Shown piece by piece: positions 1 to 64,000 of a DNA stretch of 64,000 nt; position 1 is the stretch's first letter; every line of letters starts with the position of its first letter. Below the pieces are notes generated by a model. The model was not told the origin of the DNA and did no database searches. It saw only the letters and a program-made list of their open reading frames with translations. The translations under genes and the position numbers were made by a program. This stretch comes from Shinella yambaruensis (lineage in GTDB: Bacteria; Pseudomonadota; Alphaproteobacteria; Rhizobiales; Rhizobiaceae), in assembly GCF_022899355.1 (NCBI RefSeq), contig NZ_JALJCK010000001.1, positions 348,346 through 412,345 on the forward strand. Reading direction: 5' to 3'.

Positions 1-590
1 ATCCTCGACCCAGAGCCGAGGATCAACCGGCGTGCTCGGAAGGTGGATGGTCGGGTCAAGCCCGACCATGACGGAGGAGAGGTTCGGCGCCTTTGTCAGG
101 AACAGCAAGGCCCGGTCGATCCCAGCCTCAGTAATATCGGGAAACCTCACCCCACCCTCCGACGTCATCCTCGACCCAGAGCCGAGGATCAACCGGCGTG
201 CTCGGAAGGTGGATGGTCGGGTCAAGCCCGACCATGACGGAGGAAAGGTTCGGCGCCTTTGTCAGGAACAGCAAGGCCCGGTCGATCCCCCTCAGTAATA
301 TCGGGAAACCTCACCCCACCCTCTGACGTCATCCTCGGCCTTGAGCCGAGGATCAACCGGCGTGCTCGGAAGTTGGATGGTCGGGTCAAGCCCGACCATG
401 ACGGAGGAGAGGTTCGGCGCCTTTGTCAGGCGGCAAGGCCCGGTCGATCCCGGCCTCAGTAATATCAGGAAACCTCCCCCCACCCTCCGACGTCATCCTC
501 GGCCTTGAGCCGGGGATCCACCGACCGGCGCACGGAGGCGGATAGTCGGATCGAGCCCACCATGACGGTGGAGAGGTTCGGCAGGTACCC
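1..590. repeat. Four tandem copies of a 164-166 bp hairpin-bearing intergenic repeat
   Basis: Near-identical units begin at 1, 167, 331 and 495; the last is truncated and more diverged. Each unit opens with an ATCCTCG...CCGAGGAT inverted repeat and carries a second hairpin, TGGTCGGG-loop-CCCGACCA, about 45 bp further on. Short reading frames across the array only follow the repeat period and are not credible genes. Hairpins of this composition (variants of GTCATCCTCGGGCTTGACCCGAGGATC) are widely scattered between genes in Rhizobiales genomes as RIME/REP-like elements; the tandem arrangement is the less usual part. The array may begin before the window. Confidence 0.85.
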
Positions 591-595
591 CCCGC

Positions 596-634
596 AAACA
601 GAAAGACCCGGTTGAACCGGGTCTTTCTGTTTTT
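596..634 (-). terminator. Rho-independent terminator after the NlpD-like gene
   Basis: A long inverted repeat (arms ACAGAAAGACCCGGTT and AACCGGGTCTTTCTGT) lies directly downstream of the minus-strand gene that ends at 652. The T-run is better on the plus strand (TTTTT at 630-634) than on the minus strand, so it may act in both directions. Confidence 0.75.
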
Positions 635-651
635 CCCAACCGACCAGAATC

Positions 652-2232
652 CTATTCCAGGAAGGTCATCGGGTTGACCGGCGTGGCGTTCTTGCGCACC
701 TCGAAGTGCACCTTCGGGCGGGTGGCGTTGCCGCTCATGCCGGAGGTGGCGACGGTCTGGCCGCGCTGGATCTTCTGGCCGCGCTGGACATTAAGGTCGC
801 CGGCATGGCCGTAGACCGTGACCGTGCCGTCGTCGTGGCGCACGAGGACCGCGTTGCCGAGTTCCTTCAGGCTGGAGCCGGCATAGATGACCACGCCGTT
901 CTCGGCGGCCTTGATGGGCGTGCCCTCGGGAACGGAGATGTCGATGCCGTCGTTGCGGTTGCCCTCGACATTGGCGCCGTAGCCGGCGATCACCGCGCCG
1001 CGCACCGGCCAGCGATACTTGCCGATGCCGGTCGATTCGGGCGCTTCCTCCGTGACATCGGACTTTTCCGCGACTTCGGTGACCGACACGGTCTTGACCG
1101 GTGCCTTGTAGGCTTCCGGCTTCTTCTCCGCCGTCTCGACGGCCTTTTCCTTCTTGACCGGAACGGACGCGGTCACCGTCCTGTCGGTCGTCGTCTCGGC
1201 CGCGGCCACGCTGCCGCCGGCGGGGATGACCAGCTTCTGGCCGATGCGGATCGATGCCGTCTCAAGGCCGTTCGCCTTCTTCAGCGCATCGACGGAGACG
1301 CCGTTGCTGCGCGCGATCTTGGCGAGCGAATCGCCCGGCTGCACCTCGTAGCCGCCCTTGGCCTTGCCTTCGCCGGCATCGGCGACGTTCGAATTCGTCT
1401 GGCCGCTTTCCGACTTCAGCTTCTCGCGGCTGGAGGTGGTGGGCAGGATTGCGACGTTCTGCTCGCCCTTGCGCTCCGGCGTCGGCAGCTTGTTGTCGAC
1501 CTTGAGCGTGCTGTCGGTCGAGGCCTTGGCGGCGCTTGCCGTGGTGCTGAAGGTCGGGATAACGATCTTCTGGCCGGGCTCGGCATCCGACGCGCGCTTC
1601 AGGTTGTTGGCGGCGAGGATTTCCTTTTCCGGCACGCCGTAGCGATTGGCGAGCGTCTTCACGCTTTCGCCCTGGCGCAGCATGACGACCGGTGCGTTCC
1701 GCGTCGACCAGCCGGCCTTGCCCTTGTTGACGGTCGACGTCGTCAGGTTGTCGGCGCCCTCGACGATGGCCTTCGCCTTGCGCTCGGGAAGCTGCTGGCC
1801 GAGGGCGACCTCGCGCTCGGCGGACTGGCGGGCACCGAGCGTCGGATCGGCGAGCTCGCCGCGCTGGACGCTCATCGGCGTCGTCGCCAGCCGCGTGCCG
1901 GAGCCGCCGGTGGTCGCGGTGTTGATCGGGTCGTAGGAGACCGTGCCCTGATCGGGGAACGGCTGGTTGAGCGCCTCCTCGCGCGACCCCAGCTGGTCGG
2001 CCGTCGCGAACTGCTGGCCGTTGCCGACATTGCCGCGCGGAACCGGATTGCCGCCGAGCAGCGTGCGGCGCGGAACCGAACTGGTGGTGATGTTGTCCTG
2101 ACCGGAGGAGGAGAAGAGGCCGCCAAAACGAGACACGTCCGAGCTGCACCCGGTCGCGACGCTGGCCAGCAGGGCGGCCGCAACGAGGCGGGTCGTGGTC
2201 CTGGCAAAACTCGGCGATACACTCTTACGCAT
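652..2232 (-). CDS. NlpD-like lipoprotein, two LysM domains and a degenerate LytM (M23) domain
   Basis: Envelope lipoprotein of about 526 residues expected to bind peptidoglycan and control amidases at division. A signal peptide ends in a lipobox (VATGC, Cys29). Two LysM domains lie near residues 182-226 and 294-338, followed by an M23/LytM fold from about 405 to the end. The catalytic zinc ligands are not intact: the usual HxxxD reads NDGID, and the HxH motif reads KVHFE with its first His missing. This is the pattern of the non-enzymatic activators NlpD and EnvC. The ATG at 2232 is preferred because the signal peptide follows at once; an in-frame TTG at 2244 is the alternative. It is the last gene of the surE-pcm block. 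The exact partner amidase is not in the window. Confidence 0.85.
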   Translation of the reverse strand: MRKSVSPSFARTTTRLVAAALLASVATGCSSDVSRFGGLFSSSGQDNITTSSVPRRTLLGGNPVPRGNVGNGQQFATADQLGSREEALNQPFPDQGTVSYDPINTATTGGSGTRLATTPMSVQRGELADPTLGARQSAEREVALGQQLPERKAKAIVEGADNLTTSTVNKGKAGWSTRNAPVVMLRQGESVKTLANRYGVPEKEILAANNLKRASDAEPGQKIVIPTFSTTASAAKASTDSTLKVDNKLPTPERKGEQNVAILPTTSSREKLKSESGQTNSNVADAGEGKAKGGYEVQPGDSLAKIARSNGVSVDALKKANGLETASIRIGQKLVIPAGGSVAAAETTTDRTVTASVPVKKEKAVETAEKKPEAYKAPVKTVSVTEVAEKSDVTEEAPESTGIGKYRWPVRGAVIAGYGANVEGNRNDGIDISVPEGTPIKAAENGVVIYAGSSLKELGNAVLVRHDDGTVTVYGHAGDLNVQRGQKIQRGQTVATSGMSGNATRPKVHFEVRKNATPVNPMTFLE

Positions 2233-2382
2233 ATGACTACCCAATCGGTACGCTACTTGATGTAGGCCGATTAAAGCGCGTTAGAGTTACTGCCCGGTTA
2301 AAGCAGGGCTATCCGCATCGGTTTTTTGATGAATTGATAACCATGGTTTGCCCCACCATGGCGAAAGGCGTGCGCAAGCGGC

Positions 2383-3009
2383 TCAAAAGCCGGTCGCATA
2401 CATGGCGTCGGCGCGCGAGATGCGGCTGGTGACGAGGCGGGCGGCGTTCTCGAAGTCCGCCTGGCTCGGCTGGAAGATCGCCGCGATGGGCGTCGCGCGC
2501 CGGGCAGCCCTGTCCCCGGCGGTCGCGTTTTCCAGGGCGGCGTCGGGCGCCGTCATGTCGAGGGCGCTTTCGTTGTAGGCGATGGCGCGCAGCGCCGCGA
2601 CGGCTGGCTCACGCGTACCGGCATAGCGGGCGCTGCGCTGGTCCTCCGCCGGCATGCTGTCGAAATATTCGATATAGGCGCGGTAATAGGCCTTGCGGTC
2701 GCCTTCCTCCAGGAAGCGGCCGAAGGCGGCATGCTCACGCTCCTCGAGCGCGGCCGTATCAAGATTCTCCCGCTCGGCATCCGTGAGCGCCGGCTGGCTG
2801 TAGGCCACCTCTTCCCGCGCAACGCTGAGGACCAGCAGCGCATCGACGGAAAGGCCGACATGAGCGGACGGATCGTAGCTGCCGCCGGCCAGATGCGCGG
2901 TCGAGCCCGCCTCGACATTCTCTTCGGCAGCCTTGCCCGCAGCCCTCGTCGCAAGATATGCGAGGCTGTCGCTGGTCGAGCTGCTGGCGATCCTGTTCGA
3001 GACGTGCAT
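2383..3009 (-). CDS. Conserved hypothetical protein, alanine- and glutamate-rich
   Basis: I do not recognise the family. The product of about 208 residues has no signal peptide and no membrane segment. It is rich in Ala and Glu and looks mainly helical, with a short acidic stretch near residues 70-110. The inner ATG at 3009 is preferred over the one at 3021 because a clear GGAGAGG Shine-Dalgarno sits four bases before it and the outer ATG has none. It stands alone on the minus strand between the NlpD-like gene and pcm, with about 260 bp of non-coding sequence upstream for its own promoter. Confidence 0.65.
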   Translation of the reverse strand: MHVSNRIASSSTSDSLAYLATRAAGKAAEENVEAGSTAHLAGGSYDPSAHVGLSVDALLVLSVAREEVAYSQPALTDAERENLDTAALEEREHAAFGRFLEEGDRKAYYRAYIEYFDSMPAEDQRSARYAGTREPAVAALRAIAYNESALDMTAPDAALENATAGDRAARRATPIAAIFQPSQADFENAARLVTSRISRADAMYATGF

Positions 3010-3267
3010 TTTCCTCTCCATCGGAACGCCGCATCCCTTGGGAAACCGGCGCCCTGTGTGGAAACTTCTGCTTCGTCATGGGCCTACGCCTTAAAGCTTG
3101 CGCGAAGCTTGCGTCGGTTAACAAAAGGTTAACGCATTGTATTTTCGCCCGAAACGCTCGCCTGGCGTGCAGGCGCTCCAGCTGCGAACATCGATTTTCC
3201 GGGAAAACGCCGAAAGACTCGGCGGGCCCAAGCCTGCCGAGCGAGGAGGAAACGCGGTCGGGATGGG

Positions 3268-3924
3268 TCAGAGGGCCTGCGCCATCTGGGGGACGATCGG
3301 CAGGTAGGGCACGTCGAAGAGGTCTTCACGATCGAAGCGGCTGCCGGTCTTGACGAGCTTCAGCATGCGGCACTCGGTTTCGCTGACCATGACGGGCGCG
3401 ATCAGCATGCCGCCGGACACCAGCTGCTCGGCGAAGAACCGCGGCAGCGCCGGAAAGGCGGCGGTGACGAGGATGCGATCGAAGGTCCCCTCGCCCGGCA
3501 TGCCGTTGCTGCCGTCGGCCTGGCGCACGATGACGTTGCGGATGCCAGCCTTCTCGATCGACTGCTGCGCATTGGTGACCAGCGTTCGATAGCGGTCGAC
3601 GGTCAGCACGCGCTCCGTCAGGCGGCCCATGACGGCGGCGGTGAAGCCGGAACCGGTGCCGACCTCAAGGATCCGCTGGCCGGCCTTCAGGTTCAGGAGA
3701 TGCAGAAGGCGCACCGCAAGGTCGATGCCCTCGATGAAAGAGCCGCAATCGAGCGGCAGGACCCGGCGCGAATAGGCCTCGCCGGCGAATTGCGGCGGCA
3801 CGAAAAGCGTGCGCGGCGTCTGTTCCACGGCCGTCAGCAGGTCGAGATCGTTGATGCCCTGGCCGCGCAGGCGCAGCGCCAGCGCGGCAAACCCCTCTTT
3901 CTCGATCACCCGCCCCGTGTTCAA
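3268..3924 (-). CDS. pcm: Protein-L-isoaspartate O-methyltransferase
   Basis: Uses S-adenosylmethionine to methylate isoaspartyl residues in aged proteins so they can be repaired; cytoplasmic. The SAM-binding motif I is visible as [12 protein letters not shown], and the family stretch TPRTLFVP lies near the N-terminus. The length of about 218 residues is normal. The start is a TTG at 3924 that overlaps the stop of surE by four bases and has GAGGA about seven bases upstream; a GTG at 3909 is possible. Coupling of surE and pcm is the classical arrangement in proteobacteria. A second methyltransferase of this family is encoded at 28638-29291. Confidence 0.9.
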
Positions 3925-4691
3925 TCCGCATCCTCGCCGTTGAGAACGCGCTGGACGCGATCCAGCACCGTGTAGTCCGTGAGATCGAGCTTCAGCGGCG
4001 TCACGGAGATCTTGTGGTTCTTCACCGCATGAATGTCCGTGCCGGCGCGGAAATCGCCCTTCCGCTCGCCGAAGCGCAGCCAGTAATAGGGGAAGCCGCG
4101 GCCGTCCATGCGCTCGTCGATCGTCAGGCCGAAATCGAGCTTGCCCTGGCTGGTGACCTCGACGCCGTTGAGCTCCGCGGGCGCGCAGTTCGGGAAATTG
4201 ATGTTGAAGAAGGTCCAGTCCGGCAGCTCGACATCCATCAGCTGGCGGATCAGCTTCGGCGCGAAGCTTTCGGCGACCTCCCACGGCACGACGCGGCCGC
4301 CGGCATGGTTGTAGGCCTGGCTCAGCGCCATGGACTTGATGCCCTGCAGCGTGCCCTCGATCGCGCCGGCGATCGTGCCCGAATAGGTGACGTCGTCGGC
4401 CATGTTGGCGCCGACATTGACGCCCGACAGCACGAGGTCCGGCTTCTCGTCGAGCACCTCGCGCACGCCCATGATGACACAGTCCGTCGGCGTGCCGCGC
4501 AGCGCGTAGCGCTTGTCGTCGATCTTCCTGAGGCGCAGCGGCTCGGAGAGCGTCAGCGAATGGGCAAGCCCGCTCTGGTCCGTCTCCGGCGCGACGATCC
4601 AGACGTCGTCCGTCAGTTCACGGGCGATCCGTTCGAGGATCGCCAGTCCCTCGGCGTGGATGCCGTCGTCGTTCGTCAGAAGAATGCGCAT
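3921..4691 (-). CDS. surE: 5'/3'-nucleotidase SurE
   Basis: Metal-dependent phosphatase that removes phosphate from nucleoside monophosphates, associated with stationary-phase survival. The N-terminus [10 protein letters not shown] carries the Asp-Asp metal ligands. The family motifs SGVNVGANM and [11 protein letters not shown] follow, giving a complete Rossmann-like SurE domain over residues 1-190. The length of 256 residues is typical. It follows serS after only 19 bp and overlaps pcm, so serS-surE-pcm is very probably one transcript, perhaps continuing from tatC. Confidence 0.96.
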
Positions 4692-4710
4692 GTCGTCTCC
4701 GCCTTCCGCC

Positions 4711-5994
4711 TCAGGCGGCCTTCTCGATCTTCTTCAGGCCGCCCATATAGGGCAGCAGCACGTCCGGCACGGTAACCGAGCCGTCCTCGTTGAGGTAGTT
4801 CTCCATGACGGCGATCAGCGCGCGGCCGACGGCCGTGCCCGAGCCGTTCAGCGTGTGCACGAACTTCGTCGCCTTGTCGTCCCTGCCGCGGTAGCGCGCG
4901 TTCATGCGGCGCGCCTGGAAATCGCCGCAGACCGAGCAGGACGAGATCTCGCGGAACGTATCCTGCCCAGGCAGCCAGACTTCGAGGTCGTAGGTCTTGC
5001 GGGCGCCGAACCCCATGTCGCCGGTGCACAGCGTCATGAGGCGGTAATGCAGGCCGAGACGCCTCAGGATCTCCTCGGCGCAGGCCGTCATGCGCTCGTG
5101 CTCGTCGATCGAGCTTTCCGCATCGGTGATCGAGACGAGCTCGCACTTCATGAACTGGTGCTGGCGCAGCATGCCGCGCGTGTCGCGGCCGGCCGAACCG
5201 GCCTCCGAGCGGAAGCACGGCGTCAGCGCGGTGAAGCGCAGCGGCAGCTTCTCCTGGTCGAGGATGTCCTCGCGCACGAGGTTGGTGAGCGAGACCTCCG
5301 CGGTCGGGATCAGCCAGCGGCCATCCGTGGTGCGGAACAGGTCCTCGGAGAATTTCGGCAGCTGGCCCGTGCCGAACATGGCGTCGTCGCGCACCAGCAG
5401 CGGCGCATGCACTTCCGTATAGCCATGCTCGCCGGTATGCACGTCGATCATGAACTGGCCGAGGGCGCGCTCGAGGCGCGCGAGCTGGCCCTTCAGCACG
5501 GTGAAGCGCGAGCCGGCGATCTTCGCCGCGGCCTCGAAATCCATGTAGCCGAGGGCTTCGCCGATCTCGTAGTGCTCCAGAGCCTTGTGGTTCCAGCCGG
5601 GCTTGCTGCCCCATTTCAGCTTTTCCACATTGCCGGTCTCGTCCGTGCCGACCGGCACGTCGTCGAGCGGGATGTTCGGGATGCGCGACAGGGCGTCGTT
5701 GAGCTCGGCGGTGACCTGGCGCTCCTCCTCTTCCGCCGCGGGAAGCTGGTCCTTGATGGCCGAGACCTCGGCCTTCAGCCTGTCGGCAAGCTCGGCATTC
5801 TTCGCCGCCATGGCCGCGCCGATCTCCTTGGAGGCGGCGTTGCGGCGCGACTGCATGTCCTGCGCCTTCTGGATGACGCTGCGGCGCTTCTCGTCGAGAT
5901 CGATGAGGGCCTGTGCCAGGGGGCTCGCGCCGCGCTTTGCCAGGGCGGCGTCGAGAGCGGCGGCGTTGTCGCGGATCCATTTGATATCAAGCAT
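4711..5994 (-). CDS. serS: Serine--tRNA ligase
   Basis: Class II aminoacyl-tRNA synthetase that charges tRNA-Ser in the cytoplasm. The N-terminal long helical arm (about residues 30-105, rich in Lys, Glu and Ala) is the tRNA-binding coiled coil. The catalytic core shows motif 2 ([14 protein letters not shown]) and the family stretch [14 protein letters not shown]. Starting at the ATG at 5994 gives [10 protein letters not shown] and 427 residues, the usual size; an upstream extension is open but has no family support. It lies between tatC and surE, the normal order in Rhizobiales. Confidence 0.97.
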
Positions 5995-6063
5995 TGTCGT
6001 TCCAGGCGTTCCGTGGATTGAGGCCCACCCGCGCCCGGCAGCACAGTGCGGCAACGCCGAAGG

Positions 6064-6900
6064 TCAGGCCTTGTCGGCCTCTTCCGGCGTTGCGACGACC
6101 TCGCTGTCCGCATCCTGCGCGTTCGAGGCGCTCGCCCGCTGCCGTTCGATGAGTCGGGCCGTATAGATGGAAATCTCGTAGAGAAGGATGGCCGGCAGTG
6201 CAAGGCCGATCTGGGAGACCGGATCGGGCGGCGTCAGCACGGCGGCGACCACGAAGGCGATGACGATCGCGTATTTGCGTTTTTCCTTCAGCGTGTCCGA
6301 CGTGATGAAGCCGGCGCGCACCAGGAGCGACGAGACAACCGGAAGCTGGAAGACGAGGCCGAAGGCGAAGATCAGCGACATGATGAGGCTGAGATATTCG
6401 GACACCTTCGGCAGGAGCTGGATCGAGACCTGCCCCTCGCCGCCGCCCTGCTCCATGGCCAGGAAGAACCACATGACCATGGGCGTGAAGAAGAAATAGA
6501 CCAGCGCGGCGCCGATGAGGAACAGGATCGGCGAGGCGATCAGGAACGGCAGGAAGGCGGCGCGCTCGTTCTTGTAGAGGCCGGGCGCGACGAACTTGTA
6601 GACCTGCTGGGCGATGACCGGAAACGCGATGACCAGCGCGCCGAACATGGCGACCTTGATCTGCGTGAAGAAGAACTCCTGCGGCGCCGTATAGATCAGC
6701 TCGACATTGCGGTGCGTCAGCCCCGCCCACTCCACCGACCACTTGAACGGCAGGACGAGCAGGTTGAACAGCTGCTTGGCGAAGTAGAAACAGACGAGAA
6801 AGGCGACGAAGAACGCGCCGACCGCCCACAGCAGGCGCTGGCGGAGCTCGATCAGGTGCTCGATGAGCGGCTGGGGCTTGTCTTCGATGTCGCCGCTCAT
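6064..6900 (-). CDS. tatC: Sec-independent protein translocase subunit TatC
   Basis: Multi-spanning inner-membrane receptor of the twin-arginine export pathway, working with TatB to bind RR signal peptides. The family N-terminus PLIEHLIELRQRLL is visible at residues 10-24, followed by six hydrophobic segments; the LTPPDPVSQ motif lies between later spans. Length is 278 residues. The start codon overlaps the tatB stop (ATGA), so the two are translationally coupled. A short acidic tail after the last span has no known role. Confidence 0.97.
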   Translation of the reverse strand: MSGDIEDKPQPLIEHLIELRQRLLWAVGAFFVAFLVCFYFAKQLFNLLVLPFKWSVEWAGLTHRNVELIYTAPQEFFFTQIKVAMFGALVIAFPVIAQQVYKFVAPGLYKNERAAFLPFLIASPILFLIGAALVYFFFTPMVMWFFLAMEQGGGEGQVSIQLLPKVSEYLSLIMSLIFAFGLVFQLPVVSSLLVRAGFITSDTLKEKRKYAIVIAFVVAAVLTPPDPVSQIGLALPAILLYEISIYTARLIERQRASASNAQDADSEVVATPEEADKA

Positions 6901-7523
6901 GCGTCGCCCTTCTTGGTCTTTGCAGTCCTGGCCCTGGCGGGCGCCGTCTTCTTTTCGGCAGTGGTCTTCGCGGCCGGCCTGGCAGCGGCCTTGCCGACGC
7001 CTTCCGCCTTGACGGGCGCCTTGCGCGACTTTGACACCTTCGCGGCGTCGTCGGCCGGCTTCCTCGCCGTCGTTTTCCTGGTCGGCCCCGCCTTCAGCGG
7101 AACGGCGGCGACGGGCTCGGCCGAGGCAGGCTTCTGCGCTTCGGAGGGCACGGCGACCGGCGTGCTGCTGGCGGTGACGCCTTCGGCCGGCGTTGTCGCG
7201 GGCGCAGCCGAGGAGACGGAACCGGTCGTCTTCTGCAGGTCCGCCTTGATCTCGTCGCCCATCTGGCGCAGCGGATTGACCGCCTCGCGGATGGTGTTCA
7301 GCGGATTGAGCTTCTGCGCCTCGCCGATCGTCTTCTTGACGTCCTCAAGGTCCGCTTCGCGCAGCGCCTCGTCGAACTGCTGGCGGAAATCGCTCGCCAT
7401 GCCGCGCATCTTCGACATCATGCGGCCGAACGTGCGCAGCATCTGCGGCAGGTCCTTCGGACCGACCACGATGATCAGGACGATCGCGATGACGAGTATT
7501 TCGGTCCAGCCGACATCAAGCAT
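6897..7523 (-). CDS. tatB: Sec-independent protein translocase subunit TatB
   Basis: Single-span inner-membrane protein that forms the substrate-binding complex with TatC. Residues 1-25 hold the membrane helix ending in VVGPKDLP, the TatB form of the hinge. An amphipathic helix follows (LRTFGRMMSKMRGMAS). The C-terminal half is a long Lys/Ala/Pro-rich low-complexity tail, common in rhizobial TatB, which brings the length to 208 residues. It overlaps tatC and is separated from tatA by an unusually long 146 bp gap containing hairpins. Confidence 0.95.
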   Translation of the reverse strand: MLDVGWTEILVIAIVLIIVVGPKDLPQMLRTFGRMMSKMRGMASDFRQQFDEALREADLEDVKKTIGEAQKLNPLNTIREAVNPLRQMGDEIKADLQKTTGSVSSAAPATTPAEGVTASSTPVAVPSEAQKPASAEPVAAVPLKAGPTRKTTARKPADDAAKVSKSRKAPVKAEGVGKAAARPAAKTTAEKKTAPARARTAKTKKGDA

Positions 7524-7542
7524 AGGGTACTGTCCTCATGGA

Positions 7543-7562
7543 CCGCGAACCGCCGTTCGCGG
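7543..7562 (-). other. Perfect hairpin in the tatA-tatB gap
   Basis: CCGCGAAC-CGCC-GTTCGCGG is a perfect 8 bp stem with a 4 nt loop. Two weaker inverted repeats lie beside it: CGATCCG/CGGATCG at 7572-7602 and ACCTGG/CCAGGT at 7603-7619. There is no T-run, so it is not a classical terminator. It could stabilise an upstream tatA message or partly block readthrough, which would suit the excess of TatA over TatB known in other bacteria. Confidence 0.5.
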
Positions 7563-7669
7563 CCGCCATGCCGATCCGCACGATATCAAACCGCACGGAT
7601 CGACCTGGCAAATCCAGGTTCTGCAGCGTCCTTTGCGCGTCACGAGGGACGCGGGGCGCCGTACGCCGG

Positions 7670-7867
7670 TCACTTGACCTCGTCGGCCTTGTGATCGACG
7701 GTCTTCGCCTTGTCGGCGGCGGCGGCTTCCTCGTCGGACATGCCCTTCTTGAAATTCTTGATGCCCTTGGCGACATCGCCCATCAGTTCCGGAATCTTGC
7801 CGCGGCCGAACAGCAGCAGCACCACCACCAGAACGATCAGCCAATGCCAGATGCTGAAAGAACCCAT
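7670..7867 (-). CDS. tatA: Sec-independent protein translocase subunit TatA
   Basis: Pore-forming component of the twin-arginine export pathway. The 65-residue product has one N-terminal membrane helix (about residues 6-20), then the [10 protein letters not shown] hinge typical of TatA rather than TatB, and an amphipathic helix [14 protein letters not shown] charged C-terminus follows. It is the first tat gene and lies 42 bp after the ABC ATPase gene, with the spacer holding a GGGAGTCAAGACA-type leader before the ATG. Confidence 0.96.
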
Positions 7868-7909
7868 TGTCTTGACTCCCTTTCGAACTTGTACCCCGAT
7901 GTAAGACGT

Positions 7910-9013
7910 TCAGCCGTCTTTTTCAAACACTAGAATGTCGCGGTGGTTAGCCGAAAGCGTGACGTCGCGCAATCCGGATGCCAACTGATCTGCCCGAACG
8001 CGGGCACGGATCGGCTGGTCCGTGCCGGGTATGGCGAGTTCGAGCAGCTCGACGACCCCGAGAAAGCGCCGCGACAATATGCGCGCGGGCACTTCGCCGT
8101 CCTTTTCCATGACGCGCAGCCCCGAAAGGCGCACCGCCACATGGACCTTCTGGCCATCGGAAAAACGCTTGCCATCGACATTGCCGAGCGGCGTTTCGAC
8201 GACGCCGTCGCGCACACGGCCGGGAAATTCGTTGATCTCCGAAAAAAAGGCGGCGGCGAAGATGTTGCTCGGATGAAGATAAAGCTCTTCCGCGGTGCCG
8301 ACCTGCACGAGGCGGCCATCCTTCAGCAGGGCGATCCGATCGCCCATGCGCATCGCCTCCTCCGCATCGTGCGTCACCACGATGGCGCTGGCGCGCGACT
8401 GGCGCAGGATCGCCAGCGTATCGGCACGGATCGAATCCTTGAGGCGCGAATCAAGCCCGGAGAACGGCTCGTCCATCAGCAGGACCGACGGACGCGGCGC
8501 GAGCGCCCGGGCAAGCGCCACGCGCTGCTGCTCGCCGCCCGAAAGCACATGCGGAAACTTTTGGGCATAATGCGACAGGCCGACGCGTTCGAGCGCCACC
8601 TGCGCCTCCGCCTCGGCCTCCGCGCGCGGCAGGGCCGTCAGGCCGAAGCGCACGTTGTCGAGCACCGACATATGCGGAAAGAGCGCGAAATCCTGGAACA
8701 TCAGGCCGACGCCGCGCCGCTCCGGCGGCAGGAAGACGGCGGGGCCGGCAACCTCGCGGTCGTTCAGGAGCACGCGGCCGGCCGTCTGCGCCTCGATGCC
8801 GGCGGCAATGCGCAGCAGCGTCGTCTTGCCGGAGCCGGACGGGCCGAGCAGGCACAGGACCTCGCCGGGTTCCGCCGTCAGCGAAATGCCGCGGATCGTC
8901 TCCTTGTTGTGGTAGCTGTGGCGGATATCCTCGAAGGACAGGCGCGCCGCGAAGGTTACCGCCGATGCGCGTTTCGTCTCGATACCGTTGGAGCCTGACG
9001 GATCCAGAACCAT
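7910..9013 (-). CDS. ABC transporter ATP-binding protein (FbpC/CysA/PotA type), orphan
   Basis: Cytoplasmic ATPase of an import-type ABC transporter, about 367 residues. Walker A (GPSGSGKTT), Q-loop (MFQDFALFPHM), signature (LSGGEQQRVALARAL), Walker B (VLLMDEPFSGLD) and the switch His (VVTHD) are all present. After residue 240 comes a C-terminal TOBE-like regulatory region, as in iron, sulfate or polyamine importers. The ATG at 9013 starts before the conserved strand LSFEDIRHSY; the open frame extends to 9148 without family support. No permease or binding-protein gene is adjacent, so the substrate cannot be read from context. It sits between scpB and tatA, which are usually neighbours in Rhizobiales. 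Confidence 0.88.
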   Translation of the reverse strand: MVLDPSGSNGIETKRASAVTFAARLSFEDIRHSYHNKETIRGISLTAEPGEVLCLLGPSGSGKTTLLRIAAGIEAQTAGRVLLNDREVAGPAVFLPPERRGVGLMFQDFALFPHMSVLDNVRFGLTALPRAEAEAEAQVALERVGLSHYAQKFPHVLSGGEQQRVALARALAPRPSVLLMDEPFSGLDSRLKDSIRADTLAILRQSRASAIVVTHDAEEAMRMGDRIALLKDGRLVQVGTAEELYLHPSNIFAAAFFSEINEFPGRVRDGVVETPLGNVDGKRFSDGQKVHVAVRLSGLRVMEKDGEVPARILSRRFLGVVELLELAIPGTDQPIRARVRADQLASGLRDVTLSANHRDILVFEKDG

Positions 9014-9177
9014 GTGCCGAAGTCTTTCCCTGTCGCCAGCCTGTGCGCTCGCGATACAGTCCTGCAGAGCATTTTCACGCCGCCTCGAAGCGCAAGGATG
9101 CCCCAGCCGTTGTGTGGGCGCAGTTCCGCGCGCAAAACCGCGGCGCACTTTTGCTGGAACTGCTCTATAAGCTTCGT

Positions 9178-9891
9178 CTATTCGTCTTCTTTTCCGCCCG
9201 GTGTCAAGAGACCGAGTTCCTCCAGGTCCAGCTGGGTGATCGGGTCCTCGTCCTCCGCCAGCTCGTCCTCGCGCAGCGGCATCGGCACCTGGAAGTTGGA
9301 GGGGATGCGGCCGGACAGGAGGCCGGCGCCTTTCAGCTCCTCGAGGCCCGGCAGGTCGCGCAGATCCTCCAGGCCGAAATGATCGAGGAAATCGCGCGTC
9401 GTGCCGAAGGTCACCGGGCGGCCCGGCGAGCGGCGGCGGCCGCGGAAACGCACCCAGCCCGCCTCCATCAGCACGTCGAGCGTGCCCTTGGAGGTCTGCA
9501 CGCCGCGGATATCCTCGATCTCGGCGCGCGTGACGGGTTGGTGATAGGCGATGATCGACAGGACCTCCAGCGCGGCGCGCGACAACTTGCGCACCTCCGT
9601 CTCGTCGGTCCGGATGACGAAGGAGAGATCCGGCGCGGTGCGGAAGGCCCAGCTGTCGCCGAGCTGCACGAGATTGACCCCGCGCCCGGCATAGAGCGCC
9701 TTCAGCTCGCGCATGACATGCAGCACGTCGACGCCGCGCGGCAGGCGCTCGGCGATGTAGGCCTGCGAGACCGGACCGGCGGACGCGAAGACCAGCGCCT
9801 CGGCGATGCGCGCGGCCTCGTGCAGCCGGCGCGGATCGACGATCGTGCCGCCGTCCGCCTCGCGCGGTGCGTCGTCCTCCGGCTCAGCCAC
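9178..9891 (-). CDS. scpB: Segregation and condensation protein B
   Basis: Winged-helix kleisin-binding subunit of the SMC-ScpAB condensin, needed for chromosome compaction and segregation. The stretches EALVFASAGPVS, LSIIAYHQPVTRAEIEDIRGV and the RPVTFGTT segment are the conserved ScpB core. Starting at the GTG at 9891 gives 237 residues and overlaps the scpA stop by eight bases, the usual coupling; the longer open frame to 9996 runs over scpA and has no family similarity. The C-terminus is acidic. Confidence 0.93.
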   Translation of the reverse strand: MAEPEDDAPREADGGTIVDPRRLHEAARIAEALVFASAGPVSQAYIAERLPRGVDVLHVMRELKALYAGRGVNLVQLGDSWAFRTAPDLSFVIRTDETEVRKLSRAALEVLSIIAYHQPVTRAEIEDIRGVQTSKGTLDVLMEAGWVRFRGRRRSPGRPVTFGTTRDFLDHFGLEDLRDLPGLEELKGAGLLSGRIPSNFQVPMPLREDELAEDEDPITQLDLEELGLLTPGGKEDE

Positions 9892-10747
9892 GCCCGTCGC
9901 TCCCGTCCTCGTCGCCCTCGGGCTTCGGCCCGCGGCGCAGGTAGATCGGCTGGAAGGCGCCGTCCTGGCGCAGCTCCAGCCGCCCTTCCCGCACAAGTTC
10001 CAGCGTCGCCGCGAAGGCGCTGGCGATCGCCGTGGTGCGTTCCGCCGGGTCGCTCAGGTATCGCAGGATGAAACTGTCGAGCGCCGCCCAGTCGTCCTCG
10101 AAGCCGCCGATAAGCAGCGACAGGATCTCGCGCGCATCGGAGAGCGACCAGACATTGCGCTTCTCGATGGTGACGTGGGTGATCGCATGGCGCTGGCGCA
10201 GCGAAGAATAGGCGCTGAGCAGGTCGTAGAGCGAGGCCTCGAAGGACGAACGCCGCTCGGTCGGGATGTGCTCCGGCATACCGCGGGCAAAGACGTCGCG
10301 GCCGAGGCGATTGCGGTTGACAAGCCGCGTCGCCGCATCCCGCATCGCCTCCAGCCGCTTCAGGCGGAAGGCGAGGCTGGCCGCCATCTCCTCGCCGGAA
10401 GGGCCGTCGTCCTTCGCCTGCCTGGGAATGAGCAGGCGCGACTTGAGATAGGCGAGCCAGGCCGCCATGACGAGATAGTCGGCGGCAAGCTCGATGCGGA
10501 TCTTGCGCGCCCGCTCGATGAAGACGAGATATTGTTCGGCGAGCGCCAGCACGGAGATGCGGGTGAGGTCCACCTTCTGCGTGCGAGCGAGATGCAGGAG
10601 AAGGTCGAGCGGGCCCTCGAAGCCGGCAAGATCGACGACGAGGCTCTCCTCGGAAAGGCCCCGTGCCTCGGCGTCCTGCCACAGGTCGGCCATCGGCGCC
10701 TCTGCGCCGCGTCCCTTCTTCGGTGGCTTCGACCCCGTTCCCTGCAC
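9884..10747 (-). CDS. scpA: Segregation and condensation protein A (kleisin)
   Basis: Kleisin subunit that bridges SMC and ScpB. The N-terminal core FEGPLDLLLHLARTQKVDL is diagnostic, followed by the helical middle and a C-terminal winged helix (FAATLELVREGRLELRQ). A GTG at 10747 with AAGGAAAGGGG upstream gives 287 residues; a later ATG 18 codons in is a possible alternative. It follows nagZ after 59 bp and overlaps scpB, so nagZ-scpA-scpB form an operon. Confidence 0.92.
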   Translation of the reverse strand: MQGTGSKPPKKGRGAEAPMADLWQDAEARGLSEESLVVDLAGFEGPLDLLLHLARTQKVDLTRISVLALAEQYLVFIERARKIRIELAADYLVMAAWLAYLKSRLLIPRQAKDDGPSGEEMAASLAFRLKRLEAMRDAATRLVNRNRLGRDVFARGMPEHIPTERRSSFEASLYDLLSAYSSLRQRHAITHVTIEKRNVWSLSDAREILSLLIGGFEDDWAALDSFILRYLSDPAERTTAIASAFAATLELVREGRLELRQDGAFQPIYLRRGPKPEGDEDGSDGRG

Positions 10748-10806
10748 GTCGCCCCTTTCCTTGCCCCGTGTGCCTGCGCACCATGGGACACCATTTGCGG
10801 CGGCTG

Positions 10807-11826
10807 TCAGGCCACCGCGATCATGGCGTTGAATTCCTCGCGCAGCGCCGCCTCGTCCGCCCCGTCCGGCGTCGGGAAGCCCGCACGAACCGCATTCGCC
10901 CGCCGCAGGCTGTCGCCGGTGAGCGGCGGAACGTTCTCGGCCACCGCGATCATTTCCTCTATGATGCCATGGCAATGCAACACCATGTCGAGGCCGGCGG
11001 CAATGATTCCCCGGCTTCTTGCGGCAATATCGCCCTTCAGCGCGTTCATCGACACGTCGTCCGACATCAGCAGCCCGTCGAAGCCGATATGGCCGCGGAT
11101 GATCTCGCTCACCACCGTCGCCGAGGTCGTCGCTGGGTTGTCGGCATCGATGGCGGTGAAGACGATGTGGGCGGACATCGCCATCAGCTCGTCCTTCATG
11201 CGCCGGAAGGGCACGAAATCGCAGGCCTCAAGCTCGGCGCGGCTTGCGTGCACCACCGGCAGGTCATGGTGCGAATCGACCATGGTGCGGCCGTGGCCCG
11301 GCATGTGCTTCATGATCGGCAGCAGGCCGCCGGCCTTGAGGCCCTCGGCCGCGGCCTTGCCCATCACCGAGACGATCTCCGGTTCCTGCCCGTAGGCACG
11401 GTTGCCGATGACGTCGTGCACGCCCGGCACGGCAACGTCGAGCACCGGCAGGCAATCGACATTGATGCCGAGGCGCAGGAGATCGAAGGCGTGCAGGCGC
11501 GACATCAGCCAGGCAGCGCGCAGCCCCTTCTCCGCGTCGGCGCGGTAGATGGCGCCGAGCGCGGCGGCATTCGGATATTGCTGCACATGCGGCGGCCTGA
11601 TGCGCTGGACGCGGCCGCCCTCCTGGTCGATCAGGACCGGAACGTCCGCCCCGCCGCCGACGCAGTCACGCATCTCGGCGGTGAGGTCCGCCACCTGCGC
11701 CGGCTCGCCGATGTTGCGGCCGAACAGGATGAAGCCCCAGGGCCGCTCGCTGCGGAAGAAGGCTTTTTCGTCGGCGCTCAGGCTCAGGCCCTTGCAGCCC
11801 GAAAGGAAGGATTTCGATTCGCTCAT
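10807..11826 (-). CDS. nagZ: Beta-N-acetylhexosaminidase NagZ (GH3)
   Basis: Glycoside hydrolase family 3 enzyme that removes N-acetylglucosamine from muropeptides during peptidoglycan recycling in the cytoplasm. The catalytic-loop motif KHMPGHG followed by the SHHDLP segment is typical of NagZ, and LIDQEGGRVQRI near residue 65 is the substrate-site motif. MSDDVSM contains the nucleophile Asp. The length of 339 residues is normal. It sits between the SPOR-domain gene and scpA, as in other Rhizobiales, and probably shares a promoter region with scpAB. Confidence 0.95.
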   Translation of the reverse strand: MSESKSFLSGCKGLSLSADEKAFFRSERPWGFILFGRNIGEPAQVADLTAEMRDCVGGGADVPVLIDQEGGRVQRIRPPHVQQYPNAAALGAIYRADAEKGLRAAWLMSRLHAFDLLRLGINVDCLPVLDVAVPGVHDVIGNRAYGQEPEIVSVMGKAAAEGLKAGGLLPIMKHMPGHGRTMVDSHHDLPVVHASRAELEACDFVPFRRMKDELMAMSAHIVFTAIDADNPATTSATVVSEIIRGHIGFDGLLMSDDVSMNALKGDIAARSRGIIAAGLDMVLHCHGIIEEMIAVAENVPPLTGDSLRRANAVRAGFPTPDGADEAALREEFNAMIAVA

Positions 11827-11906
11827 GTCCGCAATCTTAAAGGTTCGGTAGGGAAAACGAAGCGCGCGCCCTGCCCGCCACTCGGCGACGGCCCGCGGGA
11901 ATCGAA

Positions 11907-11931
11907 GAGGCGCGGACCATGCCCGCGCCTC
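11907..11931 (-). terminator. Hairpin after the SPOR-domain gene
   Basis: GAGGCGCGG and CCGCGCCTC form a 9 bp stem just downstream of the stop at 11952. A short TTC follows on the minus strand, so the T-run is weak. Confidence 0.5.
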
Positions 11932-11951
11932 CCCAGGAATTCGGCGTCACC

Positions 11952-14900
11952 TCAGCGGGTGACGAGGCAGCTTCCGCCGGCGCTCTTGTAGCGGTTGCAC
12001 AGCGCATTGGCCTCTTCGCGCGAACCGGCCGGGATGCGGACGCGGAAGTAGGTGCCCTTGTTCGGAATCTCCGCCTTCCTGATGTCCACGCCGCGCCCGC
12101 CGATGACGCTGGAGAACTTGGAGGAGAGCGAATTGTAGCTCTTCTGGGCCTCCGCCTCCGAGGGCAGCGAGGCGATCTGGATGACGTAGCTGCCCGGCGC
12201 GACGGCTGCGACCTGCGTTTGTTCCGCCGTCTGCGTCTGCGTCGGCGTGGCCTCGGCAGTCCGCGTGCCCGAGACGTTGCCGTTCTCGGTCACGGTGCCG
12301 ACCACGGTAACCGGCTGGTCGATCGGGCGGGTGCCCGGGATCGGCGCATTGCCGTCCGTCGAACCGGTCGTGGCGCCGATCGTCGTCGTCTTCACGGTGC
12401 GCACCGGCGCGGTGTCGTCGACTTCGGCATCGGCGACCTCCGCAAGCGCGGAGCGCGGCTGGCCTTCGCCGGCCGCCTGCTCGGCGCGCAGCGAAGCATC
12501 GGCGTCGACCGTCGCGGCGGCTTCGCCCGAGGCGCTGCCGGTGGTCGCGGTCGCCTTGGCATCGAGCCCGGCAATGTCCGTCGCAGGTTCGCCGACCGCC
12601 TCCTCGCGGGCGACGAGCGTGCCGTCCGGCTTGACGATCATCGTCTTGACCTTGCGCGGCGAGACGAGCGGCTTGCTGCCGCCTTCGGCCGTTGCGGTTT
12701 CCGGCTCGTCGACGCCCGGCAGCACGCGGTTTTCGTTTTCCGCCGCGATGACCGCCTCGACGCCGTCTTCCGGACCATCGAACGGCAGGGTCTCCGGCGT
12801 CAGCGTGCGCTGGACGACGTCGACCGGCTCTTCCGTCGAGGTGACGAGCTGTTCCTGCTGCGGCGTTGCGGCCGTGTCGCCGGCAACGCGGTCATAGACC
12901 GCCTTGTCCTGGTTCGGCACGGTCTTGCCGCCCTTTTCCTCCGGCACGATCTTGACCGGCTCCTTGTCGGCCAGGATCACCCGCGGCTCGCCGGAGCCGG
13001 CCGCACCGCCGGAGAAGGCGCTCCAGGCGTAGACGCCACCGCCGCCGACCATCAGCAGGGCCGCGATGGAGGCGGCGATCAGCAGGCCGCGGCGCGGGCG
13101 AGACTGCTCCTCGTCGTAGCCGTCGCCGGCATAGAGCGTGTTGGCCTGGCCCGGATCGACGGGGATCGCCATGCGCTCCGGCTGGTTCAGCGAGCGGCGG
13201 AAATCCTCCTCGAGGGCACGTTCGAAATCGTCGACATCGTTGATCTGCGCCATCGGCTGGCTGATGGCCGCGGCAACCGCACCGCCGGCAACGCCGGCCG
13301 ACAGGTCTTCGCCGCGCGCCTTGGCGGCGGGCTCGTTGAAGAGCTGCGCCATTTCCGCGTCGATGTCGAAATCGTAGTCGGGCTGGTAGGCCGGCGGCTT
13401 TTCCTTCTCGATGACGGGAAGCTGCGGGACGTCCAGCTCGGTGACCGGCGAGACACCTTCGTCGGTATCGGCGATCATCGTCGGGTCGAAGGGCAGCGCG
13501 CCATCGGCCGTCTCGGCCACCACCGGCTGCGGCGCGGTATAGGTGGAAACGGGAACGGCGACGGCCGGCTCGCGGCGCACGGGCGTCTGCACCTCGACGG
13601 GCGTGGCGGCCTCCATCCGGGTTTCCGGCGCCTTGTCCTCCTGCCGCACCGGCTCCTCGTCGAGCGAGAAATCGGAAAGGTCGAGGTCGATGTCGGAAAG
13701 GTCGAATTCCAGGTTCTCCAAATCGAGCTCAGCGCCCGAGGCAGCCGGGGTCGCCATGGCGGCGGGCTCCTGGCGGGTCTCGGCGACCGGCGTGCGATAG
13801 GTGTCCGCCACCGGCTCCTGCGCGGGCTCGAAGACCGGTTCATGCGCGGTTTCGGCAACCGGCGTCCGGGCCGTCTCGACGGCCGGCTGGCGGTGCGCGA
13901 CGGGCGTCGCACGGCCGAAGATCGCGGAAACGTTGGCCATGCCGCTGCGCGGCGTCGCGCCGACGGCGGCAAGCGTGGCGGCCGTCAGGGGAGAGCGACT
14001 TTCCGGCACGGGATAGCGCTCGACCTCCGCCAGCAGGGCGTCCTGGTCGTAGGTGCAGCCGGGCTCGACCGATTCCACCCGGTAGTCGGGCTGCGCGTCG
14101 TGCACGGGCTCGGCATCCTGCCATTGCGTCTCGGCCTCGGCCACGGCGCGGGCACGGTCTTCCCGCGTCTCGAACGGCATTTCGGCGACGAACTGCGGCT
14201 CGTCGCGGGCATAGGCCGGCTCGGCATGGAAGGGTTCGGCGGCCGCATCGGACATCCAGGCCTGGAGAACCGGCTCGCCGCCGGCCTGCGTGGTCGCGGC
14301 CGCTTCGGCATTGTGTCCCTCGGAGAGCAGGTCGTCGGCGAAACCATCGCCGATCGAAAGCTCCAGCTCGCGCTCCAGGTCGAGGCCGATCTCGTCGATC
14401 GGGTTCTCCTCGGGAGCGAGCGGCTGCAGGCCGAGCACGACGGGCTGGCGCTCGTCGGCGCTGGCGGCAACGGGGGTCTCGGCAACGGGTTCGCTGCGCA
14501 CGGGCGGCTCGAAGCGCGGCTCCAGCCGGTCGACGAACTGGTGGCCGGCATGCGCCGCCGGCTCGATCGCGACGGACGGCACGTCGTGCACGGCCGCCTC
14601 GAGCTCGTCGGCAAGCAGCAGGGCCGGATCGAAATCCAGCTCAGGCTCGACGTCGGCCGGCGTCGCCGCGGCGACGATCTCTTCCGCGAAGGGCGGCTCG
14701 ACCGCATGTTCCTCGAAGGCGGGCTCGCGGCCGGCATCGCTCGCGACGGCATCCGGCTGCTGCGCCTCCGCCGGGCGCTCTTCCTCGATGGACGGCTCGA
14801 CGCCGAAGAACTGCTCCTCGAAGGCGGGCTCACGGTGGGCGGCATCGACCGGCGCAGCGTCGAGGAGGACGTCATGCTCGGCCGCTTCGGCGAAGGCTTC

Positions 14901-15431
14901 CTCCACGAAAGGCGGCTCGACGGCGTGCTCCTCGAAGGCAGGCTCGTGGCCGGCATCGCTCGCAACGGCATCCGGCTGCTGCGCCTCCGCCGGGCGCTCT
15001 TCCTCGACAGACGGCTCGACGCCGAAGAACTGCTCCTCGAAGGAAGGCTCGCGATGGCCGGCATCGACCGGCGCGGCATCGCGCGTCGGCACCGTGTCGA
15101 GGATGGCGTCGCGCGCCTCGGCGGCAGGCTCCGGCATATCGAACACAGGCTCGACATGGCGCGGCGCCGCCCGCTCGGCAACGACCGGCTCGACGCTCTC
15201 GCGGCGCGGCGTGTCATATTGCTCGAAGGCCCGCATCAACTCGTCCTCAAGGGCGAGAACAGGATTGTCCAATCGCGGCACAACCCGGGCGGGCTCGGAG
15301 AAGGACCTGCCGGCGCCCGGAAGCGGACGCGGCTCGTAGTCGACGAGACGGGCAAGCTCGGCCAACGGGTCGTCGTCCGCCAGGAGATCCGTGTCAGCGG
15401 TTCCGCTTCGCGCGAAGTTCTTGTCTGCCAT
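11952..15431 (-). CDS. Large SPOR-domain membrane protein
   Basis: Predicted division-associated envelope protein of about 1159 residues. The first 750 residues are acidic, repetitive and Glu/Pro/Ala-rich, likely disordered and cytoplasmic. One transmembrane helix lies near residue 780 (GLLIAASIAALLMVGGGG). A periplasmic linker is followed by a C-terminal SPOR domain over about the last 80 residues (YVIQIASLPSEAEAQKS...), the fold that binds denuded septal peptidoglycan. A 73-residue tandem repeat is visible in the acidic half. The ATG at 15431 is preferred to the TTG-type start at 15443. Upstream is argS and downstream nagZ, the conserved rhizobial order. No enzymatic domain is seen. Confidence 0.88.
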   Translation of the reverse strand: MADKNFARSGTADTDLLADDDPLAELARLVDYEPRPLPGAGRSFSEPARVVPRLDNPVLALEDELMRAFEQYDTPRRESVEPVVAERAAPRHVEPVFDMPEPAAEARDAILDTVPTRDAAPVDAGHREPSFEEQFFGVEPSVEEERPAEAQQPDAVASDAGHEPAFEEHAVEPPFVEEAFAEAAEHDVLLDAAPVDAAHREPAFEEQFFGVEPSIEEERPAEAQQPDAVASDAGREPAFEEHAVEPPFAEEIVAAATPADVEPELDFDPALLLADELEAAVHDVPSVAIEPAAHAGHQFVDRLEPRFEPPVRSEPVAETPVAASADERQPVVLGLQPLAPEENPIDEIGLDLERELELSIGDGFADDLLSEGHNAEAAATTQAGGEPVLQAWMSDAAAEPFHAEPAYARDEPQFVAEMPFETREDRARAVAEAETQWQDAEPVHDAQPDYRVESVEPGCTYDQDALLAEVERYPVPESRSPLTAATLAAVGATPRSGMANVSAIFGRATPVAHRQPAVETARTPVAETAHEPVFEPAQEPVADTYRTPVAETRQEPAAMATPAASGAELDLENLEFDLSDIDLDLSDFSLDEEPVRQEDKAPETRMEAATPVEVQTPVRREPAVAVPVSTYTAPQPVVAETADGALPFDPTMIADTDEGVSPVTELDVPQLPVIEKEKPPAYQPDYDFDIDAEMAQLFNEPAAKARGEDLSAGVAGGAVAAAISQPMAQINDVDDFERALEEDFRRSLNQPERMAIPVDPGQANTLYAGDGYDEEQSRPRRGLLIAASIAALLMVGGGGVYAWSAFSGGAAGSGEPRVILADKEPVKIVPEEKGGKTVPNQDKAVYDRVAGDTAATPQQEQLVTSTEEPVDVVQRTLTPETLPFDGPEDGVEAVIAAENENRVLPGVDEPETATAEGGSKPLVSPRKVKTMIVKPDGTLVAREEAVGEPATDIAGLDAKATATTGSASGEAAATVDADASLRAEQAAGEGQPRSALAEVADAEVDDTAPVRTVKTTTIGATTGSTDGNAPIPGTRPIDQPVTVVGTVTENGNVSGTRTAEATPTQTQTAEQTQVAAVAPGSYVIQIASLPSEAEAQKSYNSLSSKFSSVIGGRGVDIRKAEIPNKGTYFRVRIPAGSREEANALCNRYKSAGGSCLVTR
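14680..15082 (-). repeat. 219 bp in-frame tandem duplication inside the SPOR-domain gene
   Basis: About 187 bp at 14680-14866 and 14896-15082 match closely with a 219 bp (73-codon) offset. Both encode the blocks FEEQFFGVEPS, EEERPAEAQQPDAVASDAG and EPAFEEHAVEPPF. Nucleotide differences are few, which points to a recent duplication. Confidence 0.85.
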
Positions 15432-15494
15432 ACTGCTTCCCACTCACAAGCTACAAAAACGCGTTTGCCAGCTTATTGTGGGCAAATGGTGACG

Positions 15495-17255
15495 TTACCG
15501 CATTTCGTTCGGCGCAGCCGTGCCTGTAATGGACAGGCCCGACTTAAGAACAGAGGCGACAGCGTGCACCAGCCCAAGTCTGGCGATACTCAATTCTCTA
15601 TTTTTATCGTTAACAAACCGTAATTCCGGCTGCTCTTTGCCTTTGTTCCAGTGAGCATGGAATGCGCTGGCAAGATCATAGAGGTAAAACGCGATGCGAT
15701 GCGGCTCGTGCGCCAGTGCAGCCCCCTCGATCACACGCGGATATTCTGCCAGCTTCGCCAGAAGCTGCAACTCGCTCGGATCGGCGATGTTGCCGTCGAT
15801 CGCGGCAGCCAGATCGAGCGCGGCGACATCGAGGTCCGGAAAGGCCTCGGCCGCCTGGCGGAACACCGACATGCAGCGCGCATGGGCATACTGCACGTAG
15901 AAGACCGGATTGTCCTTGGACTGCTCCGTCACCTTGGCGAAGTCGAAGTCGAGCGGCTCGCTGTTCTTGCGGTAGAGCATCATGAAGCGCACCGGATCAC
16001 GGCCGACCTCGTCGACCACGTCGCGGAGCGTGACGAAGTCGCCGGAGCGCTTCGACATCTTCACGGGCTCGCCGTTGCGGAACAGCTTGACCAGCTGGCA
16101 GAGCAGCACCGTCAGCTTCGACTTCCCCTCGGAAACGGCCCGTGCGACCGCCTCCAGGCGCTTGACGTAGCCGCCGTGGTCGGCGCCGAGCACATAGATC
16201 ATCTCGTCGAAGCCGCGGTCGAACTTGTCCTTGAAGTAGGCAACGTCGGCGGCGAAATAGGTATAGGAGCCGTCCGACTTGATCAGCGGGCGGTCGATGT
16301 CGTCGCCGACCTCCGTCGAGCGGAAGAGCGTCTGCTCGCGGTCTTCCCAGTCTTCCGGCAGCTGGCCCTTCGGCGGCGGCAGCACGCCCTTGTAGACATG
16401 GCCCTTGAAGGTCAGATCGTTGATCGCGGTGCGGATCGGCGCGCCGTTGCCGGCATGCAGCGAGCGCTCGGAGAAGAAGACGTCGTGCGTGACGTTGAGG
16501 GCGGCCAGATCCTCGCGGATCATCGCCATCATCGCGTCGATCGTCTTTTCCTTGACGATCGGCATCCACTGGTGTTCCGGCATGGCGCGCAGCGTCGTGC
16601 CGAATTCCTCGGCCAGCGCCTCGCCGACCGGCACCAGATAGTCCCCCGGATAGAGACCCGACGGGATGTCACCGATCGTCTCGCCGAGCGCCTCGCGGTA
16701 GCGCAGGAAGGCCGAGCGGGCGAGCACGTCGATCTGCGAGCCCGCGTCGTTGATGTAGTATTCCTTGGTCACGGCAAAGCCGGCAAAGGCGAGCAGGTTG
16801 GCCAGCGCATCGCCGACGACGGCGCCGCGGCAATGGCCGACATGCATCGGGCCGGTCGGGTTGGCCGAGACATATTCCACATTGACCTTGCGCCCGGTGC
16901 CGAGGGCACCCCGGCCGTAGCCGGTCCCGGCCCGGACGATCGCGGCGAGCAGCTTCTGCCAGTAGGCGACGGAGAGGCGGACATTGATGAAACCGGGGCC
17001 GGCGACGCCGACATCCGCCACTTCCGGATCCTTCTTCAGCTCGGCGACGATGAGATCGGCAAGCGCCCGCGGATTGAGGCCGAGAGGCTTCGCCAGCACC
17101 ATCGCGGCATTGGTCGCGACGTCGCCATGGCTCGCATCGCGCGGCGGCTCGACGCTGATACGGCCGAAGTCGAGGTCGGCACGCTTTTCACGGACGATCT
17201 CAAGTCCTTCGAGTACGTTTTTGATTCTGCTGTCGAAGTCTGTAAAAAGGTTCAT
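15495..17255 (-). CDS. argS: Arginine--tRNA ligase
   Basis: Class I synthetase charging tRNA-Arg. The HIGH motif appears as HVGH (about residue 135, [15 protein letters not shown]) and the KMSKS loop as KMSKRSG near residue 398. The N-terminal additional domain that contacts the tRNA D-loop covers residues 1-100, and the C-terminal DALR anticodon-binding domain ends the protein. The ATG at 17255 (MNLFTDF) matches the family start; an ATG three codons upstream is also open. About 586 residues, normal. It lies between dgt and the SPOR-domain gene, all in one direction. Confidence 0.97.
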
Positions 17256-17322
17256 CTCATCCATCCACGCGCAGCAACCCGTTCCGGGCCATTCCTGCGA
17301 AGAAGTTCAGGTGGGCGGCTGA

Positions 17323-18543
17323 CTATCGCAATTCGGGGGTATGGTCAAACAGCCGGCGGTGCGTGTTGATCGCGTAATTGTCGGTCATGCCGGCAAGATA
17401 ATCGCCGACATGGCGGGCGCGGGCCGATTCCGGCATGGTCGCGATGCGGTCCACCCAATAGTGCCCCTGCATGAGCTGCGGGTCGTCCATATAGGCGTGA
17501 TAGAGGTCCGTGAGGATCGAGGCGGCGTTCGCCCGCACCCGCATCACCTCCGGATGCCGGTAGATGCGCGAGAACAGCAGCCTCTTGATCTCCTTGTCGG
17601 TGACCGCCATCTCCGCGGAGAAGGTCGCAAGGCAGCGGCGCGCCCTGCGCACGTCCTCGGCGCTTTCCGGCCGCTCGTCGCCGATCGCCTGCTGGGCATA
17701 GCCGATCACGTCCTCCACCATGGCGGTGATCTGGCGGCGCATGATCTCGTGGGTGAAGCGCGACGCTTCGAGGCCCGGATAGCGCTGGCGCACGTCGTGC
17801 ATCAGCCTGGCGAGGAACGGGACCTCCTCCAGCATCTCGAAGGTGAGATAGCCCGAGCGCAGGCCGTCGTCGATATCGTGGGTGTTGTAGGCGATGTCGT
17901 CGGCGATCGCCGCCACCTGCGCCTCCATGCTCGCGAAACTGCCGAGTTCCAGGTCGTGCATGGCGCAGTAGTCGAGGATCGGCCGCGGCACCTCCTCGCC
18001 ATGGGTGCACTCGCCGGTCGGCCCGATCAGCGGCCCATTGTGCTTGACGAGCCCTTCGAGGCTTTCCCAGGTGAGGTTCAGCCCGTCGAACTCGGCATAG
18101 CGCCGCTCCAGTTTGGTGACGATGCGCAGAGACTGGGCGTTGTGGTCGAAGCCGCCGAAGGGTTTCAGCACCTCGTGCAGCGCGTCCTCGCCGGTATGGC
18201 CGAAGGGCGTGTGGCCGAAATCGTGCACCAGCGCCACGCCCTCGGCGAGATCCTCGTCGAGCTTCAGGGCGCGGGCGAGCGCGCGGGCGATCTGCGCCAC
18301 CTCGATCGTGTGGGTCAGCCGCGTGCGATAGTGGTCGCCGTCGGCGGCGATGAAGACCTGCGTCTTGTGCTTGAGGCGCCGGAAGGCGGTGGTATGCACG
18401 ATGCGGTCGCGGTCGCGCTGGAAGTCCGAACGCGTCGGGCTTTCCGCTTCCGGATGGAGCCGTCCACGGGTCGCCCAGGGGTCGGAGGCATAGATGGCGC
18501 GTTGCCCCGCGCCAAAACCCAGCGCATGTCTGTCGAACGTCAT
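17323..18543 (-). CDS. dgt: Deoxyguanosinetriphosphate triphosphohydrolase-like protein
   Basis: HD-domain phosphohydrolase that removes triphosphate from dNTPs and helps set nucleotide pools. The metal site is visible in order: [11 protein letters not shown] (His), [11 protein letters not shown] (His-Asp) and [10 protein letters not shown] (Asp). The N-terminal stretch [20 protein letters not shown] is typical of the proteobacterial dGTPase type 2 family. The length of 406 residues is normal. It is divergent from erpA with 218 bp between and lies 67 bp before argS on the same strand. Confidence 0.93.
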
Positions 18544-18761
18544 TCTTCACCTGCATTCACGCCGGCCATTGACGCGGCCGCAATGCCTTCATACCTATAG
18601 TGTGCACAGCGGCAAGTCCGGCTGCAAGCGGAGCTTGAAATACAAGCCTTTTCAAGGGTTTGTTTGAGACGGTTCGCAGCAGGTCACGCCAGGAGCGGCA
18701 GAAGCGCCGTTCCGGAAGGATAGCGATTCTCTCCGGACCTTGACCCCGGCAGGAGGCAGAC

Positions 18762-19094
18762 ATGACCGACAAGTCCGTTACCATTTCCGACGCCGCCGCA
18801 CGGCGCATCGCGTCGATCCTGACGGCCTCGCCCGAGAAGCAGGCGTTGCGCGTCTCCGTCGAGGGCGGCGGCTGTTCCGGCTTCTCCTATAAGTTCGACC
18901 TCGTCGAGGACCAGCAGGACGACGACCTGGTGCTCGAGCGGGACAATGCGAAGGTCTTGATCGACCAGCTCTCGCTCATCTACATGGACGGGTCCGAGAT
19001 CGATTTCGTCGACAACCTTCTCGGCCAGTCCTTCCAGATCAAGAACCCGAACGCCGTCGCCAGCTGCGGTTGCGGCACCAGCTTCTCGATCTGA
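18762..19094 (+). CDS. erpA: Iron-sulfur cluster insertion protein ErpA (HesB/IscA family)
   Basis: A-type carrier that delivers Fe-S clusters to apoproteins. The three cluster-ligand cysteines are present: Cys38 in GGGCSGF, and Cys102 and Cys104 in SCGCGTSFSI. It has 110 residues, the usual size. A good AGGAGG Shine-Dalgarno precedes the ATG by about seven bases. It is divergent from dgt and probably co-transcribed with xth, 29 bp downstream. The call as ErpA rather than IscA rests on the FSYKF stretch and the lack of isc genes nearby. Confidence 0.92.
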   Translation: MTDKSVTISDAAARRIASILTASPEKQALRVSVEGGGCSGFSYKFDLVEDQQDDDLVLERDNAKVLIDQLSLIYMDGSEIDFVDNLLGQSFQIKNPNAVASCGCGTSFSI

Positions 19095-19123
19095 CCTTTC
19101 AAAAAACCAAGACGGGAACCTGC

Positions 19124-19921
19124 ATGCCGATCAAGATCGCCACCTGGAACATCAACGGCGTGCGGGCGCGCATCGACAATCTCGTCGCCTGGCTGAAAGA
19201 CTCCAATCCCGACATCGTCGCGCTCCAGGAAATCAAGACGATCGACGAAGGGTTTCCGCGCGGCGAGATCGAGGCGCTCGGCTATCATGTCGAGACGCAC
19301 GGCCAGAAGGGCTTCAACGGCGTCGCCCTGCTCTCGAAGATCCGGCCGGACGAGGTGAACCGCGGCCTGCCCGGCGGCGAGGAGGACGTGCAGTCCCGCT
19401 TCATCGAGGGCGTGTTCTCCGTCGAGGACGGCGCGATCCGCGTCTGCTCGATCTACCTGCCCAACGGCAATCCGGCGGACGACCCGATAAAGTATCCCTA
19501 CAAGCTTTCCTGGATGGACCGGCTGATCGCCTTTGCCGAGGACCGGCTGGCGCTCGAGGAGCCGCTGATCCTTGCCGGCGACTACAATGTCATTCCCGAG
19601 CCGCACGACTGCTGGGACGTGAAGGTCTGGGAACGGGACGCGCTCTACCTGCCGCCGACCCGCCAGGCCTTCCGGCGCCTGGAGAACCTCGGCCTCACGG
19701 ACGCCGTGCGCGCCTCGAGCGATGCCGTGCCGCATTATACGTTCTGGGACTATCAGGGCGGCTGCTGGCCGAAGAATTTCGGCATCCGCATCGACCATCT
19801 CATGCTGTCGGCCGAAGCCTCGGACCGCCTCGTCTCGACGGCGGTCGAAAAGCATGTGCGCAACTGGGAAAAACCGTCCGACCACGTGCCGGTCGTGGCG
19901 GTGCTGGATTACGCGGCGTAG
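19124..19921 (+). CDS. xth: Exodeoxyribonuclease III
   Basis: AP endonuclease and 3'-5' exonuclease of the endonuclease/exonuclease/phosphatase superfamily, acting in base-excision repair. The motifs TWNINGVRAR, LQEIK, NGVALLSK, AGDYNVIP, the FRIDH-like GIRIDHLMLS and the C-terminal SDHVPVV are all present, including the Glu, Asp/Asn and Asp-His catalytic residues. Starting at the ATG at 19124 (MPIKIATWN) gives 265 residues, the normal size; the open frame reaches back into erpA without support. It is followed by an inverted-repeat element that separates it from convergent exoR. Confidence 0.95.
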   Translation: MPIKIATWNINGVRARIDNLVAWLKDSNPDIVALQEIKTIDEGFPRGEIEALGYHVETHGQKGFNGVALLSKIRPDEVNRGLPGGEEDVQSRFIEGVFSVEDGAIRVCSIYLPNGNPADDPIKYPYKLSWMDRLIAFAEDRLALEEPLILAGDYNVIPEPHDCWDVKVWERDALYLPPTRQAFRRLENLGLTDAVRASSDAVPHYTFWDYQGGCWPKNFGIRIDHLMLSAEASDRLVSTAVEKHVRNWEKPSDHVPVVAVLDYAA

Positions 19922-19930
19922 AGTACAGAG

Positions 19931-20058
19931 CCGCCCCTCATCCCGCTGCCGCGACCTTCTCCCCGCAAGCGGGGAGAAGGAAGATGGGGCGCGGCCTTGC
20001 CACAAATCCCTTCTCCCCGCTTGCGGGGAGAAGGTGGCCGGCAGGCCGGATGAGGGGG
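19931..20058. repeat. Compound palindromic intergenic element between xth and exoR
   Basis: Two copies of a perfect hairpin (CCTTCTCCCCGC...GCGGGGAGAAGG) at 19955-19980 and 20008-20034 lie inside outer arms CCCCTCATCC (from 19934) and GGATGAGGGG (about 20048-20057). Elements of this sequence are common between genes in Rhizobiales. Here it separates two convergent genes, so it could serve as a bidirectional terminator. Confidence 0.85.
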
Positions 20059-20071
20059 GGCTATCTTGCCG

Positions 20072-20875
20072 CTATTCTTCCGGGCTGAACCGGATGCTCT
20101 GCGCGAGCGCCACGCCCTTGCGGCGGTCGTCCTCGCTGGCGACGGAAAAGGCTTCTTCCTGCGTGGCCTGCAGCCAGCCGCAGTCCTTCGGCGGGCAATG
20201 ATCGAGCGCGGCGGTCATGAAGGCAAGGCCGCGAGCCGTCTGGCCTTCCTGGAAAAGGATGTTGCCGAAGAGGCCCATCGCGCCGGCATGGCCGTTGTTG
20301 CGCGCGCGGTTCAGCCATTTCTTGGCCTGGTGCACGCTGACATTGCCGCCCTCGCCCGAGAGCATCATGCGGCCGAGCTGGAACTGGGCCTCGGGAATGC
20401 CGAAGGCGGAGGCGGCCTGGAAATAGAGCTGGCGGGCCTGCGCCATGTCGACCTTGACGGGGCTGTCCGGAATGCCGCGGCGATAGTAGCTGGCGAGCGC
20501 GATCAGCGCATTGGCGAAGTAGCCCGTATCCTCCGAGCCCGGCTCGACGCCGGCCTGGGCGATCTCGCTGTACATCTTGAAGGCTTCGAGATCGTTTTCC
20601 GGCACGCCGTCGCCATCGGCATACATGTTGGCGAGCGCCCAGCGCGAGCCCGTATGCCCCTTTTCGGCGGCGTAGCGGTAGGCCTCGACGGCGTCGCTCT
20701 TGCGCCCCTCCTTGTAGGAGAAGAAGCCGAACTTGAAGAGATCGAAGGGGCCGCTTTCCTTGCTGACGCCGGATTGGGGATCGAATGCGAGAGCCTGGGA
20801 CGCCGCCCCGAAGGAGAGCGAGAGACAAAGGCCCAATACCACTACTTTCATCGGCATCAACTCGGACTTCGGCAT
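20072..20875 (-). CDS. exoR: Periplasmic Sel1-repeat regulator ExoR
   Basis: In rhizobia, ExoR is a periplasmic protein that holds the ExoS/ChvI two-component system inactive and so represses exopolysaccharide and controls motility and virulence. A signal peptide (MKVVVLGLCLSLSFG...QALA) is followed by Sel1-like repeats, visible as AVEAYRYAAEKGHTGSRWAL and AQFQLGRMMLSGEGG. Length from the ATG at 20875 is 267 residues, close to the known protein; ATGs at 20857 and 20851 are alternatives because no strong Shine-Dalgarno decides. The open frame to 21118 is not supported. It is convergent with xth. The identification rests on family memory and repeat pattern. Confidence 0.82.
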   Translation of the reverse strand: MPKSELMPMKVVVLGLCLSLSFGAASQALAFDPQSGVSKESGPFDLFKFGFFSYKEGRKSDAVEAYRYAAEKGHTGSRWALANMYADGDGVPENDLEAFKMYSEIAQAGVEPGSEDTGYFANALIALASYYRRGIPDSPVKVDMAQARQLYFQAASAFGIPEAQFQLGRMMLSGEGGNVSVHQAKKWLNRARNNGHAGAMGLFGNILFQEGQTARGLAFMTAALDHCPPKDCGWLQATQEEAFSVASEDDRRKGVALAQSIRFSPEE

Positions 20876-21182
20876 CACTTCTACAATTCCGCGCCGGACC
20901 TTCTTCCTAGCGCCGAACCGGGAACGCACAGGTCTCGTGCGGGTTTCCGGCAACTCCGGCGGCAATGACATCGGCTGGCTCATCGTTTCCCTGGGCGCGG
21001 CTTCCACGCGTCTACATGTCGTTATCGCTGCGCCCCGTTTGTGGCGGGAAATGGACATTTCGTCGCTCTCCCGGTTGTGTAGCAAACTCTGGAAAAAAAT
21101 GTGTTGCGATTCCGTCACATATTTTGAGGCGTCGTTGTGGTTTCCCCATCAAGCCTGCGACGAGGTAACGAAACATTAACCA
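20876..21182. other. Non-coding region upstream of exoR
   Basis: This spacer of about 300 bp separates exoR from the FadL-like gene and must hold the exoR promoter. It is less GC-rich near 21080-21180 (for example AAAAAAATGTGTTGC and TTTTGAGGCGTC). No gene, tRNA or clear operator was seen in it. Confidence 0.5.
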
Positions 21183-21213
21183 AGAAAAAGGGCCCGGTGA
21201 TGACACCGGGCCC
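21183..21213 (-). terminator. Rho-independent terminator after the FadL-like gene
   Basis: A perfect 10 bp stem GGGCCCGGTG/CACCGGGCCC with a 4 nt loop is followed on the minus strand by TTTTTC. It lies 28 bp beyond the stop at 21241. Confidence 0.92.
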
Positions 21214-21240
21214 GATTCTGATCGCCAATGGTCCGCCGGA

Positions 21241-22494
21241 TCAGAACTTGATCTTCAGCGACGTGGAGATCGCCGTCACGAGATCGCTGTCGAAATCGTA
21301 GGAGACGCGGCGGCCGAAGGTGCGGCCGTCCTTGACGACCTGGCCGGACGAGCCGCTCGTCAGGATGCCCAGCGCGCCGCTCAGGCGGAACTCGACATTC
21401 TCGTTCGCCGCATAGGAAATGCCCGTGCCGACGGTCCAGGTATCGGCATGCGTGCCGATGCCGGTGCTCGTGCCGCGGTCCCAGGTCAGGCTCACCGCGC
21501 CGCTGATCTTGTCGTTGAACTTGTGGCCGATGCCGCCCGAAACGGTCCAGCCGTCGCGGTAGAGCAGGTCGAGCGAGGTGACCTCCGTCGGGCCGCTCGT
21601 GCGGCAGTCGATGCCGCGCGTGGCGACAGGGCAGAAGGGCAGGCTCTGCAGCTGGCTCCAGTCGGTCCACTTGACCGAGCCGAAGGCCAGCCAGTCCGGC
21701 GCGATGCCCGTCTGGAACTTGAACTCCAGCGAATCGGGCATGTCGGCGGAGCCGAAGACCGGCGTGCTGACACCCGCAAAACCCGGCAGGACGGCGCCGG
21801 GCACCTGCCGGAGGTCCATGGTGCCGGTGATGTCGTCGAGCTTCACCGCGCTGTTGTAGATGAGGCTGGTGCGCAGCGCATATTCCTCGATCTCGTAGGC
21901 GATGCCGGCGCGCCAGCCCCAGCCCTCGCCTTCCAGCTTCAGGCGGCCCATGCCGTTCAGCGGCGAGCCCTCGGGCATGGCGAAGACGAGGCGATCCTTG
22001 AAGCCGGAAACCTCCTGGTAGAAACCGCCGCCGATCACCCGGAACTGGCCCGGACCCATGTCGAAGGAATAGGAGCAGGTCGCCGCGTAGTTATGGCTCT
22101 CGATCTTGGTCTCGACATTGTCGTTGGCACCCGCCCAGTTGCGGCCGGGATTGATATGGGCGCCCCAGGGCTGGGAATAGTCGGCCATGCAGTCGATCGC
22201 ATCGGTGATCGACGCCTTGAAGCCGATGCGCGGCACCCAGTAGCTCTCCGTGTCGCGAATGCCGTTGCTCGGCAGGCCGTTCAGGTCGCCGTCGAGGGGA
22301 ATGTTGTCGCGGACATTGTTCATGTCGCGCTGCGGGTTGACGAAGGTCACCGCCGACTCGAAAACATAGTCCGAGGGATCGAACAGCAGGTCGATATTGT
22401 ACCCGCCGCGCTCCAGGCCGCCCGCCTGCGCGGATGTGGCGGCCAGCAGGGCCATCGCCGTCATCCCCAAAAGGCCGATGTTCTTCCGTTTCAT
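21241..22494 (-). CDS. OmpP1/FadL-family outer-membrane transporter
   Basis: Outer-membrane beta-barrel of the FadL type, which takes up long-chain fatty acids or other hydrophobic compounds. A signal peptide MKRKNIGLLGMTAMAL...AQA starts at the ATG at 22494, which has an excellent GGGGAGG Shine-Dalgarno; the frame upstream to 22524 is not needed. The rest is rich in alternating beta-strand sequence, includes WTDWSQ and GIGHKFNDKISGAVSL typical of the family, and ends in Phe (SLKIKF), the barrel-assembly signal. About 417 residues. It has its own terminator. The substrate cannot be told from the sequence. Confidence 0.88.
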   Translation of the reverse strand: MKRKNIGLLGMTAMALLAATSAQAGGLERGGYNIDLLFDPSDYVFESAVTFVNPQRDMNNVRDNIPLDGDLNGLPSNGIRDTESYWVPRIGFKASITDAIDCMADYSQPWGAHINPGRNWAGANDNVETKIESHNYAATCSYSFDMGPGQFRVIGGGFYQEVSGFKDRLVFAMPEGSPLNGMGRLKLEGEGWGWRAGIAYEIEEYALRTSLIYNSAVKLDDITGTMDLRQVPGAVLPGFAGVSTPVFGSADMPDSLEFKFQTGIAPDWLAFGSVKWTDWSQLQSLPFCPVATRGIDCRTSGPTEVTSLDLLYRDGWTVSGGIGHKFNDKISGAVSLTWDRGTSTGIGTHADTWTVGTGISYAANENVEFRLSGALGILTSGSSGQVVKDGRTFGRRVSYDFDSDLVTAISTSLKIKF

Positions 22495-22795
22495 GCAATC
22501 CTCCCCTGCAAAAGTCCTGCGCAAACAGCAGCTGCCTCTGCTTCGCGCCTCTCCATCCCGACTATCGAAGAGGAGCGCGGGATTGGCAAACCCCAGTTTT
22601 TGCCCATGATTTCCGATGGACGTTCAAAAAATTACGTAAGATTTTCATGAAGCCCCTCAGCAGTTGAACGACCAGAAACGATTTTTCAAATATCGGGCGC
22701 TTTCCACTAATTAAGAGTTATCTTTTCCAATCCGGCAGCCGGCTGTCACTTTTTAGACACAGCCGAGATATTGCGAGCGGTCCGCCGAATAAACA
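22495..22795. other. Promoter region of the FadL-like gene
   Basis: Between the FadL-like gene and the valS terminator lie about 300 bp without a credible gene. The stretch 22620-22770 is AT-richer than its surroundings (AAAAAATTACGTAAGATTTTCATG, TAATTAAGAGTTATC in parts) and is the likely promoter and regulatory zone. An inverted GTGTC...GACAC-like pair was seen but not a recognisable operator. Confidence 0.45.
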
Positions 22796-22825
22796 ACCGC
22801 GCCGGGGGACCCGGCGCGGTTTTCA
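22795..22825 (-). terminator. Rho-independent terminator after valS
   Basis: An 11 bp stem ACCGCGCCGGG/CCCGGCGCGGT with a short loop, with T-rich sequence on the minus-strand side (GTTGTTTATT), lies 27 bp beyond the valS stop. Confidence 0.85.
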
Positions 22826-22851
22826 AAGCATCCCTGCAAATTTGACGGGAA

Positions 22852-25779
22852 TCAGCCCGCTTCGCTCACGCGGGCAAGCGCCACTGCCAGGCTTGCGAGC
22901 TGCTGCTCCAGCTCGGCGAAGCGCTCGCGCTCGGCCTCCACCACCTCCGGCTTGGCATTGGCGACGAACTTTTCGTTCGACAGCTTGGCCTCGATGCGCG
23001 CGGCTTCCGCCTTCGCCTTGTCGATCGCCTTTTCCAGGCGGGCCTTTTCCGCCGCCAGATCGATCAGCGTGCCGAGCGGCAGGCAGGCGGTCGCCTCGCC
23101 GACGACGATCTGCGCCGCGCCCTTCGGCGCCGCGTCCTCCAGGCGGATCTGCTCGACGCGCGCAAGGCGGCGGATCGCTGAATCGTGCGTTTCAAGGCGC
23201 TTGCGCGTCAGCGCATTGGCGCCCACCATGACAAGCGGCGCCGTCGCGCTCGGCGGCACGTTCATTTCAGCGCGCACCGAGCGGATGCCGGAGACGAGGT
23301 CGATCAGCCAGTTGATCTCGTCGGCGGCCGCCTCGTCGCCATAGGCCGGCGACGGCCATTCGGCGTGGCAGATCAGGTTTTCGCGCGTCTTGCCCTCACC
23401 GGCCGTGTGCGACCAGAGCTCTTCCGTCATGAAGGGCATGAACGGATGCAGGAGCTTGTAGATCTCCTCCAGGACATAGGCCGCGCAGGCCTGCGATTCC
23501 GCCTTCGCCGCGGCATCCTCGCCGCTGAACACCGGCTTCAGCAGCTCCAGATACCAGTCGCAGAACTGGTTCCAGACGAAGCGGTAGAGCGTGCTCGCCG
23601 CGTCGTTGAAGCGGTAGGTCTCGATCGCCTCGGTGACGTCGCGCGCGGTGCGGGCAAGTTCCGTCAGGATCCAGCGGTTGATCGTCAGCGAGGCCGCTTC
23701 CGGCACGAATTTCGGATCGGCCGCAACGCCGTTCATCTCGGCAAAACGCGTGGCGTTCCACAGCTTGGTGCCGAAATTGCGGTAGCCGGCGATGCGGGCC
23801 GGGTCGAGCTTCACGTCGCGGCCCTGCGCGGCCATGATGGCCAGCGTGAAGCGCAGCGCATCCGCGCCGTATTCGTCGATCAGCTCGAGCGGATCGATGA
23901 CGTTGCCCTTCGACTTCGACATCTTCTGCCCGTTCTTGTCGCGCACCAGGGCGTGGACATACACGGTGTGGAACGGCTCGACCGGATTGCCGAACTCGTC
24001 CTTCATGAAGTGCAGGCCCATCATCATCATGCGGGCGACCCAGAAGAAGATGATGTCGAAGCCGGTGACGAGCACGTCGGTCTGGTAGTATTTTTCCAGC
24101 TCCGGCGTCTGTTCCGGCCAGCCGAGCGTCGAGAACGGCCAGAGCGCGGAGGAGAACCAGGTGTCGAGCACGTCCTCGTCGCGCGTCAGGATCTCGCCGG
24201 GGGCAAAATTCTCCAGCTTCTCCTCGACCCAGGCCTTCCAGGGGCCTTCATGGGCGATGTAGTGCTGGATGGCGGCATGCAGCGCCTCCTCCTCGGTCTT
24301 CTCGACGAAGACCTGACCGTCCGGGCCGTACCAGGCCGGGATCTGGTGGCCCCACCAGAGCTGGCGGGAGATGCACCACGGCTCGATGTTCTCCATCCAC
24401 TCGAAATAGGTCCTCTCCCAGTTCTTCGGGACGAAATTCGTGCGGCCCTCGCGCACGGAGGCGATGGCGGGCTTGGCCAGCGTCGCGGCGTCGGCGAACC
24501 ACTGGTCGGTCAGCATCGGCTCGATGACGACGCCGGAGCGGTCGCCGAACGGCTGCATGACCTTCTTGTTCTCGACGAAGGGCACGTCGTTGCCTTCGGC
24601 ATCCTTGACGGTGACCGCGAGGCCCTCGGCGTTGATCGCCTCGACGATGCGTCTGCGGGCCTCGTAGCGATCGAGGCCACGATATTCGTCGGGAACGAGG
24701 TTGATATCGTCGACCTCGGCCTCGTTCGGCAGGTCGCCGGATTTGGCGATCTCCAGCGCCTGCGCCGCGTAGAAGGCGTAGGGTTCGCCATCGGCGCGCA
24801 TGGCGGCGCGCGTGTCCATCAGGCGGTAGAGCGGGATGTTGTTGCGGCGGGCGACCTGGTAGTCGTTGAAGTCGTGCGCGCCCGTGATCTTCACCGCGCC
24901 GGAGCCGAAGTCGGGTTCCGGATACTCGTCGGTGATGATCGGGATGAGGCGGCGATGTTCTTTGGGGCCGACCGGGATCTCGCAGAGCTTGCCGACGATC
25001 GGCGCATAGCGCTCGTCCGAGGGATGGACGGCGACCGCGCCGTCGCCCAGCATCGTCTCGGGACGCGTGGTGGCGATGGAGATGTAGTCGCGCTCCTCCT
25101 GGAAGACGACATTGCCGTCGGCGTCCTTCTCGACATAGGTGTAGGTCGCACCGTCGGCGAGTGGGTACTTGAAGTGCCACATATGGCCGTCGACTTCCCT
25201 GTTCTCGACCTCGAGGTCGGAAATCGCCGTTTCGAATTTCGGGTCCCAGTTCACCAGCCGCTTGCCGCGGTAGATCAGGCCTTCCTTGTAGAGCGAGACG
25301 AAGACCTCGAGGACGGCGTCGGAAAGCCCCTCGTCCATGGTGAAGCGTTCGCGCGACCAGTCGCAGGATGCACCGAGGCGCTTCAGCTGGTTGAAGATCA
25401 GGCCGCCCGATTCCGCCTTCCACTCCCAGACCTTCTCGACGAAGGCCTCGCGGCCCATCTCGCGCCGGCCCGGCAGCTTCTCGGCGGCGAGCTTGCGCTC
25501 GACGACCATCTGCGTCGCGATGCCGGCGTGGTCCATGCCGGGCTGCCACAGCACGTCCTTGCCGCGCATGCGCTCGAAGCGGACCATGATGTCCTGCAGC
25601 GTGTTGTTGAGGGCGTGGCCCATATGCAGCGAGCCCGTCACGTTCGGCGGCGGGATGACGATGGTGAAGGTCTCGGCCCCGGGCTTTGCCCCCTCGCCGG
25701 CGCGGAACGCGTCCGCATCTTCCCATGCCTTGGCAATGCGCGGCTCGACCGCTGCGGAATCATAGTTCTTTTCAAGCAT
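22852..25779 (-). CDS. valS: Valine--tRNA ligase
   Basis: Class I synthetase charging tRNA-Val, with an editing domain against threonine. The HIGH motif is HMGH in GSLHMGHALNN (about residue 54) and the KMSKS loop is GQKMSKSKGN (about residue 622). The CP1 editing domain covers residues 200-400 (ATTRPETMLGDGAVAVHP). The C-terminal coiled coil that contacts tRNA is visible in the last 80 residues (LEKAIDKAKAEAARIEAKL). Length is 975 residues. It stands alone between the FadL-like gene and popZ, with terminators on both sides. Confidence 0.98.
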   Translation of the reverse strand: MLEKNYDSAAVEPRIAKAWEDADAFRAGEGAKPGAETFTIVIPPPNVTGSLHMGHALNNTLQDIMVRFERMRGKDVLWQPGMDHAGIATQMVVERKLAAEKLPGRREMGREAFVEKVWEWKAESGGLIFNQLKRLGASCDWSRERFTMDEGLSDAVLEVFVSLYKEGLIYRGKRLVNWDPKFETAISDLEVENREVDGHMWHFKYPLADGATYTYVEKDADGNVVFQEERDYISIATTRPETMLGDGAVAVHPSDERYAPIVGKLCEIPVGPKEHRRLIPIITDEYPEPDFGSGAVKITGAHDFNDYQVARRNNIPLYRLMDTRAAMRADGEPYAFYAAQALEIAKSGDLPNEAEVDDINLVPDEYRGLDRYEARRRIVEAINAEGLAVTVKDAEGNDVPFVENKKVMQPFGDRSGVVIEPMLTDQWFADAATLAKPAIASVREGRTNFVPKNWERTYFEWMENIEPWCISRQLWWGHQIPAWYGPDGQVFVEKTEEEALHAAIQHYIAHEGPWKAWVEEKLENFAPGEILTRDEDVLDTWFSSALWPFSTLGWPEQTPELEKYYQTDVLVTGFDIIFFWVARMMMMGLHFMKDEFGNPVEPFHTVYVHALVRDKNGQKMSKSKGNVIDPLELIDEYGADALRFTLAIMAAQGRDVKLDPARIAGYRNFGTKLWNATRFAEMNGVAADPKFVPEAASLTINRWILTELARTARDVTEAIETYRFNDAASTLYRFVWNQFCDWYLELLKPVFSGEDAAAKAESQACAAYVLEEIYKLLHPFMPFMTEELWSHTAGEGKTRENLICHAEWPSPAYGDEAAADEINWLIDLVSGIRSVRAEMNVPPSATAPLVMVGANALTRKRLETHDSAIRRLARVEQIRLEDAAPKGAAQIVVGEATACLPLGTLIDLAAEKARLEKAIDKAKAEAARIEAKLSNEKFVANAKPEVVEAERERFAELEQQLASLAVALARVSEAG

Positions 25780-25854
25780 TTTCGTGCGTGGCCTGCTGTT
25801 TGTCGGTTGCGTTTTCTAAACCGGATGGCCGGGGCGAAGTCAACAATATCAGAA

Positions 25855-25887
25855 GAAAAGCCGCCCCGGGGGCTCCGGCGCGGCTTA
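25855..25887 (-). terminator. Rho-independent terminator after popZ
   Basis: AAGCCGC...GCGGCTT forms a GC-rich stem with an inner CCGG-type extension, followed on the minus strand by TTTTCTTC. It lies about 30 bp beyond the popZ stop. Confidence 0.8.
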
Positions 25888-25918
25888 AACCAATCTTTTG
25901 GAGAATTGGCGGCGTCGG

Positions 25919-26689
25919 TCAGCGGCGCGGGCCGCGCGCCACCCGTTCGATCTCTTCGCGCACCAGGCGTTCGACGAGCGTCGGCAGGTTGTCGTCCAGC
26001 CATTCCTGCAGCATCGGGCGCAGCATCTCCTCGGCGATCTCGTCGAAGGACCGGCGCGGGCCGGCGTCGAGCGCCTGCGCCAGCGCGCCGAAGGACTGGG
26101 CCACGCGCTCGCCGACGGCCGGAGAGACGATCGCGGCGACATCCCGGCCGGCAGCAGCCGGCTGGGCGGCGCGTTCCTCGGCATGGGGCACGACGGCCGG
26201 CGCCACCACGTCCTCGGCAACGGGCTCAACCTTCGCGACGGCCTCGAACGCCGGCAGGGTGCGGCCGGCACTTGCCGCCATGCGCGCGGTCACGATCGGG
26301 TTTTCCTCCCGCACGGGCATCTGCACCGGCTCGGCGGAAACGGGTTCGCGCTCCGGCATGTCACGGCTGGCGACATGCCGCTCGGAGGCGGCGCGAACGC
26401 GGGCGGCGACATCGGCAAGCGACAGGGCCGGCTGCCCGCCCTGCACCGGTTCGGCACGCGGGATCGGCTGGATCGCAGCGGAGGCATGCTCCTCGGCATG
26501 CCCCTGTTCGATCACGCCGGGATGATCGAGCAGGGTGCGGCCCTCGCTCCCCGTCGTGATGTCGAAGCCCCCGTCGTCCGCGGCATCGGCCGCAAGATCC
26601 GGCATGGCTTCGTTGTTCTCGATGATCTTGCGAATGGACGCCAGGATTTCATCCATGGACGGTTCACGCGCGACATTTGGCTGAGCCAT
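25919..26689 (-). CDS. popZ: Polar organizing protein PopZ (DUF2497)
   Basis: Forms a polymeric matrix at the cell pole that gathers cell-cycle and chromosome-segregation proteins in alphaproteobacteria. The N-terminal helix PSMDEILASIRKIIE and the C-terminal oligomerisation region (LRPMLQEWLDDNLPTLVERL, then VREEIERVARG) are the two conserved parts of DUF2497. The middle is Pro/Ala/Glu-rich and disordered, also as expected. Starting at the ATG at 26689 (MAQPNVAREP), with GGGGATAGAA upstream, gives 256 residues; the frame extends further only through the palindromic element. It lies between tolC and valS. Confidence 0.9.
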   Translation of the reverse strand: MAQPNVAREPSMDEILASIRKIIENNEAMPDLAADAADDGGFDITTGSEGRTLLDHPGVIEQGHAEEHASAAIQPIPRAEPVQGGQPALSLADVAARVRAASERHVASRDMPEREPVSAEPVQMPVREENPIVTARMAASAGRTLPAFEAVAKVEPVAEDVVAPAVVPHAEERAAQPAAAGRDVAAIVSPAVGERVAQSFGALAQALDAGPRRSFDEIAEEMLRPMLQEWLDDNLPTLVERLVREEIERVARGPRR

Positions 26690-26844
26690 TTCTATCCCCG
26701 TTCTCTGCGGCGTCCATGGCCAGCCGCTGCGGGACCTGCCGGACATCCCGAAAACCCTAGGCGAGTTCGACGGCGAACTAAATCGCCGCGAATCATGTGT
26801 TACGAGTGATGCACAGATTTGTTTGCCCTGCCAAGGGCGAGGCT

Positions 26845-26982
26845 TAGGGTCTGTACAGGATAGGTGTTCTGTTGTCATGGACGGGATTGGATGGAAGCAA
26901 ACAAGCGCAAGGCAAGGCCCCTTGGCCTTGTCGAGCATTGTTTGCGATCAGGTGGCCCGTCCCTATGGAGTACAGACCCTAG
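26845..26982. repeat. 136 bp long imperfect palindrome between popZ and tolC
   Basis: The ends TAGGGTCTGTAC (from 26845) and GTACAGACCCTA (to 26981) are exact inverted repeats. Inside them lie GGACGG/CCGTCC, GCAAACAA/TTGTTTGC and CAAGGC/GCCTTG pairs in nested order, so the whole element can fold as one long hairpin. No coding capacity. It looks like a MITE- or RIME-type element of the Rhizobiaceae. Its right end supplies the stop codon of tolC. Confidence 0.85.
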
Positions 26983-28379
26983 CGACCGTCGACGGTCCGC
27001 AGGCCAAACCACTTGTCCTTGACGGCCTCGTAGTGCACTTCGGCGCGGTATTCCGCGACTTCCAGGCCCTGGCTGCGCACCGTCAGGCTGCCGGTGGCGG
27101 CCAGCAGCGAATAGCTCGCCACGACCGCATTGCGCTGCACGGCGGCAAGGTCCTCCTGCGCATCGAGCACGTTCTGCTGGGCGTTGAGCACGTCGAGCGT
27201 CGTGCGCTGGCCGACATTGCGCTCCTCGATGACGCCGCTCAGCGCCTGGTTGGCGGCGTCGATCTGCACCCGGATGGCCGCGATCGAGGCCTTGGCCGCT
27301 TCGTATTGCGCATGCGCCGTGGCGATCGTGCGCTGGACTTCCATGCGGGCGGAATCCACCAGCAGCTGGCTTTCGCCGAACCGCTCCTTGGCACGGCGGA
27401 TCTGGCCGTATTCCGCGCCGCCCTGATAGATCGGGACGGTAAGCCGGGCGGACACGGTGCCTTGCAGACTGTCGCTCGGCCCATCCTCGGTATTGACGGA
27501 CTTATAGACGCTGCCCTGCAGGGAAACGCCGGGCAACATGGCGCCTTCGGCCTCCTTCACGCTGAAGCCCGCGGCATCGACACTGCGCATGGCCGCCAGG
27601 ATGTTCGGGTTCTCGCGCATGCCGGTCGCCACGGCATTGTCCAGCGAATTGGGCATCGCCTTCTTGGCCGGCGACGGCTGCTTGATGCCTTTCGGCATTT
27701 CACCGACGATCTGCACATAGGCCGCCTCGCTTTGCTTGAGCGAGGAGACGGCGGCGGTGAGCAGGGCCTTGGCGGAGGCAAGCTCCGCCTCGGCGAGGCT
27801 GACATCCGTGCGCGTCCCTTCGCCGACATTCAGGCGCGCATTCGCGGCGCTGAGCTGCTCCTGGAGGAAGGCGATGTTCTTCTTGCGGATCGACACGATC
27901 TGCTGGTCACGCGCAATGTTCGAATAGGATTCCACCGCGGCAAGGAGGATGGAGATCTCCTGGGCCCGCAGCGACTCCCGGTTCGCCAGAACATTCGCCT
28001 CGGCCGCCCTGACGCGGTTGAGCGTCTGGAAACCATCGAAGACCTGCTGGCTGATCGTGATGCCGTAGCTGGAGGCGACGTAATCGGTCTGCCGGCCCGC
28101 GCGCTGCCCGAAAATGTTGGCCGCCGGCCGAACGTCGAGGTTCGTGCGGGTACCCTCCACCTCGGCCACGCCGGTCACATGCGGCCGCATGCCGGCCTTG
28201 GCGATCGTCACGTTCTCGTCGATGGCGCGCAGTGCGGCACGGGCGGCGTTGAGGTCGGGGTTGTTCTCGTAGGCCTTGGCCATGGCGCCGGCCAGCGTCT
28301 CGGCCAGGGCCGCCTGCGGCAGGACATGGACGGCAGTGGCGAGCGCGAGCGCAAGGGCGGTTCGACGAAGAAGGGACAC
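26979..28379 (-). CDS. tolC: TolC-family outer-membrane efflux and secretion channel
   Basis: Trimeric outer-membrane and periplasmic tunnel used by type I secretion and multidrug efflux. A signal peptide (LLRRTALALALATAVHVLP...ALA) is followed by two homologous OEP halves with long helical stretches rich in Ala, Gln and Glu; motifs such as AYENNPDLNAARAALRA and NVGQRTTLDVLNAQQ are typical. The GTG at 28379 with GGAG about ten bases upstream puts the signal peptide at the N-terminus and gives 466 residues; the longer open frame to 28526 is unlikely. It has no adjacent membrane-fusion or inner-membrane partner, so it is probably shared by several systems. Confidence 0.93.
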   Translation of the reverse strand: MSLLRRTALALALATAVHVLPQAALAETLAGAMAKAYENNPDLNAARAALRAIDENVTIAKAGMRPHVTGVAEVEGTRTNLDVRPAANIFGQRAGRQTDYVASSYGITISQQVFDGFQTLNRVRAAEANVLANRESLRAQEISILLAAVESYSNIARDQQIVSIRKKNIAFLQEQLSAANARLNVGEGTRTDVSLAEAELASAKALLTAAVSSLKQSEAAYVQIVGEMPKGIKQPSPAKKAMPNSLDNAVATGMRENPNILAAMRSVDAAGFSVKEAEGAMLPGVSLQGSVYKSVNTEDGPSDSLQGTVSARLTVPIYQGGAEYGQIRRAKERFGESQLLVDSARMEVQRTIATAHAQYEAAKASIAAIRVQIDAANQALSGVIEERNVGQRTTLDVLNAQQNVLDAQEDLAAVQRNAVVASYSLLAATGSLTVRSQGLEVAEYRAEVHYEAVKDKWFGLRTVDGR

Positions 28380-28574
28380 AGTACGAAACTCCGATCCTGG
28401 CCAGCCCGTCGCGGGAGCTGCCTTTACACACTTCTCACCGGCACGAAGGCCGGGCACACTCCATCCGGCATCGGCGGCCGGCCGCGGACGGATCCGCTCC
28501 GCCCGCGATAATGCCTCTTCGTTCAATCAGGAACAGTCGTCAGGCCCATCAGGAAGGATTTGGTAACGACAATA

Positions 28575-28602
28575 GGACCGGCCCGTTGCGAAAGTGCAAC
28601 AA
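28575..28602 (-). terminator. Hairpin after the second pcm-like gene
   Basis: GGCCCGTT and AACGGGCC form an 8 bp stem, with a further GTTGC/GCAAC pair inside the loop. The minus-strand side has only a weak T-run, so termination is uncertain. Confidence 0.45.
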
Positions 28603-28637
28603 ACGGGCCGATCGAAACGATGCGCGCCGGCGCTGGC

Positions 28638-29291
28638 TCAGAAGACGAATTCCTTCGCCTTGCGGAAGCCCGGAAGCGGCTTGACGGCGGTGTTGAAGAC
28701 GTTGCGTTCGGAAACGTGCACGCCTTCCTTGATATAAAGACGGGCCTGCGAGGCATTGCCGTAGCCCTCGACGACGACGAGGCGGCCGCCATCACGCAGC
28801 TGGGCGAAGAGCGCCTCCGGAACGAATTCCACCGCGCCATGCACGAAGATGACCTCGTAGGGTGCTTCCGGCGCATAGCCGGCCTCCAGATCGCCGGTGA
28901 CGACGGCGACATTGTCGTAGCCGAGGCGGGCGAGCGTTTCCGTCGCGCGCGCGGCCAGTTCCGCGTCGCTCTCCAGCGCCACGACGGAGCTGCCGAGACG
29001 CGACAGGATGGCCGAGGCATAGCCCGTGCCGCAGCCGACCTCCAGCACGACATCGGTGCCGGCGATCTCGGCAAGCTGGATCAACTTGGCGAGCGGCGAC
29101 GGCTCCATCAGGTAGCGGCCGGGGGCAATCTGGATATCGTCGTCGATATAGGCGAGCGGCTTGACGGCCGCGGGCACGAACTCTTCGCGCGCGACGGTCA
29201 GGAAGGCGTCGAGCACCTCGTGCGCCGTCACATCCGTCGTACGGATCTGGTTGTCCACCATCTTCGTGCGCGCTGCTTTGTAGTCAATCAT
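28638..29291 (-). CDS. Protein-L-isoaspartate O-methyltransferase family protein
   Basis: SAM-dependent methyltransferase of the PCMT family, 217 residues. Motif I reads LEVGCGTGYASAIL, and the family stretch AREEFVP with IAPGRYLMEP replaces the standard substrate loop. It differs clearly from the surE-linked pcm at 3268-3924. A pcm-like gene upstream of tolC is a conserved arrangement in Rhizobiales. Whether it repairs isoaspartate or has another substrate cannot be told. It is divergent from exbB, with about 325 bp between the start codons. Confidence 0.85.
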   Translation of the reverse strand: MIDYKAARTKMVDNQIRTTDVTAHEVLDAFLTVAREEFVPAAVKPLAYIDDDIQIAPGRYLMEPSPLAKLIQLAEIAGTDVVLEVGCGTGYASAILSRLGSSVVALESDAELAARATETLARLGYDNVAVVTGDLEAGYAPEAPYEVIFVHGAVEFVPEALFAQLRDGGRLVVVEGYGNASQARLYIKEGVHVSERNVFNTAVKPLPGFRKAKEFVF

Positions 29292-29472
29292 CTCTAGCCC
29301 TGTGAGTAAGCGGCAGACCGCGGCACGAAGGCCCGGTTGCGATGCCGGATGCGTCGCAATCCTCTTAGAGCGGTTTCGGGCCGGGTGTCCATAGGCGGCG
29401 GTCGTCTGCGCGCAAAAACCGCGCTCCCGCGGTTTCGCCCGGATCGCCCGCCGGAATTTCCAGGGTTTATCA

Positions 29473-29487
29473 TGAATAAATTACTCA
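29473..29487 (+). promoter_or_regulatory. Candidate RirA iron-responsive operator (IRO box) upstream of exbB
   Basis: The sequence TGAATAAATTACTCA fits the published IRO-box core TGA-N9-TCA and sits in an AT-rich patch 130 bp before the exbB start. The surrounding 29292-29616 spacer is the divergent promoter region of the pcm-like gene and exbB and contains no gene. Iron control of exbBD would be expected, but a single core match is weak evidence. Confidence 0.4.
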
Positions 29488-29616
29488 ACATATTATTGCC
29501 TGTCCCCTCCATAATGTCGTATTGAGCAGTCAGGTTTTAGCGGCGCCTGGCGTCCGCGCCATGCCCGTTTGTCGGATGGGCACCGTTTAAATTGAGACAT
29601 GCAAGAGGAATACGCC

Positions 29617-30690
29617 GTGCTGAAACGGTCTCGACTGCTATTCGCGATCATCCTGATGGCGCTCGCCACCCCGCCGGCCGCCCTGGCCCAGACCCAGGAA
29701 ACACAGACCGGGGCAACCCAGGGCCAGGCCCAGGGAACCGCCGCCCAGACGGACGGCCAGCCGGATGCCGGACAGCCCGCCGGCGACACGACGAACGGCG
29801 CGGCGGCGACAACCACCACGGAAACGACCTCGCGGCCCACGACGGGCGACGCGGCAACGACCGCCGCGGGCGAAGCCGACGGGATGGCGGACGGCGAGGA
29901 AGCGACCGAGCTCGACGCCGTCGACGATGCCGCGACGGGCGAGCGGCAGGCCGGCCTGCCGCACGACCTTTCCCCCTGGGGCATGTTCATGGCCGCCGAC
30001 ATCGTCGTCAAGGGCGTGATGATCGGCCTTGCCTTCGCCTCCGTCGTCACCTGGGCCGTGCTTCTCGCCAAGCTCGCCGAGCTGGCCGCCGCCCAGCGCT
30101 CGGCAAGCCGCGCCGTGCGGCAGCTGATCGTCGCGCGCGGCCTCGAGGACGGCGAACAGGCGCTCGGCCGCAACCGCGGCACGGTCGCCCGCATGACGCG
30201 CGCCGCCCGCGAGGAAATGGATGCCTCCGAGGCGGTGCTCGACCACGTTTCGGACGGCGGCGTGAAGGAGCGCATCTCCTCGCGCCTCGCCCGCATGGAG
30301 GTCCATGCCGGCCGGCGCATCGCCAAGGGAACGGGCCTGCTCGCCACCATCGGTTCCACCGCGCCCTTCGTCGGGCTGTTCGGCACCGTCTGGGGCATCA
30401 TGAATTCGTTCATCGGCATCTCGAAGGCCCAGACCACGAACCTCGCCATCGTCGCGCCCGGCATCGCCGAAGCGCTTCTTGCGACCGCGATCGGCCTCGT
30501 CGCCGCCATTCCCGCCGTCGTGATCTACAACTTCCTCGCCCGCGCCATCACCGGCTACCGCCAGAACCTCGGCGACGCCTCGGCCGCCATCGAGCGGCTG
30601 GCCAGCCGCGACCTCGACGTGCGCCGCTCGCTGCGCCATGGCGCGCAGCGCAGCGAACGCGCCGCCGGCTCCGTCGTGAAGATCGGGTGA
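29617..30690 (+). CDS. exbB: TonB-system energiser ExbB
   Basis: Inner-membrane proton channel subunit that, with ExbD, drives TonB-dependent uptake of siderophores, haem and B12. A signal peptide (LKRSRLLFAIILMALATPP...ALA) is followed by a long Thr/Gln/Ala-rich periplasmic extension to about residue 110. The MotA/TolQ/ExbB core follows, with three membrane spans and the conserved IGSTAPFVGLFGTVWGIMNSF. The GTG at 29617 is preferred because AAGAGGA sits seven bases upstream; the ATG at 29599 has no Shine-Dalgarno. About 357 residues, the long form common in alphaproteobacteria. exbD follows after 4 bp. Confidence 0.93.
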   Translation: MLKRSRLLFAIILMALATPPAALAQTQETQTGATQGQAQGTAAQTDGQPDAGQPAGDTTNGAAATTTTETTSRPTTGDAATTAAGEADGMADGEEATELDAVDDAATGERQAGLPHDLSPWGMFMAADIVVKGVMIGLAFASVVTWAVLLAKLAELAAAQRSASRAVRQLIVARGLEDGEQALGRNRGTVARMTRAAREEMDASEAVLDHVSDGGVKERISSRLARMEVHAGRRIAKGTGLLATIGSTAPFVGLFGTVWGIMNSFIGISKAQTTNLAIVAPGIAEALLATAIGLVAAIPAVVIYNFLARAITGYRQNLGDASAAIERLASRDLDVRRSLRHGAQRSERAAGSVVKIG

Positions 30691-30694
30691 CGTC

Positions 30695-31132
<438 letters not shown>

Positions 31133-31137
31133 AATGT

Positions 31138-31159
31138 GGCGCGCGCCTGCGGGCGCGCC
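31138..31159 (+). terminator. GC-rich hairpin after exbD
   Basis: GGCGCGC and GCGCGCC form a 7 bp stem six bases after the exbD stop, with no T-run. It may be a weak or Rho-assisted terminator. The remaining sequence to the tRNA shows no gene. Confidence 0.4.
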
Positions 31160-31319
31160 GCCCTGCCCCGGCGCCCTTCCATCGCATGTCGGATCTCTGG
31201 CCGAGGCGGAAGCAAAGACGAGCGCGAATGAAAAAAATTGCGTGTTCGGAATAAGCCCCTTGCGCCCTTTCTCAATTCGTTCTAAACGCCCGGCACCACT
31301 CGCTTTATAGCAAACGGAC

Positions 31320-31393
31320 GGCCTCGTGGCGGAGTGGTTACGCAGAGGACTGCAAATCCTTGCACCCGAGTTCGATTCTCGGCGAGGCCTCCA
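31320..31393 (+). tRNA. tRNA-Cys (GCA)
   Basis: Full cloverleaf of 74 nt including an encoded CCA. The acceptor arms GGCCTCG and CGAGGCC pair fully, the T-loop reads GTTCGATTC, and the anticodon GCA lies at 31352-31354 in the loop CTGCAAA. The discriminator base is T, as expected for tRNA-Cys. Confidence 0.96.
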
Positions 31394-31604
31394 TTCCCTT
31401 CAAAAACGCATCGTAATTATTTGAAAATACGAATGTATTTTTCAGATGTGGCTGTGCCGCCGGCGGACTGCGCCTCTCTGCGCTGGCAGTTCAAGCTCGC
31501 CGGCCGGGCAATGAGCCGCGGCGTTGTTCGAGGCTGGCACCCCGAGCCAGATCGGGACCGGCGGCGCGGGTGAAGCCGAAGGGTTCGTGCGGCAGTCGCT
31601 GTAC

Positions 31605-31847
31605 TCAGCCCAACCAGAAAGTTCGGTCCCACACAGGCGTTGGCCCGGCAACCTCGTAGATGATCACGCGCACACGCCTTGCCACATCCGGTGGCACGCG
31701 TCCGTGGATGACGATGGCCTGCGCCTCGAAGACGAGTTCGATCTTGTGACCGGAGCAAAGCTCGTCATAGGCGATCGCGGCTCGGATAGAGGCGCGCAGG
31801 CCGTATTCTTGCGCGCCGAAGCCGCCGCCGAGAGATGCCTGAAACAT
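31605..31847 (-). CDS. Small BON-like protein
   Basis: Eighty residues, no signal peptide. The pattern IRAAIAYDELC, then KIELVFEAQAIVIHGRVP, then ARRVRVIIYEVAG resembles a BON domain (phospholipid- or stress-associated fold), though I am not certain. A strong GGGAGG Shine-Dalgarno lies five bases before the ATG at 31847. An EcfG-type promoter sits at 31880-31904, 33 bp upstream of the start. The 211 bp between the tRNA and the stop hold nothing recognisable. Homology needs a profile search to settle. Confidence 0.6.
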   Translation of the reverse strand: MFQASLGGGFGAQEYGLRASIRAAIAYDELCSGHKIELVFEAQAIVIHGRVPPDVARRVRVIIYEVAGPTPVWDRTFWLG

Positions 31848-31879
31848 CTCACCCTCCCTTGTTTTCGTGATTTATTGAA

Positions 31880-31904
31880 AACAAAGATGAGGTCGCGATG
31901 TTCC
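31880..31904 (-). promoter_or_regulatory. Candidate EcfG (RpoE2) promoter for the BON-like gene
   Basis: On the minus strand, GGAAC (31904-31900), 16 bases, then TGTT (31883-31880). This fits the general-stress consensus GGAAC-N16/17-NNTT and stands 33 bp before the start codon. Confidence 0.55.
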
Positions 31905-32014
31905 ACGGCGGAGGCGTCATCCGGCTTTTCCGTGAAAGACTGCTCCGTCCGTTCAACGCCTGAGACCTTCAAAGGCGTGTTTTTCGGATGGTGGACGAGT
32001 TTCCGGGCAACGAT

Positions 32015-32039
32015 GGAACAAAGCGCGCGCGTCCGGATT
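32015..32039 (+). promoter_or_regulatory. Candidate EcfG (RpoE2) promoter for the 39-residue membrane protein
   Basis: GGAAC, 16 bases, then GATT, ending 33 bp before the ATG at 32073. It matches the GGAAC-N18-TT form of the RpoE2 consensus. Confidence 0.5.
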
Positions 32040-32072
32040 GACGCGCCAAAGTTTCATCGTGGAGGAACTGCA

Positions 32073-32192
32073 ATGTTGGAAAGAGCGAAGGAGCGGAAGG
32101 AAACCGACAAGACGCTGATGGCGGCGGCTGTGTTGATCTTCGCGGGGCTGACGGCACTCAGCGTTCCGCCGTTCCTGCTCTTTGGGACATAA
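32073..32192 (+). CDS. 39-residue single-span membrane microprotein
   Basis: Starts MLERAKERKETDK, a charged amphipathic N-terminus, followed by one hydrophobic helix (LMAAAVLIFAGLTALSVPPF) and a very short tail. A textbook GGAGGAA Shine-Dalgarno lies five to six bases before the ATG, and an EcfG-type promoter lies further upstream. I do not recognise a family. Coding status rests on the ribosome site, promoter and membrane helix, which agree well. Confidence 0.6.
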   Translation: MLERAKERKETDKTLMAAAVLIFAGLTALSVPPFLLFGT

Positions 32193-32293
32193 CGAGGCCG
32201 GCGACGAAAAAATGTCCCGGGCTTCCGGAACATCGTGCAGGGCCGCCGGTTACGGATGCGCCTCCGCGATGGTCCCCTGGCGGAGTCTTGGGT

Positions 32294-32330
32294 GGGGCGG
32301 GCCTTCTCGATTCACCGGAAGGCCCGCCCC
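32294..32330 (+). terminator. Strong hairpin after the 39-residue gene
   Basis: GGGGCGGGCCTTC and GAAGGCCCGCCCC form a perfect 13 bp stem with an 11 nt loop. A short T-run (CCTTTAT) follows on the plus strand. It lies between convergent small genes and may serve both. Confidence 0.75.
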
Positions 32331-32367
32331 TGCCTTTATGCGAAATCGCCTTCCCAGGCATCGACGC

Positions 32368-32535
32368 CTATACGCCGCCCATGGATGACGCCAAAACCAG
32401 ACCGAGCCCGTAGAGACTTGCGACCACAGCGCCCGCTACCAGCAGGGCAAACAGTATCCGACGGCTTGCGCGCTCCTCATGCAATCGATTTGGCTTTGGG
32501 TCTTCAAAGGATTCGACCTGATTTTCATACCGCAT
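32368..32535 (-). CDS. 55-residue single-span membrane protein
   Basis: N-terminal 25 residues are charged (MRYENQVESFEDPKPNRLHEE), then one hydrophobic helix (ILFALLVAGAVVASLYGLGL) near the C-terminus. The inner ATG at 32535 is preferred because GAGG sits eight bases upstream; the outer start at 32574 would add 13 residues and has no clear ribosome site. Family unknown. It is convergent with the 39-residue membrane gene. Confidence 0.55.
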   Translation of the reverse strand: MRYENQVESFEDPKPNRLHEERASRRILFALLVAGAVVASLYGLGLVLASSMGGV

Positions 32536-32595
32536 CGCGTGACCTCGTTCCGACCCGTCAATGGTGACCGACATCTGACGCCATCCCGCCCGGAT

Positions 32596-32620
32596 GGAAC
32601 CCCAGGATGCGCCGTACGTT
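32596..32620 (+). promoter_or_regulatory. EcfG (RpoE2) promoter, perfect consensus
   Basis: GGAAC at 32596-32600, 16 bases, then CGTT at 32617-32620: an exact match to the EcfG consensus, 37 bp before the ATG at 32658. Confidence 0.75.
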
Positions 32621-32657
32621 TTTCAAACTTGGCACAAACAAGTTTAAGGAGAACATC

Positions 32658-32861
32658 ATGGACGACAACCTCTTTAACCGGCTGAAAACGGACAGTGCCG
32701 CGTTGCGGAAGCGAGCGCTGGAGACCAGCCAAACTGGCCAAGAGCGCGACATCGCCCTGTTGATGCAAGGCCTGGCGACTGCGCTGGATGCGATCGGCGC
32801 GCTGGCGGCGACCACGGGTCGGCTGGATGGACCGCCAGGTCTTGGGAAAAGCGGCGACTAG
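32658..32861 (+). CDS. 67-residue helical protein of unknown function
   Basis: Begins MDDNLFNRLKTDSAALRKRA and continues as an amphipathic helical protein without signal or membrane segments; the last ten residues are Gly-rich. A perfect AAGGAG Shine-Dalgarno lies seven bases before the ATG at 32658, which decides against the longer frame from 32607. A perfect EcfG promoter precedes it. It is convergent with the ferritin-like gene. I do not recognise a family. Confidence 0.65.
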   Translation: MDDNLFNRLKTDSAALRKRALETSQTGQERDIALLMQGLATALDAIGALAATTGRLDGPPGLGKSGD

Positions 32862-32867
32862 ATGAAC

Positions 32868-32894
32868 GAGAGCCGGGTATCAAGCCCGGCTCTC
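32868..32894. terminator. Hairpin between two convergent small genes
   Basis: GAGAGCCGGG and CCCGGCTCTC form a perfect 10 bp stem just after the stop at 32861. No T-run is present on the plus strand; it may act for either gene. Confidence 0.6.
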
Positions 32895-32943
32895 GATGTC
32901 TGGTGGATGACGTTCGATGTGTCGCAGCGTCCCGTCGTGCGGT

Positions 32944-33438
32944 TCAGGCCGCCTTCTTGGCGGTCGTCGTCTTGTTGATGGCGGTCACGGCGAGGTTCGT
33001 CAGCTTGTTGTTGGTCGCTTTTTCCTGGTCGAGGATTTCGCTCAGGAGCTTGTGCGCCTCGTCATGACCGAGATCCTTCGCCCATTCGCGAAGCGAGCCG
33101 TAGCGCGCGATCTCGTAGTGCTCGACAGCCTGGCATGCGGCAAGCAGGCCGGCATCAAGGGCAGTGCCTTGTGCTTCTTCCATAAGGCCGTCGGCTTCCT
33201 TGATCAGCCCTTCGATGGCATCGCACTTCTCGCCCGACGCCTTCTTGCCGATCGACTTGAAGACCTGCTCGAGCTTCTTGATCTGGTCCTTGGTTTCCGA
33301 GAGGTGCTCCTCGGCCGCCTTCTTCAGCTCGGCACTCTTGGCGGCCTTCGCGACCTTGGGCAGGGCCTTCGTGATCGCGTTCTCTGCGTAATAGACGTCC
33401 TGAAGGGTGTGCTCAAAGATATCAGCCAGCGATTTCAT
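32944..33438 (-). CDS. YciE/YciF-type ferritin-like protein (DUF892)
   Basis: Four-helix-bundle protein of the DUF892 family, 164 residues, linked in other bacteria to osmotic and general stress. The N-terminal LADIFEHTLQDVYYAENAITKALPKV and the repeated Glu/His positions (AAEEHLSETKDQI, AVEHYEIARYGSLREWA) are typical of the family and would supply di-iron ligands. The ATG at 33438 has an ideal AAAGGAG site upstream. An EcfG-type promoter lies 37 bp further up. The tail is Lys/Ala-rich. Confidence 0.9.
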   Translation of the reverse strand: MKSLADIFEHTLQDVYYAENAITKALPKVAKAAKSAELKKAAEEHLSETKDQIKKLEQVFKSIGKKASGEKCDAIEGLIKEADGLMEEAQGTALDAGLLAACQAVEHYEIARYGSLREWAKDLGHDEAHKLLSEILDQEKATNNKLTNLAVTAINKTTTAKKAA

Positions 33439-33474
33439 GATGTCTCTCCTTTGCAAGATGAAATGCGGTAGAGA

Positions 33475-33499
33475 AATCGTGAAGGCGGCGAAACGTTCC
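33475..33499 (-). promoter_or_regulatory. Candidate EcfG (RpoE2) promoter for the DUF892 gene
   Basis: On the minus strand, GGAAC (33499-33495), 16 bases, then GATT (33478-33475), 36 bp before the ATG at 33438. The rest of the 33439-33770 spacer holds no gene. Confidence 0.55.
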
Positions 33500-33616
33500 G
33501 AAGAGATTGGTTGTCGCTATGTCCGTCGCGCGCTGTTGGCGCGCTGCCTAGTGGCGCCCCTGACGCCAAGTTTCCAGCCTTACGGCTCTGGACACGGAAT
33601 GGAATAAAAGGCGACT

Positions 33617-33641
33617 GGAACGACCTCTCTCACGGCGTATT
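33617..33641 (+). promoter_or_regulatory. Weak EcfG-like promoter upstream of the small lipoprotein gene
   Basis: GGAAC, 16 bases, TATT. It fits the loose consensus but lies 129 bp from the next start codon (33771), so it is less convincing than the others in this cluster. Confidence 0.3.
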
Positions 33642-33770
33642 CTCCTATCGCGCCGAATGCAAGGTTCGGCGTGGCAAGTCAGAACGAAGCAATAGCTGCG
33701 CAACGAATCCATTGAACTCTGGATCTCAAACGTTATCGTCTGTCTCGTTTGTTACCGAAAGGAGGATTAT

Positions 33771-34100
33771 ATGCGGCTGTTGTCGATTGTAGCCCTTGCG
33801 TCTGCGTCCCTGTTCATCACGGGGTGTGTCACGGAGACCAGTTATAACCGTGCTCAGGAAATTGTCAGGGGCAGTCCCGCCGCCAAGCGTGATGGCGTCA
33901 ACAAGTGCTATGCTGGCGCTCGCCGCGCGTCACCGGCGCGCAAGGCGGAAATGGCGAAGATCATGAATGTCAGCCCCCGCCGCGACGTCGCCCGGATCTA
34001 TTGCCAGCGCGCATTCAACGGTATCGCCAGCGGCCGCATCACCTACAGCGATTTCAGAACAAAGAGCCCGAGGTTCATTCGCGTGATACAGGGGCGGTAA
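33771..34100 (+). CDS. Small lipoprotein of unknown function
   Basis: 109 residues. A lipoprotein signal peptide ends at FITGC (Cys19). The mature part is basic and contains two Cys (NKCYAG and IYCQRAF) that could form a disulfide. GGAGGA lies five bases before the ATG. A second lipoprotein gene of unrelated sequence follows at 34485. The product is probably anchored in the outer membrane or periplasmic face. No family recognised. Confidence 0.7.
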   Translation: MRLLSIVALASASLFITGCVTETSYNRAQEIVRGSPAAKRDGVNKCYAGARRASPARKAEMAKIMNVSPRRDVARIYCQRAFNGIASGRITYSDFRTKSPRFIRVIQGR

Positions 34101-34484
34101 AATCTGCTTGGGCCGGCGTCGTGGCGATTGGGCAGCAACTCCCGAGCCATCCGCCGGCCCTCTCCTTTCGTGGTCGTCGCGCCGTCGTCGATTATGTCGC
34201 TCATCGGCACTCCGCATCGCATGGCCTTCGCCTGACGGCCAAGATGGATGCTGTTGAATTCGTCAACCAGAGATGATCGGGGAATGAGGTCTGAATTTCC
34301 CGCGAGGAGGCGGGCGACAACCTTCATCGTGCCCGGCTTCTTCGCCTTCGCAGATGTCGAGGCACTGAATACACTCCTGAGCAACAGGTGCGACCGGATC
34401 GCCACCATCATGTCGCCCCCGTGCTGCGGGACCCTCAAGGCCGCCGACATACGGCCGATGCGAGCGAGATAAGGAGAGATTTCG
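34101..34484. other. 384 bp between two lipoprotein genes, no clear gene
   Basis: Several short frames exist on both strands but none has a Shine-Dalgarno, a signal sequence or a recognisable motif. No hairpin terminator was seen after 34100. It could be a decayed gene. Confidence 0.4.
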
Positions 34485-34763
34485 ATGCCCAGCCTCAAAA
34501 CCGTCGCGGCGATCGCCATTGCCTTTGCCCTGACCGGCTGCACGGCCGCGGCCGCCCTGGAACCGATCCCGGGGAGCATCATCTACAAGGGCCAGCCGCG
34601 CACGAAGCTGACGAAGGCGCCGATCGGCAGCACGTTCGACCACCGGTTCCGCGATCGGTTCGGCGATGAATATATGGAAGTCTACCGGATCGCGCCGGAT
34701 CGTTCCCTGGAACTGCTCTCCCGGCGCAGAATCGACATCGTCGAGTTCGGCTTGGGGCGGTAA
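34485..34763 (+). CDS. Small lipoprotein of unknown function
   Basis: 92 residues with a lipoprotein signal peptide ending at ALTGC (Cys19). The mature part (GSIIYKGQPRTKLTKAPIGS) and the segment YMEVYRIAPDRSLELLSRR look like short beta-strands. AAGGAG lies eight bases before the ATG. No EcfG-type promoter was found for it. Family unknown. Confidence 0.7.
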   Translation: MPSLKTVAAIAIAFALTGCTAAAALEPIPGSIIYKGQPRTKLTKAPIGSTFDHRFRDRFGDEYMEVYRIAPDRSLELLSRRRIDIVEFGLGR

Positions 34764-34971
34764 GCGGTTCAAGGCTCGCGAAAAGGCCGTGATGGATGGA
34801 CGAAGCCACCACAACCTGTCAGAAGCAGCGCGGGACGCGACTGCCGATAACGTTAGATCGGGGTCGGGCGACCGATTGACGTCACGTCGCTGCCGCGAGA
34901 CCACGCTGGCCGTCCCATATGCTCCTAGAGACCGCCGAAACGACTGACCGCCGCGATCCGGCGCCCTGCCC

Positions 34972-35448
34972 TCACCGCAGCAACAATGCCGTTCCGTAGA
35001 GCCCCAGGGCAAAAACCGTGTGCGAAACCAGATTGAGGAACCGCACCTGATTGGCATTGGGAAGCTTCGACGCCGCCACACCGATGCCGAGGCCGGGCTG
35101 GAGGAGGAACCAGCCGGCACCGACGGTGACGATGCCGAGAATCCAGGCCGGCAGGAAGGTCGGGGCGGCGAACCAGGCCTGCCCGACGAGCAGCGCCAGA
35201 ATCACGCCATAGAGAATGCCGACGGCGTAGTGGCCGACCCAGCCGAGCGCGAGCTCGGACGCATAGGGCTCAGCCCTGCTTATATCGTCATGAAAAACGG
35301 TGCCGTTCTTCAGGTGCCAGAACCAGCGGCCGACCGGCGCCCAGTTCGGCCGCGCCTGGCGGAAGACCTTCCAGAGGACAACCGCCCACAGGTCCATCAG
35401 CACGGTGGCGCCGATGCCGATCGCCACGCCCTTCAACAGCAATTCCAT
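34972..35448 (-). CDS. DUF2938-like inner-membrane protein
   Basis: 158 residues with four hydrophobic segments. The pattern GIGATVLMDLWAVVLWKVF, then WVGHYAVGILYG, then PNANQVRFLNLVSHTVFALGLY matches the DUF2938 family as I recall it. The ATG at 35448 follows GAGGGG by about four bases; the frame to 35511 is not needed. Function unknown. No stress-type promoter was seen upstream. Confidence 0.7.
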   Translation of the reverse strand: MELLLKGVAIGIGATVLMDLWAVVLWKVFRQARPNWAPVGRWFWHLKNGTVFHDDISRAEPYASELALGWVGHYAVGILYGVILALLVGQAWFAAPTFLPAWILGIVTVGAGWFLLQPGLGIGVAASKLPNANQVRFLNLVSHTVFALGLYGTALLLR

Positions 35449-35517
35449 ATGCGCCCCTCGCCCAAACCTTGCCTGCCCGGTTAGAGCAGGTCCGCATCGG
35501 CGATGCAACAAAGCCCT

Positions 35518-35802
35518 TCAGCGTGCATTGCGCCGCGCCTTGCGGGTGGCCCACCAAACGGCGAGGCGGCGGCGCTGGCGGCGGACGAAGGGAGAATCGT
35601 GCGAGAGCACCAGAAGGCCGAGCGGCACCATCCAGAATCCGAGCACCGGCAGGAAGCCGAGGAGGCCGCCGACGATGAGAAGGACGCCGATCGTGGTGCG
35701 AAGCCAGCGCGATTCCGGCAGTTTCATCCGAAAAGAGCCGATCACGATCTCCCGCGTGCGGGGGTCTATCCCGAAATGCATATTTGTTTTTCGCGTCGTC
35801 AT
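35518..35802 (-). CDS. Small membrane protein resembling the PGPGW family
   Basis: 94 residues. Two short hydrophobic segments (TIGVLLIVGGLLGFLPVLG and WMVPLGLLVLSHD) are followed by a strongly basic tail (RRQRRRLAVWWATRKARR). This is the architecture of the PGPGW putative transmembrane family, but the Pro-Gly-Pro motif itself is reduced to LPVLGFWMVP. An alternative start is the second Met (MHFGIDP). Function unknown. Confidence 0.65.
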   Translation of the reverse strand: MTTRKTNMHFGIDPRTREIVIGSFRMKLPESRWLRTTIGVLLIVGGLLGFLPVLGFWMVPLGLLVLSHDSPFVRRQRRRLAVWWATRKARRNAR

Positions 35803-35966
35803 CCGCCGTCCGTTTCACCCAAACGCCTGGTTTTCCAAGGCTCGTCCACCCCCCAGTTGGAGACTTCTCCACAATCAATCAAGTCTCGTGCATTTTTTTG
35901 TCAAAAAGCGCTTGGCAAATCGATCAGGCATTTGTATTACGCGCTCACTCCGCGGCGAGCGGATGA

Positions 35967-36041
35967 TCCCTGGTAGCTCAGCGGTAGAGCATTCGACTGT
36001 TAATCGACAGGTCGCCGGTTCGAATCCGGCCCGGGGAGCCA
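35967..36041 (+). tRNA. tRNA-Asn (GTT)
   Basis: 75 nt including encoded CCA. Acceptor TCCCTGG pairs with CCGGGGA (one G-T pair), D-arm TAGCTCAGCGGTAGAGCA, T-loop GGTTCGAATCC, and anticodon GTT at 35999-36001 in the loop CTGTTAA. Discriminator G, as in other tRNA-Asn. Confidence 0.96.
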
Positions 36042-36125
36042 GATTCTTGAAGGGCTGCGCTGGATAGCGCGGCCCTTCTGCTTTTCAGCCATCGACAGAT
36101 TTTCCGCTCCATGAAGCCGCATTGC

Positions 36126-36317
36126 CTAGCGCGGGCTGACCGGCGGGCGCTTCGTGTTCATCTGGAGTTCGTGGCGGCTGGCAAAGCGGCCGAAGAGCCG
36201 GAGCAGCTTGCGTTCCTCGGCCTTGTCCAGCCCATTCCTGCGGCAATGTTCGATGACGTCGAGGACATGGCGAGGCTGGCGCGGCGTGAACTGGCGATTG
36301 TCGATGTGATGCGTCAT
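36126..36317 (-). CDS. 63-residue basic protein of unknown function
   Basis: Starts MTHHIDNRQF and contains a helical stretch RHVLDVIEHCRRNGLDKAEERKLLRL (shown in part), ending in a Pro-rich tail. GGAGGAGG lies before the ATG at 36317, and a GGAAC-N17-CATT promoter lies 37 bp further upstream. No signal or membrane segment. It probably belongs to the same stress group as the neighbouring small gene. Family unknown. Confidence 0.55.
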   Translation of the reverse strand: MTHHIDNRQFTPRQPRHVLDVIEHCRRNGLDKAEERKLLRLFGRFASRHELQMNTKRPPVSPR

Positions 36318-36354
36318 CGGGGGCCTCCTCCGTTCGGAATTCGAACAAAGGAAG

Positions 36355-36380
36355 AATGCGCCGGGCCAAGCCTTTGTTCC
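36355..36380 (-). promoter_or_regulatory. Candidate EcfG (RpoE2) promoter
   Basis: On the minus strand, GGAAC (36380-36376), 17 bases, then CATT (36358-36355), 37 bp before the ATG at 36317. Confidence 0.45.
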
Positions 36381-36394
36381 CGGCACCCTTCGTG

Positions 36395-36604
36395 TCAGGC
36401 CACCATTCCGGCGCCGGACTGGCCGGCCTTGCGGGAGAGGCCGTAATCCCGGTCCGGAAAGGTGCGGCGGAAGGCCTGGCTGCGGTCGCGCGGCGGAGCC
36501 GTCCGGTCGGCAAGCGGCGTTCCGACCACACCATCCGCATAGGTGCCGGTTGCGATGTCGTCCTCGGGCATGGCCGGGTTCACCTGAAAAAGTCCGAAAA
36601 ACAT
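36395..36604 (-). CDS. 69-residue protein of unknown function
   Basis: Begins MFFGLFQVNPAMPEDDIATG and ends SGAGMVA. No signal peptide, membrane helix or known motif. GGAG lies about eight bases before the ATG at 36604, and a perfect EcfG promoter stands 24 bp upstream of the start. It lies 77 bp before the 63-residue gene on the same strand, so the two may be partly co-transcribed. Confidence 0.55.
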   Translation of the reverse strand: MFFGLFQVNPAMPEDDIATGTYADGVVGTPLADRTAPPRDRSQAFRRTFPDRDYGLSRKAGQSGAGMVA

Positions 36605-36628
36605 GATGCTGTCTCCAGTTTCCCTCCA

Positions 36629-36653
36629 AACGGCCGGGCGGGACTTGCGTTCC
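36629..36653 (-). promoter_or_regulatory. EcfG (RpoE2) promoter, perfect consensus
   Basis: On the minus strand, GGAAC (36653-36649), 16 bases, then CGTT (36632-36629), an exact consensus match 24 bp before the ATG at 36604. Confidence 0.7.
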
Positions 36654-36833
36654 CATCGACACGCCGGATAGACGCAAAATTAACCACGTTTGCTAACAGA
36701 TCGTTAAAACCCTTCCCTTTTTGCGATCCGCGACAGGCCCCTTCATGATCCGGTCTGTCATGATTCACGTCTTGGCGTTCGGCGCCATTGACGATAGCCT
36801 TCACCCAACGTCGGGTTGGCAGAGGGGCAATCG

Positions 36834-38099
36834 ATGACGACTGAAATGATTTCAGAAAAGGCATTTTCAGACCACGATACACTGACGGCCGCCAATTTTG
36901 CCGAACGCACGAAGCGCCTGCCGTTGCGCGCCAGGATGGTGCTGCGCGGCCTGCTGGGTCTGGAGGCCGGCGCGCTGGCGATGACCGTTCCCGGCGGGCA
37001 GACCTTCGTGATCCGCGGCAGGACACAAGGTCCCCGCGCCATCGTCCGGCTCAACAACTGGAACCTCGTGCACCGCGCCGTCAGCGCCGGCACGATCGGC
37101 GTCGCGGAAAGCTACGTGGACGGCGACTGGGAGAGCCCGGATGCCGGCGCCTTCCTCGAACTCTTCCTCGTCAACACGAATGTCGGCCGCAGCTACACCA
37201 ACGGCCCGCGCGGCCTCTTCCTCCTCGTGGAGAAGTTCCGTCACTGGCTGAACGCCAACACCCGCCGCGGCTCCAAGCGCAACATCTCGGCGCACTACGA
37301 TCTCGGCAACGAGTTCTATTCGCAGTGGCTCGACCCGACGATGACCTATTCCTCCGCGCTCTATTCGCGCGGGGCGAACGACCTCACCTCGGCCCAGGTC
37401 GCGAAATATCGCGCGCTCGCCGAGGCGACCGGCATCGGCCCGAACGATCATGTGCTGGAAATCGGCTGCGGCTGGGGCGGCTTTGCGGAATTCGCCGCCA
37501 GCGAGATCGGCTGCAAGGTGACGGGCCTGACGATCAGCCGCCAGCAGCTCGCCTTCGCGCGCGAGCGCATGGCGAAGGCCGGGCTTGCCGACCGGGTCGA
37601 GCTGAAATTCCAGGATTACCGCGACGAGACCGGCACCTACGACCGCATCGTCTCCATCGAAATGTTCGAGGCGGTCGGCGAACGCTACTGGCCGGCCTAT
37701 TTCGCAAAGCTCAGCGAATGCCTGAAGCCGGGCGGCCGGGCGGGCCTGCAGATCATCACCATCCTGCAGGAGGCCTATGCCGAATACCGGGCCAATCCGG
37801 ATTTCATCCAGAAATACGTCTTTCCCGGCGGCATGCTGCCGACCCGCGAGCATCTTGCCTCCCTCGGCAGGCAGGTCGGGCTCGCAACGGCCTCCGACAT
37901 CGGCTTCGGCCACGACTATGCCCGCACGCTCGCCGAATGGCGCCACCGCTTCTGGGCCGCCTGGGAGCGCATCGTTCCGCTCGGCTTCGACGAGCGCTTC
38001 CGCAAGCTCTGGGAGTTCTACTTCTATTATTGCGAGGCGGGTTTCCGGGCGCGCAACATCGACGTTCGCCAAGTGGTCTACACGCGGCCCCCCGCCTGA
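36834..38099 (+). CDS. cfa: Cyclopropane-fatty-acyl-phospholipid synthase
   Basis: SAM-dependent enzyme that converts cis double bonds of membrane phospholipid acyl chains to cyclopropane rings, typically in stationary phase or acid stress. SAM motif I is LEIGCGWGGFAEF (about residue 209). The family signatures SAHYDLGNEFYSQWLD and MTYSSALY precede it, and IEMFEAVGERYW follows. The active-site region YYCEAGFRARNID is near the C-terminus. The ATG at 36834 with GAGGGGC upstream gives 421 residues; a TTG six codons earlier is less likely. It has its own upstream region. Confidence 0.95.
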   Translation: MTTEMISEKAFSDHDTLTAANFAERTKRLPLRARMVLRGLLGLEAGALAMTVPGGQTFVIRGRTQGPRAIVRLNNWNLVHRAVSAGTIGVAESYVDGDWESPDAGAFLELFLVNTNVGRSYTNGPRGLFLLVEKFRHWLNANTRRGSKRNISAHYDLGNEFYSQWLDPTMTYSSALYSRGANDLTSAQVAKYRALAEATGIGPNDHVLEIGCGWGGFAEFAASEIGCKVTGLTISRQQLAFARERMAKAGLADRVELKFQDYRDETGTYDRIVSIEMFEAVGERYWPAYFAKLSECLKPGGRAGLQIITILQEAYAEYRANPDFIQKYVFPGGMLPTREHLASLGRQVGLATASDIGFGHDYARTLAEWRHRFWAAWERIVPLGFDERFRKLWEFYFYYCEAGFRARNIDVRQVVYTRPPA

Positions 38100-38224
38100 C
38101 GGCCCGCCATGGAAAAAATCCCTCTGGAAGATCGCTCCATGGGAACACGATTTCTTGCAAAGCGCCGCTTGCCGGCCGAAAAGACGCTTTCCAATCTAGG
38201 CATACAACGCGAGGCTCGGGTCCC

Positions 38225-39265
38225 ATGGCAATTCTTCCGTCCGTTCTGGATGCAATCGGCAACACGCCGCTGATCCGGCTCAAGGAGGCCTCGGAGGCGA
38301 CGGGCTGCGAGATCCTCGGCAAGGCGGAATTCCTGAACCCCGGCCAGTCGGTCAAGGACCGCGCGGCGCTCTCGATCATCCGGGCGGCGGAGCGCTCCGG
38401 TGCCCTGCGGCCGGGCGGCGTCATCGTCGAGGGCACGGCGGGCAATACGGGCATCGGCCTTGCCCTCGTCGCGCAGGCGCTCGGCTATCGCACCGTCATC
38501 GTCATCCCGGAAACCCAGAGCCAGGAGAAGAAGGACGCGCTGCGGCTGCTCGGCGCCGAGCTCGTCGAGGTTCCGGCCGTTCCCTACAAGAACCCGAACA
38601 ACTACGTAAAACTCTCCGGCCGCCTTGCCGAGCAACTCGCCAAGGCCGAGCCGAACGGCGCGATCTGGGCGAACCAGTTCGACAATGTCGCCAACCGCGA
38701 CGCCCATATCGAGACGACGGCGCCGGAAATCTGGCGCGACACCGACGGCAAGGTCGACGGCTTCGTCTCGGCGGTCGGCTCGGGCGGCACGCTTGCCGGG
38801 GTCGCGGCGGGCCTCAGGGCGAAGAATCCCAACATCAAGATCGCGCTTGCCGATCCGGACGGCGCCGCCCTCTACAACTATTATGCGCATGGCGAGCTGA
38901 AATCCTCCGGCAGCTCCATCACCGAAGGCATCGGCCAGGGCCGCATCACCGCCAATCTCGAAGGCTTCACGCCCGACTATTCCTACCAGATCCCCGATTC
39001 GGAGGCCGTACCGCTGGTCTTCGACCTGATCGAGAAGGAAGGCATCGCCGTCGGCGGCTCCTCGGGCATCAACATTGCCGGCGCGATCCGGCTCGCCCGG
39101 GACCTCGGCCCCGGCCACACGATCGTGACGATCCTGTGCGACTATGCTAACCGCTACCAGTCGAAACTCTTCAACGCGGACTTCCTCAATTCGAAGAGCC
39201 TGCCCGTTCCGGGATGGCTGAAGGCGAAATCGGGGATCAAGGTCCCCTACCAGCCGGTCGAATAG
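38225..39265 (+). CDS. cysK: Cysteine synthase A
   Basis: PLP-dependent O-acetylserine sulfhydrylase, making cysteine from O-acetylserine and sulfide. The PLP lysine lies in GQSVKDRAAL, and the substrate loop VEGTAGNTGIGLA and phosphate-binding GSGGTLAG are present. The length of 346 residues fits the longer rhizobial cysteine synthase. It is followed after 5 bp by an AlaX-like gene and then sseA, a group with a sulfur and cysteine theme. The open frame back to 37325 overlaps cfa and is a shadow. Confidence 0.92.
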   Translation: MAILPSVLDAIGNTPLIRLKEASEATGCEILGKAEFLNPGQSVKDRAALSIIRAAERSGALRPGGVIVEGTAGNTGIGLALVAQALGYRTVIVIPETQSQEKKDALRLLGAELVEVPAVPYKNPNNYVKLSGRLAEQLAKAEPNGAIWANQFDNVANRDAHIETTAPEIWRDTDGKVDGFVSAVGSGGTLAGVAAGLRAKNPNIKIALADPDGAALYNYYAHGELKSSGSSITEGIGQGRITANLEGFTPDYSYQIPDSEAVPLVFDLIEKEGIAVGGSSGINIAGAIRLARDLGPGHTIVTILCDYANRYQSKLFNADFLNSKSLPVPGWLKAKSGIKVPYQPVE

Positions 39266-39270
39266 GTCCC

Positions 39271-40008
39271 ATGTCCCTCACCACCACTGCCCTCTTCCGC
39301 GACGATTTCTATCTTTCGACGAACGAGGCGGTGGTGACGGCGGTGCACCAGGACGGCGGCATCGAGCTCGACCAGACCTGTTTCTACGCGACGTCGGGCG
39401 GCCAGCCCGGCGACACCGGCTTCCTGGAGCGCGCCGACGGCAGCCGCATCGCGCTCGGCCCGGCGGTGACCGGCGCGACCAAGGACATCATCCTCCATCG
39501 CCCGCTGGAAGGCGAAGCGCTGCCGGTCGTCGGCGAGACGGTGGTCGCCCATATCGACTGGGCGCGCCGCTACAAGCTGATGCGCATGCACACCGCCTGC
39601 CACCTGCTCTCCGTCGTCTGTCCCTACCCGATCACCGGCGCGGCCGTCGGCGAGGAGGACAGCCGCGTCGACTTCGACATGACGGAGACGATCGACAAGG
39701 ACGAGGTGACGGCCAGATTGATGGCACTCGTTGCGGAGAACCATCCGGTCTTCGTGCAGTGGATCACCGACGCGGAGCTTGCCGAAAATCCCGGCATCGT
39801 GAAATCGAAGAACGTGCGCCCGCCGATGGGCCTCGGCCGGGTCAGCCTCGTGTGCATCGGCGAGAACTCCGCCATCGACAGCCAGCCCTGCGGCGGCACC
39901 CATGTGTCCGAAACCCAGGAAGTGGGCGCCATCCACATCACCAAGATCGAGAAAAAAGGTAAGGAGAACCGCCGGTTCCGCATCCGCTTCGGTGCGCCGG
40001 AGGCTTGA
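39271..40008 (+). CDS. Alanyl-tRNA editing protein (AlaX type)
   Basis: Free-standing editing domain that hydrolyses mischarged tRNA-Ala. The zinc motif HxxxH is visible in MRMHTACHLL, and the second pair in QPCGGTHVSET. The N-terminal beta-barrel contains the Gly-rich segment SGGQPGDTGFL. 245 residues, AlaX-M-like. The ATG at 39271 is 5 bp after the cysteine synthase stop, so they are co-transcribed; the frame back to 39214 overlaps cysK. Confidence 0.9.
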   Translation: MSLTTTALFRDDFYLSTNEAVVTAVHQDGGIELDQTCFYATSGGQPGDTGFLERADGSRIALGPAVTGATKDIILHRPLEGEALPVVGETVVAHIDWARRYKLMRMHTACHLLSVVCPYPITGAAVGEEDSRVDFDMTETIDKDEVTARLMALVAENHPVFVQWITDAELAENPGIVKSKNVRPPMGLGRVSLVCIGENSAIDSQPCGGTHVSETQEVGAIHITKIEKKGKENRRFRIRFGAPEA

Positions 40009-40125
40009 CGGGATAGGCTCCACAGCAAAATCGATCTAGGATATTTTCCAGCATATTCAATTTCTTGCAGTGCCCTTCGCGCAATGCGCGCATGCCGGGC
40101 CCTGCCGGCCTCATAGGAGAAGACC

Positions 40126-40980
40126 ATGTCCAACGACAGGAGCCGGTTCGTCGTCTCGGCGGATTTCGTGGAAAAGCAGCTCGGCGCGCCGGAATTCCGC
40201 ATCGTCGATGCCGCCTGGTACCTTCCCGCACAGAACCGCAACGGCGCGGCCGAATATGCCGAAGGCCACATTCCCGGCGCCGTGTTCTTCGACCAGGACG
40301 TGATCGCCGATCATTCCGGCACGCTGCCGCACACCGTGCCCTCGCCGGACTTCTTCGCCGCCGAAGTCGGCAAGCTCGGCATTTCCGATACGGACACCAT
40401 CGTCGTCTATGACGGCCCCGGCATCTTCACCGCCCCGCGCGTCTGGTGGCTGTTCCGCACCATGGGCGCGAAGAACGTCTTCGTGCTGGATGGCGGCCTC
40501 GACGGCTGGAAGAAGGAGGGACGGCCGCTTCAGACCGACCTGCCGGAACCGGCACCGGCCGTCTTCCACACCAATTTCAACCCCTATGCCGTCACCTCCT
40601 TCGAGGAGATGCGCGGCATCGTCACGACCGGCGCAAGGCAGATCGCCGATGCCCGCGGCGCCGGCCGCTTCACCGGCGAGGAGGCCGAGCCGCGCGCCGG
40701 CATGCGCTCCGGCCACATGCCGGGCGCAAAGAGCATGCCGTCGGGCAGCTTTTCCGAGGGCGGGCGGTTCAAGGACCTCGCCAGCCTGCGCCGGCATTTC
40801 GAGGAAACCGGCATCGACCTCTCCAAGCCGGTCGTCACGACCTGCGGCTCGGGCATCACCGCCGCCATCATCACACTGGCCCTGCACTCGCTCGGCCACG
40901 AGGACAACACGCTCTATGACGGCTCCTGGTCCGAATGGGGCGGGCGGGACGACACGCCCGTGGTGACGGGGAAAGACTGA
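40126..40980 (+). CDS. sseA: 3-mercaptopyruvate sulfurtransferase
   Basis: Two-rhodanese-domain enzyme that transfers sulfur from 3-mercaptopyruvate. The catalytic loop CGSGITA (Cys about 239) is the mercaptopyruvate type rather than the CRKGVT of thiosulfate sulfurtransferases. The N-terminal domain carries YAEGHIPGAVFFDQD; the C-terminal one SGHMPGAKSMP. TAGGAG precedes the ATG. 284 residues. Its stop overlaps the start of the next gene (TGATG). Confidence 0.93.
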   Translation: MSNDRSRFVVSADFVEKQLGAPEFRIVDAAWYLPAQNRNGAAEYAEGHIPGAVFFDQDVIADHSGTLPHTVPSPDFFAAEVGKLGISDTDTIVVYDGPGIFTAPRVWWLFRTMGAKNVFVLDGGLDGWKKEGRPLQTDLPEPAPAVFHTNFNPYAVTSFEEMRGIVTTGARQIADARGAGRFTGEEAEPRAGMRSGHMPGAKSMPSGSFSEGGRFKDLASLRRHFEETGIDLSKPVVTTCGSGITAAIITLALHSLGHEDNTLYDGSWSEWGGRDDTPVVTGKD

Positions 40981-41570
40981 TGGCGAAGAAGTCCCAGCCT
41001 GCGCCGATCGCCGTGCATGTCACCACGCTGGAAATGACCGCGCCGCCGAAGCAGAGCCTGCCGGTGCCGGTCAACGTGCACACCGCCATCCTCAACGCGC
41101 CCGATATCCCGCTCGCCTTCTATCGCTTCCTCTACCGGCAGGTCGGCGGACGCTGGCACTGGGTCGACCGGCTGCGCATGGACGACGCGACGCTGGCCGC
41201 GACGCTTCACGACAAGCGCAACAGCGTGACGGTGCTCTACGTAAACGGCGCGCCCGCCGGCTTCTTCGAACTGCTGCAGGTCGACGACGCTGTGGTGGAG
41301 CTTTCCCATTTCGGCCTGTTCGAGCGGGCGCTCGGCCTTGGCATCGGCAAGTGGTTCCTGCTCCAGACGCTCTATGCCGCCTGGGCGCTCGGCCCGAAGC
41401 GGGTGACGGTCGACACCAACAATCTCGACCATCCGCGCGCCCTGCAGCTCTACCAGATGTTCGGCTTCTCGCCGGTCGGCACGAAGGATACCGAACTCGT
41501 GCCGCTGTCCGACGCCGAGCTCCTGGCGCTTGCCAAGCGGGACTGCCTGCCGCCCTCCGAACCGCGTTAA
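40980..41570 (+). CDS. GNAT-family N-acetyltransferase
   Basis: 196 residues. The acetyl-CoA-binding motif is seen as FGLFERALGLGIGKWFLLQ, followed by DTNNLDHPRALQLYQMFGFSP, the C-terminal beta-bulge pattern of GNAT enzymes. It overlaps sseA by one base and is translationally coupled to it. Substrate unknown; the neighbouring sulfur genes do not define it. The start at 40980 is preferred over 40935, which lies inside sseA. Confidence 0.85.
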   Translation: MAKKSQPAPIAVHVTTLEMTAPPKQSLPVPVNVHTAILNAPDIPLAFYRFLYRQVGGRWHWVDRLRMDDATLAATLHDKRNSVTVLYVNGAPAGFFELLQVDDAVVELSHFGLFERALGLGIGKWFLLQTLYAAWALGPKRVTVDTNNLDHPRALQLYQMFGFSPVGTKDTELVPLSDAELLALAKRDCLPPSEPR

Positions 41571-41669
41571 TCATTCTGAACGGAACCCAACGGACGGTTC
41601 AGGTCCGCTTCAGTTCGTCCGTGGCACTTTCCGGCCAACAGACGATCAATCGAGCAAGGAAACACTGCC

Positions 41670-42230
41670 ATGCAACGTCGCGCCTTTCTGACCGCGTTCG
41701 CCACCGCCCTCGCCGTTCCCGCCCTTCCGGGCCTCGCGCTCGCGCAGGAAACGCCGTCCTCGGAAATCATCCTTCGCCGGCTCGACGCGGCCCCCACGCG
41801 CCGCCTGCGCGAGGAGGAACGGGTGACGGTGCGCGAATTCAAGCGCCGGCCGGACCTGCGCGGCGCCGCGCCGTCGATCAACATCCAGTCGATCAACTTC
41901 GCCTTCGGCTCCGCGGAGATTCCGCGCTCGGAATACCGCAAGGTGCGCCAGATCGCCCGCGCCATGGAGCAGCTCCTCAACCGTCGCCGCCGCGCGGTCT
42001 TCCTGATCGAGGGCCATACGGATGCCGTCGGGTCCGCCGCCTCCAACCAGATCCTCTCGGAGCGCCGTGCCGAATCGCTGAAATGGCTGCTCGTGCAGGA
42101 ATTCGGCATTCCCTCCCGCGCCCTCGAAACCGTCGGCTACGGCGAGGATTACCTGCTCGTCCAGACGCTCAGCGAGGAATGGCGCAACCGGCGCGTGACG
42201 CTGCGCCGCATCGATGAGTTCGTGCGCTAA
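41670..42230 (+). CDS. OmpA-like peptidoglycan-binding protein
   Basis: 186 residues, with a signal peptide (MQRRAFLTAFATALAVPALP...LAQ) starting with a twin-Arg-like MQRRAF. The C-terminal OmpA domain shows SINFAFGSAEI, then IEGHTDAVGS and NQILSERRAESLKWLL, the residues that contact diaminopimelate. AAGGAA lies about nine bases before the ATG. No membrane barrel is present, so it is periplasmic or exported by Sec or Tat. A terminator follows. Confidence 0.9.
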   Translation: MQRRAFLTAFATALAVPALPGLALAQETPSSEIILRRLDAAPTRRLREEERVTVREFKRRPDLRGAAPSINIQSINFAFGSAEIPRSEYRKVRQIARAMEQLLNRRRRAVFLIEGHTDAVGSAASNQILSERRAESLKWLLVQEFGIPSRALETVGYGEDYLLVQTLSEEWRNRRVTLRRIDEFVR

Positions 42231-42252
42231 AATCCGCGACAAATCCGTGACG

Positions 42253-42293
42253 ATCACCGCGGCCCGGTCCTCCGGCAGCCGCGGTGATTGCGT
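42253..42293 (+). terminator. Terminator after the OmpA-like gene
   Basis: ATCACCGCGGC and GCCGCGGTGAT form an 11 bp stem about 20 bp after the stop, followed by TTGCGTTTC. Confidence 0.75.
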
Positions 42294-42378
42294 TTCGGGC
42301 GACGGGTCCGGACCAATTCGCCGCTGGAAACGCCGTCACAGCTGTGCCATATGACTGTCACGCGCAATTCCGGAGGCG

Positions 42379-43464
42379 ATGGATCCGGTGGACGGATCGA
42401 TCGGCAGACAAACGGAATTTCTCGCTCGCATGGACAGCCGCACGCCCGACCTTCGCGATTTGCTCAGCAAGCGGGTGCGCATCCTGCACACCAAGCGGCG
42501 CCTCAGCATCCAGAAGCGCATCGTGGAGTTCGAGCAGCAGACCTATGTGCTGCATTTCTTCCTGCGCAAGTCCACGAAGGACCGCTTCGAGGCGGCGGTG
42601 CGAAAGCTCCAGGAAGCAGGCATTTCCGCCCAGCATGTCTGTGCCGGCACCCACTCGCGGCGCGAGGCCCTGCGGGCCGGCGGCCACTGGCTGGCGCTCT
42701 CCTTCCTGCCGGGCACGCCGTTGTCGCGCAAGGCCCATCCGAAGGCCCTCGCCGCGCTCGGCGGGACACTGGCGAAGCTGAACGCGATCGAGGGCGCCGC
42801 AGCCGGCGCGCTTTTCGAGCGGCGCCGCCCCGTGCTGCCGCACGAGGCCTATCTTTCCCTCGCCGGTGCCGCGCACACGCCCGAGGAGCGGCGCTGGATC
42901 GAGGAGAGCCTTGCCCGCATGCGCCGCCTGCCCGCCAACCAGCTGACCCACGGCGATCTCTACGGCAGCAACATCATCGAGCAGGGCGACCATGCGATCG
43001 GCCTGATCGACTACGAGCTGATGACCTATGACGTCTCGGGCATCGAGCTTGCCGCCACGCTGATGCGCCCCTTCTGTCGCCAGGGCGCGCAGCGGCGAAG
43101 CCTGCTCCAGGGCTACCTCGCCGCCTGCCCGGCCGCCCTTGCCGATATCTGGCAGCGCCACGCGACGGACCTCGTCTTCACCGCGGCGACGCGCCTGCTC
43201 GCCGCGCGGCAGAGGCGCATCCGCCACCTCGCCATCCGGGATCGCGTGCTGGCAACCGGCGAGCGCGTATTGCCGTCCCCGTTGCGCAAACGGGTGGTGG
43301 CCCGGCGTGCGGCCATCGCCAAGAACATCGCCTCCGCCCGGGAGAACGAGGCCTATTACCAGCATATCGCCAGGACCATGGTCGGCCTCTGCCTTGCCGA
43401 GCGGACGATCGACCCCGTGCGCCTGCTGGAGCAGTGCGACAAGCTCTTCCGCAAGCCGGGCTGA
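42379..43464 (+). CDS. Phosphotransferase of the aminoglycoside-kinase-like fold
   Basis: 361 residues. The kinase catalytic loop HGDLYGSNII and the metal-binding LIDYELMTYD are clear; the N-terminal lobe (VEFEQQTYVLHFFLRK) supplies the ATP-site Lys. This is the APH/choline-kinase superfamily, also called protein-kinase-like. CGGAGG lies immediately before the ATG at 42379. The C-terminal 80 residues are helical and basic. The true substrate is not known. Confidence 0.8.
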   Translation: MDPVDGSIGRQTEFLARMDSRTPDLRDLLSKRVRILHTKRRLSIQKRIVEFEQQTYVLHFFLRKSTKDRFEAAVRKLQEAGISAQHVCAGTHSRREALRAGGHWLALSFLPGTPLSRKAHPKALAALGGTLAKLNAIEGAAAGALFERRRPVLPHEAYLSLAGAAHTPEERRWIEESLARMRRLPANQLTHGDLYGSNIIEQGDHAIGLIDYELMTYDVSGIELAATLMRPFCRQGAQRRSLLQGYLAACPAALADIWQRHATDLVFTAATRLLAARQRRIRHLAIRDRVLATGERVLPSPLRKRVVARRAAIAKNIASARENEAYYQHIARTMVGLCLAERTIDPVRLLEQCDKLFRKPG

Positions 43465-43535
43465 GCCGCAAGAAACGGGTGTCGCGGCCGCGGCAAAGGC
43501 GGGAAGGTATCGCTACGTCAACCGGAGCCCCCGCC

Positions 43536-44003
43536 ATGTCCATCCGCTTCCTGCCCCTGCCGACCGAAACCGCCGCCGCCTATTGGGCCGGCGGCACGGA
43601 TGCCTACGGCCTTGCCCCGGAACGACATGTCTCCAACGGCACCGGCGTGCCCTGCCGCCATTGCCTGCGGCTGGTCGGCGCCGGGGAGCCCTATCTCATC
43701 CTGGCGCACCGTCCCTTCCCGGCCGTGCAGCCCTATGCGGAAACCGGGCCGATCTTCCTCCATGCCGAGCCCTGCGCCGCCCACGCGCCCTCGCAAACCC
43801 CGCCGCCGATGCTGACAAGCCGCGACTACATCGTGCGCGGCTACTCGGCGGAAGACCGCATCCTCTACGGCACCGGCGCCGTGGTGCCGACGCCCGACAT
43901 ACCGGCCTATGCCGCAACGCTGCTCGACCGGGAGGATGTCGCCTACCTGCACATCCGCTCGGCCCGCAACAATTGCTACCAGTGCCGCGTCGAGCGGGCA
44001 TGA
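43536..44003 (+). CDS. DUF1203 family protein
   Basis: 155 residues. Conserved features of the family are visible: CRHCLRLVGAGEPYLILAHRPF, the GPIFLHAEPC segment and the C-terminal CYQCRVE with paired Cys. The paired Cys and His suggest a metal site. The ATG at 43536 is preferred because the family begins just after it. It ends 48 bp before the convergent ald gene, with a terminator between. Confidence 0.82.
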   Translation: MSIRFLPLPTETAAAYWAGGTDAYGLAPERHVSNGTGVPCRHCLRLVGAGEPYLILAHRPFPAVQPYAETGPIFLHAEPCAAHAPSQTPPPMLTSRDYIVRGYSAEDRILYGTGAVVPTPDIPAYAATLLDREDVAYLHIRSARNNCYQCRVERA

Positions 44004-44027
44004 AAAAGGCCCGGATCGCTCCGGGCC
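44003..44027 (-). terminator. Rho-independent terminator after ald
   Basis: GGCCCGGA and TCCGGGCC form an 8 bp stem with a 4 nt loop, followed on the minus strand by TTTTTC. Confidence 0.85.
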
Positions 44028-44051
44028 TCGTCCTGTTCGCTGCGTGCCCGG

Positions 44052-45170
44052 TCAGGCGACGTTGAGCACCGCTTCCGGCGCATAGGCCTCGTAGCCGAGG
44101 GCGTCGGCGACCGGACGGTTCGTCACGCGGCCCCTGTGCACGTTGAGGCCGGCGCGCAGGTGCCGGTCCTCGGCAATCGCCTTCAGGCCCTTGTCGGCAA
44201 GCTGCAGGCCGTAGTGCAGCGTCGCATTGTTCAGGGCGTGGGCCGAGGTGACCGGCACGGCGCCCGGCATGTTGGCGACGCAATAGTGCACCACGCCGTC
44301 CACCTCGTAGGTCGGGTCGGAATGGGTGGTGGCGTGCGAGGTCTCGAAGCAGCCGCCCTGGTCGATGGCGACGTCGACGATGACCGCGCCCTTCTTCATG
44401 CCCGAGAGCATTTCACGGGTGACGAGCTTCGGCGCCGCCGCACCGGGGATCAGCACCGCGCCGATGACGAGATCGGCGGAGAAGACCTCCTCTTCCAGCG
44501 CGTCGATCGTCGAATAGCGCGTGTGGATGCGCCCGCCGAAGAGGTCGTCGAGCTGGCGCAGGCGCGGGATCGAGCGGTCGAGGATCGACACGTCCGCGCC
44601 GAGGCCGGCCGCCATCTTCGCCGCATGCAGGCCGACGACGCCGCCGCCGATGATCGCGACCTTGGCCGGCAGCACGCCCGGCACGCCGCCGAGCAGGATG
44701 CCGCGGCCGCCATTGGCCTTCTGCAAGGCCGTCGCGCCCGCCTGGATGGAGAGGCGGCCGGCGACCTCGGACATGGGCGCAAGGAGCGGCAGGCCGCCGC
44801 GCTCGTCCGTCACCGTCTCATAGGCGATGGCGGTGACGCCGGAGGCGAGAAGACCCTTGGTCTGGTCCGGATCGGGCGCAAGATGCAGGTAGGTGTAGAG
44901 GATCTGTCCGTCGCGGAGTTGCGCCCATTCGGCGGGCTGCGGTTCCTTGACCTTCACCACCATGTCGCACTTCTGGAAGATATCGGCCGCGGTGGCGGCA
45001 ATCCTCGCGCCGGCGGCGCGATAGGCGTCATCATCTGCGCCGATGCCGGCGCCGGCCTTGGTCTCGACGAGAACCTCGTGGCCGTGGGCCACATATTCGC
45101 GCACGGCACCGGGCGTCAGACCCACCCGATATTCATGATTCTTGATTTCCTTCGGACAACCGACACGCAT
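44052..45170 (-). CDS. ald: Alanine dehydrogenase
   Basis: NAD-dependent oxidative deamination of L-alanine to pyruvate and ammonia. N-terminal [20 protein letters not shown] is diagnostic, and the NAD site is [18 protein letters not shown]. Catalytic Lys (VKVKEP) and His (YLHLA) are present. 372 residues. AAAGGAA stands eight bases before the ATG at 45170. An Lrp-type regulator is divergently transcribed, as in rhizobial ald-aldR pairs, and probably controls ald by alanine. Confidence 0.96.
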
Positions 45171-45292
45171 GCGCGTTCCTTTCCCAGTCTGTTCCCGTTT
45201 TTGCTTGCCGCCGTTCCCGGCGGGATCACCATGGAAGCAGAGGACGGGCGCAATGTCCTTGCAAAGCCGGTTTGCGAAATGCCTGGCTGTCG

Positions 45293-45332
45293 AATATTCT
45301 CCGAATATCAGCATGATTTTCGAAGGAAATTC
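45293..45332. promoter_or_regulatory. Candidate Lrp-type operator in the ald-lrp divergent region
   Basis: The AT-rich stretch holds GAATATTC, the near-direct repeat GAATATC, and the pair TTCGAA/TTCGAA within 40 bp, next to the lrp start. Lrp-family proteins bind such AT-rich imperfect repeats. The surrounding 164 bp spacer has no other signal. Confidence 0.35.
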
Positions 45333-45334
45333 GA

Positions 45335-45796
45335 ATGGCGCATTTGGATGCAATCGATACTGCGATCCTCAAGGCTCTCCAGCAGAACGGGCGGATTTCC
45401 AACGCGGAGCTTGCCGAGCGCGTCGGCCTGTCGCCCTCGGCCTGCTCGCGCCGTCTCGACATCCTCGAAAAATCCGGCACCGTCACAGGTTATCACGCCC
45501 GCATTTCGCCCAAGGCGCTCGACTACAAGATGATCGCCATCGTGCACATCTCGCTGTCCGGCCAGTTCGCCAAGACGCTCGCGGAATTCGAGGCGGCGGT
45601 GAAGCTCTGCCCCAATGTGCTGGTCTGCTACCTGATGTCGGGCGAATACGACTACATCCTGCGTGTCGCCGCCAAGGACCTGGAGGACTACGAGCGCATC
45701 CACCGCGACTGGCTGTCGGCGCTGCCCCATGTGGTGAAGATCAATTCGAGCTTCGCGCTGCGCGAGATCATCGACCGGCCGAATGTCGGGGTCTAG
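45335..45796 (+). CDS. Lrp/AsnC-family transcriptional regulator, likely AldR
   Basis: 153 residues. N-terminal winged helix-turn-helix DAIDTAILKALQQNGRI and SNAELAERVGLSPSACSRRL, then the RAM ligand-binding domain (IAIVHISLSG, VLVCYLMSGEYDYILRV). GAAGGAA stands before the ATG. Divergent from ald with 164 bp between, so the local target is almost surely ald, with alanine as the likely effector. The name AldR is inferred from context. Confidence 0.9.
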   Translation: MAHLDAIDTAILKALQQNGRISNAELAERVGLSPSACSRRLDILEKSGTVTGYHARISPKALDYKMIAIVHISLSGQFAKTLAEFEAAVKLCPNVLVCYLMSGEYDYILRVAAKDLEDYERIHRDWLSALPHVVKINSSFALREIIDRPNVGV

Positions 45797-45833
45797 GTCA
45801 TTCCGGTTTCACGCCATTCCGGGCAAATCGGCC

Positions 45834-47081
45834 TTAGCTTGAAACGACCCGGTTGCGGCCGGCATTCTTTGCGGCATAGAGCCGGGCATCGGCGGCCGAA
45901 AGCAGCGCGTTCAGCGTCGTGCCGTCGCTGTAGCTGTTGGCGACCCCGATGCTGACCGTCACCGTCACGCCGTCCGGCCGGCGGATTTCGGCCTCGACGG
46001 TCCGGCGCAGCATTTCCGCCCGATCGGCACCGACCGCCGGGGGCATGTCCTCGCAGATCACCACGAACTCCTCGCCGCCGAAGCGGAACAGGCGGTCGCC
46101 GGCGCGCAGCGCCCGCTGCAGGCAGGCGGCTGTCTCCTTCAGCACGCCATCGCCGGCAAGATGGCCGAAGCGGTCGTTGACCTGCTTGAAATGATCGGCA
46201 TCGATGATCATCAGCGCCATCGGCTTGCCCTCCGCCAGCATGGCCGACAGGATGCGCGGCGCCTCGAACTCCAGGCGGCTGCGATCATAGACCCCCGTCA
46301 GCGCGTCGCGGCCGGAGCGGTCGAGCAGGTCCTCGTAGCGCTCGCGGAAGGTGAGATCGGCGAAGATATCCGATATCGGCCGCGGCGAGACGGGAATCGC
46401 CGAGATGCGCGAATAATGCAGATAGATGGTGATCAGCACCGCATAGGCGCTCGCCGCCATCATCTTGGCGATCCAGCCGCCCCAGAAGACCTCCGGCGGC
46501 GCACCGTTGAGGAAATGCAGCGCGGCGAAGAAGCCGATCTGGTCGAAGGTGAGCACGGCAACGCCCGAGACGAAGAACCGCATGGCCGTGCTCTTCCTGA
46601 AGACCCGCCCGAGCCGCTCGTAGAGCAGGATGATCACCAGCGAATCGAGATAGAGCAGCGTCGTGCCCCAGAGCATCAGCCAGCCCATCTCGTCGATGAA
46701 GGCGAGATCGGCGATGCGTCCCGGCACCACGCCGATCGTCTGGTGATGGCGCAGGAAGAAGCCGAGGCCGACCGTCAGGAAGTTGCCCGCGAGCAGGCCG
46801 TAGATCGGCGCGCGCACCACCGCCGCGTCCTCCTTCACATAGAGCAGGAGGATCATCATCAGCTTGCCGGAAAACAGCACCGAGGAGCCTGGCGAGATGA
46901 CGCCGAAGGGCAATTCGATGTAGAAGACCGCTGCAAGATAGGTCTCCAGAAAATGCATCACGCCGAGCGCGGCGATGAAGACGCCGATGCCCAACTGATG
47001 GCGCAGGTGCAGGAGGCCCACCATGAAGACGAAGTAGAACCCGGCCTCTATGAGAAGCAGGATCAGGTTTTCAATACCCAT
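45834..47081 (-). CDS. Membrane-bound diguanylate cyclase (GGDEF)
   Basis: 415 residues. Six or seven hydrophobic segments fill residues 1-225 (a MASE-like input domain), followed by a GGDEF domain from about 250. The active-site loop is GGEEF (about residue 335), and RAGD with the spacing known from PleD precedes it, so the product-inhibition I-site is retained. It should make cyclic di-GMP in response to an unknown signal. No EAL domain. It is convergent with lrp, ending 37 bp away. Confidence 0.92.
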   Translation of the reverse strand: MGIENLILLLIEAGFYFVFMVGLLHLRHQLGIGVFIAALGVMHFLETYLAAVFYIELPFGVISPGSSVLFSGKLMMILLLYVKEDAAVVRAPIYGLLAGNFLTVGLGFFLRHHQTIGVVPGRIADLAFIDEMGWLMLWGTTLLYLDSLVIILLYERLGRVFRKSTAMRFFVSGVAVLTFDQIGFFAALHFLNGAPPEVFWGGWIAKMMAASAYAVLITIYLHYSRISAIPVSPRPISDIFADLTFRERYEDLLDRSGRDALTGVYDRSRLEFEAPRILSAMLAEGKPMALMIIDADHFKQVNDRFGHLAGDGVLKETAACLQRALRAGDRLFRFGGEEFVVICEDMPPAVGADRAEMLRRTVEAEIRRPDGVTVTVSIGVANSYSDGTTLNALLSAADARLYAAKNAGRNRVVSS

Positions 47082-47234
47082 GGGCGGTCCGCAGCATCCT
47101 CGACTGCCCGCCAGCTAAACCCGGCGCGAGAGTCGCAACAAGTCGTTTTCCCGCGGATACAGGCAATCGCGCCGGTTCTCCAGCGCTTCCTTGCGATTTT
47201 TCACAACGGCGGGCGAAAATCCGCCCGGCGACGT

Positions 47235-47549
47235 TCAGACCTGCCGGTTTTCCACGCCGTCGCCGAAGAGCGAGGCGCCGTGCTGGTCGACAATCTGCCT
47301 GGCCTTGCGGAAGGTGGAGGCGACCGTATCGTCCCGCGAGGAGAAGAGATCGGCGCGGATGAAGCTGCGGGTCAGCACCCGCTCGCCATCCCGCTTCTCG
47401 ATCCTGCCGGCAAGGCGGTACTGCCCGCCTTCCGCAATGGGGGCCGCGACGAGGGTGAGGTCGTTGTAGGCCTCGGTTTCCTCCGCGACTTTCGCCGGAG
47501 CTGCCGAGTCGCCGCCGCGACCGAAGAGTTTTGAAAAGAACGATGCCAT
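47235..47549 (-). CDS. HlyU family protein
   Basis: 104 residues. The conserved core is APIAEGGQYRLAGRIEK followed by RSFIRADLFSSRDDTVAST, which matches the HlyU-family pattern known as a putative transcriptional activator of haemolysin genes. The N-terminus MASFFSKLFGRGG is typical. No haemolysin gene is adjacent, so the rhizobial role is unknown. It lies alone between ilvA and the GGDEF gene. Confidence 0.85.
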   Translation of the reverse strand: MASFFSKLFGRGGDSAAPAKVAEETEAYNDLTLVAAPIAEGGQYRLAGRIEKRDGERVLTRSFIRADLFSSRDDTVASTFRKARQIVDQHGASLFGDGVENRQV

Positions 47550-47663
47550 GGCCGATTGCTAACACAGGCCGCGGCAGCCTCCAAGGGGAGAGCTGTGGAT
47601 ACTCGCCTCCTGGCCGCGCCCTTCCCCCTTCGGCAGAAGGCCGCGGCGGGCGGATGCGGAACG

Positions 47664-48911
47664 CTAGATCACGAGATTGGCCAGAATCTCGTTTTCCGTG
47701 ATGTCCTGGTAGCGCAGGCCCGCGCCGTCGAAGGCCTTCTTCAGCGCGGCGAAATTCTCCGGCGCCCTGGTCTCGATGCCGATGAGGATCGAACCGAAGT
47801 TGCGGGCGGATTTCTTGAGATATTCGAAGCGGGCGATGTCGTCGTCCGGGCCGAGCAGGTTGAGGAAATCGCGCAGCGCGCCGGGGCGCTGGGCAAGGCG
47901 CAGGATGAAGTACTTCTTCAGCCCCGCATGCCGCATGGCCCGCTCCTTGACGTCGGGCAGGCGCTCGAAATCGAAATTGCCGCCGGAAACGACCGCGACG
48001 ACCGTCTTGCCCTCCAGCGCCTCCCGGCCCAGCGCGTCCAGCGCCGTCAGCGACAGCGCGCCGGCCGGCTCCAGCACCACGCCCTCGACGTTCAGCATGT
48101 CGATCATCGTCACGCAGATCGCGTTCTCCGACAGCAGCATCACCTGGTCGGCGGAAAAGCGGCTGAGCGCGGCGAAGTTCAGCGCCCCGATCTGGCCGAC
48201 CGCGGCACCGTCGACGAAATTGTCGACCTGGTCGAGCGTCACCACGGTTCCGCTTTCGAGGCTGCGCCGCAGGCTCGGCGCGCCGGCCGGCTCGCAGAAG
48301 ACAAAGCTCGACGGGCCCATCCTGCCGTCGAGATAGCCGGTGATGCCGGAGGCAAGGCCGCCGCCGCCGACCGGCAGCACCACGAGGTCCGGCAGCCTGC
48401 CATCGGGCAGCTGCGCGACGAATTCCGCGGCCACCGTCGCCTGCCCCTCGATGATATCGGCATGGTCGAAGGGCGGCACCATCAGCGCGCCGGTCGCCTC
48501 CGCATGGTCGCGCGCGGCCTTGTAGCACTGGTCGAAGAAGTCGCCGATGAGCTTGATCGTCACGAAGTCGCCGCCGAACATGCGCGTCTTGTCGATCTTC
48601 TGCTGCGGCGTCGTCACCGGCATGAAGACCACGCCCGGCACGCCGAAATGGCGGCAGACGAAGGCAAAGCCCTGCGCGTGGTTGCCGGCCGAGGCGCAGA
48701 CGAAGCTGCGCGCACCGGCATCGTCGGCGAGAACCTTGCGGAAGAAGTTGAACGCCCCCCGGATCTTGTAGGAGCGCACCGGCGAGAGGTCCTCGCGCTT
48801 GAGGTAGATCTCCGCGCCGTAGCGGGCGGAAAGGTGTTCGTTCAGCTGGAGCGGCGTTTCGGGGAAGAGTCCGCGCAGGGCCTCCATGGCCGTGTCGACG
48901 TCGGATGTCAT
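47664..48911 (-). CDS. ilvA: Threonine ammonia-lyase
   Basis: PLP enzyme that deaminates threonine to 2-oxobutanoate, the first step of isoleucine synthesis. The PLP lysine is in VRSYKIRGAFN, the phosphate-binding loop is GGGGLASG and the substrate loop ASAGNHAQGFA. A C-terminal ACT-like regulatory region follows (about residues 330-415, YFILRLAQRPGALRDFLNLL). The ATG at 48911 gives 415 residues, the family length; the frame to 49103 is not supported. It is divergent from trkH. Confidence 0.94.
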   Translation of the reverse strand: MTSDVDTAMEALRGLFPETPLQLNEHLSARYGAEIYLKREDLSPVRSYKIRGAFNFFRKVLADDAGARSFVCASAGNHAQGFAFVCRHFGVPGVVFMPVTTPQQKIDKTRMFGGDFVTIKLIGDFFDQCYKAARDHAEATGALMVPPFDHADIIEGQATVAAEFVAQLPDGRLPDLVVLPVGGGGLASGITGYLDGRMGPSSFVFCEPAGAPSLRRSLESGTVVTLDQVDNFVDGAAVGQIGALNFAALSRFSADQVMLLSENAICVTMIDMLNVEGVVLEPAGALSLTALDALGREALEGKTVVAVVSGGNFDFERLPDVKERAMRHAGLKKYFILRLAQRPGALRDFLNLLGPDDDIARFEYLKKSARNFGSILIGIETRAPENFAALKKAFDGAGLRYQDITENEILANLVI

Positions 48912-49171
48912 GCTCTGGTCCGTGTTCGATAGGATTGGGTTCAAAATGCTGCGTGTCTTGCCTTCGGGAGAGGACAGAGGCAGGGAAAGCCGGTCATTCT
49001 TCAAACCTTTCCGACGCCCCGCGGCCGCGGGGCCCACGAAGCAGAACCCGCCCGAACCGGATGGACCGCGCCGCCGCGCCATCCTTGAGTTTGGACGATG
49101 CAAAGGCTATGGCATATCGACGCGACGGTTACCACCCGCCCTGGCCACCATGGCCTCTTCGAGACCAGAAC

Positions 49172-50626
49172 TTGAACGCCACCATCTTCCGATCAGCCAT
49201 CAACATCGCAGCGATCAGCGGAATCTACCTTTCCGTGGCGATGCTGATCCCGGCACTCATCGACGTCTATTACGGCCACCCCGATTCGGAGGTTTTCTTT
49301 CTCTCCGCCTTCATGACCGGCGGTCTCTCGCTCACCACCGCCGCGGCCACGCGCGCCGGCCCGCCGCCGTTCAACAAGCGCATGGGCTTTCTGGTCGTCA
49401 ACATGCTCTGGCTTTCCGGCAGCATCATCGGCGCCATCCCGCTCTGGCTGTCCTCGCTGAACCTCACCTTCGCGCAGGCCTTCTTCGAATCGGTCTCGGC
49501 GATCAGCACGACCGGCTCCACCGTCATCGTCGGCCTCGACCATGCGCCGCCCGGCGTGCTGATGTGGCGCTCGCTGCTGCACTGGCTCGGCGGCATCGGC
49601 ATTCTCGCACTCGGCCTCTTCATCATGCCGTATCTGCGCGTCGGCGGCATGTCCTTCTTCAAGCTGGAATCGTCGGACACGGCCGACAAGCCCTTCGCCC
49701 GCATCGCAAGCTACACCCGCGCCTTCCTCGCCCTCTATATCGGCATCACCCTGCTGTGCGCCGTGATCTACGCCGCGCTCGGCATGAACCGCTTCGACGC
49801 GCTGAACCACGCCATGTCGACGGTCGCGACCGGCGGGCTTTCGACGCACGACGCCTCCTTCGGCTATTTCAAGAGCCTGCCGCTGCTGTGGGCCGCCACC
49901 TTCTTCATGACGCTTTCCAGCCTGCCCTTCTCGCTGCTCATCCTCTTCGTCGTGCGCGGGCGCATCGATGCCTGGCGCGATCCGCAGATCCGCGTCTTCC
50001 TCGGCTATCTCGTGCTCTTCGCGCTCGCGGCCAGCATATTCCAGCGGCTGGAGAACGGCGTCAGCTTCCACGAGGCGCTTGCCCACTCCTTCTTCACGGT
50101 CGCCTCCATTCTCTCGACGACCGGCTTTGCCAGCGACGACTATACGCAATGGGGCCATTTCATCGTGGCGCTCGCCTTCGTCGCCACCTTCATGGGCGGC
50201 TGTTCAGGCTCCACTTCCGGCGGCCTGAAGGCCTATCGCCTGATCATCCTCTTCAACTTCATCCGCACCGGCCTCTACCGCCTGATCTATCCGGACGGCA
50301 TTCATGCCGTCCGCTACGGCCCGATGACGGTCGACGCCGATTTCCAGCGCGGCGTCTTCCTGTTCTTCATCACCTATGTGGCGCTCTCCGCGGTAGGGGC
50401 GATCGTGCTCGGGCTGATGGGCTATGACGTCCTGACGGCCGTCTCGGCGGCCGCCACCTCGCTGTCGAATGTCGGCCCCGGTATCACGCAGGCGATCGGC
50501 CCGGCCGGCACGTTCGCGGTCTTCCACGATGCGGCGCTCTACGTGCTCTCCTTCCTGATGCTGCTCGGCCGCCTCGAAATCCTGACCGTGCTCGTCATCC
50601 TGACGCCGCTCTTCTGGAAGAACTGA
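49172..50626 (+). CDS. trkH: TrkH-family potassium uptake protein
   Basis: Inner-membrane K+ channel subunit of the Trk system. Four pore-loop motifs are visible in order: ISTTGSTVI, STVATGGLST, ILSTTGFAS and LSNVGPG, with about ten membrane segments between. The TTG at 49172 gives the family-like start LNATIFRSAI and about 484 residues. An ATG at 49109 would add a Pro/Trp-rich stretch of 21 residues and cannot be ruled out. The regulatory partner TrkA is not in the window. Confidence 0.93.
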   Translation: MNATIFRSAINIAAISGIYLSVAMLIPALIDVYYGHPDSEVFFLSAFMTGGLSLTTAAATRAGPPPFNKRMGFLVVNMLWLSGSIIGAIPLWLSSLNLTFAQAFFESVSAISTTGSTVIVGLDHAPPGVLMWRSLLHWLGGIGILALGLFIMPYLRVGGMSFFKLESSDTADKPFARIASYTRAFLALYIGITLLCAVIYAALGMNRFDALNHAMSTVATGGLSTHDASFGYFKSLPLLWAATFFMTLSSLPFSLLILFVVRGRIDAWRDPQIRVFLGYLVLFALAASIFQRLENGVSFHEALAHSFFTVASILSTTGFASDDYTQWGHFIVALAFVATFMGGCSGSTSGGLKAYRLIILFNFIRTGLYRLIYPDGIHAVRYGPMTVDADFQRGVFLFFITYVALSAVGAIVLGLMGYDVLTAVSAAATSLSNVGPGITQAIGPAGTFAVFHDAALYVLSFLMLLGRLEILTVLVILTPLFWKN

Positions 50627-50706
50627 TCGCGCGACGACCTGCGGGCGTTCTTGACTGTTGCCATGCTTCTTCGCATCCTGCCGCCAACCGGCTGGAGGAA
50701 GACGGA

Positions 50707-51285
50707 ATGTTCGTGTCGAAGTCCCTGTTGCGCATGACCTTTGTTGCCGCGCTCGCACCCACGCTCGCCCTTGCCGGTCCCCTCGCGGATGCGGCGAAGA
50801 AAGCGGAGGAACAGGCCGCGGCCGGCGACACGGTCGGCGCGCACAACACGATCCGCGATGCCTTCGGGGCCTTCGCAGCCACCCTGCCCTTCTCGATCGG
50901 CAAGGCCGTCTTCGTTTCGGCCGCGCCGGAGGGCTACGGCATGTATGCGGTGCGGCCGGAAGCCAGCTTCAAGGCCGGCGAGGCGCTGATCTCCTATGTC
51001 GAGCCGGTCGGCCTCACCTGGCGGCCGGCCGACGGAGGCCTGCTCGAATCGCATTTCACCGTCGACCTGGAGCTGCTCGATCCGAAGGGCACGGTGCTCG
51101 CTGAGCAGAAGGCCTTCGGCTCGTTCGACTTCAAGGGCAGCGTGCGCAACCAGGAGGTCTTCGCCAAGCTGACGCTCAATCTCAGCGGCCCGCCGGTCGG
51201 CGACTATGTGCTGCGCTACCGCTTTCGCGATGCCGCAAGCGGCGCGGTCGCGATCAGCGAGCAGCCCTTCAAGATCGTTCCCTGA
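50707..51285 (+). CDS. Exported protein of unknown function
   Basis: 192 residues, with a signal peptide (SLLRMTFVAALAPTLALA). The mature part begins GPLADAAKKAEEQAAAGD, a short helix, followed by beta-rich sequence that resembles an immunoglobulin-like or transport-accessory fold (GSFDFKGSVRNQEVFAKL, VGDYVLRYRFRD). GGAGGAA lies about seven bases before the ATG. It lies alone downstream of trkH. Family not recognised. Confidence 0.75.
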   Translation: MFVSKSLLRMTFVAALAPTLALAGPLADAAKKAEEQAAAGDTVGAHNTIRDAFGAFAATLPFSIGKAVFVSAAPEGYGMYAVRPEASFKAGEALISYVEPVGLTWRPADGGLLESHFTVDLELLDPKGTVLAEQKAFGSFDFKGSVRNQEVFAKLTLNLSGPPVGDYVLRYRFRDAASGAVAISEQPFKIVP

Positions 51286-51359
51286 TCGACTTTTCCACAG
51301 GCACGCAGAGAATTGTGACAAGCCGGAATCGGCGCTTTCCAGAGGATTGACGGTCAATT

Positions 51360-51377
51360 ATGACAGCCGCATGACAA
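51360..51377 (-). promoter_or_regulatory. PHO box upstream of the DUF47-pit operon
   Basis: Read on the minus strand, TTGTCATGCGGCTGTCAT contains two TGTCAT half-sites spaced by 11 bp, the PhoB-binding pattern. It lies 23 bp before the first gene's ATG, close enough to overlap the promoter or leader, which fits repression by PhoB as reported for orfA-pit in Sinorhizobium meliloti. Confidence 0.7.
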
Positions 51378-51400
51378 CCCCAGCCACGTAAGGGGCACCC

Positions 51401-52045
51401 ATGCTTTCGCTGTTTCGCAAACTCATGCCGCGCGAGGACCGTTTCTTCGATCTCTTCGAGCAGCATTCCCGCACCGTCGTCGGCGCTGCCGAAGCCCTGC
51501 AGTCGCTCCTTGCCGGCGGGCCGGACATGGAAAGACACTGCAACCGCATCGTCGAACTGGAAGACAAGGCCGACGACATCACCCGCGAGGTGCTGCTCGC
51601 CGTGCGCCGCAGCTTCATCACGCCCTTCGACCGTGGCGACATCAAGGACCTGATCCAGTCGATGGACGACGCCATCGACATGATGCACAAGACGGTCAAG
51701 ACCATCCGCCTCTACGAGCAGACGAGCTTCCAGCCCGGCATGCAGGAAATGGGCGAGGCGGTCGTCAAGGCCGCCCATCTTATCGCCGAGGCCATTCCGC
51801 TGCTCGACAAGGTGGGCGTGCATGCCGGCCGCCTCAGCACGATCGCCGAGGAGGTCACCCGCGTCGAGGGCCGCTCGGACGAGCTGCACGACCAGGGCCT
51901 CAAGGACCTCTTCAGGCAATACGGCAAGACCGACCCGATGGCCTATATCATCGGCAGCGAGATCTATGGCGAGCTCGAGAAGGTCGTCGACCGCTTCGAG
52001 GACGTCGCCAATGAAATCAGCGGTATCGTGATCGAGAACGTCTGA
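51401..52045 (+). CDS. DUF47 PhoU-like accessory protein of Pit transporter
   Basis: 214 residues, all-helical and acidic, of the DUF47/PhoU-like family (called OrfA in S. meliloti). The family pattern PREDRFFDLFEQHSRTVV and ELEDKADDITREV is clear, as is TPFDRGDIKDLIQSMDD. It overlaps the pit gene by one base (TGATG), so the two are coupled. It probably regulates or binds the transporter. A PHO box stands just upstream. Confidence 0.93.
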   Translation: MLSLFRKLMPREDRFFDLFEQHSRTVVGAAEALQSLLAGGPDMERHCNRIVELEDKADDITREVLLAVRRSFITPFDRGDIKDLIQSMDDAIDMMHKTVKTIRLYEQTSFQPGMQEMGEAVVKAAHLIAEAIPLLDKVGVHAGRLSTIAEEVTRVEGRSDELHDQGLKDLFRQYGKTDPMAYIIGSEIYGELEKVVDRFEDVANEISGIVIENV

Positions 52046-53052
52046 TGGACGCCACCCTCGCCTTTCCGCTGCTCGTCGGCCTCGTCGGCATCGCGCTGCT
52101 GTTCGATTTCCTGAACGGCCTGCACGATGCGGCGAACTCGATCGCCACGATCGTCTCGACGCGCGTGCTGCGCCCGCAATATGCCGTCATGTGGGCGGCG
52201 TTCTTCAACTTCATTGCCTTCCTGTTCTTCGGCCTGCATGTCGCCGAGACGCTCGGCAAGGGCATTATCGATCCTGGCATCGTCAGCCCGCTCGTCATCT
52301 TCGCGGCGCTGATGGGCGCGATCATCTGGAACGTCGTCACCTGGATCTTCGGCATCCCCTCCTCCTCCTCGCACGCCCTCATCGGCGGCCTCGTGGGCGC
52401 GGGCCTTGCCAAGACAGGCTTCGACGCGGTCGTCTGGAGCGGCCTCATCAAGACGGCGAGCGCCATCTTCCTGTCGCCCGCCATCGGCTTCCTGCTGGCC
52501 CTCATCCTCGTGCTCACGGTCTCCTGGCTCTTCGTGCGCCAGACGCCGTTCGCCGTCGACCGCACTTTCCGCGTCATGCAGTTCATCTCGGCCTCGCTCT
52601 ATTCGCTCGGCCATGGCGGCAACGACGCGCAGAAGACCATGGGCATCATCGCCGTCCTGCTGTTCTCGCAGGGCTATCTCGGCAACGAGTTCCATGTGCC
52701 CTTCTGGGTGGTCATCACCTGCCAGGCGGCGATGGCGCTGGGCACCCTGATGGGCGGCTGGCGCATCGTCCATACGATGGGCTCCAAGATCACCCGCCTC
52801 AACCCGATGCAGGGGTTCTGCGCGGAGACGGGCGGGGCGATCACCCTCTTCGCCGCCACCTGGCTCGGCATCCCGGTCTCGACCACGCACACGATCACCG
52901 GCGCGATCATCGGTGTCGGCGCCGCGCGCCGCGTCACTGCCGTGCGCTGGGGCATCGCCGGCAACATCGTCTGGGCCTGGATCATCACGCTGCCGTCCGC
53001 CGCCGCGATCTCCGCCCTCTTCTTCCTCACCATCAACGCCGTCACCGGCTGA
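52045..53052 (+). CDS. pit: PiT-family inorganic phosphate transporter
   Basis: Low-affinity phosphate transporter of the inner membrane, 335 residues with about ten hydrophobic segments. The two PiT signatures are present: FLNGLHDAANSIAT near the N-terminus and GHGGNDAQKTMGI in the middle, together with GIPSSSSHALIGGLVG and GIPVSTTHTITGAIIG. Coupled to the DUF47 gene and, with it, under the PHO box at 51360. Likely expressed when phosphate is sufficient. Confidence 0.95.
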   Translation: MDATLAFPLLVGLVGIALLFDFLNGLHDAANSIATIVSTRVLRPQYAVMWAAFFNFIAFLFFGLHVAETLGKGIIDPGIVSPLVIFAALMGAIIWNVVTWIFGIPSSSSHALIGGLVGAGLAKTGFDAVVWSGLIKTASAIFLSPAIGFLLALILVLTVSWLFVRQTPFAVDRTFRVMQFISASLYSLGHGGNDAQKTMGIIAVLLFSQGYLGNEFHVPFWVVITCQAAMALGTLMGGWRIVHTMGSKITRLNPMQGFCAETGGAITLFAATWLGIPVSTTHTITGAIIGVGAARRVTAVRWGIAGNIVWAWIITLPSAAAISALFFLTINAVTG

Positions 53053-53064
53053 GGCGAGCCCAAA

Positions 53065-53101
53065 CGGAAACGGCGGAAGCGTTGTCGCTCCCGCCGTTCC
53101 G
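53065..53101. terminator. Shared hairpin between pit and the convergent unknown gene
   Basis: CGGAAACGGCGG and CCGCCGTTCCG form a stem with one bulge. Short T-runs lie on both sides (TTTTC on the plus strand, GTTTCCGTTT on the minus). Confidence 0.7.
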
Positions 53102-53124
53102 GTCATGCCGTTTTCAATCGCCGA

Positions 53125-53928
53125 TCAGAAAAGATCAGATGCGTGGACCGGCTGGCCCAGATCGTGCGCCGCTGCGAAGTGGAACGCATCGGCGCCCGCC
53201 GCATCCGAGGCATCCTCGATGGCAAAGGGACGGGCGGCGAAGGCGGCCGTGTCGTGGTCGCCGTCGGGAGCCGCCATCTTCTTGAAGACGAAGGCGTCGG
53301 CGCCGCTGTGATCGTCGTCCGCCGGCTCGCCCGCCTTCTTCACGCTGGTGAACTTGAGCTGGATCTTGCTGAAGAGTTCGGCCGTCTTCGACGAATCGAA
53401 GAGATACTTGTCGGATTTGTCGTAATAGCTGCCGAAGGCCTTGAGGTTGATCTTGGCCGTGCCGATCACGTCACCGTCACCGTCCACCGCCTTGAACGTC
53501 ACCACATCGCCGGAAATCTTCGTCGAGGTGATGGTCATCTTTTCGGTGCCGAGGGCGTAAACCAGCTTGAACTTGCTGAAATCCCCATCCTTCTCGAGGT
53601 TGAGGCTGTAGTTCATCTTCGTATTGAAGCTGTCGGTGTAGGTCGCCTTGATGGTAAGGCCGGCCTTCGTCTGCGCCGTGGAATAGGCCAGCTTGCTGCT
53701 ATAGCCCTCGGCCTCGATCTTCAGGCTCAGGCTCGTCGTGGTCTTGCCGACCTTCATCAGGATGTCGGTCTTGCTGTCGCCGAAGCTGCTGTCGACTTCA
53801 ACGGTGGCCTTCAGGGTCGTGGCGGTCTTGCTGAACTTGGTCAGCGTAACCGTAAAATCACCGACGCCGCTGAGCGAACCGTAGGTCTTCTGGAGATAGG
53901 CCTTCGTCAGGTATTTCGGAAATTTCAT
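53125..53928 (-). CDS. Unknown beta-rich protein, candidate type I secretion substrate
   Basis: 267 residues, no N-terminal signal peptide, no Cys and no Trp, rich in Ser, Thr, Lys and Asp with repeating short beta-strand patterns. The last 70 residues differ: acidic and Ala-rich with the repeated phrases GADAFVF and GADAFHF, and a hydrophobic-acidic end ASDLF. These resemble the GADTFVF phrase of RTX proteins and the uncleaved C-terminal signal of type I secreted proteins. GGGGGG stands four bases before the ATG. No secretion genes are adjacent. The function is unknown and the secretion idea is inference. Confidence 0.6.
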   Translation of the reverse strand: MKFPKYLTKAYLQKTYGSLSGVGDFTVTLTKFSKTATTLKATVEVDSSFGDSKTDILMKVGKTTTSLSLKIEAEGYSSKLAYSTAQTKAGLTIKATYTDSFNTKMNYSLNLEKDGDFSKFKLVYALGTEKMTITSTKISGDVVTFKAVDGDGDVIGTAKINLKAFGSYYDKSDKYLFDSSKTAELFSKIQLKFTSVKKAGEPADDDHSGADAFVFKKMAAPDGDHDTAAFAARPFAIEDASDAAGADAFHFAAAHDLGQPVHASDLF

Positions 53929-54197
53929 CTACGCCCCCCAATGGTGCTCCACATTGAAACATTGGGCGCTAAAAAAGCGAAAGTTCTTTTACCTGGCAAG
54001 ACTTCGCCTATAGATTGCGCCTCTTCGGCGCCGAAGGAGGCAACTGTGTTGCAAGACCGGCACAGTCCGCCCTGGCATCGGCAGAAAAACGACGGTTTCC
54101 GACCGCAGGAGCCACGCAACCCGCGCCGCTCTGTCCTTTCGCCGGCCGGCTGCGAATCACCGGCACAAGGGACTTGCGACACCCCGTTGGTGCCGCA

Positions 54198-54282
54198 TGG
54201 TGCGGGCGGCGGGGATCGAACCCGCACAGCCAAGGCCGAGGGATTTTAAGTCCCTTGCGTCTACCAGTTTCGCCACGCCCGC
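54198..54282 (-). tRNA. tRNA-Leu (TAA)
   Basis: 85 nt with encoded CCA. Acceptor GCGGGCG pairs with CGCCCGC; the long variable arm of a class II tRNA is present, the T-arm reads GGGTTCGATCCCC, and the anticodon TAA lies at 54246-54248 in the loop CTTAAAA. Confidence 0.96.
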
Positions 54283-54448
54283 GTGCCCCGCTTTTCGGAA
54301 AGTCGAGGAGGTTCGTCAATAGGGCGTCCCGGAAATCTCCGGCCTTTCCCATCTCGGAAAGAGAGTGGTGAAGCCGGACCTTCGGATGTCGGACGATCGA
54401 GGAACCGGATACGGATACCCGCATTTCGCGCGGTTTGCGGGCGGGTAC

Positions 54449-54483
54449 GAAAAGCGGCGCGGCCTTATGCAGGCCGCGCCGCT
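54449..54483 (-). terminator. Rho-independent terminator after wrbA
   Basis: AGCGGCGCGGCCT and AGGCCGCGCCGCT form a perfect 13 bp stem with a 5 nt loop, followed on the minus strand by TTTTCG. Confidence 0.9.
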
Positions 54484-54509
54484 CTGTTCGGCGACGTTTC
54501 AGGAGAACG

Positions 54510-55109
54510 TCAGGCCGAAAGCTTGGCCGCGATCCTGGCGACATGGGCGCCCTGGAAGCGGGCGGCGTCCAGTTCGACTTCGGACGGCTGGCGCGACCCG
54601 TCGCCGTCGGTGATCGTCGAGGCGCCGTAGGGCGAGCCGCCCTTGACGGCTTCGACGCCCATCTGGCCCTGGAAGGCATAAGGCAGGCCGGCGACGACGA
54701 GGCCGTGATGCAGCAGCGTCGGGATGAAGCCGAGGATGGTCGATTCCTGGCCGCCGTGCTGGGTGGCCGAGGAGGTGAAGACCGAGCCGACCTTGCCGAC
54801 CAGCTTGCCCTGCGCCCAGAGGCTGCCCGTCTGGTCCCAGAAGTTGCGCATCTGCGAGGCGACCGTGCCGAAGCGCGTGCCGGCGCCGACGATGATGGCA
54901 TCGTAGCTGGCCAGCTCGTCGACGGTGGCGATCTCGGCCTTCTGGTCGAGCTTGAAATGCGAGGCCTTCGCCACCTCTTCCGGCACCAGCTCCGGAACAC
55001 GCTTGACGGTCACCTCGGCCCCGGCCGACTTCACGCCTTCCGCCACTGCATAGGCCATGGCTTCGATATGGCCATAGGCCGAGTAGTAAAGAACCAGTAC
55101 GTTTGCCAT
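54510..55109 (-). CDS. wrbA: NAD(P)H:quinone oxidoreductase WrbA
   Basis: Flavodoxin-like, FMN-dependent, two-electron reduction of quinones, protecting against oxidative stress. Start [19 protein letters not shown] with the FMN phosphate loop; the [19 protein letters not shown] and [13 protein letters not shown] segments are diagnostic of WrbA. 199 residues. ACAGGAGA stands just before the ATG at 55109; the frame to 55880 is a shadow of the divergent gene. The 171 bp divergent spacer is its promoter region. Confidence 0.96.
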
Positions 55110-55280
55110 CGTCGTCTCCTGTTTCGATGATGCCTTTCCGCTTGATCGCGGCGTCTCGTTGGATGTAGCACTTCGGGGTGGCGGTCCCCCAGCGGCCGCC
55201 CGGTCGACAGACTGTTCACCCGTCATTGACAATGCCGTTCCTTCCGGTCGGCATTTCTGTCCGAACTTCAGAGAGCGCCC

Positions 55281-56036
55281 ATGAGTTCCCGTCCCATCGC
55301 CACCGCCGCCATGCTCGCCATCGGCGACGAACTGCTCTCCGGGCGCACCAAGGACAAGAATATCGGCCAGCTTGCCGACGTGCTCTTCCTCGCCGGCATC
55401 GATCTCAAGGAGGTGCGCATCGTCGGCGACGACGAGGACGCGATCGTCGAGGCGCTGAATGCGTTGCGCGCGCGCCATACCTATGTCTTCACCTCCGGCG
55501 GCATCGGCCCGACCCATGACGACATCACGGCGGATGCCGTCTCGAAGGCCTTCGGCGTGCCCTGCCTCTACGATCCGCTCGCCATGCAGCTGCTCGGCGC
55601 GATGTACGAGCGCCGCGGCGTGGAGTTCAACGCGGCGCGCCAGCGCATGGCGCGCATGCCCGAAGGCGCCGTCCATATCGAGAACGCCGTCTCGACGGCA
55701 CCGGGCTTCCACATCGGCAATGTCTATGTCATGGCCGGCGTGCCGCAGGTCTTCACCGCCATGCTCGGCACCGTCGTGCCGAAGCTTGAAGGCGGCGTGC
55801 CGATGCTCTCTCGCTCCGTCGCCTCGCCCTTCGGCGAGGGCGACATCGGCAGCGCGCTGGCGGGGATCCAGAAGAAGCACCCGGAAACCAGCATCGGCTC
55901 CTATCCGCGCTTCAGCGAGAACCGCTTTTCGACGGAAATCGTCATCCGCAGCCGCGAAGACGCTCCGGCGGAAGCGGCCGAACGTGATATACTTCAGATG
56001 ATTGCCGAAATCGCCGCGGCCAAGGCCGCGTCTTGA
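55281..56036 (+). CDS. CinA-domain (molybdopterin-binding-like) protein
   Basis: 251 residues, N-terminal CinA/MoaB-like fold only. The motifs [16 protein letters not shown] and [19 protein letters not shown] are the competence-damage protein signatures. The C-terminal NMN-deamidase half of full CinA is missing, which is common in Rhizobiales. AGAGAG stands before the ATG. The next gene, a universal stress protein, begins 65 bp after its stop. Function not known for this short form. Confidence 0.9.
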
Positions 56037-56101
56037 TCCCGATCAAGGTTTGGCGACACCGGCAGGCGCATGCTTCCAGGGACCCAGAACAGGAGGCCGA
56101 A

Positions 56102-56944
56102 ATGACCTACAAGACCATCGTGGCGGTGCTGAGCGCCGCCGAGGACGCCGGCAAGGTGACGGACCATGCGCTCGCGCTTGCGCGCAGCACCGGCGGCCAT
56201 GTCATCGGCATCCATGCGGAAGCGCCGGTCGTGGTCACGCTGATCGCGCCGATGGAATATCCCGACCCGAACGCCGTGCTCGACCTGCAGGAGCGCGCCC
56301 AGCGCCAGTCGCGCGAGGTCGAGCAGGCCTTCAAGTCGCGCTGCGAACGCGACGACATCTCCTATGAATGGCGCCTCTTCACCGGCACCGCCGGTTATGC
56401 CTCGGCCGGCGTCATCGACAGTGCCCGCGGCGCCGACATCGTCATTGCCGGCCAGTTCGACCCCGATCTCGACGGCCCGGCGCGCGAGGACATCGAAGAC
56501 CTGCTCTACGAAAGCGGCCGCCCGGTCTACCTCGTCTCCAACGCCCCGGCCGGTCCCGCGCCGATCGAACGCGTGCTGCTCGCCTGGAACGGCTCACGCG
56601 AAGCGGCCCGCGCCGCCTTCGACGCCCTGCCCTTCCTGACGGGCGCGAAGGAGGTCGAGATCTTCACCGTCGACCCGCCGGAAAACGCCATGCAGTCGCG
56701 CGATTTCTGCGGCGCGGAGCTTGCGGCAACGCTCGCCCGCCACGGCGTCAAAACCACGGTCGCCTCCGGCGCCTCCGACGGCCATTCGGTGGCCGAGGTG
56801 CTGAACCGGCGCGCGACGGACATCGATGCCGGCCTCATCGTCATGGGCGCCTACAGCCATTCGCGGCTGCGCCAGCGCCTCTTCGGCGGCGTCACCAGCG
56901 CCATGATGCGCCATGCCCGCGTGCCGACGCTGATGTCGCGGTAG
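56102..56944 (+). CDS. Tandem universal stress protein
   Basis: 280 residues with two UspA domains (about 1-145 and 150-280). Domain 1 begins YKTIVAVLS; domain 2 begins [17 protein letters not shown] and ends in the ATP-binding-like [24 protein letters not shown] stands before the ATG at 56102, choosing it over the earlier frame start at 56033. No EcfG promoter was found. A terminator follows. Confidence 0.92.
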
Positions 56945-56970
56945 GCCCTGCCCCGGCGACTTCGCTGTGG

Positions 56971-57004
56971 ATCGCCCGGCTTCTGCGGCCGGGCGATGAT
57001 TTTC
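56971..57004 (+). terminator. Terminator after the universal stress gene
   Basis: ATCGCCCGGC and GCCGGGCGAT form a perfect 10 bp stem with a 7 nt loop, followed by GATTTTC. Confidence 0.88.
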
Positions 57005-57066
57005 ATGGGGGCCGAACTGCGTTAGGGAGAAGGAATCTTCTTTTTTCCGCCTATCAGGAGCCCGTC

Positions 57067-57564
57067 ATGTCGCTGCCCGACAAAGCCTTCCCCGTATCCT
57101 GGGACCAGTTTCATCGCGACGCGCGCGCGCTTGCCTGGCGGCTGGCGGATGGCGGGCGCGAATGGCGGGCGATCGTCTGCATCACCCGCGGCGGCCTCGT
57201 GCCGGCGGCGATCGTCTCGCGCGAGCTGAACATCCGCGTCATCGAGACCGTCTGTGTGGCCTCCTACCACGACTATGTCTCGCAGGGCGAAATGCATGTC
57301 CTGAAGGGCATCTCGGAAGAGCTCAGCAAGGAAGGCGGCGAAGGCATCCTCATCGTCGACGACCTGACGGATACCGGCAAGACCGCCGCCGAGGTGCGCG
57401 CCATGCTGCCGAAGGCGCATTTCGCCGCCGTCTATGCCAAGCCGAAGGGCCGCCCGCTGGTCGATACCTTCGTCACCGAGGTCAGCCAGGACACCTGGAT
57501 CTATTTCCCCTGGGACATGGGCTTCACCTACCAGGAGCCGATCGCCAAGGGCACGCGCGGCTGA
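57067..57564 (+). CDS. gpt: Xanthine-guanine phosphoribosyltransferase
   Basis: Purine salvage enzyme that joins guanine, xanthine or hypoxanthine to PRPP. The PRPP loop [19 protein letters not shown] is clear, preceded by [26 protein letters not shown] near the C-terminus is the base-binding stretch. 165 residues. AGGAG stands before the ATG. The open frame back to 56368 overlaps the stress protein gene and is a shadow. Confidence 0.95.
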
Positions 57565-57591
57565 GCCTGCCGGCGGCGAGAAATGTCTTCA

Positions 57592-57608
57592 ATGTTGCAT
57601 CGCAACAT
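57592..57608. promoter_or_regulatory. Perfect 17 bp palindrome in the gpt to exported-gene gap
   Basis: ATGTTGC-ATC-GCAACAT is an exact inverted repeat about 140 bp upstream of the exported-protein gene. It has the size of a repressor operator. A second inverted repeat, TCACCGT-GTACCA-ACGGTGA, lies at 57706-57725, just before the start. Neither is assigned to a known regulator. Confidence 0.4.
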
Positions 57609-57743
57609 ACTGATCCGATTTTTCTTTTTCCGATAGCCGGTGGATGCGGGACCGCGCCCGCCGGCTTAATCTTTCCGCAATTCGCGCAAAGGATAGTGCT
57701 TGTGTTCACCGTGTACCAACGGTGACGGGAGGCATGGGCACAG

Positions 57744-58325
57744 ATGCGTTATGCAAGGCCGGCATTCGCGGCGACCCTCGTCGGCGCGCTGTTCTTCTGC
57801 GGAACGGCCGGCGGACAGCCGGACGTGCGCATCACCGCAGTCACCGAATTCATCGACGCCGCCGTGCGCCCCTGGCTGGACGAACCCGCGATCCTCAACG
57901 CCGTCATCGCCCAGAACGCCGCCCATGCCGGGCTCAGCCAGGCGGAGATCGACGATCTCGACGCCCGCTGGCGCAGCGAGCTTTCCAGCGCCGACCGGCC
58001 GATGATCGAGGCGCAGCTCTCCAATCCGCTCTCCCTCTACCTCAAGGGCCGGCAACGCGCGGCGGACGGCCTGATCACCGAAATCTTCGTCATGGACAAT
58101 CGCGGCCTCAATGTCGGCCAGAGCGACGTCACCTCCGATTACTGGCAGGGCGACGAGACGAAATGGCAGAAGAGTTTCGGCGCGGGTGCGCTCCATATCG
58201 AGGAGGCGGAGCGCGACGAGTCCACCCAGCTCATGCAGTCGCAGGCAAGCCTGCCGATCCGCGACCCGGCGACCGGCGCCGTCATCGGCGCCATCACCAT
58301 CGGCGTCAATCTCGACGCGCTTTGA
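57744..58325 (+). CDS. Exported protein with a Cache-like (PDC) sensor domain
   Basis: 193 residues. Signal peptide (MRYARPAFAATLVGALFF...AGG). The mature part is one compact domain with LITEIFVMDNRGLNVGQSDVTSDYWQGDE, here seen in parts, which matches periplasmic Cache/PDC ligand-binding domains of chemoreceptors. There is no transmembrane helix or signalling domain, so it is a free exported domain. The ATG at 57744 has GGGAGG about 12 bases upstream, a rather long spacing. Confidence 0.75.
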   Translation: MRYARPAFAATLVGALFFCGTAGGQPDVRITAVTEFIDAAVRPWLDEPAILNAVIAQNAAHAGLSQAEIDDLDARWRSELSSADRPMIEAQLSNPLSLYLKGRQRAADGLITEIFVMDNRGLNVGQSDVTSDYWQGDETKWQKSFGAGALHIEEAERDESTQLMQSQASLPIRDPATGAVIGAITIGVNLDAL

Positions 58326-58345
58326 CGCTACGGCAGAGAATCACT

Positions 58346-58523
58346 TTATCCACGGTTCACAACTTCGTCCGGATGGCTATTCCCGGATGTCGGGGGTGGA
58401 AAAGACCCCGGGAATTCACCTGTTATTTTTTTCGCTTTTCCACAGCCGCATGCTTCGCCGTCTTTTCTTTTGCCCCGAACCCGCTGATTTTTCAGGCGTC
58501 CGGCGATGTCCCCATTTTCCACA
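58346..58523 (+). promoter_or_regulatory. Three DnaA-box-like 9-mers upstream of nrdJ
   Basis: TTATCCACG at 58346-58354 and TTTTCCACA at 58436-58444 and 58515-58523, each one mismatch from TTATCCACA and all in the same orientation. The second and third share a wider TTTTCCACAGCCG context. Confidence 0.35.
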
Positions 58524-58776
58524 GCCGGCAGGCACAAGATGTAGCGTTCAAACTTCCATCACAAACCAACCCTTGACGGGAATCGGCCAGATGAGGTTAA
58601 TGAATTCAAGTTGCGGCGGCGACTGGACCGTAATGTTACGAGGTCGGTTCTCATCACGAAATCGCGTTTGATGCGCATGTGGCCGGGTGGATGATCCGCT
58701 CGCCGCAGGGGTTTTTTCGCGCTCGTTTTCCTGAAACGCCACCGCATCCGATTGGGCTGGAAAAAAGAAGCTGTTG

Positions 58777-58792
58777 ATACTATATTTAGTAT
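58777..58792 (+). promoter_or_regulatory. Candidate NrdR box
   Basis: ATACTATATTTAGTAT, a 16 bp near-palindrome matching the NrdR-box form ACACWATATATWGTGT. A weaker possible partner, GCACAAGATACAGGAA, lies at 58808-58823, about three helical turns on, as NrdR sites normally occur in pairs. It stands 158 bp before the nrdJ start. Confidence 0.55.
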
Positions 58793-58950
58793 TTGCAGCC
58801 AAACTCAGCACAAGATACAGGAAGTCGAGATTGATCGGCTTTCCCGCACGGACTGGACGATTTGGGCTGGCTGCAAGCAGTTGCGGCCGGACGGGGATAA
58901 TTTGCGCCCTGTTTTTTAAGGCAGGATGCGGCAGCGAAGGACAACGGACA

Positions 58951-61900
58951 ATGCGCATAGAACGTCGTTTCACCAAACCCGGCCAGTCGGCCTATGCGGA
59001 GATCGAATTCCGCAAGGCCGTGAGCGAGATCAAGAACCCGGACGGCTCCATCGTCTTCCGCCTCGCCGATATCGACGTGCCGGCCCAGTTCTCCCAGGTC
59101 GCGGCGGACATCCTCGCCCAGAAGTATTTCCGCAAGGCCGGCGTGCCCGCGCGCCTGAAGAAGGTCGAGGAGAACGACGTCCCCTCCTTCCTGTGGCGCT
59201 CCGTTCCCGACACCGAAGCCCTGAAGGCGCTCCCCGAGGGTGAGCGCTACGGTTCGGAAACCGACGCCCGCCAGGTCTTCGACCGCCTCGCCGGCACCTG
59301 GACCTACTGGGGCTGGAAGGGCAAGTATTTCGCTTCCGAGGAAGACGCTGCCGCCTTCAAGGACGAACTCGCCTATATGCTCGCCACCCAGCGCGTCGCC
59401 CCGAACTCGCCGCAGTGGTTCAACACGGGCCTGCACTGGGCCTATGGCATCGACGGCCCCGGCCAGGGCCATTTCTATGTCGACCCCTTCACCGGCAAGC
59501 TGACGAAGTCCAAGTCCGCCTACGAGCATCCCCAGCCGCACGCCTGCTTCATCCAGTCCGTCGAGGACGACCTCGTCAACGAGAACGGCATCATGGACCT
59601 GTGGGTGCGTGAGGCGCGCCTCTTCAAGTACGGCTCCGGCACCGGTTCCAACTTCTCGCACCTGCGCGGCGAAGGCGAAAGGCTTTCGGGCGGCGGCCGT
59701 TCCTCGGGCCTGATGAGCTTCCTGAAGATCGGCGACCGCGCGGCCGGCGCCATCAAGTCCGGCGGCACGACGCGCCGCGCGGCCAAGATGGTCGTGGTCG
59801 ACATCGACCATCCGGATATCGAGGACTACATCAACTGGAAGGTCAAGGAAGAGCAGAAGGTGGCGGCCCTCGTCACCGGCTCGAAGATCGTCGCCAAGCA
59901 CCTCAAGGCCATCATGAAGGCCTGCATCAATTGCTCGGCCGATGGCGACCAGTGCTACGACCCGGCGGAAAACCCGGCCCTCAAGCGCGAGATCCGCGCC
60001 GCCAAGAAGGACCAGGTTCCGGAAAGCTACATCAAGCGCGTCATCCAGTTCGCCAGGCAGGGCTACAAGGACATCGAGTTCAAGACCTACGACACGGACT
60101 GGGATTCGGAGGCCTATCTCACCGTCTCCGGCCAGAACTCCAACAACTCCGTCTCGCTGAAGGACGACTTCCTGCGCGCCGTCGAGACTGACGGGGACTG
60201 GAACCTCACCGCCCGCAAGGACGGCAAGGTGATGAAGACGCTGAAGGCGCGGGACCTGTGGGAATCGATCTCCTACGCCGCCTGGGCCTCGGCCGATCCG
60301 GGCCTGCACTTCAACACGACGATGAACGACTGGCACACCTGCCCGGCTGCCGGCCCGATCCGTGCGTCGAACCCGTGCTCGGAATACATGTTCCTCGACG
60401 ACACGGCCTGCAACCTCGCCTCGCTGAACCTTCTCCAGTTCAAGGACGCGGCGACGAAGAAGATCAACATCGCCGACTACGAACACGCCGTCCGCCTGTG
60501 GACCATCGTGCTCGAAGTCTCCGTGATGATGGCGCAGTTCCCCTCGCGCCAGATCGCCGAACTCTCCTACGAGTACCGCACGCTCGGCCTCGGCTATGCC
60601 AATATCGGCGGCCTGCTGATGTCCTCCGGCATTCCGTACGATTCGGCTGAAGGCCGCGCCATCGCCGGCGCCCTGACCGCCATCATGACCGGTGTCGCCT
60701 ATGCGACCTCGGCCGAGATGGCCGGCGAGCTCGGCCCGTTCCCGAACTTCGCGCCGAACCGCGAGAACATGCTGCGCGTCATGCGCAACCATCGCCGCGC
60801 CGCCTACGGCGAGACCGTCGGCTACGAGGCCCTTTCGGTCAATCCGGTCGCCCTCATCCATGCCGATTGCTCGGATGAGGCGCTCGTCTCCCATGCCGTC
60901 GCCGCCTGGGACAAGGCCGTCGCGCTCGGCGAGAAGCACGGCTACCGCAACGCCCAGACGACCGTGATCGCGCCGACCGGCACGATCGGCCTCGTCATGG
61001 ACTGCGACACGACCGGCATCGAGCCCGACTTCGCGCTGGTGAAGTTCAAGAAGCTCGCCGGCGGCGGCTACTTCAAGATCATCAACCGTGCCGTTCCCGA
61101 AGCTTTGCGCACGCTCGGCTATTCGGAAAGCCAGATCGCCGAAATCGAGGCCTATGCCGTCGGCCACGGCAACTTCAACCAGGCGCCCGCCGTCAACCCC
61201 GGCGCGCTGAAGGCCAAGGGCTTCCCGGACGACAAGATCGAGGCCGTCAATGCGGGCCTCAAATCCGCCTTCGACATCAAGTTCGCCTTCAACCAGTGGA
61301 CGCTCGGCGCCGACTTCCTGAAGGACGTACTGAAGGTCTCGGACGAACAGCTCGCCGACATGTCCTTCAACCTCTTGGAGCATATCGGCTTCACGAAGAA
61401 GGAGATCGAGGCCGCCAACATCCATGTCTGCGGTGCGATGACGCTGGAAGGCGCCCCCTTCCTCAAGGCCGAGCATCTGGCGGTCTTCGATTGCGCCAAT
61501 CCCTGCGGCAAGATCGGCAAGCGCTACCTTTCGGTCGAAAGCCACATCCGCATGATGGCCGCCGCCCAGCCGTTCATCTCGGGCGCCATCTCCAAGACGA
61601 TCAACATGCCGAACGAGGCGACCGTCGAGGACTGCAAGAACGCCTACATGCTCTCCTGGAAGCTCGCGCTGAAGGCCAACGCCCTCTACCGCGACGGCTC
61701 GAAGCTCTCCCAGCCGCTCAACGCCTCGCTGATCGAGGACGCGGAAGACGAGGACGATGCGGTCGAGGCGCTGGCCGCCGCGCCTGCCGCCGCCCAGGCC
61801 GTCACGGTGACGGAGAAGATCGTCGAGAAGATCATCGAGCGTGTCGTCCGCGACCGTGAGAAACTGCCGAACCGCCGCCAGGGCTACACCCAGAAGGCCG

Positions 61901-62769
61901 TCATCGGCGGGCACAAGGTCTATCTGCGCACCGGCGAATTCGGCGACGGCCGCCTCGGCGAGATCTTCATCGACATGCACAAGGAAGGCGCCGCCTTCCG
62001 CGCGATGATGAACAACTTCGCCATCGCCATCTCGCTCGGCCTGCAGTACGGCGTGCCGCTGGAGGAATATGTGGAGGCCTTCACCTTCACCAAGTTCGAG
62101 CCGGCCGGCATGGTGCAGGGCAACGACGCCATCAAGAACGCGACGTCGATCCTCGACTATGTCTTCCGCGAGCTTGCCGTCTCCTATCTCGGCCGCCACG
62201 ACCTTGCCCATGTCGATACGTCCGATTTCTCCAACACGGCGCTCGGCAAGGGCATCCAGGAAGGCAAGACGAACCTGATCTCGACCGGCTGGACGCGCGG
62301 CCACAAGCCGACGCTCATCCAGGGCGGCCAGGCTGGCGATCGCCCGCTCGCAGAGCCCAAGGGCGCCGCCACCGCCGCCCCGGCCAAGGCTTCGTCCGTC
62401 AGCAACATCACCTCGTTCGCCGGCAGCGCGGCCCGCAAGATCGAGCCGGTGACGGCGATCTCCCCCTCCGAAATCGTCGCCTTCAAGCGCGACTACGAGG
62501 AACGCGCCGCCGAATTCGCGGAAGAAGTGGCGGACGAGGCAGCCGAGGAGACGCCCGAAGGCGTGACCGCCCTCTTCTCCGACAAGGCCGCCGCCGAAGC
62601 CGCCAGCGCCAAGGCCGACGCCAAGAAGCTGGAGAACGAGCGCCGCATGCGCTCCATCGCGCAGGGCTACACGGGCAACATGTGCTCCGAGTGCCAGAAC
62701 TTTACCATGGTGCGCAACGGCACCTGCGAGAAGTGCGACACCTGCGGCTCGACGAGCGGCTGCAGCTGA
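58951..62769 (+). CDS. nrdJ: Vitamin B12-dependent (class II) ribonucleotide reductase
   Basis: Reduces ribonucleotides to deoxyribonucleotides using adenosylcobalamin, independent of oxygen. 1272 residues from the ATG at 58951 ([12 protein letters not shown]), normal for the alphaproteobacterial form. RNR core motifs are visible: [52 protein letters not shown] (seen in part) and [20 protein letters not shown]. The C-terminal Cys-rich zinc-ribbon-like TSCPD region ([23 protein letters not shown]) holds the redox-active cysteines. GAAGGA lies about ten bases before the ATG. A NrdR box candidate lies upstream. No class I nrd genes are in the window. Confidence 0.97.
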
Positions 62770-62811
62770 CCGCCGCCCTTCGCCACAGGACATGAGAAAC
62801 CGAAGGCAATT

Positions 62812-62839
62812 CTGGCCAATCCGTGACGAAATTGGCCAG
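62812..62839 (+). terminator. Inverted repeat after nrdJ
   Basis: CTGGCCAAT and ATTGGCCAG form a perfect 9 bp stem with a 10 nt loop, 42 bp after the stop, followed by TTTCG. The T-run is short, so termination is probable rather than certain. Confidence 0.55.
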
Positions 62840-63024
62840 TTTCGAAGGAAAAAACGGCCAACAGGGTTTTGATGCGGCGCGACGGTCGAGAAGCCGACTG
62901 ATTCACCGGATCAGATAACGCAAATGTCCCGGGCAACTTAGCGCTGTCCGGGACCACAAAACAAAAAAGGCAGGCAGGGATGAGGGAGTCACTTCAGATC
63001 ATTAGACCATAGGAATTCAGCAAC

Positions 63025-63690
63025 ATGCGCCAGATACCTAAGTTCGGATTTTCCGCTTTTTTGAAATTGATCAATTCCAATCCCAAACCACAGAAACGCC
63101 TTGTCCGTGATCGTTTTCGTCCGAGCACTGGCGGATATGATTTTCACAAAAGCCTCCGCCAACGCGTTCAGCGAATCGCGTTCGAAAACCTCGGTCTTCA
63201 GGAAGCGTTAGCGTCGACGACTGAGATCGGAAAAAAGGCCGAGCGTGAGTCGGCCATTCGCGGCCTTCGCCAATTCTTTGAATGGAGACAGAGGAACCTC
63301 GGCGACCTCTCCGCCTGCGAGAGTTTTCTATTCAGTAGTCCCAAGGGGCTTTTCAAGGGTGAGTTTACGCCGAACTTCCTCATCGAGCTGAACGGCCGTC
63401 GCACGGCGGTCCACCTTTGGAACACACGTCAAGCGTTGAGCGCCCGCCTGGTGAATGCGTCTCTTTGCATGGTAGCGAATCGTCATCCGCTGGAAGGCCG
63501 TCCCGATGACTTTGCTGTGCTGTCGTTGCAGGACGGGCGTCTGTTCAGATGGTCTGACGCGAACAAGGAAACGGCAGCGTTCGGCGAGAAATTGCTTGAG
63601 GTGCTTGATCTAGAGTTTGCAAATGCACGGCTTGAGTTTGGCTTACCGGGGGCGGTCGAAGGGGACGCGCCGGACACCCCGACCCCGTGA
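63025..63690 (+). CDS. Unrecognised protein with atypical base composition
   Basis: 221 residues. N-terminus basic (KLINSNPKPQKRLVRDRFRP), a helical middle (ERESAIRGLRQFFEWRQRN), then a mixed part with FTPNFLIELNGRRTAVHLWN and a more acidic, Pro-rich end. No signal or membrane segment. The coding sequence is clearly less GC-rich than its neighbours, suggesting horizontal acquisition. TAGGAA lies about ten bases before the ATG. I recognise no family; the middle part might be a nuclease-like core but no catalytic set can be assigned. Confidence 0.6.
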   Translation: MRQIPKFGFSAFLKLINSNPKPQKRLVRDRFRPSTGGYDFHKSLRQRVQRIAFENLGLQEALASTTEIGKKAERESAIRGLRQFFEWRQRNLGDLSACESFLFSSPKGLFKGEFTPNFLIELNGRRTAVHLWNTRQALSARLVNASLCMVANRHPLEGRPDDFAVLSLQDGRLFRWSDANKETAAFGEKLLEVLDLEFANARLEFGLPGAVEGDAPDTPTP

Positions 63691-63734
63691 ACCGATTCGC
63701 TATGGACGGTTAAATTGTAAGGCGGACTGGCTCA

Positions 63735-63965
63735 TCACCTATCCTGCCTGGCCTTGCTTTTCGATTGGTGATGACAGGCCGCGCCCGGTCCGTTCCAGCC
63801 ATGATAGACCTCGCGGCTTTCGCCGGAGAAGACGTGCCGCGACAGTTTGATCTCCGCGACCAGCGGCGCATAGCCCTGGGTGAAGAGCGTGCGCAGCGAA
63901 CCTTGATGGACCCGCGAGGCAACGATGGTGGGTTCGAGATGGCGCAGTTCCACACGTGCCTCCAT
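63735..63965 (-). CDS. Possible small gene, hypothetical
   Basis: 76 residues starting MEARVELRHLEPTIVASRVHQ. GGAGGAAT stands immediately before the ATG at 63965, which favours translation, but the C-terminus (NGPGAACHHQSKSKARQDR) is low in structure and two other frames are open over the same bases. It could equally be the tail of a gene that begins beyond the window. The rest of the terminal 310 bp shows nothing else. Confidence 0.35.
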   Translation of the reverse strand: MEARVELRHLEPTIVASRVHQGSLRTLFTQGYAPLVAEIKLSRHVFSGESREVYHGWNGPGAACHHQSKSKARQDR

Positions 63966-64000
63966 ATTCCTCCGGACCCTCCACGGGCCGGCAGATCTGC

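Follow-up and report, generated by a model that had tools for sequence, protein, structure and literature searches.

Why should six small genes, placed within about 5 kb between a tRNA-Cys gene and a cfa gene, each have a GGAAC-N16/17-NNTT site of their own, and which sigma factor would read these sites? In this study, we analysed a Shinella stretch of 64,000 nucleotides (the window) in which an earlier note had placed such a site 24-37 nt upstream of each of six small genes. Positions and distances were as claimed: from the end of NNTT to the ATG, they are 32, 33, 37, 36, 37, and 24 nt in map order. NNTT was present in 6/6 sites, always as NRTT, and the exact GGAAC-N16-CGTT reported for two of the six (32596-32620 and 36629-36653) was verified. 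These results confirm the observation of six genes with individual EcfG-type sites, and we consider it highly probable that the cluster represents six separately transcribed general-stress genes. The features are as follows.

31320..31393, + strand: tRNA-Cys (GCA), left border, rearranged in two relatives
31605..31847, - strand: BON80, 80-residue protein with a predicted single BON fold, no signal peptide apparent
31880..31904, - strand: putative EcfG-type promoter of BON80, GGAAC-N16-TGTT
32015..32039, + strand: putative EcfG-type promoter of TM39, GGAAC-N16-GATT
32073..32192, + strand: TM39, 39-residue, single-span membrane protein by sequence
32596..32620, + strand: putative EcfG-type promoter of HEL67, GGAAC-N16-CGTT, exact
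32658..32861, + strand: HEL67, 67-residue protein, helical by inspection
32944..33438, - strand: DUF892 protein, 164 residues (Pfam PF05974, 192.8 bits, cut-off 23.7)
33475..33499, - strand: putative EcfG-type promoter of the DUF892 gene, GGAAC-N16-GATT
36126..36317, - strand: U63, 63-residue protein of a family without a Pfam model
36355..36380, - strand: putative EcfG-type promoter of U63, GGAAC-N17-CATT
36395..36604, - strand: U69, 69-residue protein
36629..36653, - strand: putative EcfG-type promoter of U69, GGAAC-N16-CGTT, exact
36834..38099, + strand: cfa-type cyclopropane synthase (CMAS), right border (Pfam CMAS, 270.6 bits)

The six genes are coding. pN was lower than pS in 82/82 comparisons with the six genes pooled, including 16/16 for BON80, 7/7 for TM39, 9/9 for HEL67, and 15/15 for U69. 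Pfam and NCBIfam gave no model above cut-off for five of the six proteins, and none of seven proteins run through PADLOC had a match at E<=0.01. The genes do not, as gene order in relatives indicates, form a single conserved unit. U63 and U69 accompany cfa in the seven named Shinella records examined, but the BON80, TM39, HEL67, and DUF892 genes belong to a strain-variable segment. At the left border, the tRNA-Cys gene keeps its 3' part only in one relative (L033) and its 5' half only, inverted, in another (L036). Within the window, no GGAAC-N16/17-NNTT site precedes cfa itself. The locus comprises a U63-U69-cfa core with a variable segment next to it, at a tRNA-Cys rearrangement spot. The interpretation as a general-stress island is supported by the regulators, the fit to the R. 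etli consensus, the motif before known general-stress genes and before most homologs, and the five products that lack a family model, with the correction that the island is no single conserved unit.

A second island, bearing paralogs, was found on contig C30, and gene combinations recur but are reshuffled, which suggests a way in which such a regulon could take up lineage-specific genes. Tentatively, small lineage-restricted Shinella genes may travel and recombine in cassette form, collecting at hot spots of which the tRNA-Cys/tRNA-Asn/cfa locus would be one. Since each cassette would carry its own EcfG promoter, a new gene would join the general stress response immediately; U63 would then be an undescribed, near-constant EcfG target across the bacterial family. 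We hold this modular reading to be possible, with the balance of probability somewhat against it.

The regulators are present in the genome, which encodes two NepR, two PhyR, and an ECF sigma factor adjoining one nepR. The name EcfG was given to this sigma factor for its Pfam sigma domains and for the position of its gene behind nepR; the gene pair lies on contig C12. The motif was also found in this genome before nepR-ecfG, phyR, a long catalase, Ku, CsbD, DUF1328, Cu/Zn SOD, a transglycosylase-associated protein, and two alpha-amylase-family genes. The nepR site ends in CATT, like the U63 site. Judging from sequence, control of the six genes by EcfG is very likely. Under stress, PhyR would be activated and bind NepR, and the EcfG freed in this way would bring RNA polymerase to the six GGAAC-N16/17-NRTT promoters. 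The transcript from each promoter would be short, its leader about 15-30 nt long, and would encode one small protein, the predicted products being a cytosolic BON-fold protein, a single-span membrane peptide, a helical 67-residue protein, the DUF892 protein, U63, and U69. By analogy with BON and DUF892 relatives, they would probably act together to protect the envelope and the iron/redox balance, next to the lipid-modifying cfa; this is the weakest step of the mechanism.

The promoters could also be real but used, in whole or in part, by a different ECF sigma factor, either an EcfG paralog or a GGAAC-type ECF, and not simply by PhyR-NepR-EcfG. GGAAC -35 elements are used by other ECF sigma factors too. 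As the genome has two nepR and two phyR genes, paralogous branches exist, and the -10 of TM39 and its orthologs ends in ATT preceded by A or G (GATT/AATT), not in CGTT. In R. etli, the EcfG1 motif is reported for only 1/19 units lowered in an ecfG2 mutant (PMC3892343). Nevertheless, the same sequence class stands before nepR-ecfG and the classic targets in this genome, and we regard use by another sigma factor as unlikely.

We investigated whether the motif is retained upstream of homologs. It was present in 79/88 distinct upstream regions, compared to a mean of 1.4 for 29 permuted words, in a set that is mostly from one genus and includes the window's own six. Matches covering <75% of the query and identical upstream regions were left out of this set, as were homologs for which no start was found (TM39 in L252 and L174, U63 in L066, DUF892 in L150) and U63 in L115, where the upstream region was too short and the place is the same as L131. 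With the window's own region counted in each, the motif was found in 17/17 regions for BON80, 8/8 for TM39, 6/10 for HEL67, 7/9 for DUF892 (6/6 close orthologs and 1/3 paralogs), 27/28 for U63, and 14/16 for U69. The nine regions without it belong to four HEL67 genes, two DUF892 paralogs, two U69 genes, and one U63 gene. One of the HEL67 misses (L117) is positioned behind an 81-residue gene that bears a site; the upstream regions of the other three (L122, L116, and L121) had no good site.

In searches across the window's bacterial family, with at most 20-25 candidates scored per genome and five genomes of the window's genus included, the U63 family was found in 45/297 genomes and 16/109 genera. 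In a separate set of 21 genomes of the genus, three had no U63 match. Outside the genus, the motif was present before 22/25 homologs examined from 13 other genera, compared to 0.14 for permuted words; this set holds one identical protein twice (L357 and L358), two places already among the 88 regions (L337 and L340, which are those of L140 and L141), and three loci resembling near-copies of rows there (L348, L353, and L354). Twenty-seven loci had been entered, two of which (L361 and L330, the latter a HEL67 match) had no start found. The three misses were L350, L354, and L359, and the start of L354 is probably misplaced. In S. meliloti, the motif was present before one of three U63 homologs and missing before two; a U63 homolog of this species is LZK74_30635 in strain Ak57, and the pSymA homolog may be SMa1231, on which nothing here depends. 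These comparisons suggest that U63 represents a family-wide, Pfam-less small-protein family that is mostly EcfG-linked.

Close kinship of the upstream DNA, and not selection on the promoter, might account for this conservation, given the predominance of one genus among the 88 regions and the similarity of the U69 upstream regions to each other over long stretches. However, the -35/-10 columns were steadier than the spacer in rows picked and anchored by the motif, clearly so for BON80, U63, HEL67, and DUF892, in which spacer and flanks vary, and more weakly for TM39 and U69. Homologs of HEL67, BON80, and TM39 away from this locus still carry the motif, and it is retained not only by the U63 homologs from other genera but also by those with 36-47% identity to the window's protein (L140, L141, L049, and L047). 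Kinship is therefore a highly improbable explanation, and the switch appears to be mostly kept in related bacteria, even where the genes sit at other places in the genome.

The stretch 31800-36750 contains 8 GGAAC-N16/17-NNTT sites, compared to 0.64 predicted from the rest of the 778-kb contig (Poisson P 4e-7), and for the N[AG]TT version, 8 compared to 0.38 (P 7e-9); no other 4.95-kb window of the contig holds more than 4. Sigma-70-like sites were at chance level (1 vs 1.3). Raw clustering by itself is not decisive, because among five permuted words examined in 4.95-kb windows of the contig, CAAGG peaks at 7 and GGCAA at 6 in other windows. What distinguishes the stretch is the link of its sites to gene starts. 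A start-linked site was defined by a ribosome-binding site and an open start 15-60 nt after the motif, and 1.83 Mb were scanned (contigs C11, C30, and C29; 27% of the genome). Start-linked sites peaked in this stretch at 7, with 4 in the next-best place, and eight permuted words peaked at 1 or 2. The N[AG]TT version was start-linked in 31% of cases (44/143), compared to 7-11% for the eight permuted words. Although exact GGAAC-N16/17-CGTT is only slightly in excess genome-wide (108 vs 90 for the reversed control) and a window elsewhere holds 7 sites of one permuted word, the start-linked excess, the narrow distance to starts, and the conservation refute chance matches in intergenic DNA for the six sites, an explanation to which we give practically no credence.

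Two further sites were rejected. The seventh, weaker site of the earlier note (33617..33641, + strand) was unsupported as the promoter for the 109-residue gene at 33771: 129 nt separate its end from the ATG, and it is absent in both orthologs read (L371 and L372; L373 and L374 were not located by the script). The site at 32227-32251, which was absent from the earlier list and is one of the 7 start-linked sites, is not followed by a credible gene, and its GGAAC lies inside a terminator-like hairpin. A strong hairpin was also found at about 32290-32331 (fold z -4.1). A small RNA running from the 32227 site to this hairpin was considered and dropped, because the 220 nt behind TM39 in seven relatives contain no such site (one has GGAAC but lacks a -10) and Rfam at the gathering threshold finds two tRNAs only. 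Chance is the best account of both sites.

Literature searches found nothing on EcfG in Shinella or on DUF892 with EcfG, and neither a search on EcfG and genomic islands, judged by titles and the opening lines of abstracts, nor one on gene clusters brought up a paper on such islands. Alphaproteobacterial general-stress regulons are rich in small proteins of unknown role, and this locus adds six with sequence-level evidence for EcfG. Among them, U63 is singled out for deletion tests, being of a Pfam-less, mostly EcfG-linked family.

The DUF892 (YciF-like) family has stress and ferritin-like links, and the 164-residue protein matches it strongly in Pfam. BON80 resembles the BON proteins OsmY, DolP, and BonA in its modelled alpha-beta-beta-alpha-beta fold (pLDDT 84.9), for which the four best matches in the PDB were BonA, OsmY, DolP, and DolP (E 8e-4 to 0.011), and in a profile match to OsmY (E 0.004). 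It differs in being single-domain, with no apparent signal peptide, and in scoring 15 bits against PF04972, below the cut-off of 27; in its family, 10/17 proteins reach E<=0.1 against this model, the best with 7e-8. A fold search with U63 gave nothing (best E 1.0). Its family showed weak profile similarity to the DUF3606 small proteins by hhalign (probability 68% over 29 columns, with a comparison set of two sequences), but 0/28 members matched Pfam PF12244 at E<=0.1 and the window's genome has no DUF3606 match; the link is a weak lead.

The closest systems also include the alphaproteobacterial EcfG/RpoE2 general stress regulon, as in R. etli, S. meliloti, and S. melonis. The motif fits the consensus GGAAC-N16-CGTT published for R. 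etli EcfG1 (PMC3892343). In S. melonis, some tabulated EcfG targets, which include Ku, have a -10 ending in CATT or AATT, and some sites lie 24-30 nt from the start (PMC6599016). Many targets have no known function, as do 150 of 202 genes raised by rpoE2 overexpression in S. meliloti (PMC3616915). The six genes would be new members of a regulon already known, which differs here in that six putative target promoters crowd into 4.8 kb, more densely than anywhere else in the 1.83 Mb scanned, and in that 5/6 products lack a family model above cut-off.

The earlier note proposed a local general-stress island in which an EcfG/RpoE2-type promoter stands before each small gene. Small genes on both strands fill the interval from tRNA-Cys to cfa, in the window at C11:348346-412345 of the 6.87-Mb genome. 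The features of this interval are as follows.

31320-31393: tRNA-Cys, left border of the small-gene stretch
31605-31847 (-): BON80, BON-like protein
32073-32192 (+): TM39, 39-residue membrane protein
32371-32535 (-): 55-residue single-span protein, within the cluster and convergent with TM39
32658-32861 (+): HEL67, 67-residue helical protein
32944-33438 (-): DUF892 protein
35967-36041: tRNA-Asn, inside the stretch
36126-36317 (-): U63, 63-residue protein
36395-36604 (-): U69, 69-residue protein
36834-38099: cfa, right border

A regular-expression scan of both strands found 15 GGAAC-N16/17-NNTT sites in the 64-kb window, and 8 of them lay within 31800-36750, where 0.64 were expected from the rest of contig C11. 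As claimed, a site preceded each of the six small genes, with 24-37 nt between the end of NNTT and the ATG. The density was also above background, this being the densest 4.95-kb spot in 1.83 Mb (three contigs; the next had 6 sites). When only sites with a ribosome-binding site plus open start 15-60 nt on were kept, 7 were counted here, including a doubtful one at 32227-32251, and 4 in the next-best spot, against a maximum of 1 or 2 for eight permuted words. Without the start condition, permuted words sometimes clustered too in other 4.95-kb windows of C11 (CAAGG 7, GGCAA 6). Since exact GGAAC-N16/17-CGTT was hardly more frequent in the whole genome than its reversed control (108 vs 90), a motif match by itself lends any single site little support.

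We then compared the regions upstream of homologs from Shinella and other genomes, with the window's own genes included. The motif was conserved in 79 of 88 regions: BON80 17/17, TM39 8/8, HEL67 6/10, DUF892 7/9, U63 27/28, and U69 14/16. The mean for 29 permuted pentamers was 1.4 of 88, and the highest, CGGAA (16) and GAACG (11), are the same word shifted by one base. Among 89 GGAAC occurrences, NNTT peaked at spacers of 16 (66) and 17 (54), some being counted twice. The -35 and -10 columns were steadier than the spacer in BON80, U63, HEL67, and DUF892, and less clearly so in TM39 and U69. Two HEL67 misses (L116, L121) had no site within 700 nt upstream; in L122 the gene lies after a homologous gene that contains the sole site, and in L117 it starts 14 nt after an 81-residue gene with its own site. 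The L117 arrangement belongs to another genome of the genus (L251, 8469-8974), so HEL67 can also be part of a stress operon. In 13 other genera, 22 of 25 U63 homologs examined had a site (permuted words, 0.14). Of three S. meliloti homologs, only that of strain Ak57 had one, 53 nt ahead of the start; the plasmid copies of GR4 and M162 were without it. The Ak57 homolog (L367, CP090106.1, a record labelled pSymB yet 3.7 Mb in size) is part of a series of small genes; four further GGAAC-N16/17-NNTT sites occur there within 6.2 kb, of which one is divergent to the homolog's own site and another falls inside a gene. An inverted repeat, GTTTTC-N10-GAAAAC (31861-31882, -), overlaps both the BON80 -10 and the gene's probable start. 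It is retained in most of the 17 homologs and is a possible operator or leader hairpin.

The genome carries the regulatory switch, with two nepR and two phyR genes. An ECF sigma factor gene behind one nepR (Pfam sigma r2, r4, and PhyR_sigma2) was taken as EcfG. Motif sites were found 28 nt before nepR and, in a divergent gap, before phyR. The motif also precedes genes for long catalase, Ku, CsbD, DUF1328, Cu/Zn SOD, a transglycosylase-associated protein, a BON protein, and a DUF6894 protein, as well as two alpha-amylase-family genes (Pfam: Alpha-amylase only), whose products presumably resemble TreY and TreZ. Near the second nepR-phyR pair (L247 on C29, 6836-7992), four EcfG-type sites in about 1 kb stand before CsbD, DUF1328, a 51-residue membrane protein, and a 111-residue protein. 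A second island was observed on C30 (L245, C30:106001-126000, about 6500-17800 within the locus). Here U63 and DUF892 paralogs adjoin at 115.5-116.3 kb, both carrying their own motif site, together with a BON protein, a DUF6894 protein, an 87-residue gene, an exo/endonuclease-family gene, and Ku; the island genes each lie behind a GGAAC-N16/17-N[AG]TT site.

All six genes look coding by substitution pattern, as pN<pS held in all 82 comparisons. The DUF892 protein clearly belongs to its Pfam family; for the remaining five, nothing exceeded the cut-off in Pfam or NCBIfam, the U63 search using 28 members for Pfam and the window's protein only for NCBIfam. The BON80 model (alpha-beta-beta-alpha-beta, high confidence) matched BonA, OsmY, and DolP best. 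The U63 model was mainly helical and less sure, with good local but middling overall confidence, and its fold search gave no relatives. U63 occurred in 45 of 297 genomes of the bacterial family (16 of 109 genera), which was judged to be Rhizobiaceae by the named matches, and was without a match in 3 of 21 congeneric genomes. HEL67 matched 5 of 297 genomes (3 genera; two matches partial, inside long frames), TM39 5 of 297 (2 genera; one partial, inside a long frame), and BON80 12 of 61 relatives, all of the window's genus. Among the genomes sampled, these three thus look nearly confined to Shinella.

U63, U69, and cfa remained neighbours in all seven named Shinella records compared, with U69 lacking its site in L035 and L036 (the latter S. 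sumterensis). The cfa protein was closest to Shinella (96% to Shinella sp. SUS2, 84-90% to the next six Shinella records). The segment at 31.45-34.44 kb (BON80, TM39, HEL67, DUF892, and a 109-residue gene; G+C about 58-62% vs a window mean of 65%) was absent at this place in SUS2 (L033), the nearest named relative. tRNA-Cys was reduced to its 3' part in SUS2 (L033, 5555-5631), and in S. sumterensis (L036, 6424-6530) to a 5' half that lies inverted within 107 matching bases at 100% identity. The missing segment and the cut tRNA-Cys indicate that the locus is a rearrangement site. The same families recur elsewhere in other combinations: another of them lay within about 4 kb in 5 of 8 HEL67-centred regions (L248, L249, L251, L252, L253), and was found in 1 of 10 further BON80-centred regions (L264). 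The 55-residue gene had no EcfG site and no relatives among the loci compared. A very strong G+C-rich hairpin between it and TM39 (32290-32331) is likely their shared terminator. In the U69-cfa gap, a strongly conserved AGCAAACATGGTTAATTTTGCGTCTATCCGG-like block upstream of the U69 -35 (36664-36694) is perhaps a cfa promoter or regulator site.

Under stress, PhyR would sequester NepR, EcfG would be freed, and six short transcripts would arise from the six promoters. Judging from the BON and DUF892 relatives, the products plausibly protect the envelope and redox/iron balance. Notable here are one widespread protein family without a Pfam model, U63, and the unusual local site density. The R. etli EcfG1 promoter is GGAAC-N16-CGTT (PMC3892343), and S. 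melonis has the consensus GGAAC-N17-20-GTT, with some targets whose -10 ends in CATT or AATT (PMC6599016). Overexpression of rpoE2 in S. meliloti raised 202 genes, 150 of them without predicted function (PMC3616915). As predicted targets, the six genes would be additions to this known type of regulon.
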